Below the pieces are notes generated by a model. The model searched no databases and was not told where the DNA came from. It saw only the letters and a program-made list of their open reading frames with translations. From a virus, in IMG/VR virus record IMGVR_UViG_3300032285_005265, positions 1 through 33,106 of that record: a stretch of DNA of 33,106 nucleotides; one strand, given 5' to 3'. Position 1 is the stretch's first letter; every line of letters begins with the position of its first letter. Below are positions 1 to 33,106 of the stretch, piece by piece. The translations under genes were made by a program, and so were the position numbers.

Positions 1-126
1 AGTTAAAATGCTTGTTTCCAATTATCTTTATTATACCCTGGAAGAAAGGAAACTGCCGCACTAAAATGCGGACGCCTTATATCCCCGCCCTAAAGGACGG
101 GGTTTTACGGCGCATTTGATAAGTCC
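1..126. mobile_element. End of a second IS200/IS605-type element, cut by the window edge
   Basis: Read on the minus strand, 126 to 55 is nearly the same as the left end of the complete element near 18945-19014. Both share CTTATCAAAT, a conserved CGCCGTAAAAC block, a GC-rich hairpin, ATATAAGGCGTCCGC and a second small hairpin. The hairpin here (83-102) is closer to the right-end hairpin of the complete copy (20614-20634). A plus-strand frame open from base 2 ends in Leu-Pro-His-stop at 62-64, matching the Pro-His-stop of the complete tnpA. Residues before that do not match TnpA and there is no aligned catalytic Tyr. It may therefore be a decayed tnpA or a bare end. The rest lies outside the window. 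Confidence 0.65.
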
Positions 127-138
127 CATTTCCATCAG

Positions 139-295
139 TTAAACCCTTTTAAATTGAGCCATCGTCGAGGCTGAGTCAGCCTGATCTTTAGTTGTATTCC
201 AATACGTCCACAAAATCTTCTCGTTTTGAATCACAAATCGCTCAAGCTCAGAAATATCCCGTAAATCACCGCCAGCAAGTCATCAGATTTTTCAT
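139..295 (-). pseudogene. Frameshifted small gene coupled to the upstream RHH gene
   Basis: An ATG at 295 overlaps the stop of the ribbon-helix-helix gene (ATGA), the usual sign of translational coupling, but its frame stops after nine codons (MKNLMTCWR). A second frame, open from 279 to the stop at 139-141, reads as a good protein tail: GGDLRDISELERF, then a Trp-Thr-Tyr-Trp-Asn segment and QFKRV at the end. It has no convincing start of its own. A single indel near 270-280 would join the two into a protein of about 52 residues. I do not recognise the family. The break could be a real frameshift, a programmed one or a sequencing error. Confidence 0.45.
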
Positions 296-501
296 GATAC
301 CTTTTTCATTTTTGCTGATTTATGAATTTCCTCTGGGGATTCTAAATTAGCAAACCCAAATTCAAGGAGTTGTCTAATGAGCTCCTGTTTAGGTAGCTTG
401 TAGAGTTTTGCGTACGTCTGGATTTGTACAAACATTTTTTCAGTCATACGCAATTGATACATTCGCGTTTTTCGATCCTCATTTTTGGGTTTAAAAACCA
501 T
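292..501 (-). CDS. Small ribbon-helix-helix-like regulator
   Basis: This 69-residue basic protein has the layout of a ribbon-helix-helix DNA binder. A short strand (TRMYQLRMTEKMFVQI) is followed by two helices (AKLYKLPKQELIRQLLEFG). A good Shine-Dalgarno sequence (AAGAAGGAT) precedes the ATG. A perfect 6-5-6 palindrome lies about 20 nt upstream of the start and could be its own operator. The downstream gene overlaps by ATGA and is frameshifted. Size, operator and coupling resemble an antitoxin or autorepressor, but no toxin partner can be recognised, so the role is inferred. Confidence 0.6.
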   Translation of the reverse strand: MVFKPKNEDRKTRMYQLRMTEKMFVQIQTYAKLYKLPKQELIRQLLEFGFANLESPEEIHKSAKMKKVS

Positions 502-521
502 ATCATCCTTCTTTCACATAC

Positions 522-538
522 TATGCCACCAAGGCATA
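522..538. promoter_or_regulatory. Palindromic operator candidate upstream of RHH gene
   Basis: TATGCC-ACCAA-GGCATA is a perfect inverted repeat with 6-bp arms and a 5-nt centre, about 20 nt before the ATG of the ribbon-helix-helix gene. That is a usual place for an autoregulatory operator. A possible promoter further upstream on the minus strand (TTGCAA, 17 nt, TAGATT) is weak. Confidence 0.4.
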
Positions 539-584
539 AAACTGGCTTAATCTACTAAATAACTCTTCTAATTGCAACTGATTT

Positions 585-606
585 ATATACTAAGACCATA
601 TACTAA
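585..606. repeat. Short direct repeat ATATACTAA, 13-nt period
   Basis: ATATACTAA occurs at 585-593 and again at 598-606, separated by 4 nt. The second copy overlaps the stop codon of the lipoprotein gene (603-605). It lies upstream of the ribbon-helix-helix gene and could be a protein-binding direct repeat. The function is unknown. Confidence 0.35.
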
Positions 607-1247
607 AACCGTTCATTTGATTTCTCCCGAGCTAATTTCTCCTTTTGTCTGAGTGCAGATTCTGCTGCCACTTTTCTGAAATGAGTCATCTTTGAGTCAT
701 ACTTTTGCTCATCCCAGGTTTTTGGAAAAGACTTGTTAAACTTATCCACTGTATCATCCCAGGCAGGCATCTCACCAATGGAGGCACTAGCGATGTGGGA
801 CACGGCATGAATCATCTGTCCTGTCGTCGTATCAATCGCACCGATGTGCTGCTCGCACCTGACTTCGTGTGAGAACAAATGTTCAATCACTTGGCACCGC
901 TCATTGGCCGTGATCACAGCTCCGACTGAGTACATCTTGCCGTAAATGGCGTACTTTTCCTCGTCATCAAACCGATCCACATCTTCCCTGTGAATGAGGT
1001 CTTGCTCGGCCTTCACAGCCTCAAAAGCTCTGGCGCGATCCACGACGAAAAACTTATTTGACTCAACTAACGAGGTTTCAAGTCTCACATAAGAGTCTGA
1101 ATCCAAGCTATTTGGGTCAATAAAAACCCTGTGCGCTGGGTCAGTCCACTTCGTTCTTTGCATAGGAGCTGATGAACAAGCAGTAGACCCGAGGGTTAAG
1201 ATGACAGTCATTAAAACCAATTTTTTCATTTCATTCATTTTTTTCAT
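603..1247 (-). CDS. Lipoprotein with CsgG/LpoB-like domain
   Basis: The ATG at 1247 is preferred over the longer frame because AGGTGGAGG lies just before it. It gives 214 residues starting MKKMNEMKKLVL, with a hydrophobic stretch ending in a lipobox-like GSTAC, so the product is probably an outer-membrane lipoprotein. The mature part (FFVVDRARAFEAVKAEQD, then YGKMYSVGAVITANERC) resembles CsgG/LpoB-type lipoproteins, where a residue-variable strand leads into VVDR and a helix. The gene has its own promoter (TTACAA, 17 nt, TATACT at 1267-1295) and a palindrome just upstream. It looks like an independently expressed moron that alters the host envelope. Family assignment is by pattern only. Confidence 0.6.
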   Translation of the reverse strand: MKKMNEMKKLVLMTVILTLGSTACSSAPMQRTKWTDPAHRVFIDPNSLDSDSYVRLETSLVESNKFFVVDRARAFEAVKAEQDLIHREDVDRFDDEEKYAIYGKMYSVGAVITANERCQVIEHLFSHEVRCEQHIGAIDTTTGQMIHAVSHIASASIGEMPAWDDTVDKFNKSFPKTWDEQKYDSKMTHFRKVAAESALRQKEKLAREKSNERF

Positions 1248-1266
1248 AAATCCTCCACCTACAATC

Positions 1267-1295
1267 AGTATAGCGAGAGTCTTTACGTTTTGTAA
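1267..1295 (-). promoter_or_regulatory. Sigma70-type promoter of lipoprotein gene
   Basis: On the minus strand there is a -35 TTACAA (1295-1290), a 17-nt spacer and a -10 TATACT (1272-1267), 20 nt before the ATG at 1247. The Shine-Dalgarno AGGTGGAGG lies between. The spacing and the -10 are good. Confidence 0.6.
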
Positions 1296-1297
1296 TT

Positions 1298-1313
1298 GTG
1301 TCTGATTAGACAC
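1298..1313. promoter_or_regulatory. Palindromic operator, copy 1
   Basis: GTGTCT-GATT-AGACAC is a perfect 6-4-6 palindrome just upstream of the -35 of the lipoprotein promoter. It overlaps the stop codon of the preceding gene. On the minus strand it is followed by AATT. The same arrangement, GTGTC..AGACACAATT, occurs at 1766-1781 in the promoter of the next gene, so both genes are probably controlled by one regulator. Confidence 0.5.
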
Positions 1314-1728
1314 CCTCTTTCCACATTCCGTAGTTTTGATAATACTCCATTAAGCGACGAGCCTCAGCTTTCGTGTAGCGACGCACACTTGAGATTCCAT
1401 ATCTTTCGTAGAATTGATCTCTACTGATTTTGTTGTCACGGATGAATTGATCAACGACAGATGTGCTTGCTTTTCCAACTATTATTGAGAAATAAACCCT
1501 TTTTGAGATGTTTGCTAAGTTCAGGCAATAACCCCGATACTCGACCCAAGCCAGAGTTTCAAAATTCCCTTTTGAAAAGCCTTGGCAGAGAGTCCAGCGA
1601 GGAAACCGGATTTGAAATTGAGCTGGGTTTCGGAAATGAGGTCGCTCTACCGAGCGGGGCATTTTCGCCATTTTTGCGTCAGGAAACTTCTTTTTAAATT
1701 GCTCTGAGTTCAAAAATAAAACAGCCAT
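1306..1728 (-). CDS. Hypothetical 140-aa moron protein
   Basis: This 140-residue basic protein (start MAVLFLNSEQFKKKFPD) is not recognised. It has no signal peptide or membrane segment. The middle has a Trp/Tyr-rich stretch (WVEYRGYCLNL) and the C-terminus is helical (KAEARRLMEYYQ). The ATG at 1728 lies 17 nt after a good -10 box, with only a weak Shine-Dalgarno (AAAGAG). Its promoter carries the same GTGTC/GACAC operator as the lipoprotein gene downstream, suggesting the two are switched together. Confidence 0.55.
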   Translation of the reverse strand: MAVLFLNSEQFKKKFPDAKMAKMPRSVERPHFRNPAQFQIRFPRWTLCQGFSKGNFETLAWVEYRGYCLNLANISKRVYFSIIVGKASTSVVDQFIRDNKISRDQFYERYGISSVRRYTKAEARRLMEYYQNYGMWKEGV

Positions 1729-1744
1729 ACTCTTTTTATAACAA

Positions 1745-1774
1745 ATTGTAGTGTGCTTTAAAATTGTGTCTCAA
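1745..1774 (-). promoter_or_regulatory. Promoter of the 140-aa gene
   Basis: On the minus strand there is a -35 TTGAGA (1774-1769), an 18-nt spacer and a -10 TACAAT (1750-1745), 17 nt from the ATG at 1728. The -35 lies inside the operator palindrome at 1766-1781, so a bound protein would block RNA polymerase. Confidence 0.55.
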
Positions 1775-1781
1775 TTGACAC
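1766..1781. promoter_or_regulatory. Palindromic operator, copy 2
   Basis: GTGTCTCAATTGACAC is an imperfect 16-nt palindrome, the same length as the copy at 1298-1313 and with the same outer arms. On the minus strand both copies end in AGACACAATT. This one overlaps the -35 of the promoter of the 140-aa gene. Confidence 0.5.
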
Positions 1782-1876
1782 ATTCCTAGCCGTGCGTTTT
1801 GTCTAGGCTAGTAGCAATACCACGAGAGAGAGTCAGGTGAGGTCATGATATGAAATATTATTGTTAATTAATTTAA

Positions 1877-2326
1877 TTAAGCTGCAAGATATTGAGCATC
1901 CAAATGCAGAGGCTTAGAAGGCTTGTTTGGCAAAACCTCTAACTCACCATACAGTTTTTTGAATTCCTGTGCTTTTGCGGTGAGCCTTGCTAAAACAAAC
2001 AACCTAATATCTTTCTCAGTGGCCCAGTTCATGGCCGTTGCCTCGTTTTTCATCTTCTCCCATTTGAGTACGGCAACATGGCTCACGCAAAACCGACTAG
2101 AAAACTCTTGCAGAGTCATCTCAAAATGATTGCGAATAAAACTAATTTCAGCTCCCGTTAAGCGGGATTCCTTATGGGCTAAGGCTCTGAGAACTACTAA
2201 AGCAAGATCGTTCAAGTTTAACTGAGGCGTCCACACTTTACGAACTTTCACCATCGGTACGTTAAGTAAAAAAATGGGAAATCCAAACCCCGTATCAATG
2301 AACTCCTTTTGAATTTTAGTCTCCAT
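1877..2326 (-). CDS. HTH antitoxin of a toxin-antitoxin pair (MqsA/HigA-like)
   Basis: This 149-residue protein has an XRE-type helix-turn-helix at about residues 57-90 (LTGAEISFIRNHFEMTLQEF, then VSHVAVLKWE). The pattern matches the MqsA/HigA group, which has TGxEIxxxR before the helices and a V..WE recognition helix. It follows the toxin gene with an 11-nt overlap, the toxin-first order seen in mqsRA and higBA systems. It probably neutralises the toxin and represses the shared promoter by binding the palindrome at 2642-2656. The zinc-binding N-terminal domain of true MqsA is absent. Confidence 0.65.
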   Translation of the reverse strand: METKIQKEFIDTGFGFPIFLLNVPMVKVRKVWTPQLNLNDLALVVLRALAHKESRLTGAEISFIRNHFEMTLQEFSSRFCVSHVAVLKWEKMKNEATAMNWATEKDIRLFVLARLTAKAQEFKKLYGELEVLPNKPSKPLHLDAQYLAA

Positions 2327-2633
2327 ACAGGCTCCCTAAATCTATCGCAGTGATAATCAACATTCCCAACTCATCAAAGGAAACAATCACCCTGAGCTCA
2401 CGTCGGTCCACCGTCTTACCTCTGACAGAATAGTTCCATGAATGATACGCTTCATCGAATTTGTCCTTGCGCTTTTCATGATGGCCATTCTTCAATACAT
2501 ACAATACTTCTGGACGGCTGATTTGACGCTCATTTTGCCGATCAAAAGCGTGACGGGTGTCTAAATAGGTCCCACGCTCAATGCAAAGACCAATCTGAAA
2601 CATCAAGTTGGAAATCTTTGCTGAACGATTCAC
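2316..2633 (-). CDS. DUF4258-type toxin
   Basis: This 105-residue protein has the conserved pattern of DUF4258 proteins. A strand has His-Ala-Phe-Asp-Arg, then ERQISRPEVLYVLKNGHHEK, then a Trp-Asn-Tyr segment, RRELRVIVSFD and a final IITAIDL strand. Such proteins are usually encoded next to an HTH antitoxin and are thought to be RelE-like, though the target here is unknown. The GTG at 2633 falls almost at the predicted transcription start (-10 at 2640-2645), so the mRNA would be leaderless. An ATG at codon 11 is an alternative but has no Shine-Dalgarno. The antitoxin start overlaps its 3' end. Confidence 0.65.
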   Translation of the reverse strand: MNRSAKISNLMFQIGLCIERGTYLDTRHAFDRQNERQISRPEVLYVLKNGHHEKRKDKFDEAYHSWNYSVRGKTVDRRELRVIVSFDELGMLIITAIDLGSLYGD

Positions 2634-2639
2634 CTTTTA

Positions 2640-2668
2640 TTTGTAACTCAGTTACATTAGAATGTCAA
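2640..2668 (-). promoter_or_regulatory. Toxin-antitoxin promoter with operator
   Basis: A consensus -35 TTGACA (2668-2663), 17-nt spacer and -10 TACAAA (2645-2640) lie on the minus strand. A perfect 7-1-7 palindrome, TGTAACT-C-AGTTACA at 2642-2656, overlaps the -10 and is the expected binding site of the antitoxin. Confidence 0.7.
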
Positions 2669-2671
2669 GTT

Positions 2672-3031
2672 TTACTTAATGACGTTCAGCTTGGCGATTT
2701 TCCGGTAGTGTGGGCCTGTTGCTCCATCCTCATAAAGCTCATTAAAGTGAGCCACGAGCTGCTCTAGTTCAAGGCGAAACTGAGCCTGAAAGTGAAGTCG
2801 TCCTAGAAAGTGTATCCCTAGATCCCCTGTGTGATGCGAGTGACACAGCGGGATGACTGTGCGATCAGAACCCCCTGCTCCCTTGCTCTTGACATGATGA
2901 GCATGGACAGGCCAGTTCCCACAAACAACACACGCATAGCCATGAATCCATTTCACATACTCAGGGTCAAGCTTCCGAGTGGGTTTCTTATTTTTTCTAT
3001 CTTTTCTCTGAGGCTTTGGAAAAGCGATCAT
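2672..3031 (-). CDS. HNH-type nuclease, DUF968/Ref-like
   Basis: This 119-residue protein has a lysine/arginine-rich N-terminus followed by a zinc-type HNH core. CVVCG is at residues 34-38, HAHHVKSKGAGGSDR at 43-57 and PLCHSHHTGD at 61-70, then GIHFLG and a helix. The Cys pair, His-His-Val pattern and CHxHH-TG motif match phage Ref/DUF968-type nucleases, used in recombination or DNA processing. A strong Shine-Dalgarno (AGGGGGGG) precedes the ATG. The gene follows the 106-aa gene with a 10-nt gap, so they are likely cotranscribed. Confidence 0.75.
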   Translation of the reverse strand: MIAFPKPQRKDRKNKKPTRKLDPEYVKWIHGYACVVCGNWPVHAHHVKSKGAGGSDRTVIPLCHSHHTGDLGIHFLGRLHFQAQFRLELEQLVAHFNELYEDGATGPHYRKIAKLNVIK

Positions 3032-3041
3032 ACACCCCCCC

Positions 3042-3362
3042 CTAGTTCATCATGAAAACAGGCGGAGTGAGCCACTGAGGTTTATCCTCATGCTCCCCAA
3101 GCCACATCACCGGATGATTGGCTAACTCCTCATCATCCCCATGAGTCAAACGATAAACTGAGAAGCGATCCCCCACATTTAAAGCCGCCTCACACATCTG
3201 AGAGACTAAAACAAGATGCTCTTGCTGAGGGTCTCCCTTGGGCACGAGGCAAATGAACTCCCAGCAACTCTCATGATAAGCCTTAGGCTCTACCACGACT
3301 CGGTAGCCCATCACCTCTCTCGGCTCTATATAGCCCCATGCCGGGACCACAGGTATACCCAC
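3042..3362 (-). CDS. Hypothetical 106-aa phage protein
   Basis: The product is not recognised. It has no signal peptide, membrane segment or known motif. It reads as a compact mixed fold with acidic stretches (THGDDEELANHP) and aromatic residues. The start is GTG at 3362 without a clear Shine-Dalgarno. A TGACATACT sequence just upstream may be a -10 element, so a short or leaderless transcript is possible. It is followed after 10 nt by the HNH nuclease gene, suggesting a two-gene unit. Confidence 0.5.
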   Translation of the reverse strand: MGIPVVPAWGYIEPREVMGYRVVVEPKAYHESCWEFICLVPKGDPQQEHLVLVSQMCEAALNVGDRFSVYRLTHGDDEELANHPVMWLGEHEDKPQWLTPPVFMMN

Positions 3363-3736
3363 ACGTTGAGTATGTCAGAAATGATTGAGAACTGAAGAGA
3401 CAGTTAATAATTTTTCAAAGAATTTTGTCTACATTTTGTAATGCGTTAAGCTAATTTTTTTTCTAAACGTTCAACCCGCTCCGTCTATGGTGTCGTCCTG
3501 GACTGCTCCTGTACGGGCTCCTCTGCTTCGCATCCGTCGCCCTGTGGCCGCCGCAGAAATCATGACTAGCGGCTTACGCTACTTCGTAGCTGTTTGTAAT
3601 TCCCTGGTGATTTTGTGGCTCGTGTTTAAATCCCATTTCTTTCCCATGAATTAAAGTGTACGGTCAATTTTACAATTGAGCGGCGGCGACCGGGGTTTTG
3701 GGTAACTGCGATTAACACAAAATGGTCGCCGCTTAA
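3363..3736. other. Non-coding stretch with hairpins and a GC-rich island
   Basis: I see no convincing gene in this 374-nt stretch. About 3475-3600 is clearly richer in G+C than its surroundings and carries small hairpins: GCTAC-TTC-GTAGC at 3578-3590, and AGCG/CGCT at 3568-3580. A large inverted repeat follows at 3683-3732. It may hold a structured RNA, a terminator/promoter region or the remains of an inserted sequence. Confidence 0.4.
3683..3732. repeat. Long inverted repeat, 9-bp perfect arms
   Basis: GCGGCGACC (3683-3691) is repeated inverted as GGTCGCCGC (3724-3732), with an inner TTTTG/CAAAA pairing. The result is a long hairpin with an internal loop. There is no U-tract on either side, so it is not a typical terminator. 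It ends a few bases from the stop of the methyltransferase remnant. Confidence 0.5.
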
Positions 3737-3838
3737 TTAAACTTCGATACGCGCCTCAGCTATTTTAAAGTATTCAAGGTCTTTTTCTACCCGCATTGTT
3801 TTTAGGATGTCTAAGCAATCACCGAGATGAAGTTTCAT
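3737..3838 (-). pseudogene. Internally deleted DNA methyltransferase remnant (33 codons)
   Basis: This short frame begins MKLHLGDCLDILKTM. That is the typical N-terminus of phage N6-adenine/N4-cytosine DNA methyltransferases, normally followed by the DPPY region. It continues directly into RVEKDLEYFKIAEARIEV, which matches the usual C-terminus of the same enzymes (the VExDxEYFxIAxxRI segment that follows the SAM-binding FxGxGTT region). The whole catalytic core is missing between residues 15 and 16, in frame. A good Shine-Dalgarno (GAGGTGA) is kept, so a 33-residue peptide may still be made. It cannot be an enzyme. Confidence 0.75.
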
Positions 3839-3856
3839 GATTGAATCACCTCATTC

Positions 3857-4225
3857 TCAACAGTTTTCAACACCATTTTCAAACGCCCAGGCAATGATGC
3901 TCTTCACACAATGGGAGCGGTTATCGAACTCACCGGATTGCTTTAGAGTGTCGATTCGACTCAAAATAGACTTCTCAATCCGAGTGTAAATCACCTCGTC
4001 TCGTTCACCCTCGGATCTTTTTTGCCGCTTGGGTTTTTCTGTTTTAGTGAGTTGAGTTAAACCATTTTTCAGAGACCAGGAGATGAGAGAGCGAATGGCT
4101 TGGGAGCGGTTTTTAAACCCTTTTTTCTCATTGAGCACGTCGATTCGAGATAAGGTCTCCCGATCCATTCTTGCGTAAACAAACCCATCTTTATTGTCTT
4201 CGTTGACTAACGGTGTCTTATCCAT
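3857..4225 (-). CDS. Tandem ribbon-helix-helix protein
   Basis: Starting at the ATG at 4225 (Shine-Dalgarno AGGGG; a TTG 12 nt upstream is less likely), the protein has 122 residues in two copies of one unit. The first is VYARMDRETLSRIDVLNEKK then NRSQAIRSLISWSLKNG. The second is IYTRIEKSILSRIDTLKQSG then NRSHCVKSIIAWAFENG. Each has the strand-helix-NRSxxxxxxI-helix pattern of ribbon-helix-helix proteins. These normally act as dimers, so this looks like a single-chain dimer from gene duplication. A basic linker (KPKRQKR) joins the halves. It is probably a DNA-binding regulator, and its target is unknown. Confidence 0.75.
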   Translation of the reverse strand: MDKTPLVNEDNKDGFVYARMDRETLSRIDVLNEKKGFKNRSQAIRSLISWSLKNGLTQLTKTEKPKRQKRSEGERDEVIYTRIEKSILSRIDTLKQSGEFDNRSHCVKSIIAWAFENGVENC

Positions 4226-4238
4226 TTTTCCCCTCAAA

Positions 4239-4577
4239 TTATGGGTGAAGCGATTTTAAGTTGTCGGAGCCGACTAACCCAGATTTTTGAATCCGAACTT
4301 GGGTGAGAAAGTTTTTGTACTCGCGAATGATCTTAGAATCCTGGTTACTCTCGATTCGGTAGATGAGGAACTCGCTCAAATCCACCTGAGACTCAACATC
4401 CGTCGTGAAATAAGGGTCTGGATGAAACTGATATCCAATTCTCCCCTCTTTAGGCATCTCAAACACCCGCACGCACCAACGCAAAACCACTTGATTGGGG
4501 TTTTTATCGACAACCTCACCCAATAAAAATAAATTCGTTCCCTTCACCATTCCAACAAAAAGATTCATCTCTTCCAT
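4239..4577 (-). CDS. Hypothetical 112-aa phage protein
   Basis: The product is unrecognised. It opens with a hydrophobic beta-rich half (FVGMVKGTNLFLLGEVVDK) containing a Cys-Val-Arg-Val segment and ends with a helical, charged half. It sits between the RmlB-like gene (3-nt gap upstream) and the tandem ribbon-helix-helix gene, all in the same direction, so it is probably in the same transcript. Nothing in the sequence gives a function. Confidence 0.5.
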   Translation of the reverse strand: MEEMNLFVGMVKGTNLFLLGEVVDKNPNQVVLRWCVRVFEMPKEGRIGYQFHPDPYFTTDVESQVDLSEFLIYRIESNQDSKIIREYKNFLTQVRIQKSGLVGSDNLKSLHP

Positions 4578-4580
4578 TTC

Positions 4581-5498
4581 TCAGCTCCCTATTGCATTCC
4601 TGTAATACTCAACCGTTTTCTCCAGATCCCTCATGAAACACTCCTCCTCATACTGAGGCACCCCCCAACGATCCGTCTCCTCGGTCCTACCCAACGCATA
4701 CCGAGCATCATGTCCAGCGCGGTCCCGAACATGATGAATTAAGCTGGAGGGTTTTCTCAACAAGCCCAAGATCGTCCGCGCCAAAAGCTCATTGTGAATC
4801 TCCTTCGTCCCGGTGATGTGAAGCAGCGTGCCTGGGGGAATGTAATTGCTCGTGGCCACGATATTTAAGAACTCACACACATGATCAACCGATACCCACT
4901 GCCTCGTTTGCATTCCGTTGCCGTAAATCGGAATGGGTTGATCTTGAAGCGCGTTCTTACAAATCATCGGAATGAACTTTTCTTCAGATTGATGGGGACC
5001 AAAAATATTCACGCACCGAGTGGTGATGATCGACAAGTCATGCGTCTTTAAGAAGGCTTGAGCCAAAAGCTCCTGAGCTCCTTTAGTAGCTGAATAAACC
5101 GAGCCCGTGCGAAAGCGGTACTCCTCCTTAAGATCTCCCTCAGGAAGACAAGCACCCACTTCATCGGTTGAAAATAAAACGATTTTAAGATTCTTATGCT
5201 CTTTGGCAGCTTCAAAAAGTTCAAGGGTGCCTAAGACATTATTCTCAACGAAGACACGAGGGCCTTCAATCGAGCGATCCACATGACTCTCTGAGGCCAA
5301 GTGAATGACACAATCCACATCTTCTAAAAGTTTTGAGAGATTGATTTCAAATGAACCCAGTCGATAGGGTGTATGGCTTGCGTCTAAACCTAAGGACAAC
5401 CTCTGATCCAGCGTGCTGACGCGGATTTGATTCTCACGCAAATAAGGAACGAGGTTTTGACCAACAAATCCCGCACTGCCCGTAACCAATAGATGCAA
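4581..5498 (-). CDS. NAD-dependent sugar-nucleotide dehydratase/epimerase, RmlB-like
   Basis: This 305-residue extended short-chain dehydrogenase has the Rossmann motif GSAGFVG (residues 7-13), STDE at 110-113 and YSATK with catalytic Tyr135 and Lys139. The Thr-Asp-Glu triad is what separates dTDP-glucose 4,6-dehydratases (RmlB) from plain epimerases, so a 4,6-dehydratase activity is most likely. TRCVNIFGPHQ and IYGNGMQTRQWVSVDH are also typical of RmlB. It is shorter than usual RmlB (about 350 residues), and the exact substrate is uncertain. The start is TTG with a good AAGGAG. It could supply a modified sugar for the host surface or phage fibres, together with the GT9-type enzyme. Confidence 0.8.
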   Translation of the reverse strand: MHLLVTGSAGFVGQNLVPYLRENQIRVSTLDQRLSLGLDASHTPYRLGSFEINLSKLLEDVDCVIHLASESHVDRSIEGPRVFVENNVLGTLELFEAAKEHKNLKIVLFSTDEVGACLPEGDLKEEYRFRTGSVYSATKGAQELLAQAFLKTHDLSIITTRCVNIFGPHQSEEKFIPMICKNALQDQPIPIYGNGMQTRQWVSVDHVCEFLNIVATSNYIPPGTLLHITGTKEIHNELLARTILGLLRKPSSLIHHVRDRAGHDARYALGRTEETDRWGVPQYEEECFMRDLEKTVEYYRNAIGS

Positions 5499-5560
5499 GA
5501 CGGCTCCTTACATTACAGATTGTCTCGCAGGTTGCACAATGCAGTACACTTTGTTTGATT

Positions 5561-5584
5561 GCAATGTTTTTCGGCAATGTTTTT
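5561..5584. repeat. Direct repeat GCAATGTTTTT, 13-nt period
   Basis: GCAATGTTTTT occurs at 5561-5571 and 5574-5584, between the 124-aa gene and the RmlB-like gene. On the minus strand it precedes the RmlB-like start and may be a regulator-binding site. The function is unknown. Confidence 0.35.
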
Positions 5585-5595
5585 AGGAAACTTTT

Positions 5596-5970
5596 TCAAA
5601 TGCCGAAAATATACAGGGTGGATTGACTCCCGTTACTCAGAGAACGAACCTTCATGCCTTGCTTATTGAGGCTTCGAAAGATCACTGGGTAATTTGGTAA
5701 ACAAATCCCAGAGGCGAGATTTGAAGCGTTCGGAGGCGTGATGGCTGCCGTGCTGTAGAGTTCTGGGAACTGAAAGGCAATGGGGTTTGCTCCCACATTA
5801 TAAATGAAAAGCTCCTTCAGAGGCGCTCCGAAATTCAAGATGTTATTCTCAAAACTATCGGTTGTGACGATCTGTCCTGAGAAGAAGGTGTAAGTGGCGT
5901 AAGCCGCATAAGAATGAATCTGGTTTCTGTCCAACTGATATGGTCCGCTCGGATTTACGCTAATCGCCAT
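5596..5970 (-). CDS. Hypothetical virion-like protein, 124 aa
   Basis: This beta-rich 124-residue protein (MAISVNPSGPYQLDRNQ) is rich in Asn, Ser, Tyr and Phe, has no signal or membrane segment, and ends in STLYIFGI. The composition resembles small phage structural or decoration proteins, but no family is recognised. The ATG has a short Shine-Dalgarno (GAGG). It lies upstream of the RmlB-like gene in the same direction, with a gap of about 97 nt that holds a direct repeat. Confidence 0.5.
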   Translation of the reverse strand: MAISVNPSGPYQLDRNQIHSYAAYATYTFFSGQIVTTDSFENNILNFGAPLKELFIYNVGANPIAFQFPELYSTAAITPPNASNLASGICLPNYPVIFRSLNKQGMKVRSLSNGSQSTLYIFGI

Positions 5971-6021
5971 TTTTGCCTCATCACTGAATTACGGGTTTCA
6001 GGAAAATCATCCTCGTAGGGA

Positions 6022-6207
6022 TTAACCTTCCATCAAAAGCTTTTTACTCTCAGACAGACCCTTGGATTGGTCAATGACCCGCTTAAGAGCATCACTCGTG
6101 ACTTCATTCACAGTTTTACCTTGTTTTTTAGCGATGTCGAGCAGTTCCTCATACGTTTCACGCTCCACACCCATCACGAAAAGATCATTTAATTTCAGTT
6201 CTTGCAT
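6022..6207 (-). CDS. Small helical protein, possible RHH-type
   Basis: The ATG at 6207 has an AGGAG Shine-Dalgarno; the longer frame uses a GTG two codons earlier. The 61-residue product (MQELKLNDLFVMGVERETYE) has a strand-like start and two helices (EELLDIAKKQGKTVNEVTSD, then ALKRVIDQ). This resembles ribbon-helix-helix or CopG-like proteins that recognise DNA. It follows the tail-tube-like gene with only 8 nt between them, so the two are likely cotranslated. Confidence 0.5.
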   Translation of the reverse strand: MQELKLNDLFVMGVERETYEELLDIAKKQGKTVNEVTSDALKRVIDQSKGLSESKKLLMEG

Positions 6208-6215
6208 AAACACTC

Positions 6216-7034
6216 CTAAAACAATTTAAACGCATTGAGCACAGATTGAGGACTTATTTGAACCGTCTGTCCTTGCGTATCGGTGGTGATCGTATCACCG
6301 GCTCCTAAGTTATAACCAGATGAATCTCCTGGCTTTGCGTCCTTATGTTTCCAGGAGACCTCCACGTTCGATTGCGAAACAAATCCCCAAGACTGGCCGA
6401 CTTGAATCGTCTCAGCAAACTCAAGCGAGACGACTGCAATTCTCGGTGCTCCATTGTTAAAAAAAGCCTCATACTCGACATTACAACTACGAATGAGGCA
6501 GGGAATACTATCCGTGTGATACGGACCTACATAGGAAGAAATTCCAGAGCCCGGCAAATAAAGAATCAAACGAGGCGGAGCACTCATGACCTGTCCTTTA
6601 GGATAGTCTGGATAGGTTTTTGATCTTAACCACGAAATGGCTGCTGATACATTCACTAGCTCAGGATCCACCTTGGCTCCCAAGAGAGCCGAGCCAATCG
6701 CATTGACCGAGTTTTTTAGGATATCGAGAGCTGAATTCACAGTAGATAAACCATTACCTACTGTCGTGACATGGGTATAGTCCGTCGCAAAAATAGCAGA
6801 AAAAGAAATGATCCGCTCACTGCCGTGAGTCCACTGATAAATCGGGTGAGATCCTCCGATCACATCCTTGGTTGAATAACTCACGCCACGAGAATCAGAG
6901 ATCGTCTCAGGATAGTATTGAAACGCACGCACGGAGGAGGTATCGACCGTCCCGTCATCAAAAAGTTCTGCTAAATAAGCTTTAGCCCTCGTTTTTGAGT
7001 CCGTGACTTGAGCGATGCTATTGAGTAGGCCCAC
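6216..7034 (-). CDS. Tail-tube/baseplate-like protein (CIS tube-like)
   Basis: This 272-residue protein has an N-terminal region reading FQYYPETISDSRGVSYS, then GGSHPIYQWTHGSERIISFS. It is similar in layout to contractile-injection tube or tail-tube-initiator proteins, where a short F/Y-x-P segment precedes a Gly-Gly-Ser/Pro and a strand such as ISFSAIF. A central helix-rich insert and a C-terminal beta part with SWKHKDAKPGD follow. It starts with GTG and overlaps the preceding transmembrane gene by 17 nt. Placing a baseplate protein this far from the main tail operon is unusual. Confidence in the fold is moderate. Confidence 0.5.
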   Translation of the reverse strand: MGLLNSIAQVTDSKTRAKAYLAELFDDGTVDTSSVRAFQYYPETISDSRGVSYSTKDVIGGSHPIYQWTHGSERIISFSAIFATDYTHVTTVGNGLSTVNSALDILKNSVNAIGSALLGAKVDPELVNVSAAISWLRSKTYPDYPKGQVMSAPPRLILYLPGSGISSYVGPYHTDSIPCLIRSCNVEYEAFFNNGAPRIAVVSLEFAETIQVGQSWGFVSQSNVEVSWKHKDAKPGDSSGYNLGAGDTITTDTQGQTVQISPQSVLNAFKLF

Positions 7035-7341
7035 GCGGTTTTTTTCCTTGATCCGAGTTTTCTGAAATCACTTTGTCAATCCCATCCGAGGCATCATCCC
7101 AGTTTTTTGAGTCATTCTGATTCACGACCTGGTTTTGAGCCTGATCTGCATTCGCTTGAGCATCGCTTGCATTCTGATCAATTTCAATTTGTTTCTTTTT
7201 GAGCCAAAACTGAAAATACAAAAGTAAGGCACTGACTACAAAAATCATCACATAACCAACGATCCCTAAGTGGGCAGCCTGGATGATGGCTTGAAAACCC
7301 TGGAAAAGAAGAGTGGAATATTGATCCGTCATTGCTGGCAT
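7018..7341 (-). CDS. Single-TM coiled-coil protein, inner spanin-like candidate
   Basis: The ATG at 7341 is chosen because GGGGGAG lies 6 nt before it. The product has 107 residues: a short N-terminus, one clear membrane helix (IVGYVMIFVVSALLLYFQFW), then KKK and a long charged and Gln/Asn-rich tail likely to be coiled (DAQANADQAQNQVVNQND). The layout of a membrane anchor plus a helical periplasmic or cytoplasmic tail resembles inner spanins and other lysis-linked membrane proteins. It starts inside the end of the lipoprotein gene, which may be its partner. The role is inferred only from layout. Confidence 0.5.
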   Translation of the reverse strand: MPAMTDQYSTLLFQGFQAIIQAAHLGIVGYVMIFVVSALLLYFQFWLKKKQIEIDQNASDAQANADQAQNQVVNQNDSKNWDDASDGIDKVISENSDQGKKPRGPTQ

Positions 7342-8267
7342 TGCCAACTCCCCCCGGCAGCAAATTCACACAACACCGAGCGTCCCTTCACCGTGAAAGC
7401 ATTTAATCGGTGGGGCTGAGTGGGGTCAAATTTTTTAATCTGAAGGGTATCAGTAAATTGATAATGACCATCAAACCCTAGAACTGAAACTGAGGTGGGT
7501 GCGTTGATTTTTAATTTCCTACCCTCAAGTGAGATCGCTGGATACGAAAGAGGCGTGAAGGCCGGATCATAGGAGGCTACTAACTCGTTAATCAGAAGAT
7601 TTTTATAAACCGGGGAAATCACAACCCCCTCTAATACGCAAGTGGTTTTATCAGGAATATGGACGAGTGATGCAAGCTCTAAATGAAGTATTCCCTTCTC
7701 ATCTAACTCCACACTCTCATCAAACGACACCCCGCAGCCGGTGAGCACGGCTCTGACCTTCCCACTTCCTCCCACATGATAAGAGAGAGTATGGGAGAAG
7801 TTTCCGCTCACCTTATGGGTGGATCCCACCCAAGACTCCCCGGGTTGAATCACGCGAATGGCAAAAGTCCCTCGAAATCCAAAGACCTCAATTGGGGTTT
7901 TCGCTTGCTGAGGAAAATGAGGAGAGACAGTGACGGTGATCAGGCAGTTACGAGATGCAGGCCCAGAAAGAGGAACCCTGACTTGAGCAAACTCCGTGTA
8001 CGCTTGAGATACCCCAAGCTCACAATCCTCGGAATCCATCCTCATCTCCCCTGAGCCCACTCCCTGCGCGAGCAAATGAAGCGAGGAGAGATCGGTTCCC
8101 GCTGGCACTGCAATTAGACCCAGACCGTGGTAGTTCTTACTCTCTAAAGTAAACTCAACCGAGGGGTATCCGGAGCCTAGGGATGGCATCGACTGATCAG
8201 GCCGCAAGGCACCCAAACAGCCTGCCAAAAAAATAAGAGCTAAAATGACGAATTTTTTCATGTTCAT
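7329..8267 (-). CDS. Lipoprotein, 312 aa, unknown function
   Basis: From the ATG at 8267 the product starts MNMKKFVILALIFLAGC, a lipoprotein signal with lipobox LAGC, so it should be anchored in the host outer or inner membrane. The mature part is beta-rich with several Cys (for example DCELG, NCLITV, TGCGV, TTCVLEG and a final Cys-Gln-Gln), suggesting disulphides in the periplasm. It looks like repeated Ig/beta-sandwich domains. It sits in a cluster with membrane proteins and could be an outer spanin-like or exclusion lipoprotein. It is long for an outer spanin, so the role is open. Confidence 0.55.
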   Translation of the reverse strand: MNMKKFVILALIFLAGCLGALRPDQSMPSLGSGYPSVEFTLESKNYHGLGLIAVPAGTDLSSLHLLAQGVGSGEMRMDSEDCELGVSQAYTEFAQVRVPLSGPASRNCLITVTVSPHFPQQAKTPIEVFGFRGTFAIRVIQPGESWVGSTHKVSGNFSHTLSYHVGGSGKVRAVLTGCGVSFDESVELDEKGILHLELASLVHIPDKTTCVLEGVVISPVYKNLLINELVASYDPAFTPLSYPAISLEGRKLKINAPTSVSVLGFDGHYQFTDTLQIKKFDPTQPHRLNAFTVKGRSVLCEFAAGGSWQCQQ

Positions 8268-8350
8268 TTTTCTCAAAATTGCCTATACCTGCATCACTCA
8301 CATTGATCGGTCCTACTCACTCTCTCTGATCAATTGTCTCCTCAAAGGGG

Positions 8351-8404
8351 ACCCATCTTCACTTCGAGATTCATTGACGACTCAGCCGAAAGCCGAAGAT
8401 GGGT
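8351..8404. repeat. Inverted repeat ACCCATCTTC / GAAGATGGGT
   Basis: Perfect 10-nt arms at 8351-8360 and 8395-8404 enclose 34 nt, in the 157-nt gap between the holin-like gene and the lipoprotein gene. There is no U-tract, so a simple terminator is unlikely. A structured leader, recombination site or attenuator is possible. Confidence 0.5.
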
Positions 8405-8424
8405 TCTCTCTCTCTCTTAAAAAA

Positions 8425-8643
8425 TCACTGTTTTCTTTGAATGACTGAGAATGTCATGAGGGCGTTAATGAAATCACCCACCACAGGCGTGGCCTCAAGC
8501 TTGGCAATAAACCCCTCAGCCTTGGGCGATGGAATCACCTGAACATAGGTCGTTGCTAATACAACGAGTGATCCCAGAACGACAAGCACTGCATGAGCTA
8601 ACGGATTCAAAGAGTTAATCCAATTCAATACTAAAACCGACAT
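8425..8643 (-). CDS. Holin-like small membrane protein
   Basis: The start at the second of two adjacent ATGs (8643) is chosen because GGAGG lies 5 nt before it. A longer frame to 8682 lacks such a site. The 72-residue product has one membrane helix (AHAVLVVLGSLVVLATTYV), then SPKAEGFIAKLEATPVVGDF and a hydrophobic tail ending FSVIQRKQ. The helix followed by a conserved Pro-x-x-Gly segment is the pattern of small phage holin-like proteins encoded beside a coiled-coil membrane protein. No endolysin is seen nearby, so a lysis role is inferred, not shown. Confidence 0.5.
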   Translation of the reverse strand: MSVLVLNWINSLNPLAHAVLVVLGSLVVLATTYVQVIPSPKAEGFIAKLEATPVVGDFINALMTFSVIQRKQ

Positions 8644-8727
8644 CATCCCCTCCCTCTGTATTCGATTGAATACATGATCCATGAGACTCTATTTTTTAAA
8701 CAAAAACAAGCTGCAAAAAATAAACAT

Positions 8728-9111
8728 TTATTCAAATAAAGATAAAATTAAGCCTTTGAAACCAAGGTGGTAACTTGCAATGGCACTTGCTGCAAGGATT
8801 AAGATCTTCATGACGAGTCTAAATTTCTCAGTCCCAATCCAAGTAAAGAAGCGGGAGAAGGCGCTTGATTTATGTCTCTTTTTTAATAAAAGGATTTCAT
8901 CCTCAACGGCTCCGACCTTGTTCTCAAGCAAGTTCGTGCGTTTGATGTGCTCCTCTAAGGACACCGTGTTTCTCACCAGGGTTTCATTGTAGTCGTCAAA
9001 TCGTTTATCCATTTTGTCGATCTTCAGATGTAATTGATCAGCGTTTTTATCAAAGCGTTTCAACTCAGCTAAAACGTGATTAGACCACTCTCTCCACTCC
9101 CCGTTAGCCAT
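8728..9111 (-). CDS. Coiled-coil protein with C-terminal TM segment (XhlA-like)
   Basis: This 127-residue protein starts MANGEWREWSNHVLAELKRF, has a coiled coil through LHLKIDKMDKRFDDY and SLEEHIKRTNLLENKVGAVE, then a short linker and a C-terminal membrane helix (LVMKILILAASAIASYHLGF). The Ser-Leu-Glu-Glu-His-x-x-Arg-Thr segment is common in phage membrane proteins related to XhlA and spanin-type lysis accessories. A Shine-Dalgarno GGAG precedes the ATG. It is next to the holin-like gene, which supports a role in the phage membrane or lysis module. Confidence 0.55.
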   Translation of the reverse strand: MANGEWREWSNHVLAELKRFDKNADQLHLKIDKMDKRFDDYNETLVRNTVSLEEHIKRTNLLENKVGAVEDEILLLKKRHKSSAFSRFFTWIGTEKFRLVMKILILAASAIASYHLGFKGLILSLFE

Positions 9112-9197
9112 GACTCAATCTCCCTCTCTTCTATGGAGTTCATCCTAACAGGATTTAAAGAATTTATTAAACGATGAGATTAAAAATAAAAAAATTA

Positions 9198-9554
9198 TTA
9201 AGGAAACAGGCGGTCCACTACATTTAACATGCCCAAAAATTGCACAATGTTAATGATCGCTCCTGCGTGAAGCTCAATCTCAAAGGATTGATTCTCACCC
9301 ACGTTTAAAAGAGAGGTATCCCCATCGGGAATGAAAATCTTAATCTTCCCGGCAAAAGGAGAGGTGATCGTCACTCTCCCACTGGTCAAAGTCTCAACCA
9401 CAGTCGTTCCATCTGCGTTCGGAAAGATCGCCTTAATCTCAGTCGTGCCCGATAGATCAAAGGGCTGAGGATCATTACCTCCGCAGGTATAATTAATCAA
9501 AACCGAAAAGGTTCGGTCAGACCCTCGAATGATTGTAATTGGAAGCGTTGCCAT
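9198..9554 (-). CDS. Small fibre/baseplate-type protein, 118 aa
   Basis: This 118-residue beta-rich protein reads MATLPITIIRGSDRTFSVLI, then DPQPFDLSGTTEIKAIFPN, KIKIFIPDGDTS and FEIELHAG. The DLSG-strand and repeated beta segments are typical of small phage fibre-tip or upper-baseplate beta-sandwich proteins. It has an AAGGGG ribosome site and follows the 130-aa gene with an 18-nt gap, so they form a pair. No enzyme motif is visible. Function is inferred from fold type and location next to fibre genes. Confidence 0.5.
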   Translation of the reverse strand: MATLPITIIRGSDRTFSVLINYTCGGNDPQPFDLSGTTEIKAIFPNADGTTVVETLTSGRVTITSPFAGKIKIFIPDGDTSLLNVGENQSFEIELHAGAIINIVQFLGMLNVVDRLFP

Positions 9555-9572
9555 AACTACCCCTTGCCCCTA

Positions 9573-9965
9573 TTAAGTTAAAGGCGGTCCTGAAAGAACC
9601 TCATCGTTCATCAGAGTACCCACTAATTCAGCACCACTGACGACCTCAGAATAAATTTGAGACACATTCGGAGACGAAATCACATCAATCACTTCTTGAG
9701 AGGGAGAATAAATTACGGAAGGAACGGTGTGAGCGGCATCCTCATACACTGAGTAAATCACAGATAATTTCTGATCCGTGATTCTTGCAGCGTAGTTGTT
9801 GTTATTCACATAATAGCCCTCAGCAACCCAACTCAGAGTGAAAGGGCTCCCGTAAACCGGCTGATTATTCTGGTCAAACACCTCAGCCTTCGGGTAAAGG
9901 TTCGTCTCTCCGCCGGTTAAAAAAACACTGAGAAAAACTGAGTCCCCAATACTGACTGTGCTCAC
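9573..9965 (-). CDS. Small beta-rich fibre-type protein, 130 aa
   Basis: This 130-residue protein has a GTG start at 9965 with an AAGGAG site. It is beta-rich (SIGDSVFLSVFLTGG, AEVFDQNNQPVYG, YAARITDQKLSVIY) and resembles an Ig-like or beta-sandwich fibre domain that might bind a partner fibre. The C-terminus is low in charge and helical. It lies immediately after the terminator of the oxidase fusion, with an 11-bp inverted repeat in its leader (10020-10048), so it is probably a separate unit with the 118-aa gene. Confidence 0.5.
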   Translation of the reverse strand: MSTVSIGDSVFLSVFLTGGETNLYPKAEVFDQNNQPVYGSPFTLSWVAEGYYVNNNNYAARITDQKLSVIYSVYEDAAHTVPSVIYSPSQEVIDVISSPNVSQIYSEVVSGAELVGTLMNDEVLSGPPLT

Positions 9966-10019
9966 TTGAACTCCTTGCTTTTCTTGATCTGAAATCAGTT
10001 TTTAAGTCCATCTCGCCTC

Positions 10020-10048
10020 AATTGCGTTACTGGAGATGTAACGTAATT
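10020..10048. promoter_or_regulatory. Imperfect inverted repeat in leader of the 130-aa gene
   Basis: AATTGCGTTAC (10020-10030) and GTAACGTAATT (10038-10048) pair as an 11-bp stem with one G/T mismatch and a 7-nt loop. It lies between the terminator of the oxidase gene and the 130-aa gene, so it may be an operator or a leader hairpin. I do not see a firm promoter. Confidence 0.35.
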
Positions 10049-10061
10049 TATTTCGCTGAAT

Positions 10062-10097
10062 GGAATAAAAGGGCCAGGCATTTTTAGTCCCTGGCCC
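10062..10097 (-). terminator. Rho-independent terminator of the oxidase fusion gene
   Basis: On the minus strand GGGCCAGG (10097-10090) pairs with CCTGGCCC (10078-10071) around an 11-nt loop and is followed by TTTTATT. It lies 38 nt beyond the stop of the 1019-aa gene. This is a strong intrinsic terminator for that transcript. Confidence 0.8.
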
Positions 10098-10135
10098 TTT
10101 CTGTTTACTGCTCAACTAAAGCATACTCATTACAA

Positions 10136-13100
10136 TCAAACTGTATGAGTATGTGTGCTGTAAGGAGCTTGCACATAGCCAGGTGCCACAACCTCAACTT
10201 GCTGCATCATTCCCATATCTTGATCGTCAAGTAAATGACAGTGCATGAGGAATAAACCAGTATAGTCTTCAAACTTGGTTCTCATTCTCACCTGTCCTCG
10301 TTGACCTTCAACTGCTTCAGTTGCATCACCTACTAAAACCCCGGCTGGAATTGTGGTGGTGTCTTCATACCCTTGGAATGCAATTTGCATTTCACGTTCA
10401 AAGGTATAAGCACCTTCACCGCTCATGGGAGGATTAGGCATTGCGTTTGCGCCGAACAACCCGTCACGGTAACCCATGATTTGGTATGGATTCACGTGAA
10501 TATGAAACTGATGAATGACATCTGATTTATTTTCCATCAACAACTCTTCACAGGTGCCTAAATAAGCAACCGTGCGGTTAAAATCATTGTAAGGAGATTC
10601 ATTCATCCAGGTCGATCCGCTTCCCATCCCAGCCACACCGCGACCATGAATAGCGAAACTCATGACTCGGCGTCTCACAATCTTATCTGCCAAAGCTTCT
10701 ACAGGAAGCGCAATATTTCTGTAGTAGTAGTGGTCAGTTAGGATCTCAACGATTTGCTGATCCTGGTTGTTCGTGGAGGAGTTGTTCAGCGTGGTCAATT
10801 TGAATAGGTCATATTCAAACGACACGGTTCCTTCGGCAGGAAGTGTAGCCGATGAGCCTTCAGGGACTGCGATTTTAAAAGTCGCAGCGTCTGTGTTCAG
10901 CTCACTGATGACGAAATCCGTTCCACTGATGGCAACTCTTGCACCGACTGCAAGATGATGAGGCTCATCATTTGGCATGACCAGCGTTCCATCTGCGGCA
11001 AGAGATGCACCTTCCACTGTGGCCACAATCGGAGTTGAGCCAAGCAACGTCTGTAACTCTGCGACTGAAGAGATATAGCTCTTCGTTGCAAAATCAACTT
11101 GTGGCAAGGCTGCGCCGTCTGTAGCAGGAGCGGGGAGCAGGCTCTCTAGTTTTGAAACGTGATTCGATGCGCTGTTTGCGAGAGTCTCGCCGTAAGCAAT
11201 CGATGCGATCTTAACTGGTGCATCGATGTTATCGAAGGTTTCAGTTTCAGTGATCGGCAACGTGTAAATCGGATACTCGCCCGAGACTTCAACGCCCACT
11301 TTTGGAACGACGAAGAATTCAAAACGCTGACCTGGGTTACAGATGATGTAACTCAAGCGAACGCCCGCTGGGTAGTAAACGAAGTCAGGGTCAATCACGG
11401 TGTCAGAGAAGCCTTGCGGAATGACTGGCACTCCGTCGCGGCCCACGATCACCAGGTCATGATCTTTGACTGCGATTCTGTGGAAAGTAATGCCCGATGC
11501 GTTGAGCATGGAAAATACTTTCAATTCCCCTGCTTTCACCGAGTAAACGGGTTGTTTCTGACCGTTCACTGAGTGAATAAACTTCACATCCACTGGGGTA
11601 CAGCTTGGGGTTGCCATGCTGAAATTTCCGTGGACGTGAGGAGCATTTCCTTCAAGAGCAGCGCAAGAGCAAATACACTTAGGATCTAAGTTGTCCTTGT
11701 AATATGGGCTCAAGTCAAGCGCGTCTACTGGAGTGACTTTCTGTCCGTCTTCCGCTGGCGTTGCATTTGGATCATAGACATCCAAAGGCAGGTTAGACAC
11801 ATAGTCTACCCAATTGAGCTCGTCGTGACCATTGAGGTTATCGCCCCATTGCATGCGTTGCAAGATCATGAACTCACGATCCACACCCGCTGCGTTGAGT
11901 CTTTGCTGATAGGGGCCTTCAATTAAAATCGGGCCCGCTGCGCCTCGGGAGATCATGTTCATCGAACCGCCGTGGCCATGTGGATGGTACCAGTAGAGCC
12001 CGCCGAAGTGATTCGCTGGCACTTCATAGTAGTAACGAAGCTTCGAGCCTGGTTTAACCGTTCTCATGACGTTATCGCCAAAGCCGTCTGGACGTGCGTG
12101 AACACCGTGCCAATGCAGGTTAGTCTGTCCGCGTTGCATGATATGCTGCATCCAAATGGTCGCGGTATCCAGCGCCATTGGATTTGAGTTCAGTGGGTAA
12201 GCGCGATCATCGAGATGCATGTGCACCATCTCATGCCGTTGCATCACGCCATCGGACCAAGGTTCGATTTCACCGAGATCGTCCATGTTATTTTGGAATT
12301 CAACGGCAAGAGCATCGCCTGGGCGAACTTTCAAAACAGGGCCGCAGATCGTGCCGTTAAAATTAGCCGAGCGCTTCATGATGCGACCGAGCGCGAAAGC
12401 GTCATCCGTGTTCAGATCAAGCTTCACATTCAAAAGGCCGTCTTCAGACTCATAAAGAGCCCAAGCCTGTTTACCCAAATTCACACTTGGGTCAACGAGA
12501 GCTGGTTTTTTAACAGGCTCACCCTTACGCTCAATGTAAGGATTCGCTGCTTCTGCAAGTCCTTCGCCCTTGTCGGTTGAAGTAAGAGCAAACTTTCCTT
12601 TTTCAATCCATTGCCCATCGAGACGGCGATACTCAACTACGAGCTCCCCATTTGCGTTTGTTCCCAGTCTCCAAGAATCGTGCTCGCCTGAGCCTAGATA
12701 GAGCTTACCGGATTTAACACGGTTTCCGACTCGTACCTTTTGTTCAGAAAGAGCGGTCTTGTTATCAATCTTAATTTCTGTCTCACAAGAAAGATTAATA
12801 TTATCAGAAGTATTCCATGCGTTGTTCGCATAGTCATAGAGCCAAAAATGGTCTCTAAAGCCTTTGAGCACAATACCGCCGAAAGACGCATCCAAATCAC
12901 CTACGGTTGCTGGGTCGGCAGAGCCATTCAACACCAAACGCTTAGAATCCAAGATCTGAGCGCGGTGGGTTTCGGGACCGACGAATGGTGCGGCTGGGTC
13001 CCCAATGAGAAGAGGTCGGCACTCGGTAAAGTTACCAGCAGCTAGACCATCGTGATCTAAGTCGTTCCAGGCGGTGACACCGTCACCGATCTTAAATTGA

Positions 13101-13195
13101 TGAGTATCGGTTTCAACACCGATTTCTCCAGTTGCAAGTACTGGGTTCTGAGCAACCCAATCAGCAGCAGGACCGCGTTTCATTTGAATTTGCAT
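10136..13195 (-). CDS. Phage-fibre N-terminus fused to a multicopper oxidase
   Basis: This 1019-residue protein begins with a fibre-type domain (MQIQMKRGPAADWVAQNPVL, then IGVETDTHQFKIGDG, residues 1-48), the layout of phage major tropism determinant/hyaluronidase-type N-termini. A beta-rich linker follows. From about residue 265 it is a three-domain multicopper oxidase of CotA type: HWHG at 361-364, WYHPHGHGG with His404, 406 and 408, HQFHIH at 895-900, and HCH at 985-987. The expected second type-1 copper His is Asp991; Met997 or its neighbour is kept. No signal peptide is seen. A further beta domain is inserted at about 700-796. The start has a GAGGG site. It is bracketed by terminators at both sides. 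Confidence 0.85.
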   Translation of the reverse strand: MQIQMKRGPAADWVAQNPVLATGEIGVETDTHQFKIGDGVTAWNDLDHDGLAAGNFTECRPLLIGDPAAPFVGPETHRAQILDSKRLVLNGSADPATVGDLDASFGGIVLKGFRDHFWLYDYANNAWNTSDNINLSCETEIKIDNKTALSEQKVRVGNRVKSGKLYLGSGEHDSWRLGTNANGELVVEYRRLDGQWIEKGKFALTSTDKGEGLAEAANPYIERKGEPVKKPALVDPSVNLGKQAWALYESEDGLLNVKLDLNTDDAFALGRIMKRSANFNGTICGPVLKVRPGDALAVEFQNNMDDLGEIEPWSDGVMQRHEMVHMHLDDRAYPLNSNPMALDTATIWMQHIMQRGQTNLHWHGVHARPDGFGDNVMRTVKPGSKLRYYYEVPANHFGGLYWYHPHGHGGSMNMISRGAAGPILIEGPYQQRLNAAGVDREFMILQRMQWGDNLNGHDELNWVDYVSNLPLDVYDPNATPAEDGQKVTPVDALDLSPYYKDNLDPKCICSCAALEGNAPHVHGNFSMATPSCTPVDVKFIHSVNGQKQPVYSVKAGELKVFSMLNASGITFHRIAVKDHDLVIVGRDGVPVIPQGFSDTVIDPDFVYYPAGVRLSYIICNPGQRFEFFVVPKVGVEVSGEYPIYTLPITETETFDNIDAPVKIASIAYGETLANSASNHVSKLESLLPAPATDGAALPQVDFATKSYISSVAELQTLLGSTPIVATVEGASLAADGTLVMPNDEPHHLAVGARVAISGTDFVISELNTDAATFKIAVPEGSSATLPAEGTVSFEYDLFKLTTLNNSSTNNQDQQIVEILTDHYYYRNIALPVEALADKIVRRRVMSFAIHGRGVAGMGSGSTWMNESPYNDFNRTVAYLGTCEELLMENKSDVIHQFHIHVNPYQIMGYRDGLFGANAMPNPPMSGEGAYTFEREMQIAFQGYEDTTTIPAGVLVGDATEAVEGQRGQVRMRTKFEDYTGLFLMHCHLLDDQDMGMMQQVEVVAPGYVQAPYSTHTHTV

Positions 13196-13221
13196 AATGT
13201 TCCCTCGTTAAAATAGATCGA

Positions 13222-13270
13222 AAAAAGTTAATCCTCAGGGGGGGCGTCAATCTAATCGCCCCCCCTGAGG
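13222..13270 (-). terminator. Strong terminator of the long-fibre gene
   Basis: On the minus strand a 14-bp perfect stem (CCTCAGGGGGGGCG with its complement, 13270-13257 and 13246-13233) closes a 10-nt loop and is followed by ATTAACTTTTTT. It lies just past the stop of the 1032-aa fibre gene and 27 nt before the oxidase start. It should uncouple the two genes unless read through. Confidence 0.85.
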
Positions 13271-13283
13271 CTTTAAGTTGGAA

Positions 13284-16200
13284 CTAAACAGTGCCGCCGT
13301 CTAAAGTCACCTGAGAGATGTAAGCACCGCGAACGTGAATCACATCACCGGCTACGAGTTGTTCTTGACCCGAAACCACTAATGATCCAATGAACGTCAC
13401 GCGAGTGACACCACCGATGACTGCCAGCGTGTAATCATCACCTTCATAAAGAGCAAGGCGATCGACATGGAGCTGAAGGGAATCAGATCCATAAGCGTGA
13501 GCGAGATCAATATAACCATTGGAAATATCGGTCGCACTCAACTCAACACGCTGTTGAGCGAAGTTGTAATAAGCAGCTTCCAGTGCCGTGACGCGGGCAT
13601 CCAATGCTGCTTCCACACCCTGAGCTCGTGAGGTCTCCGTGGTGATATCTCCGAGGAGGACCCCTTCTGCTGCCATGGCTCGTGAAGTTTCAACCACCAG
13701 CGCACTGGAGATAGAAGCTTCTTGAGCTTGAGCGCGGCTCACTTCTGCTGCAAGAGCGGAAGCAATGCTGCCTTCAGCGGCCAGAGCTCGTGAGGTCTCT
13801 GCATCCGTGTAAGCCTGATCAGCAGCCTGTACGGAGGCTTCAGCAGCAAGAGCTCGTGAGGTCTCAACTGCGAGAGCGGAAGCAATACTGCCTTCAGCGG
13901 CCAGAGCTCGTGAGGTCTCTGCATCGGTGTAAGCTTGTGCTGCACCGGCAACCGAGAGCTCAGCGGCTTGTGCGCGGCTGACTTCTGAGAGCAAGTCCGA
14001 TTGAAGCTGAGATTCAACTCCCATCGCTCGTGAGGTCTCTGCATCCGTGTAAGCTTGCGCTGCACCGGAAAGCGAGAGCTCAGCGGCTTGTGCGCGACTG
14101 ACTTCTGAGAGCAAGTCCGATTGAAGCTGAGATTCAACTCCCATCGCTCGTGAAGCCTCTGCACTGATTGCAGCTTGAGCAGCGTTGCCAACCGAGAGTT
14201 CTGCGGCTTGAGCGCGACTGACTTCTGAGAGCAAGTCTGATTGAAGCTGAGATTCAACTCCCATCGCTCGTGAGGTCTCTGCATCCGTGTAAGCTTGCGC
14301 TGCACCGGAAATCGAGAGCTCAGCGGCTTGTGCGCGACTGACTTCTACTGCGAGAGATGAACCCAGGCTCGCTTCAGCGGCAAGAGCTCGTGAAGTCTCT
14401 GCATCGGTATAAGCCTGATCAGCAGCCTGTACGGAGGCTTCAGCAGCTTGTGCGCGACTGACTTCTGCTGCTAATGAAGCCGAGAGGCTTCCTTCAGAAG
14501 CCATCGCACGACTGATCTCGCTGGCTAAGCCTGATTCAGCGGAAGACATCCGGCCCAAGAACGCAGGGTCCAAATCAATCACGAAGCCTGTATCAACAGA
14601 GCCTGTGACTAAGATGTCGTTTGCGGTTCCTGAAACGGATGAATCCACATGAGCGATCACATCCCACTGACCCAAGGTGTTAAATACCAAGCCGTCACTG
14701 GTGTTAGCCTGGAAAGGAGTTCCAGATGGACCTGCAATGAACCAACCACTGGTGATGACCTTGTAGTAATCCCCAATGTTTGGAGAAAATACGGACAAAT
14801 CAAAAGGAGCGACTTCAGTGCCGCCTGCGACCGTAGCCTTATAGTTAAAGACATGTCCCAAGGCTGCAATCTGGGTGGTCAAAGAAGCAGCGAGGCTTGC
14901 TTCGGCTGCAGATGCGCGACTCACTTCTGCAAGCAAATCCCCTGCAATCAACCCCTCAGCGGCAAGAGCTCTTGAAGTCTCTGCATCGGTGTAAGCCTGA
15001 GCTGCACCGGCAATTGAGAGTTCTTGAGCTTGTGCGCGACTGACTTCTGCTGCAAGAGCGGAAGCAATGCTACCTTCAGCAGCAAGAGCTCGTGAAGTCT
15101 CAGCATCGGTGTACGCTTGTGCTGCACCAGCTAAGGACAATTCAGCGGCCTGAGCTCTTGAAGCCTCAAGCGAAATGGAGTTGCTGAGTGAAAGCTCGGA
15201 TGCTTGAGCTCGGGATGCCTCAGCATTCACTGCAGCTTGAGCAGCGTTAGCAACAGAAAGTTCTGCTGCTTGAGCGCGGCTGGCTTCGCTTGCAATGGAG
15301 TTGCTGAGTGAAAGCTCAGAAGCCTGAGCTCGGGATGCCTCAGCATTCACTGCAGCTTGAGCAGCGTTAGCAACAGAAAGTTCTGCTGACTGAGCGCGTG
15401 AAGTCTCAACAGCGAGAGCATCGCTTAAAGAGACTTCAGCAGCAAGAGCTCGTGAGGTCTCAACTGCGAGAGCACCAGCAAGGGATTGTTCAGCTCCTTG
15501 AGCGCGGTTTGATTCTGAGAGGAGATCTGCAGCAATGGAGCTCTCTGAAGCCATGGCACGCGATTGCTCAGCGGCGATTGCATCAGAAAGGGATTGCTCA
15601 GAAGCCAGAGCTCGTGAAGTCTCACTTGCTAAAGATGAAGCAAGGCTTGCTTCAGCAGCTTCAGCTCTTGAGATCTCGCTGTCCAAACCGGATTCAACGG
15701 TAGACATCCGGCCTAAGAATGCAGGATCCAAATCAATCACAAATCCCGTATCAACAGAGCCTGTGACTAAAATGTCGTTTGCAGTTCCTGCAACGACTGT
15801 ATCCACATGCGCGATGACATCCCATCCGCCTACGGTGTTCTTAACGATCCCATCAGCCAGTTGAACGAAGAAAGGCTGACCTGAACCGACTTTAAAATAA
15901 CCAGCGTTCGTGCCTACTTTGTAATAATTCCCAGCAGTGGCAGTTGGAGCGAATACGCTCAAATCAACGGCAGAAGCAGCATCGACACCAGGAACTGCTT
16001 CACCGATGTAGGAGAACACAGAGCCTAAGTTAGAGATCTGGCTTCCAATCGCAGCAGCCAAGCTTGCTTCTGAGGCCATGGCGCGTGATTGCTCAGCGGC
16101 AATCGCATCGCTTAAACTGCCTTCAGCCGCAACAGCTCGTGATGCCTCTGAGGAGAGCTGACCCAAATTCACAGCGTCAGTTGCAGCAACACCGTTGCCT

Positions 16201-16382
16201 ACATGGGTGACAACGTTTCCTAAGAAATCAACCTGATTACTGCCGTTGACTTCTAAGATATCAACTTGAGTGATCCCATCGGATTGAAGAGCACGCAAAG
16301 CCTCTGCATTTTGAAGCAGGACTTTACTGCCATCGACCTGATCGGGTCCTATAAATTTTTTCTTGATCCTAAAATCCGACAT
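13284..16382 (-). CDS. Long tail fibre with coiled-coil repeats and YadA-like neck
   Basis: This 1032-residue protein starts MSDFRIKKKFIGPDQVDGSK. A segment THVGNGVAATDAVNLGQL near residue 60-77 resembles the neck (DAVNxxQL) of trimeric adhesins. Two long arrays of helical repeats follow, each unit of 18 or 22 residues built around SRAxAAE and AYTDAETSRA. About 31 SRA motifs occur in all. Each array is preceded by a similar globular domain (FSYIGEAVPGVD, then GWDVIAHVDTVVAGTANDIL; and FNYKATVAGGTEV, then QWDVIAHVDSSVSGTANDIL). The C-terminus (VELSATDISNGYIDLA onward) is a beta domain shared with two other fibre proteins here. It is probably a trimeric host-binding fibre. Confidence 0.8.
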   Translation of the reverse strand: MSDFRIKKKFIGPDQVDGSKVLLQNAEALRALQSDGITQVDILEVNGSNQVDFLGNVVTHVGNGVAATDAVNLGQLSSEASRAVAAEGSLSDAIAAEQSRAMASEASLAAAIGSQISNLGSVFSYIGEAVPGVDAASAVDLSVFAPTATAGNYYKVGTNAGYFKVGSGQPFFVQLADGIVKNTVGGWDVIAHVDTVVAGTANDILVTGSVDTGFVIDLDPAFLGRMSTVESGLDSEISRAEAAEASLASSLASETSRALASEQSLSDAIAAEQSRAMASESSIAADLLSESNRAQGAEQSLAGALAVETSRALAAEVSLSDALAVETSRAQSAELSVANAAQAAVNAEASRAQASELSLSNSIASEASRAQAAELSVANAAQAAVNAEASRAQASELSLSNSISLEASRAQAAELSLAGAAQAYTDAETSRALAAEGSIASALAAEVSRAQAQELSIAGAAQAYTDAETSRALAAEGLIAGDLLAEVSRASAAEASLAASLTTQIAALGHVFNYKATVAGGTEVAPFDLSVFSPNIGDYYKVITSGWFIAGPSGTPFQANTSDGLVFNTLGQWDVIAHVDSSVSGTANDILVTGSVDTGFVIDLDPAFLGRMSSAESGLASEISRAMASEGSLSASLAAEVSRAQAAEASVQAADQAYTDAETSRALAAEASLGSSLAVEVSRAQAAELSISGAAQAYTDAETSRAMGVESQLQSDLLSEVSRAQAAELSVGNAAQAAISAEASRAMGVESQLQSDLLSEVSRAQAAELSLSGAAQAYTDAETSRAMGVESQLQSDLLSEVSRAQAAELSVAGAAQAYTDAETSRALAAEGSIASALAVETSRALAAEASVQAADQAYTDAETSRALAAEGSIASALAAEVSRAQAQEASISSALVVETSRAMAAEGVLLGDITTETSRAQGVEAALDARVTALEAAYYNFAQQRVELSATDISNGYIDLAHAYGSDSLQLHVDRLALYEGDDYTLAVIGGVTRVTFIGSLVVSGQEQLVAGDVIHVRGAYISQVTLDGGTV
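13730..14490 (-). repeat. Tandem 120-bp repeats, fibre stalk array 2
   Basis: Near-identical 120-bp units (40 codons: one 18-residue plus one 22-residue helical step) repeat across this stretch. For example, 13981-14040, 14101-14160 and 14221-14280 are almost the same. The units encode the helical stalk. Such DNA repeats are open to unequal recombination that would change stalk length. Confidence 0.85.
14900..15660 (-). repeat. Tandem helical-stalk repeats, fibre array 1
   Basis: A second run of SRAxAAE-type units has similar 60- and 120-bp periods but is more diverged than 13730-14490. It separates the first globular domain (about 15690-16020) from the second (about 14530-14860). Some adjacent units, such as 15181-15240 and 15301-15360, are almost identical. 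Confidence 0.7.
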
Positions 16383-16430
16383 GATTTCTTACCCCTTGTC
16401 TGTAATTCCTTAACCATTAAGGAAAGTTGA

Positions 16431-16442
16431 TAAACGCGTTTA
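16431..16442. promoter_or_regulatory. 12-bp palindrome in leader of the long-fibre gene
   Basis: TAAACGCGTTTA is a perfect 12-bp palindrome about 50 nt upstream of the fibre ATG. Several related AAACG and CGGTAAAAACCG pieces surround it, between 16431 and 16540. It may be a regulator site or the start of a structured leader. Confidence 0.4.
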
Positions 16443-16509
16443 CGAACCCGAAAAGTTTAGCCACACGTCTGCAAACGTCGGTAAAAACCGATAAATAATT
16501 AACAAACAG

Positions 16510-16538
16510 TGTATAAACGGGGATTAAACGGTTAAAAA
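16510..16538 (-). promoter_or_regulatory. Promoter candidate for the long-fibre gene
   Basis: On the minus strand TTTTTA (16538-16533), a 17-nt spacer and TATACA (16515-16510) form a plausible sigma70-type promoter in the 190-nt gap before the fibre gene. The fibre gene then has an AAGGGG ribosome site at the ATG. The -35 is weak. Confidence 0.35.
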
Positions 16539-16573
16539 CGTGGGGCTCTTACTCAACAAAAAACATAACTTGC

Positions 16574-16996
16574 CTAAGAAACGTAAAAGATTCTTATATT
16601 GTCAGTTGGATCTAAAACATTGTCAAGACCCAGTCCAGACCAATTTAACTGGTTTCCGATCACCACATAATCTTGACCATAAACTGCGGGTCCACCTCCT
16701 GAAAGAACATCGACTAACACGGAGGATGGGTCTGCTGGAGTTCCAGGTAACAAAATGTATTTGTTTGCGATATCCGTACTGCTTAAGGATTGAAGCTGGG
16801 AGTATCCCTTTTGAATACAGGAATCCCAGTCCGTGGGGTTGGGTCCAATTTTAATGAACTGAGCTCCACTCGTGTTATTTGAGTTTAGCATCGCAAGCGA
16901 TCCTAAAGGAGCATCCACCCCTGAAACCCTTGGGTCTGCATCCACCTCAAGGACTGATTTATTATTAACCGTGATTAAACCTAAAATATTAGCCAA
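16574..16996 (-). CDS. Fibre adaptor protein with shared fibre-tip domain
   Basis: A TTG at 16996 with an upstream GAGG gives 140 residues starting MANILGLITVNNKSVLEVDA. This N-terminus and GSLAMLNSNNTSGAQFIKIG followed by TDW are common in phage tail proteins that connect to a fibre. The second half (LQSLSSTDIANKYILLPG, VYGQDYVVIG, DNIRIFYVS) matches the C-terminal domain of the 1032-aa fibre (LSATDISNGYIDL ... YEGDDYTLAVIG). A longer frame begins with TTG at 17011. It follows the J-domain gene after 34 nt, so they are likely cotranscribed. Confidence 0.6.
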   Translation of the reverse strand: MANILGLITVNNKSVLEVDADPRVSGVDAPLGSLAMLNSNNTSGAQFIKIGPNPTDWDSCIQKGYSQLQSLSSTDIANKYILLPGTPADPSSVLVDVLSGGGPAVYGQDYVVIGNQLNWSGLGLDNVLDPTDNIRIFYVS

Positions 16997-17030
16997 GATC
17001 TTATTCCTCAACTTTTAATCATTTGTTCGC

Positions 17031-17834
17031 TCATTTACGCATTTGATTAAACAAATTGTCAAGAGATTCGTCTATCTTCGTTTGTTGATCTTCTCTCTCA
17101 CTCCAATCAATCTGCAAATCTTTCAAGCTTCTTTTTTGCCTCAAATCATCCCCGGAAGGAAAGATCGGAGTGATCGAAACTAGATGGTTTCCCTCTTTTA
17201 AAACCCCAGCATTTTTAATGACCAACCTATCGCCGGGCTGAGAACCCGGTGGGATTCTCACGGTCTTTAACCCCCACATCGTGAGCACTTCGATTTTCCC
17301 ACCCCTGAGCATCATCTCAAGCGGCACTCCCTCCTCCGAGAAAACATCCTTAGCCTCCACTCGGTACTTCGGGTGACGAGCCGGTAAAACTTGCACATGA
17401 CATTGCCCAAGCTGGTTCCCACACTTTAGCCCTAAGCCTGGAAAAATCCGCTCAAACCCCCCCGTTGAACCCGCAGGAATATCCACACGAATGCACACAC
17501 TTTCCACTTCCTTCACGGGAAGAATCTCAAGCGTCTTTTCATGCAATTCCACTCGGTTGTAATTCAAAAAAACCGAATGACCAAAAAATGCTTTCTCAAA
17601 ACCGACTGCAATTCTCAGTTTAAAGAGAAGGATTTCAGAGAGGTCCTGTTTTTTAAATTCATTCTGATACCCAAGATCCGTGAGCATCTTATAAGCGTGC
17701 ATGATTTGCTTAAAAACTTCAGGATCTCCCCCCTGATCGGGGTGATGCTCTAAGCATTTCTTTCTCCACGCAAGCTTCAACTCCTCAGGCGTCGTCCTCT
17801 CGTTCACCCCTAAGATGGTGAAAAAAGGATTCAC
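17031..17834 (-). CDS. J-domain co-chaperone without zinc finger (CbpA/DnaJ-B type)
   Basis: This 267-residue protein begins with a J-domain: FTILGV at residues 5-10, LAWRKKCLEH at 21-30, the HPD motif at 31-33, and GGD after it. No Cys-rich zinc-finger repeats follow. The C-terminal part (VRVDIPAGSTGGFERIFPG, AKDVFSEEGVPLEMMLRGGK and RIPPGSQPGDRLVIKNAGV) matches the two substrate-binding CTDs of DnaJ and CbpA. The HPD should stimulate a host DnaK, and the CTDs bind a client. The GTG start overlaps the preceding glycosyltransferase stop by 4 nt. Next to a 1032-aa repetitive fibre, it may be a dedicated fibre-folding factor. Confidence 0.85.
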   Translation of the reverse strand: MNPFFTILGVNERTTPEELKLAWRKKCLEHHPDQGGDPEVFKQIMHAYKMLTDLGYQNEFKKQDLSEILLFKLRIAVGFEKAFFGHSVFLNYNRVELHEKTLEILPVKEVESVCIRVDIPAGSTGGFERIFPGLGLKCGNQLGQCHVQVLPARHPKYRVEAKDVFSEEGVPLEMMLRGGKIEVLTMWGLKTVRIPPGSQPGDRLVIKNAGVLKEGNHLVSITPIFPSGDDLRQKRSLKDLQIDWSEREDQQTKIDESLDNLFNQMRK

Positions 17835-18799
17835 ACCCGTCCTACAATTCGTTTGAAAGCGTTGATGAATTTCTCAGCCCTCATCTCCTTCGTACAGGGA
17901 GGAGATTGCTCAGAACGCGGACAGTTTTGAAAATTCCAAAAATCTAAATTCCAATCACTCTGGCAGAATCGGCAGCCCACCTCAGGCTCCACAGCCAAGG
18001 TAATGCAATTGGGCCTGGAGGGAAACCTAAGATCAGGCGATACGTTCGTAAACCCACAAATCACCGGAGCCTTCGTCGTTAGAGCCAAGTGAAGAGGCCC
18101 TGAATCTAGTCCCATCACACATCGCGATTGACCCATGATGGTTGCTAACTCCGAGAAGCTCGTTTGATTGATTAAATCAACCCCAAACCCAGGGTAGCTA
18201 AACTCAGTCTTAGCTAAGGCAGTCTTCCAGTTCGCCATCGCTCCTGTTCGCCCAACATAAACCGGGGTGAAGCCTAAATCGTGAATGCCCTGTGCGGTTT
18301 TTAAAATCTCCTCACCCGGCCACATCCTCGTGTGATCCCGGTAAGTCACGACCATCACCACGGCGCGATTAAAATCAATTCCAAAATGATCGACCGGCAC
18401 CCGAGGTAACTCCACATACGGCACCTTCTCAATCGGCACCGTTCGAGCTAGTAAACCCACTGAGGCGTAATGAATCAGGTGAAAGCGTGAAGGAGTTAAG
18501 ATCGAGACGTTTTTAGCCTGGGGTCTTTCCATGTTGAATTTTCGAACGGCATACCCCGCGAGATTTAATCCCTCCTCAAGCGTCACGAAATGAGAGCTGG
18601 GCACCTGGGGGAATAACTCCCGAAACTCTCCCATGAGCGCCACTCGGTAATCCTGATTCCTGGGCTCATGAAAGGTTCGAATCGCATAGTGAATGACCGA
18701 TGAGGCAGCGATCAAATCGCCCACCGCACCGGAGTTAAGGTAGTAGCAAATCTTGTCAGAAAACGGTCTCAGTTGGTCCACGCTGAAACAAGTGACCAT
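17831..18799 (-). CDS. GT9 heptosyltransferase-like glycosyltransferase
   Basis: This 322-residue GT9-type enzyme has GAVGD at residues 24-28 and the conserved MGLDSGPLHLA (Asp232, Gly234, Pro235, His237). These are the acceptor-side and nucleotide-sugar-binding motifs of ADP-heptose:LPS heptosyltransferases. Length and domain order match the family. Four Cys near the C-terminus (CRFCQ, CPRSEQ, PPCTKE) are less usual. Candidate roles are modification of host LPS to block other phages or glycosylation of fibres. The overlap with the J-domain gene means they are made together. A TnpB/TnpA element sits just upstream and separates it from the baseplate operon. Confidence 0.8.
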   Translation of the reverse strand: MVTCFSVDQLRPFSDKICYYLNSGAVGDLIAASSVIHYAIRTFHEPRNQDYRVALMGEFRELFPQVPSSHFVTLEEGLNLAGYAVRKFNMERPQAKNVSILTPSRFHLIHYASVGLLARTVPIEKVPYVELPRVPVDHFGIDFNRAVVMVVTYRDHTRMWPGEEILKTAQGIHDLGFTPVYVGRTGAMANWKTALAKTEFSYPGFGVDLINQTSFSELATIMGQSRCVMGLDSGPLHLALTTKAPVICGFTNVSPDLRFPSRPNCITLAVEPEVGCRFCQSDWNLDFWNFQNCPRSEQSPPCTKEMRAEKFINAFKRIVGRV

Positions 18800-18911
18800 G
18801 AAATCGTGCTGATCGCAATCCTCTTACGGTCTGGATTTGATTTTTTTATTCCAAGCCTGGGTTCGGATTAGTAGTTTAACCGAGGCCAAAATCAAAAATC
18901 TTAAGCCCGAT

Positions 18912-18950
18912 CTAACCTATCTTACGCTTCGACTTTGCTTCAGCCTTATC
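18912..18950 (-). pseudogene. Orphaned 3' end of the gene interrupted by the IS element
   Basis: Joined directly to the frame that stops being virion-like at 20643, this stretch continues the same reading frame as KAEAKSKRKIG and a TAG stop (18912-18914). The original product was therefore about 99 residues and ended in a basic tail. The fragment now lies beyond the element and has no start of its own. See the interrupted gene at 20605-20907. Confidence 0.75.
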
Positions 18951-19003
18951 AAATACGCCGTAAAACTCGCCCGTTCAGGGGCGATATATAAGGCGTCCGC
19001 ACG

Positions 19004-19477
19004 TCAGTGCGGCGTTTGCTGCTGTTCGATGTATTGTTTAATGATCTCTAGGGGAGCGCCCCCACAAGAGCCTGCGAAATAGCTCCCACTCCAGAGAGAA
19101 TTCATCCAGATGTATTTGTGCAAGGTCTGGAATTGCTGCTTTCGGATGTGTCGGGAAGATACTCCTTTGAGACTATTAACCAGGCTTGAGACGGATACCT
19201 TTGGAGGGTAGTTGATGAGGAGGTGGACATGATCTCCTTCTCCGTTGAACCCTTTCAATTCTGACTCAAAGTCGGTGCAAACATCTCGAAATATTGTTTT
19301 CATAAAGCTCAGAATCTCTTTAGTGAAGAGTTTCTTTCGGTATTTCGCGACAAATACCAAATGCACGTGTATCATAAAAACACAGTGCCTGCCGTGCCTA
19401 ATTCCAGGTGTAGTGCGCTTTTTAACGGCCTCTGGGCTATTTCTTGGGCTTTTGATTTTTTTCATTGACTCATGCAT
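19004..19477 (-). CDS. tnpA: IS200-type HUH transposase
   Basis: This 157-residue Y1 HUH transposase has GDHVHLL with His83 and His85 for the metal, an upstream HVHLVF strand, and catalytic Tyr149 in IIKQYIEQQ. It works as a dimer that cuts and joins single-stranded ends at the left and right hairpins. All key residues are present, so it looks intact. The ATG at 19477 shares a palindromic ATGCAT with the tnpB start. An internal start at codon 5 (MKKIKS) is possible. Its stop lies in the second left-end hairpin. Confidence 0.9.
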   Translation of the reverse strand: MHESMKKIKSPRNSPEAVKKRTTPGIRHGRHCVFMIHVHLVFVAKYRKKLFTKEILSFMKTIFRDVCTDFESELKGFNGEGDHVHLLINYPPKVSVSSLVNSLKGVSSRHIRKQQFQTLHKYIWMNSLWSGSYFAGSCGGAPLEIIKQYIEQQQTPH

Positions 19478-20608
19478 AAACCAATGAAAGCATTCATTGC
19501 AATGGTTGCTGAGAAACCCAAACGAAAAATGGCTAAGAAAAGGCCAAAAGACCCGAACGTAGCGGTCACTACGCTAAGATACCGGCTCAAAGACAGTTCG
19601 AAGATGGGCCGATTAGATCGGCTTGCACGGTCCGTGAATTTTGTTTGGAACTATTGCAATGAAACCTCTTTCAATGCGATCCGAAATCACAGTAAATGGC
19701 TATCAGCAATTGATCTGAAAAATCTCACCTCTGGTTCAGCCAAAGAACTCGGGATCAGTAGTGTCACGGTTCAGGCAATCTGTGAAGAATACGCAATCAG
19801 GCGAATTCAGTTCAAAAAAAGAAAACTCCGCTGGAGAGGCTCCTCTGGCTCTAAGAAATCCTTAGGCTGGATACCCTTCAAGGCAAACTCAATCCAAGTG
19901 AAAGGTGACCGAGTCACCTACCTGGGCCATGAGTTCAGAATCTGGCTTTCAAGGCCGATTGAAGGGCGGATTCTCACGGGCTCATTCTCTCAAGACGCAC
20001 AGGGACATTGGTATATTAATCTTGCCTGCGAGGTCACAAAGTTAGAGCACAGGCACCAGGTCGAGGAAGTCGGAATCGATGTAGGGCTCAAAACTTCGGC
20101 AGTCCTCAGTGACGGGACGGTCATTGAGAATCAATCCCAATATAAGAAGCTTGAAGAGCGGCTGGGGAAGGCTCAAAGAGCCAAGAAAAAGAAACAAGTG
20201 AAGAAAATCCACGCCAAGATCAAGAACAAGCGCAGAGATTTTCTTCATAAAGAAACCACTAAGATTGCCAGGAAATACCATACGGTATTCGTGGGTGATG
20301 TCAGTGGGAAGTTTGTACAATCCGGGAACGGAAAAAGTTCAACAGACGCTTCAATCGGAGTCATCCGAGATCTTCTGAAATATAAAGCCATGAGGCACTC
20401 AGGAAATTGCTTTGAAGTGAATGAGAATTCCTCCACCGTCACTTGCTCTGCCTGTCACAAAAAGACAGGTCCGAGTGGACTCAGTGGCCTTGGAGTAAGA
20501 GAATGGGTTTGCAGCGAGTGTCACGCTCAGCACGACCGCGACATCAACGCAGCAAAGAATATTCTCCGATTCGGACGTGAATCGCTAAGAGCGACGAAAG
20601 TCGCTTAA
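19472..20608 (+). CDS. tnpB: TnpB RNA-guided endonuclease-like protein
   Basis: This 378-residue IS605-type TnpB has a basic N-terminus, RuvC-I Asp203 in GIDVGLKTSAV, a zinc finger with CSAC (325-328) and CSEC (347-350), and RuvC-III Asp357 in HDRDINAAKNILR. The usual RuvC-II glutamate before the ED/DL pair is Gly275 in VFVGDVSG. Another Glu close by, such as Glu315 or Glu318 in the segment leading to the zinc finger, may serve instead, as in TnpB/IS1341 groups that carry this GDV pattern. It is guided by an omega RNA from the right end. No Shine-Dalgarno is evident. Confidence 0.85.
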   Translation: MHKPMKAFIAMVAEKPKRKMAKKRPKDPNVAVTTLRYRLKDSSKMGRLDRLARSVNFVWNYCNETSFNAIRNHSKWLSAIDLKNLTSGSAKELGISSVTVQAICEEYAIRRIQFKKRKLRWRGSSGSKKSLGWIPFKANSIQVKGDRVTYLGHEFRIWLSRPIEGRILTGSFSQDAQGHWYINLACEVTKLEHRHQVEEVGIDVGLKTSAVLSDGTVIENQSQYKKLEERLGKAQRAKKKKQVKKIHAKIKNKRRDFLHKETTKIARKYHTVFVGDVSGKFVQSGNGKSSTDASIGVIRDLLKYKAMRHSGNCFEVNENSSTVTCSACHKKTGPSGLSGLGVREWVCSECHAQHDRDINAAKNILRFGRESLRATKVA

Positions 20609-20645
20609 GGGAATCCCCGTCCCTTTAGGGCGGGGAGGACGTCAA
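20480..20645 (+). ncRNA. Predicted omega RNA (reRNA) region at the IS right end
   Basis: In IS200/IS605 elements the right end and the 3' end of tnpB are the source of the guide RNA scaffold. Here the hairpin at 20614-20634 lies just after the tnpB stop and the right boundary is near 20645. The guide would be the first bases of the flank, from about 20646 on (CACCGCGATGCGCC). The 5' end of the RNA is a guess. Confidence 0.4.
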
Positions 20646-20907
20646 CACCGCGATGCGCCAGCATTCCTGTGGCTTCATCAAGTTTGTACTGTGCACGAAG
20701 ATCAATTACAAATCGATTAGCCCATTCTCTTCGACTAGCTTCTTTAGGTGCAAAAATCTCGAACCATCGTGCATAGATGCCAACAAAATTTTGCCTGGTA
20801 ATTGTTATTGACCGAGTGGGATTTTTCCCTGAACCGTATGAATGATGTGCTGAATCATGAATCGCATTTTGCAATGCTGATCTTAATTTTTTTGACGTGT
20901 CAAGCAT
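20605..20907 (-). CDS. Small virion-type gene with 3' end replaced by the IS element
   Basis: Residues 1-88 (MLDTSKKLRSALQNAIHDSA ... GMLAHRGVD) are phage sequence. The last 11 residues (VLPALKGRGFP) are read from the IS right end on the minus strand, with stop at 20605. The original tail was KAEAKSKRKIG, found in frame beyond the left end at 18912-18950. The protein is helical (REWANRFVIDLRAQYKLDE) and unrecognised. It overlaps the 123-aa gene by 8 nt. The replaced tail is nearly the same length, so the product may still fold and be partly functional. Confidence 0.7.
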   Translation of the reverse strand: MLDTSKKLRSALQNAIHDSAHHSYGSGKNPTRSITITRQNFVGIYARWFEIFAPKEASRREWANRFVIDLRAQYKLDEATGMLAHRGVDVLPALKGRGFP

Positions 20908-21271
20908 TCACGCACACCACATCGACATAACCACTCCAGCGTGTTGGAACCGCACTCGCATTTTTCACCTGAACCGTGATCGTGCCTGAGCCTAATGTGT
21001 ATTGAATGTCTAAATTCAGATCCGATTTCGTCGTATCTAAGGATTGCCAGGTGGGACCTTGAATCCTCACCGTGCCCCCCTCGTTATAGAAAAGACCCAC
21101 TCGTCTGAAGGATGCGCGATTTAATCCATCGGTTTGTCGGGCTGCAACCGTGATTTCTAATCTCAACACACTTTGATCGCTGAGAGTATAAGTCCTCACG
21201 GATTGAAATCCGGTGTCTGAGATCAGAGTGGAGAATCGGTCATAATGGACTTTTTCTACTAAGGTGGCCAT
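20900..21271 (-). CDS. Beta-rich virion protein, 123 aa
   Basis: This 123-residue protein (MATLVEKVHYDRFSTLISDT) is beta-rich with repeated Val-Arg-Ile/Leu strands, for example LRLEITVAARQTDG and GGTVRIQGPTWQ, and ends TRWSGYVDVVCVNA. It looks like a small phage fibre or decoration beta-sandwich. It overlaps the next gene by 8 nt and lies after the 451-aa fibre protein, in the same operon. No enzyme motif is present. Confidence 0.5.
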   Translation of the reverse strand: MATLVEKVHYDRFSTLISDTGFQSVRTYTLSDQSVLRLEITVAARQTDGLNRASFRRVGLFYNEGGTVRIQGPTWQSLDTTKSDLNLDIQYTLGSGTITVQVKNASAVPTRWSGYVDVVCVNA

Positions 21272-21363
21272 GGGAGTTAGATTTCCTTATCCCACGGCAG
21301 AGCTGATTTGATCTCATTCATCTTCGTTTAACCTACTTAACGGTTGAGCCTTCAATTTCTAAA

Positions 21364-22719
21364 TCACTTCCAATACTTTGCCCACAAATCTTGGCCAATC
21401 ACGGGAGCCGAATTCAGGGTCAAGCTTGCATTTGAAATCGTGTAATCCACGCCTTGCCTGAGCATCAAGCCATCTAAATACAAATCCAGCGAAGCGAGAT
21501 CCGATGGCACCCCGGATAAACTAAAAGCCGTGTTCGTCCCATTCACCACCCCTGATGGAACCTCCTGCACCCAGGCACTCGCGTTGCTAGCGAAAAAGCC
21601 TCTGCGATCCGAAAGCGCATTGACGGCTAAGGGTAAAATCACGCCTGTTGCATCCGTACTCACGACGAATGAACAGATTTGCATCACGTTATTGGCAACT
21701 GAGGGAAGATTCGCATCTAAAGCCGCTTGGGCAAAAGAGGAATAAACACTCCCATAAGTCACTGAAATCTGATCAGAGGAGTTAATCCCCACGACTCCCA
21801 TCTGATAGGAGCTTGGGGTTCCAGACACACTCGGCACTGAGAAGGATAAATTCCCAGTGAGCTGATGCGCTCCGCTAATCGTTCCGGTTTTAATATTTAA
21901 ATAGGTGAGCTGATTGTTGGCGGCTCCCCCATTATAAGCACCCGTTGCGGAGCGCGGAAACATCGAAGTCAAATTCGATCTCAGATAGGTATAAATCCGA
22001 GCGTTCGTCCCCGAGTTCACCGCCTGAGAAGGAGCAATCGTGATCTGATAATTATTGTTCGGATCTCGGTTGGATGCCAAAAGCTGTTGCCACAAAAAGT
22101 TTTGTGTCAAAAGATTATAGGCCGAGGCCGACATGAAGCCTGCTTTTTGCGAGCTCGCAAGCGGAGTTAATCTCGGGTAAGTGGGATCTTGGTACCCGAA
22201 ATTAGAACCACTCAGGGCTTGAGCCGGGTTGGAAGGCACATCACAATACCCCAAAACAATGTAAGTGGGGTTTTGATCAATCTGTGAGCCATCGACCAAT
22301 AAGAAGTTAGCTGCCGTGTTTTGATTCACGTTATAATTCACGTCAATCACGATATAAACGCGGTTGCCATCCATTCCCGTGGCATCTAAATGAAACGGCA
22401 TGGAGCCGGGAGGAAACGACAGGGTCGTTTGCCAGCCTGAGGTGTTTTGATGAACCGCGATTGAAAATCCAACCGACTCATCAAAATTCCCTGAGACGTA
22501 CCCACCCGTCATTCCAGTGCCAAGACCGCCACTGACAGAGCCCGAAGTGATTTGAATGTCTCGTGTGGATAAACCACCCGGTCCGATGACAAATCCTGAG
22601 TAAACCCCCTTCGGAGTGACCCCAAAAGTCTTTGCGTTCAGAGCACTGGAAACGTAGGGCTCTTGCCAGCGCACCTTGAGGTATGAATAATTGATACTCG
22701 ATGTACTGTAGATTGCCAC
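21364..22719 (-). CDS. Tail fibre protein with shared fibre-tip domain, 451 aa
   Basis: This GTG start has a GGAAGG site. The 451-residue protein is beta-rich and Asn/Ser-rich, typical of a tail fibre (INYSYLKVRWQEPYVSSALN onward). It includes a repeating SAxxAxxNLLTQNFL-type segment and a Tyr-rich stretch. The C-terminus (VPSGVVNGTNTAFSLSGVPS, DLYLDGLMLRQGVDYTI, GQDLWAKYWK) matches the last domain of the fibre adaptor and long fibre here (S..D..YIDL ... V...LDG...YGxDY). Function is inferred: one of several host-contacting fibres. Confidence 0.6.
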   Translation of the reverse strand: MAIYSTSSINYSYLKVRWQEPYVSSALNAKTFGVTPKGVYSGFVIGPGGLSTRDIQITSGSVSGGLGTGMTGGYVSGNFDESVGFSIAVHQNTSGWQTTLSFPPGSMPFHLDATGMDGNRVYIVIDVNYNVNQNTAANFLLVDGSQIDQNPTYIVLGYCDVPSNPAQALSGSNFGYQDPTYPRLTPLASSQKAGFMSASAYNLLTQNFLWQQLLASNRDPNNNYQITIAPSQAVNSGTNARIYTYLRSNLTSMFPRSATGAYNGGAANNQLTYLNIKTGTISGAHQLTGNLSFSVPSVSGTPSSYQMGVVGINSSDQISVTYGSVYSSFAQAALDANLPSVANNVMQICSFVVSTDATGVILPLAVNALSDRRGFFASNASAWVQEVPSGVVNGTNTAFSLSGVPSDLASLDLYLDGLMLRQGVDYTISNASLTLNSAPVIGQDLWAKYWK

Positions 22720-22803
22720 TGTTTTGCCTTCCGCTTCATTGACCCGATCTTCTCAGCTCAACCAAAAAGCTCGGGGTGAGAGCCTGGTGTGACCCTAAAC
22801 TCA

Positions 22804-23301
22804 CTAGAAATTGATATTCACCAAATGATTCAAAGTCTTCGTATTGAGCTTGGTTTCACCTGGAAAAGTACCATAAGCCACCATCACGCCCTGGGCATCA
22901 AAAATCCCCAGTTCATAAAACACAGGAGGATTGCCTGCCAAGGAGGAGGTGTTTTTTGGACCATCCACTGAAGTGGCGGTATCAGCCACATCACCGTTGC
23001 CGTAAGTTAAATCCAAAAAGCATTGAAACTGAATGGTGGATGCTGAGATAAAAAGAATATTTGATGACACAAAGGACTGGCGATACCAGTACACACCGGA
23101 TGCAGCCGATTGAATGTCGGTGAAAGAGGCATTCGGAGGAAGTGGAGCTTCTTGACCACTGACGCCTTGGGTGTACATGGCGGTTCCAATTTTGAAATAC
23201 TTACCTGAGGACCAGGAGAACCCACCGCTTGCGCCCCCAAAGGATTGAGCCAGTGCGGCTCGTCCACTATTTGTTAAAACTGCCGAAATTACATTTGCCA
23301 C
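22804..23301 (-). CDS. Tail-collar/fibre-type protein, 165 aa
   Basis: A GTG start has GGAGG before it. The 165-residue protein begins MANVISAVLTNSGRAALAQS, a pattern common in phage tail-fibre/collar proteins (NSGRAALA and a GG-rich turn). The C-terminus has VFYELGIFDAQGVMVAYGTF and a final KTLNHLVNINF, which are typical of the tail-collar fold with a YELG strand. It sits between the gpI-like and 451-aa fibre genes, as in other contractile phages. Confidence 0.65.
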   Translation of the reverse strand: MANVISAVLTNSGRAALAQSFGGASGGFSWSSGKYFKIGTAMYTQGVSGQEAPLPPNASFTDIQSAASGVYWYRQSFVSSNILFISASTIQFQCFLDLTYGNGDVADTATSVDGPKNTSSLAGNPPVFYELGIFDAQGVMVAYGTFPGETKLNTKTLNHLVNINF

Positions 23302-23398
23302 AAGTCATTCCTCCAAAATGTTGAAAACCACAAAAACTTTGTTCCCATCTTAAACGCTCATGAGATGTAGCTCAAGCGTAAAGACTCACCTCTGCCCA

Positions 23399-25351
23399 TC
23401 ACGGGTTAGTTGTGATCGAAATCGTAACATAACCCGAGGAATCTAGCGGCCAAACATCTGCCGCACTTAAATCAAAAGCCCTTAACGCATCTAAAGCCAG
23501 ATTCGGAGTTTCTCGTATCAATAAACCTGCACTCAGCGGTTGATTGATCTGCCATTTTTGAGTGTTCTCCTGCTCTTTCACCACAGAAACTGAACCATTA
23601 AACGGTACATTGATCTTGCTGACGGTTTGAATGGTTCTAAACAAAATGTTTTGTGTTGCTGCAACAGAGGGTCGAGCACTCTCACTGAGTAGAGTCATCA
23701 CTGGGGTGATTCCAGTCTCAATGACCGAAGCGTTTGATTGCTCAGCGTCTTTGATCAAGCAAGTGATCGAAGCAGTTGCTCCGAGTGTTGCACTTTCTGA
23801 GAAAGTCTTGGAAATCGAAATCGACTCACTCGCTGAGAGTTTTGCGCTCTCATTTTGAGTGAGGCTTGGCGTCACTGTCTCTGAGATTGAGAAAATCGCC
23901 TTCTCATTGTCTTTCATCAGAGAGCTGATCGAAGCCGTTGCTCCGAGTGTTGAGGCTTCACTGAATGCTTTAGAAATGGAGATCGACTCACTCACGGAGA
24001 GTTTTCCACTCTCACTCAACTGATTAAAACCTGGACGCACCGTCTCTGAGATTGAAAAAATCGCCTTCTCAGCGTCTTTCATGAGAGAGCTGATCGAAGC
24101 TGTTGCTCCCATTTTTGAGGCTTCAGTGAAGGTTTTTGAAATCGAGATCGACTCGCTCACCGAGAGTTTTCCACTCTCATCAAACTGAGTGAGAGTAGGA
24201 GTGACGCTAGTCTCAATGACATAAGAAGTCGATTGCTCCGTATCATCCATTAAAATGGAGACACTTGGGGAGACTTCAACACCCCACACGGTTGCAATCA
24301 CGACAGAGGCATTCGCTTGACCTTGAGCCGTGAGAACTAGGCTCTCATCCAATTCAATCAGATTCGAGGTCGCTCCTACGGGAACCGGCAGAACAAGATC
24401 CACTTCATTCTCTGAAGTCTCAATATCCACCGTGATCAACGAATTGGCATCTATCTCAAAGCCATGACCCGTGGTCATCGTCACGCTCATCACCTGATCG
24501 GTTGGGATCAGATCGGCAGGCGTAATATCGAACATCGCGTTCTGATTGGCGTTGATCGTTGAGAATTCGTTGGACTCAAAGTTAGACGTTGCACGAGCAT
24601 TCACGTTCAAGTGAATCTGAAACACCGAGGGCAATAACTCGTGGTGCAGTCCTACGACATCCAGAATCTTGTAAATGACGAGATCTAAGAGAGCATTATA
24701 ATCAACGTTCGTTCTTCTTGGTTCGGCAACCTCGAAAATACAACGCAAATAAGAGGATTTAGCATAGCTCTTATCCTCAACCGTGGGAGTGCCTGCATAA
24801 GTCCCCGGAGGCAGACTCGTATGAAGCATCTTCACGGCTGAGTCATCAGCGAGCTTTGGCTTGAAATAAAACTTAAACCGATCCGGGATGAGCGGTGCGT
24901 AAACCTCATCCATTCGCCAATAATTTTCAATCTGAACGGTAAAGCCAGAGGCTAATCCCCTAACCTCATACCCTGGAATACTTGCCTTAATCTGAAGCCA
25001 CTGACTGGCATTAGCTAAAAGAGAACGCTGCAAGAACTCGGGATCATTCTTATCAATCCCCAATCCCAACATCTCAGCCCAAAGGCCCAAAATGGATAAA
25101 GGCATCGTCTCCGGGTCAAGCAGACCCAGCATCCCCTGCACTTCAATTCTTCGATTGGAGATTTGATGAGCATAGGTCTTAAGCACCATCAAAAGCGGAT
25201 CAACCGTATTATCCTGCGGTGTCTGTCCGGCTGGAAGACTCAGCGAATCATCGAAATACTCGACAGGAAATGATTGAATGATCAGATCCCGACCTACGTT
25301 GGATCTGCCAAACGGACCTCTGCCGAAGGGTGATCTGCCGAAACCAGCCAC
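23399..25351 (-). CDS. gpI-like baseplate protein with Ser-rich C-terminal repeats
   Basis: This 650-residue protein begins with FGRSPFGRGPFGRS turns, then a gpI-like core of about 230 residues (SLPAGQTPQDNTVDPLLMVL, YAHQISNRRIEVQGMLGLLD, LGLWAEMLGLG) that recalls P2 gpI and Mu gp48 proteins joining the baseplate to a fibre. The last half holds three repeats of about 55 residues (ESGKLSVSESISISKTFTEA, then MGATASISSLMKDAEKAIFS) plus partial units. The GTG start has an AAGGGG site. P2 gpI is about 176 residues, so the repeats are an extension that could be a spacer or an adhesive region. Confidence 0.65.
   Translation of the reverse strand: MAGFGRSPFGRGPFGRSNVGRDLIIQSFPVEYFDDSLSLPAGQTPQDNTVDPLLMVLKTYAHQISNRRIEVQGMLGLLDPETMPLSILGLWAEMLGLGIDKNDPEFLQRSLLANASQWLQIKASIPGYEVRGLASGFTVQIENYWRMDEVYAPLIPDRFKFYFKPKLADDSAVKMLHTSLPPGTYAGTPTVEDKSYAKSSYLRCIFEVAEPRRTNVDYNALLDLVIYKILDVVGLHHELLPSVFQIHLNVNARATSNFESNEFSTINANQNAMFDITPADLIPTDQVMSVTMTTGHGFEIDANSLITVDIETSENEVDLVLPVPVGATSNLIELDESLVLTAQGQANASVVIATVWGVEVSPSVSILMDDTEQSTSYVIETSVTPTLTQFDESGKLSVSESISISKTFTEASKMGATASISSLMKDAEKAIFSISETVRPGFNQLSESGKLSVSESISISKAFSEASTLGATASISSLMKDNEKAIFSISETVTPSLTQNESAKLSASESISISKTFSESATLGATASITCLIKDAEQSNASVIETGITPVMTLLSESARPSVAATQNILFRTIQTVSKINVPFNGSVSVVKEQENTQKWQINQPLSAGLLIRETPNLALDALRAFDLSAADVWPLDSSGYVTISITTNP
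23680..24190 (-). repeat. Three tandem ~165-bp repeats in the gpI-like gene
   Basis: Units starting with ESGKLSVSESISISK, ESGKLSVSESISISK and ESAKLSASESISISK follow each other every 54-56 codons. Each ends in an ISETV or IETGI segment. DNA identity between neighbours is high. They probably form a repeated beta structure on the baseplate protein. Confidence 0.7.
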
Positions 25352-25363
25352 TGAATTCCCCTT

Positions 25364-25807
25364 TTAAAAATAGACCTGTGGAAAATTTGCGTAGAACTTA
25401 GAGTTTCTACAAAATCCCACCGTCAATAGACCGCTCTGAGCACTGAGCCCACCCGTTGCGACTGAAAACTGCCCAGTCACCTGCCCACTTGAAATGCGAG
25501 GAACCGTGACAATAAGTCTCTGCCCCTCTAACACTTGAACTTTCGGTGTTTGCCCATCCGGTCCAAAGGGAATGAAAAGACTAAACCCCACTGACATGAG
25601 AGGGATTTCAAAGGAACCACTCCAACTCAAGGTGTTTGAGATTCGATCCCAAGTGACGCCATCCGCAGGGATAATGACATTACACGCAGTGTTCATGAGA
25701 CCAAAAACGCAGTCATCCTGCTGCTCAAAAAACCCTTGAATGACATCAAAATAAGGGTCGTCATTATCACTCGGATACGACCAACCCAAATAGGTAGTAT
25801 TAAGCAT
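25364..25807 (-). CDS. Baseplate-associated hypothetical protein, 147 aa
   Basis: The ATG at 25807 (Shine-Dalgarno CGAGGTG, which covers the gpJ stop) gives 147 residues. It is beta-rich (YLGWSYPSDNDDPYFDVIQG, VTWDRISNTLSWSGSFEIPL), low in charge and ends SKFYANFPQVYF. The gene lies between gpJ- and gpI-like genes with overlaps at both sides, so a baseplate or fibre-connector role is likely. No named family is recognised. Confidence 0.5.
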   Translation of the reverse strand: MLNTTYLGWSYPSDNDDPYFDVIQGFFEQQDDCVFGLMNTACNVIIPADGVTWDRISNTLSWSGSFEIPLMSVGFSLFIPFGPDGQTPKVQVLEGQRLIVTVPRISSGQVTGQFSVATGGLSAQSGLLTVGFCRNSKFYANFPQVYF

Positions 25808-25809
25808 GA

Positions 25810-28080
25810 TCACCTCGAAGCAACATTAACGATATCTCCGCTCGTCAAAAATCTCTTGGTCACATTCACACTCACCGTTCCATTTTGAATGATCTGCTGC
25901 CTTGAGATGATTAAATTCCCTGCACTATCTAAATACTCAATCGGACCATTGATCGTCACGTTAATAAATCGAATATCTCCCGTTGAGCTTGCTGCACGAA
26001 TGGCGTCCTCAATGTCTGAAACATAAAGACTCACCCCAGCATTTCTTCTCACTAAAAGTCCAAACGGACTGATCGAACTCGTCAACGCATTTAAGCTCTG
26101 AGTTTTAATATCACTGGCCACTGCCGTCTGACTAATCCCAATCTCAACCGTCACATCCGCATTCACCACGCGGTAATACCCATCGAGCACATTCACCGTC
26201 ACGACCGCATCGGAGATCGACTTAATCGCAGATTGCACGTTATCTAAAACCGTCGAACTCGGAGAAATGTAGCGATTATTGGAGTCCGCAGAAAGTAAAA
26301 TGACTTGAATGTGATTGGAGGAGCTGGTGTCAGAAAGCGTTTGAGAGAGATAATCACTCAAACCTGAGACAGCCGATGAGATCAATTGCGTCCCTGAAAC
26401 GGCAGATCTCAATAATAAACTCTGACCCGATACGCCCAAAGAATCTAGTCCCATCACTCCTAAAGAGCCCGTTCCACTAACTTGAAGATTCGGTACCCCT
26501 GAAACCCCGACCTGAGAGAGTCCTGAAACCCCTGTGACCGACGGTGCAAGCCCACCACTTAAGCGATTGCCTGAGACAAAAATACTTCCCTGAGCGGAGC
26601 TTAAAGTCACCGTGTTACCAAACACATCAAAAGCTTTTGAAGTTAAACTCACCTGAGAACCCGAGGCAGCAGCAGTGACTTGTTGACTCACCAAAGTATT
26701 CGTCGATTTATTAATGGCAGAGGCGGCATTCTGAGCCGTAATCGCTGAGGACGCTCCGATATTAAATTGTTGAGCACCAGCCCCAGAGCTGACCGCCGTG
26801 AAGGCGACCCCGTTGATCGAAAAATTATCATTCCCTGAGACCGATGAACCAAAAGTGATGGTTCCCGTGGCTGGAGTGCCCTGATAAACTCCGACATTTG
26901 ACAATCCACTAACTCCAAGCGAGCTCACGCCTGCAACCGATAATGCCGATTGTCCAGACACTTCGAGAGAAGCTTGTCCTGAGACTCCCGTTGCAGCCAT
27001 TGCATTTACCGTCTGAAGCACCACTCCCTGGCCCACGGCAATCAGTGCGAGTTGGTTTTGGATCGTCAGGTCGTTTGAAATTCCACGCACAATCTGAGCG
27101 TCTGCGAGAGCCACACCCGGTTGAAGAGTAGCTATCGTGTCGTAATCACTCTTCACGACTGCAGCGTTTTGAGTTCTAAAGAAAGTGGAGGCATACGACC
27201 TCACATGCCTAATATCCTCAGGGTCTGATCCCACCGTGGACACAGCATTTGAGAAGGTCATGGGGATGGAAATCCCATGAATTACGAGTTGATTGACGAC
27301 TGAGCTAATTTGGTTTTGCCCAATGGACCCTGATGAGCCTTTGCCGTACCGAAACACGAGCGCGATTTGAGAGGAGAGAGGCGGAATATTGCCAGCAATC
27401 CCATCCCCGAATCTAAGTTTTGCTGGGGATTCTGTGAAAAGAACCTCATACACGTTGGAAGGGGAGTATTTAATCAGATCTTGCCTACTCCACGCATTCC
27501 CATCCACTGAGAGGATCATGCCGTCTGAGTAGATGAATTGCCCGGAGGGAATTCCCAGCACATTAAATTGCTGATTAGGTGTGCCGTCTGAGACGAAGCT
27601 CAATCGTCTCGTCTGACCTTCTTTAATCGGGATACTCACGCTCGTTTGCCCTGGAGCGATCACAAAATCAAACGCACCACTGTATTGATAAACCGTGTCG
27701 CCTGGACCTTGAAAGGCAAATCCCACCGGAATGGTCACGGGAAAAGCATAAGGACCCTTGGATAAAGTAATCGTCAGATCAGTCGTTGCAGGAGCGCCCG
27801 GGGAAATGGAATACCCCAGCATTCGAGCAAGCTTGGTGATGGAGGAGTTCAAACGAGCGGTTGAGAGAAAAAGCTCACTCGCACGACGATTGACCATGAA
27901 CGAGAGCGACATCATCGCAAAGGCAATCTGATCCATCAGAGCATTGCCTAAATCAGTGGCAATCAGATTATTGAATTGCTCGGGGTACTGGGTTTTAAAG
28001 AATTGAGTGGCTTCATCCCGGTAAGTCTGAAAATCTTCGGCAATATACTGGACTCGGTTGATTTCGTTTGCAATTGCCAT
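25810..28080 (-). CDS. gpJ-like baseplate wedge protein with octad-repeat insert
   Basis: This 756-residue protein has the gpJ/baseplate-J pattern. The N-terminal helical part (DFQTYRDEATQFFKTQYPEQ, MVNRRASELFLSTARLNSSI, LARMLGYSISPGAPATTD) is followed by beta domains (FGDGIAGNIPPLSSQI) and a C-terminal strand-rich region. Between about residues 364 and 556 there is an insert. Two arrays of octads built on S-x-L-x-V-S-G-x flank a globular domain (ITFGSSVSGNDNFSINGVAF, then GAQQFNIGASSAITAQNAAS) of a type found in other phage tail proteins. gpJ is usually shorter. The protein starts right after gp25. Confidence 0.75.
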   Translation of the reverse strand: MAIANEINRVQYIAEDFQTYRDEATQFFKTQYPEQFNNLIATDLGNALMDQIAFAMMSLSFMVNRRASELFLSTARLNSSITKLARMLGYSISPGAPATTDLTITLSKGPYAFPVTIPVGFAFQGPGDTVYQYSGAFDFVIAPGQTSVSIPIKEGQTRRLSFVSDGTPNQQFNVLGIPSGQFIYSDGMILSVDGNAWSRQDLIKYSPSNVYEVLFTESPAKLRFGDGIAGNIPPLSSQIALVFRYGKGSSGSIGQNQISSVVNQLVIHGISIPMTFSNAVSTVGSDPEDIRHVRSYASTFFRTQNAAVVKSDYDTIATLQPGVALADAQIVRGISNDLTIQNQLALIAVGQGVVLQTVNAMAATGVSGQASLEVSGQSALSVAGVSSLGVSGLSNVGVYQGTPATGTITFGSSVSGNDNFSINGVAFTAVSSGAGAQQFNIGASSAITAQNAASAINKSTNTLVSQQVTAAASGSQVSLTSKAFDVFGNTVTLSSAQGSIFVSGNRLSGGLAPSVTGVSGLSQVGVSGVPNLQVSGTGSLGVMGLDSLGVSGQSLLLRSAVSGTQLISSAVSGLSDYLSQTLSDTSSSNHIQVILLSADSNNRYISPSSTVLDNVQSAIKSISDAVVTVNVLDGYYRVVNADVTVEIGISQTAVASDIKTQSLNALTSSISPFGLLVRRNAGVSLYVSDIEDAIRAASSTGDIRFINVTINGPIEYLDSAGNLIISRQQIIQNGTVSVNVTKRFLTSGDIVNVASR

Positions 28081-28083
28081 GAA

Positions 28084-28458
28084 TTAAAACCCTTTTTTCC
28101 CTATCGTCACATAACCCGTCTGATCCGTAACACCCTGCACAGTGTATGTTACGTTCACCTGAATTTCGCTATTGTTTTCAAGAAAATTTAAAGAACGAAC
28201 CACCACTTGGGGTAAAAAATTCGCAATCCCAGCCAAAATCTCGCGGCGAATCATGGATTGAAGCGGTGGACCTTGGGTCTCAAAAATTAACTTCTGAAGT
28301 GACATCCCCAGCGTCGGACGCATCACGCGAGAGCCCTTGGCCGTTCGAAGAAGCACAGTCAATGCAGAACGAATGACATCCGTCCCCTTTGCTGAAGCAG
28401 GAAGACCATTGCCTTCAATTCTAAACGGAAAGCTGATACCAGCCAGAATAGATGCCAC
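28084..28458 (-). CDS. gp25-like baseplate wedge protein
   Basis: This 124-residue protein matches the gp25/gpW-type wedge layout. FPFRIEGNGLPASAKG is followed by DVIRSALTVLLRTAKGSRVM, then RPTLGMSLQKLIFE (the conserved R..G..L..L.FE segment), and IRREILAGIANFLPQV. A GTG start has an AGGAG site 8 nt before it. It lies between the 199-aa and gpJ-like genes, the usual place. Confidence 0.8.
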   Translation of the reverse strand: MASILAGISFPFRIEGNGLPASAKGTDVIRSALTVLLRTAKGSRVMRPTLGMSLQKLIFETQGPPLQSMIRREILAGIANFLPQVVVRSLNFLENNSEIQVNVTYTVQGVTDQTGYVTIGKKGF

Positions 28459-28526
28459 GCCACTTACTCCTCTTAAGGTGAAGATTAACCCACACTGGGC
28501 ATCGCTTCAAGCCGCTTGACATTCTG

Positions 28527-29126
28527 TTAGGCAATAATGCCCGAAATGCCCGACCCACTCCCCATTCCAGGAATGGGAGGTTGAGAGCCTGAGCCAGAGA
28601 TCACGAGTGAGCCCGTGGCTTGAGAAAACCCTGACGCGCATCCCGTCCCAATGGCTTGGGCAAAAGCAGGCCAAAGTTTACCGTTAAAACCAGGCGCTGC
28701 CGATTGAATGGCCGATCCCCAAGCTGAACCTGAGACGGCAATCGAGCCGGGAGTGATCTGAGCAGTTCCCAAATAAACTAAGGAATGAGTCGATTGAAGG
28801 CTGGCCTGAGCAAGCTGCGAGACCAACACACTGCCAATCACCTCACAGCACGGCATCAACTTCGCGCCTCCTCCACCAAAGGCAGAACTCGCTGCGCTAT
28901 AAATGGCCTGAGCCACCTGATCCGCACTCACGCCCGTTATTCCAGTACCCACTCCAGAGCCGCTTCCAGCCGTTGCTCCCACATCCATCGTCGTGAACGT
29001 AAGGCCGGTTAAATAACTGGCTGAACCCCCAGCAATCGCATCACAGAAATCTTGAAGTTTTTGTCCCTGAAAACCCACTGCTCCAAATGCAGAGAAGAGA
29101 GCCTGAGACCAAGAGGATTTTACCAT
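28527..29126 (-). CDS. Phage protein of unknown function, 199 aa
   Basis: This 199-residue protein is small-residue rich (Gly, Ala, Ser), with two similar helical halves (SSWSQALFSAFGAVGFQGQK; FNGKLWPAFAQAIGTGCASG) and Gly-rich linkers (TAGSGSGVGTGITG and GSGSQPPIPGMGSG). The N- and C-terminal parts resemble each other in LW/AF..A(V/I)G, so it may contain a duplication. Position between the spike and gp25-like genes suggests a structural or assembly role in the tail. I do not recognise a family. Confidence 0.5.
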   Translation of the reverse strand: MVKSSWSQALFSAFGAVGFQGQKLQDFCDAIAGGSASYLTGLTFTTMDVGATAGSGSGVGTGITGVSADQVAQAIYSAASSAFGGGGAKLMPCCEVIGSVLVSQLAQASLQSTHSLVYLGTAQITPGSIAVSGSAWGSAIQSAAPGFNGKLWPAFAQAIGTGCASGFSQATGSLVISGSGSQPPIPGMGSGSGISGIIA

Positions 29127-29191
29127 TTTTTAACAATCTCCGGCAGAATTCTCCCTCTTTTGGATCAAAAAAACAAGGATTTCGCTCCTAC

Positions 29192-29228
29192 TTGACTCAT
29201 ATTAGATATTATGGCATATTAAATATGC
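29192..29228 (+). promoter_or_regulatory. Promoter and operator of the RelE/HigA-type TA pair
   Basis: TTGACT (29192-29197), a 17-nt spacer and CATATT (29215-29220) form the promoter. A perfect inverted repeat, GCATATT-A-AATATGC (29214-29228), overlaps the -10. It is the probable site for the antitoxin. The ATG at 29233 is only a few bases beyond the expected start of transcription. Confidence 0.65.
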
Positions 29229-29232
29229 CCTC

Positions 29233-29562
29233 ATGAGACGTATATTTTTTCAGACACAAGGATTTTCTAGGAAAATAGGCTCTGATGATTTTCTGCTTCG
29301 TAGAATTGAAGCAGCAATATTAAAAAATCCTGAGGCTGGAGATCTTGTACAAGGAACTGGAGGCGTGCGGAAGCTTAGGATAGAGGACCCAACACGCCAA
29401 AAGGGAAAGCGTGGCGGTTTTCGAGTTTTGTATCTGGACCTGCCCACTTATGAAAAGACGTTTCTCATCGTGTTTTACAGCAAAAATGAGGCAGATGATC
29501 TATCGCCACAGGCTAAGAAACAGGTGACTCACCTTGTTGCTGAAATTAAGAAAGGAAGTTAG
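29233..29562 (+). CDS. RelE/HigB-type toxin
   Basis: This 109-residue protein has a RelE/HigB layout. A helical start (TQGFSRKIGSDDFLLRRIEA) is followed by GVRKLRIEDPTRQKGKRGGF with Lys/Arg-rich catalytic-type strands, then RVLYLDLPTYEKTFLIVFY and LSPQAKKQVTHLVAEIKKG. The KGKRGGFRVLY and final helix match RelE-like mRNA interferases. Transcription should be leaderless or nearly so. The antitoxin follows after 2 nt. It is on the opposite strand to the tail operon. Confidence 0.75.
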   Translation: MRRIFFQTQGFSRKIGSDDFLLRRIEAAILKNPEAGDLVQGTGGVRKLRIEDPTRQKGKRGGFRVLYLDLPTYEKTFLIVFYSKNEADDLSPQAKKQVTHLVAEIKKGS

Positions 29563-29564
29563 AT

Positions 29565-29873
29565 ATGCGTATTGAACAAGAATTAATTGAAGGACTTGAG
29601 GAGGTGCTTGAGCACCAACAAGGACGCAGGAAACTTCGCGGTAAAACGAGGGAACTCCCAGATCCTCCTCATCGTTGGAATGCTCGCAAAATTAAGCGCC
29701 TTCGCGAAGCCGTACTTCAATTAAGCCAGACCGAGTTTGCGGTATTGCTCAATGTCAAAACTCCTACCGTTCGAGCTTGGGAACAAGGCCACAATGTCCC
29801 ATCTGGAGCCGCTGCTCGATTGTTGCAGGTCTTTGAAAATGATCAATCATTAGTTCACAAACTCTGCGCCTAG
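29565..29873 (+). CDS. XRE-family antitoxin (HigA-type)
   Basis: This 102-residue antitoxin has a basic N-terminus (EHQQGRRKLRGKTRELP), then an XRE helix-turn-helix (IKRLREAVLQLSQTEFAVLL, NVKTPTVRAWEQGHNVPSG) in its second half. AAGGAAG lies before the ATG. The gene ends exactly against the spike gene on the other strand: the two stop codons share CTAG at 29870-29873. It likely neutralises the RelE-type toxin and represses the shared promoter. Confidence 0.8.
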   Translation: MRIEQELIEGLEEVLEHQQGRRKLRGKTRELPDPPHRWNARKIKRLREAVLQLSQTEFAVLLNVKTPTVRAWEQGHNVPSGAAARLLQVFENDQSLVHKLCA

Positions 29874-30679
29874 CCTGCCGTCACATCACTCACCCCAGTT
29901 GAGGGAGAGCCTGTGATCATATCTACAAACGGGTCACTTGTGGTCGTAAGTACTTTTCCAGATTTTCCGTTAAGTGAAATGGATGCGGCATCCACTGAGC
30001 AATCCCCGCCTGCTTGAATTGAGCATTTCCCACTCGCATGAATGGTTGCGTCTGCTCCTGCATTCACCGTACAAGCCCCGCCCGATTGGACGCTCACTGC
30101 ACCACTAGCGTTCACCGAGCAATCCCCACTGGATTGAATCGAGACCTTACCACTTGCCACCACTTTCGTATCCTGGGTCGTTGTGATCGTGATGGTTCCT
30201 GAATTAAGCACCACGCTTGAGCCATCGGGTTGACTCACCGTGATCTTCTCAGAGCCTTGAGTCTCATCGACTAAAATCTTTTGACCACTCTTAAACACCC
30301 ATCCCCGCACCTGAGGTCCTTGATCCCCGTAGCCTGAAATAAAATCCTGTGGCAACTCCCCCTGAGCCCAATACCCGCCCGTGTAGCGCGGGAAATTAAT
30401 ATCCCCGTTTTCAAAAAACACATCCACAATCTCGCCCACATAAGGCGGCATGAACTGACCTACGCCCGCTCCCGCAAACGGCATTCCAGCCGGGTCACAC
30501 CAATTCTCAAGCACCTCTCCTTCCCTCAGAATGGAAGGCAGAGAAATCTTAATCCTCCCCCGCTGCTCCGGGTCGTTCGTGTCCTCCACCTTCCCCGGAT
30601 AAACGGAATAGTATTTCCCGTAAAACTCTAAGCCCAGGTGCTTGACGTTGGTTAAAAACTCAATGAACTGGTTGATCAA
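29870..30679 (-). CDS. gpV/gp45-like baseplate spike
   Basis: This 269-residue spike has an N-terminal OB-type domain (FYGKYYSVYPGKVEDTNDPE, then GRIKISLPSIL) with the conserved WCDPAGMPFAG and GQFMPPYVGEIVDVFFENGD of gpV/gp45-type proteins. From about residue 145 it is a triple-stranded beta-helix of octads (SGKVSIQSSGDCSVNASGAV). Cys187, 203, 219 and 227 are spaced by 16, 16 and 8 residues, so they line up along one face. It starts with TTG overlapping the hub stop. Confidence 0.75.
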   Translation of the reverse strand: MINQFIEFLTNVKHLGLEFYGKYYSVYPGKVEDTNDPEQRGRIKISLPSILREGEVLENWCDPAGMPFAGAGVGQFMPPYVGEIVDVFFENGDINFPRYTGGYWAQGELPQDFISGYGDQGPQVRGWVFKSGQKILVDETQGSEKITVSQPDGSSVVLNSGTITITTTQDTKVVASGKVSIQSSGDCSVNASGAVSVQSGGACTVNAGADATIHASGKCSIQAGGDCSVDAASISLNGKSGKVLTTTSDPFVDMITGSPSTGVSDVTAG

Positions 30680-32070
30680 GAAATGACTCCACTCGTGGTT
30701 GATGCTTTTTGGTTCGATGAGGAGGGGTTTTTCGTCTCATTGGGGGACACTTTATCCTGCACCGCATCCACCCCTTTACTAATCAAAGGAACAATCCCAA
30801 ACGTCGTTGCAAGCGAAAGTTTCGTGGTGACACCGTCAGCTCCAAAATCATGGGTCACCTCCAGTAAATCATACTTACCACTTAAGATTTTAACCCCCGA
30901 GACCTCCACATGAATCGGAATTCCGGGTTTTAAATCCACAATGCCTACCGTTGTGATCTCATAGGTGAGAGCCTTATCCGTGAATTGATTAAAAATCCCC
31001 TCAAAGGTTTCCACCACACTCGTTCCAAAGCTTGCTCCTCGGTGTGGCAGCGTGACGTTATGGTACTGATCATTGCCCTCAAGGTTCGCACCCACGCCTG
31101 TTTTATTGCGTGAGACGAGCTCTTGATTCGTCTTCGGTGGGATTGTTTCAGGGTTTGAGGAGGCTTCTGATTTCTCCTTCTTGCTTCGATCATAGGCAAA
31201 CACCTGCTTGAGCATTTGCCCATTCATATAATTCACGAGAGAAGTCTGCATGTCCAAAATCGGATAGCGCCCTTCGTTCGGATTAATCTGTCCCCAGAGC
31301 ACGAGCGTGATTCCACTCCCATCGCGGGTACTCATGTAATTCTTACTCACCAGCTCATAAGTGGGCGGATCGTCTTTGGATTGGGTGGGAAACTCATGGA
31401 GATAGGCATTGGATTTGAGCAAAATTTTCTTCAGCTCTGCCAAGTGCGTCCCTGATGAAACCATCGTTTCAGTCTTCTCCAGAGCCGCAGCCAAGTGCGA
31501 GTCATCCGCATGGGTGATGATGCGTGCATCAGTGCCCACATAGCTTTGAATCAAATCCATTCGTTTGGATTGAGTGACAGCCTTATTGAAACTCTTATCC
31601 CCACGCTCAAAGAGCATCCCTACACCCGAGAGCTTAATGGTGATGCCTTCTTCCGAAATATTGATCTCTGGAACGAGTAAAATTGCCTTAAAAAAGGCTG
31701 ATGATCTGCCGCCGTAGTGAATCTGCAGGTTCATCGTGTTAAAATTAATCTTTGATAACGCCTCAGCCGCCAAATCTGGGCTTTTCGTGGATTGATCGCT
31801 ACTCGGTAAAGAGCCCCCAAAACCCATCCCTATGGGGGAGTTTTTTAACTGCAAAAGGGAGACGGCTTTATCAAAAGTTGGGTTTAAATTTACGGTAATT
31901 TCTAGGAATTTTAAAAGCGAGAGTTTAACGGAAACTGAGTTAATAAAGTGAGCCGAACGGAATTTTGAGTCATACGTTGAACCCGGATAAAACAAATCCG
32001 AGAGGCTCATGACTTGGCCATCGGAGGTTTTGAAATAAAGCTCAACTGAGCCACCGTAAAGATCAATCAT
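30676..32070 (-). CDS. Baseplate hub protein (gpD-like)
   Basis: This 464-residue protein sits between the tape-measure and spike genes, the place of the hub (P2 gpD, T4 gp27 function). It has a beta-rich core with GMGFGGSLPSSDQ, ITIKLSGVGMLFERG and SGITLVLWGQINPN, and a later domain with LKPGIPIHVEVSGVKILSGK, a pattern typical of gpD-type hub proteins. The C-terminal 35 residues are Ser/Lys-rich and flexible. It overlaps the tape-measure stop (TGATG) and the spike start. Confidence 0.65.
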   Translation of the reverse strand: MIDLYGGSVELYFKTSDGQVMSLSDLFYPGSTYDSKFRSAHFINSVSVKLSLLKFLEITVNLNPTFDKAVSLLQLKNSPIGMGFGGSLPSSDQSTKSPDLAAEALSKINFNTMNLQIHYGGRSSAFFKAILLVPEINISEEGITIKLSGVGMLFERGDKSFNKAVTQSKRMDLIQSYVGTDARIITHADDSHLAAALEKTETMVSSGTHLAELKKILLKSNAYLHEFPTQSKDDPPTYELVSKNYMSTRDGSGITLVLWGQINPNEGRYPILDMQTSLVNYMNGQMLKQVFAYDRSKKEKSEASSNPETIPPKTNQELVSRNKTGVGANLEGNDQYHNVTLPHRGASFGTSVVETFEGIFNQFTDKALTYEITTVGIVDLKPGIPIHVEVSGVKILSGKYDLLEVTHDFGADGVTTKLSLATTFGIVPLISKGVDAVQDKVSPNETKNPSSSNQKASTTSGVIS

Positions 32071-33106
32071 CAGCCGCCCGCAGCCTTCACTTTCAACTGA
32101 GCCGAAGTGTTCTCGCCTGCTTTATCAGAGGTCACTTTCACTTCCATTTTCTTAATCGAGTTAGCTGCCATCTTACTGAGGAACTCATTGTTCTGCTCGG
32201 CTAAATCGTTTTGCCTCTGAAGCAGCAAGATGATTCCGGCTGAGGAGTCCTTTTGAGTGGAATTCAATTCCGTGATCGCTCGAAGCTGAGATTGCCGATC
32301 CATGAAAGCAGGGTCTTTTACCCCACCCGATGAGAGGTTCTCAGGTAACTCCTGAGGAGCCATCGGTACAATCGGACGATTCATGAGGGTTTGCTTGGTT
32401 TTAATATCAACGACGTTATTCTTCGGATCTGGTGTGCCTAAAGCTCGTTGATCCACAATCGGAGTGCTCTGTGCCGGTTGATTCTTCTTTTCAGGATTTT
32501 CTTTTGCCGATGGAAAAAGTTTGTCCTTAATCCATCCAGCAGCACCCATGCTGATGTTATCTATGATATTCCAGATAGATTTAAGAAGAATATCCATCGC
32601 TCCAGTGCCTTCTTGAAACGCTTTAATGATGCCAGTGACCACATCATATAAAAGAAAAACAGAACCAAAGATCCGTCCGATGAATTTCCCAAACTTAAAA
32701 ACCGCAGCAAAAATAGGATTCTCAAAGACCCATTTAAACTTAGAACCCACGGATAAGATCATCTCACCGAACTTACCCACACCTTCCATGACCTTACCCA
32801 TGAAGGAGCCTAGTTTGCCCATGATGTTTCCAATGAAACCAAACCTCTCGCTCACGGCACCAACTATTTTTCCTACTCGCCCAAAAATCTCACCCAACCA
32901 CTCACTGGCCTTAGCCACGGGCTTAAACGTTTTTGAGTACTCCCACATTTTAGAGATCAGGGTTTGAAAAAACCCCGATGTGGCCTGAACGATTTTAAGA
33001 TCCTTAAAAAGACTGACAACTTTCGCGAGAGGCGAGACAAAACCCATTAAAGCGCCCGCTACCAATCCGAGAGGAGCCAGAAGGACTGAAAACAAATCAC
33101 TCCAAA
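32070..33106 (-). CDS. C-terminal part of a tape-measure protein (partial)
   Basis: The frame is open to the window edge, so the true start lies outside; a TTG at 33095 is not a credible start. The visible part (345 residues) has amphipathic helices and repeated Gly-rich segments (VGKIVGAVSERFGFIGNIMG, KLGSFMGKVMEGVGKFGEMI) with membrane-like stretches, then a helical, Asn/Gln-rich C-terminus (LLLQRQNDLAEQNNEFLSKM). That is typical of a tape-measure protein that spans the tail lumen and ends at the hub gene. It shares one base with the hub start. Confidence 0.65.
   Translation of the reverse strand, partial: WSDLFSVLLAPLGLVAGALMGFVSPLAKVVSLFKDLKIVQATSGFFQTLISKMWEYSKTFKPVAKASEWLGEIFGRVGKIVGAVSERFGFIGNIMGKLGSFMGKVMEGVGKFGEMILSVGSKFKWVFENPIFAAVFKFGKFIGRIFGSVFLLYDVVTGIIKAFQEGTGAMDILLKSIWNIIDNISMGAAGWIKDKLFPSAKENPEKKNQPAQSTPIVDQRALGTPDPKNNVVDIKTKQTLMNRPIVPMAPQELPENLSSGGVKDPAFMDRQSQLRAITELNSTQKDSSAGIILLLQRQNDLAEQNNEFLSKMAANSIKKMEVKVTSDKAGENTSAQLKVKAAGG

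Follow-up and report, generated by a model that had tools for sequence, protein, structure and literature searches.

How does a multicopper oxidase (MCO) come to stand behind the attachment domain of a phage tail fibre, and could a protein built in this way still carry out oxidation? The question is raised by P0001, a gene of a complete 33,106-base IMG/VR virus record (hereafter the window) whose open reading frame occupies positions 10136–13195 on the minus strand, starts with an ATG at 13195 behind a ribosome-binding-like GAGGGA sequence, and encodes 1019 amino acids plus a stop codon. P0001 joins a phage-fibre N-terminus to a full-length three-domain MCO. Residues 1–52 (13040–13195, minus strand) form the phage adaptor: residues 3–41 match the Mtd_N domain in Pfam (PF18454; E 1.4e-12, 47.7 bits against a cut-off of 26.3) and residues 2–48 match many tail-fibre and structural or virion families in PHROGs, with a best E of 3.3e-15. 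The initial annotation, made from the sequence alone, had read this N-terminus as of a phage-fibre attachment type and had made its idea of a virion enzyme depend on a match to some phage family; phage families do match. Residues 81–215 (12551–12955, minus strand) follow as a hyperconserved linker or fibre-like region with a single weak match, to the virion structural protein family phrog_6002, while the linker as a whole (residues 81–252) found no usable match in solved structures and none in phages. Residues 253–1005 (10181–12439, minus strand) are the three-domain MCO, recognized by Pfam, structure searches and fold matching. Pfam identifies Cu-oxidase_3 (PF07732, E 3.1e-13) and Cu-oxidase_2 (PF07731, E 6.1e-9); the middle Cu-oxidase domain is weak (E 0.004) and under its cut-off. 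The curated NCBIfam cut-offs were missed by a wide interval, with 55.6 bits against 525 for CueO and 39.2 against 950 for PhsA. The N-terminus contains no hydrophobic stretch (the maximum 15-residue Kyte–Doolittle mean is 0.67) and therefore, by that criterion, no signal peptide, in agreement with the initial annotation. An assembly or annotation artefact is ruled out since the same continuous reading frame occurs in two further viral contigs, making three contigs in all.

The predicted structures agree with the domain assignment. An AlphaFold model of the MCO part alone, of medium confidence (pLDDT 58.9), superimposes on the Thermus laccase 2xu9 with a Z score of 21.0 over 382 residues, and the poor full-length model (pLDDT 47.6) likewise has Thermus laccase as its best match (Foldseek E 1.3e-23). 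Searches of the P0001 sequence against solved structures also ranked Thermus laccase first or close to first. Because confidence is only moderate, the models support the fold class and not side-chain geometry, and no type-1 (T1) geometry was taken from the full-length model on account of its pLDDT. Between MCO domains 2 and 3 both the sequence and the models contain an extra beta domain (residues 715–805; 10781–11053, minus strand), which is confidently folded in the models and gave no significant family match. Foldseek also gave alignments to tail fibres that span about 80 columns, and a relationship of the inserted domain to tail-fibre domains is only suggested.

The fusion is not confined to one virus. 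IMG/VR searches by protein, T1 motif, Cys cluster and linker yielded two other whole fusions and no more: L002 (96% identical, 1022 aa) and L001 (65% identical, 1042 aa). The initial annotation had proposed to look for the same fusion in phages, and these viral contigs carry it. No publication on the sampling sites of the IMG/VR contigs was found. These scans and those of cellular genomes used short exact patterns, which miss diverged relatives; four further IMG/VR pattern matches were attributed to chance. The other MCOs found whole on viral contigs (L006–L009, L011, L012 and L014) have the canonical His at the T1 site and carry no fibre domain. A tblastn search of 50,697 deposited phage genomes with the MCO part gave no family-level match; four weak matches of 24–33% identity, for example to a CopA-annotated Acinetobacter record, were rejected as known phage homologues, none of the four spanning both halves of P0001.

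At the DNA level, BLASTN comparison of the window with the L002 locus gives a single match, 10146–13195 at 91%, which corresponds to the MCO gene alone. The flanks differ: contractile baseplate genes are present in the window, whereas the genes that come after the MCO gene in L002 encode the small and large terminase subunits, a head morphogenesis protein and the portal. The baseplate protein of the window was not found in the L001 and L002 contigs, both of which are fragments. Similarity limited to the MCO gene, together with the differing flanks, indicates that unrelated phages acquire and keep this gene. Codon-by-codon comparison of the window with L002 revealed a mosaic, in which synonymous sites are saturated in residues 1–52 and 971–1019 and highly diverged in residues 911–970, while synonymous differences amount to 46% in residues 53–80 and to 8–37% in most of residues 53–910. 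This mosaic indicates that the central part was swapped between unrelated phages later than the ends, and that each phage retained its own adaptor. Where dN/dS could be computed it is mostly about 0.00–0.14, and the fusion gene is under strong purifying selection. With the Mtd_N tail fibres (PF18454 and the PHROG families) P0001 shares its N-terminal sequence, its site in a tail cluster and modular exchange behind the adaptor; it differs from them in its distal part, which has a copper-oxidase fold where those fibres carry domains for receptor binding or with hydrolase or lyase function.

Whether the head could be an active oxidase depends on its copper ligands. All four motifs pointed out by the initial annotation are present on the minus strand: HWHG (361–364; 12104–12115) with the trinuclear ligands H361 and H363, HPHGH (404–408; 11972–11986) with H404 and H406, HQFHIH (895–900; 10496–10513) with the T1 ligand H895 and the trinuclear ligands H898 and H900, and HCH (985–987). 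The last opens the segment HCHLLDDQDMGMM (985–997; 10205–10243), which supplies the trinuclear ligands H985 and H987, the T1 C986 and the axial M996. In canonical MCOs the motif reads HCHxxxH, and its final His, four positions beyond HCH, is the second His ligand of type-1 copper. In P0001, HCH is followed by LLDDQDMGMM, and D991 (codon 10223–10225) occupies this position, a substitution that the initial annotation overlooked. Its description of a near-complete three-domain MCO is upheld as to the fold, but the copper set is not complete: eleven of the twelve canonical ligands are present and the change is confined to position 991. Of the two His and one Cys of a type-1 site, H895 and C986 are kept and the second His is Asp. 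By a strict definition P0001 is not a canonical laccase, since it lacks both the full set of T1 ligands and an export signal; it is an MCO-fold protein.

The substitution is a property of the family. Position 991 is Asp in five of five members and His in five other MCOs aligned with them. The eight trinuclear His, H895, C986 and M996 are invariant in all members that reach these positions, at a family identity of 55–67% outside the close pair; one member, L016, lacks the first four trinuclear His solely as a result of a contig end. Against a background of 42% invariant columns, the probability that none of the seven C-terminal ligands would vary is about 0.002, a figure that, like the other conservation claims, is based on five sequences, among them two partial ones and a nearly identical pair. 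For the three T1 residues the corresponding chance is 0.075, which is not significant and makes the T1 conservation argument by itself suggestive only. A second conserved feature lies at residues 505–532 (11600–11683, minus strand), a CxCxC...HxH...C cluster formed by C507, C509, C511, H520, H522 and C532. It is invariant in five of five members, whereas the other MCOs in the comparison have different residues in place of its four Cys. In relation to the three-domain bacterial MCOs and laccases (Thermus thermophilus 2xu9, Campylobacter McoC 3zx1 and CueO), then, P0001 shares the whole-domain fold, the eight trinuclear His, the T1 Cys, the first T1 His and the axial Met; it departs from them in the replacement of the second T1 His by Asp, the extra Cys/His cluster, an inserted beta domain of about 100 residues, the lack of a signal peptide and the fused phage adaptor.

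An Asp at the second T1 His position would normally impair electron entry, which makes quite plausible a virion fibre with a pseudo-oxidase as its head. Catalysis would have been lost through the His-to-Asp change, and the MCO fold, still binding copper, would serve as a stable metal-dependent scaffold or adhesin, or as a metal-loaded bait that exploits the copper uptake of the host. The invariance of D991 throughout the family fits this proposal, and the Cys/His cluster and a C-terminal HxH could hold metal. SufI, an MCO-fold protein without copper, appears among the fold matches to the MCO-part model and is a precedent. Two further precedents come from virions. The tail fibres T4 gp37 and that of alterophage R22Y bind iron (PMC11705849); they resemble P0001 in their HxH metal sites and in the idea that metal at the tip aids adsorption, and differ in that theirs are trimeric HxH iron sites and not an MCO fold. 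GMC-oxidoreductases of mimivirus build its surface fibrils and genomic fibre (PMC9512402, PMC11042495), so that an oxidoreductase fold acts there as a virion component, surface fibrils included, as proposed for P0001; these proteins belong, however, to a flavin-type family of a eukaryotic giant virus and have no phage adaptor. On the other hand, a plain scaffold could lose its ligands, as SufI did, and a SufI/FtsP-like loss is not what P0001 displays: H895, C986 and M996 have been kept, together with all eight trinuclear His, under strong purifying selection. The retained T1 Cys and Met argue against a dead site. We consider a pseudo-oxidase head the main rival reading, plausible but less likely than a redox-competent one.

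The genomic setting bears on whether the protein is a fibre at all. Baseplate genes lie upstream of the MCO gene on the same strand (25810–30679, minus) and include a J-like wedge (25810–28080; TIGR02243/phrog_219), a gpW-like wedge (28084–28458; phrog_43) and a gpV-like protein (29870–30679; Phage_base_V), all on the minus strand, which identifies the virus as a contractile-tail phage; some of the reading frames between them have no assignment. Directly upstream of the MCO gene is a gene for a 1032-aa coiled-coil fibre (13284–16382, minus strand) with a weak YadA-stalk match. P0001 thus sits among tail and fibre genes, as originally described. In three of three phages (the window, L001 and L002) the MCO gene comes directly after the gene of a coiled-coil fibre, and the C-terminal domains of these fibres are related. 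The idea that this C-terminal domain is an MCO-specific partner was weakened by the presence of three copies of it in the L002 phage. The domain is therefore a reused fibre module, with copies at 5954–7914 of L002 and 28635–28883 of record G002.

Several other genes in the window were noted. Genes for a DnaJ-like chaperone and a family-9 glycosyltransferase overlap one another (17031–18799, minus strand) immediately upstream of the YadA-stalk-like fibre. The glycosyltransferase weakly matches autotransporter O-heptosyltransferases (TIGR04414), and the two products perhaps chaperone and glycosylate the fibre. An IS200/IS605-type transposase gene on the minus strand is inserted, together with a TnpB gene on the plus strand, in the tail-gene cluster at 19004–20608. 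The MCO gene lies between the baseplate genes and a gene with a weak CIS_tube (contractile injection system tube) match (6216–7034, minus strand), and a dTDP-glucose 4,6-dehydratase-like gene is found at 4581–5498 (minus strand). PADLOC returned no match.

The MCO gene is flanked by hairpins, a strong one followed by a T-run between the fibre and MCO genes (13233–13270, minus strand; z −4.6) and a terminator-like one just after the MCO gene (10067–10101, minus strand; z −3.3). Hairpins occur on both sides in L002 as well, an arrangement that resembles cargo ("moron") genes or an autonomous cassette. In L001 there is no hairpin before the MCO gene (7936–8000) and a very strong one after it (11127–11260; z −6.6). 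The cassette-like hairpins, together with the Asp in every family member, weaken a simple laccase reading. They also favour, in these two phages, a moron or auxiliary oxidase that acquired an Mtd_N-like start and is produced inside infected cells, or serves lysogens, without entering the virion. Such cargo has a parallel in viruses of ammonia-oxidising archaea, in which homologues of archaeal MCO1 are reported as auxiliary metabolic genes (PMC9859776, PMC11849493), and copies of the P0001 oxidase exist in bacterial metagenome-assembled genomes (MAGs). The likeness lies in a virus-encoded MCO; P0001, however, is an Mtd_N fusion and not a standalone enzyme, and the passages cited describe no fibre fusion for the archaeal-virus MCO1. 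The N-terminal domain of P0001 comes from a fibre family, a fibre gene adjoins in all three phages, and the adaptor part was not swapped along with the rest of the gene. Cellular MCOs are usually exported, whereas P0001 has no signal peptide. A role as non-virion cargo is therefore improbable.

The MAG copies themselves came from a search of 84,980 genomes for the signature HCHxxDDxDMGMM as a DNA pattern, which matched two contigs only. L017, from a Methylococcaceae MAG, encodes residues 81–1019 including the linker, beside an MFS transporter as the only other clear gene; L016, from a Schlesneria-type planctomycete MAG, encodes residues 498–1017 beside mqnC, mqnA and a homoserine dehydrogenase gene, its Asp-variant MCO (7804–6179) running convergent to the menaquinone (mqn) genes until the contig end cuts it. 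These two copies indicate that the oxidase module may also occur outside viruses. One could suppose that a bacterial surface or secreted MCO, residues 81 onward, was captured whole with its bacterial role, that phages added only residues 1–52, and that display on particles is an accident of capture; the gene content beside both copies agrees with this. Yet both MAG genes run off their contig ends and have lost their N-termini, nothing better for the missing parts was found in the same genomes, and a search of 369 genomes from the same class and 392 from the same phylum gave no further family-level member. Two exact matches in so many genomes look like sporadic import and not an old cellular family, and we regard capture of a bacterial protein as very improbable. 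Because the N-termini are cut off, a cellular version lacking the adaptor is nevertheless conceivable, and the proximity of both copies to ordinary bacterial genes counts against our preferred reading to the extent that a cellular version may exist.

The data presented above have led us to propose that P0001 is a virion fibre with a copper-binding, probably redox-competent MCO head and an unusual T1 site, a reading to which we assign a probability of roughly 0.48. The fusion, its class of fold, the ligand pattern, purifying selection and the spread between unrelated phages have been shown; its virion location, copper loading, catalysis and substrate we infer as follows. Residues 1–52 would dock the protein to the virion, residues 81–252 would provide a conserved stalk or linker, and residues 253–1019 would form the MCO head. 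The head would bind copper both in an intact trinuclear centre and in a type-1 site with Asp991 in place of one His (His-Cys-Asp-Met). It would most likely act as a redox-competent head at the host surface during adsorption, possibly by oxidizing metal ions, phenolic groups or other groups exposed there. The lack of a signal peptide is expected if P0001 is assembled into virions in the cytoplasm. More tentatively, the gene may be a mobile tail-fibre module, exchanged between unrelated phages, that displays on virions an active copper oxidase with a new T1 site of His, Cys, Asp and Met, and would then constitute the first phage-tail redox enzyme.

The MCO superfamily, Mtd_N fibres, viral MCO1 genes, mimivirus oxidoreductase fibrils and iron-binding fibres are all known already. 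The initial annotation knew of no established tail-fibre oxidase of this kind, and our search of the open-access literature likewise found no published account of a phage-fibre oxidase; a redox protein on the virus particle, from a gene present in three unrelated environmental bacterial viruses, would be new as far as we could find. To our knowledge, virion-borne phage enzymes are mostly hydrolases, lyases, lysins and deacetylases. If the proposal is true, host recognition would gain oxidation chemistry, or copper binding, from a copper redox protein on the tail, and a natural MCO with a conserved type-1 Asp would provide a testable case for the tuning of type-1 sites. The phages that share the module differ in their surrounding genes, which indicates that it is under selection beyond one lineage.
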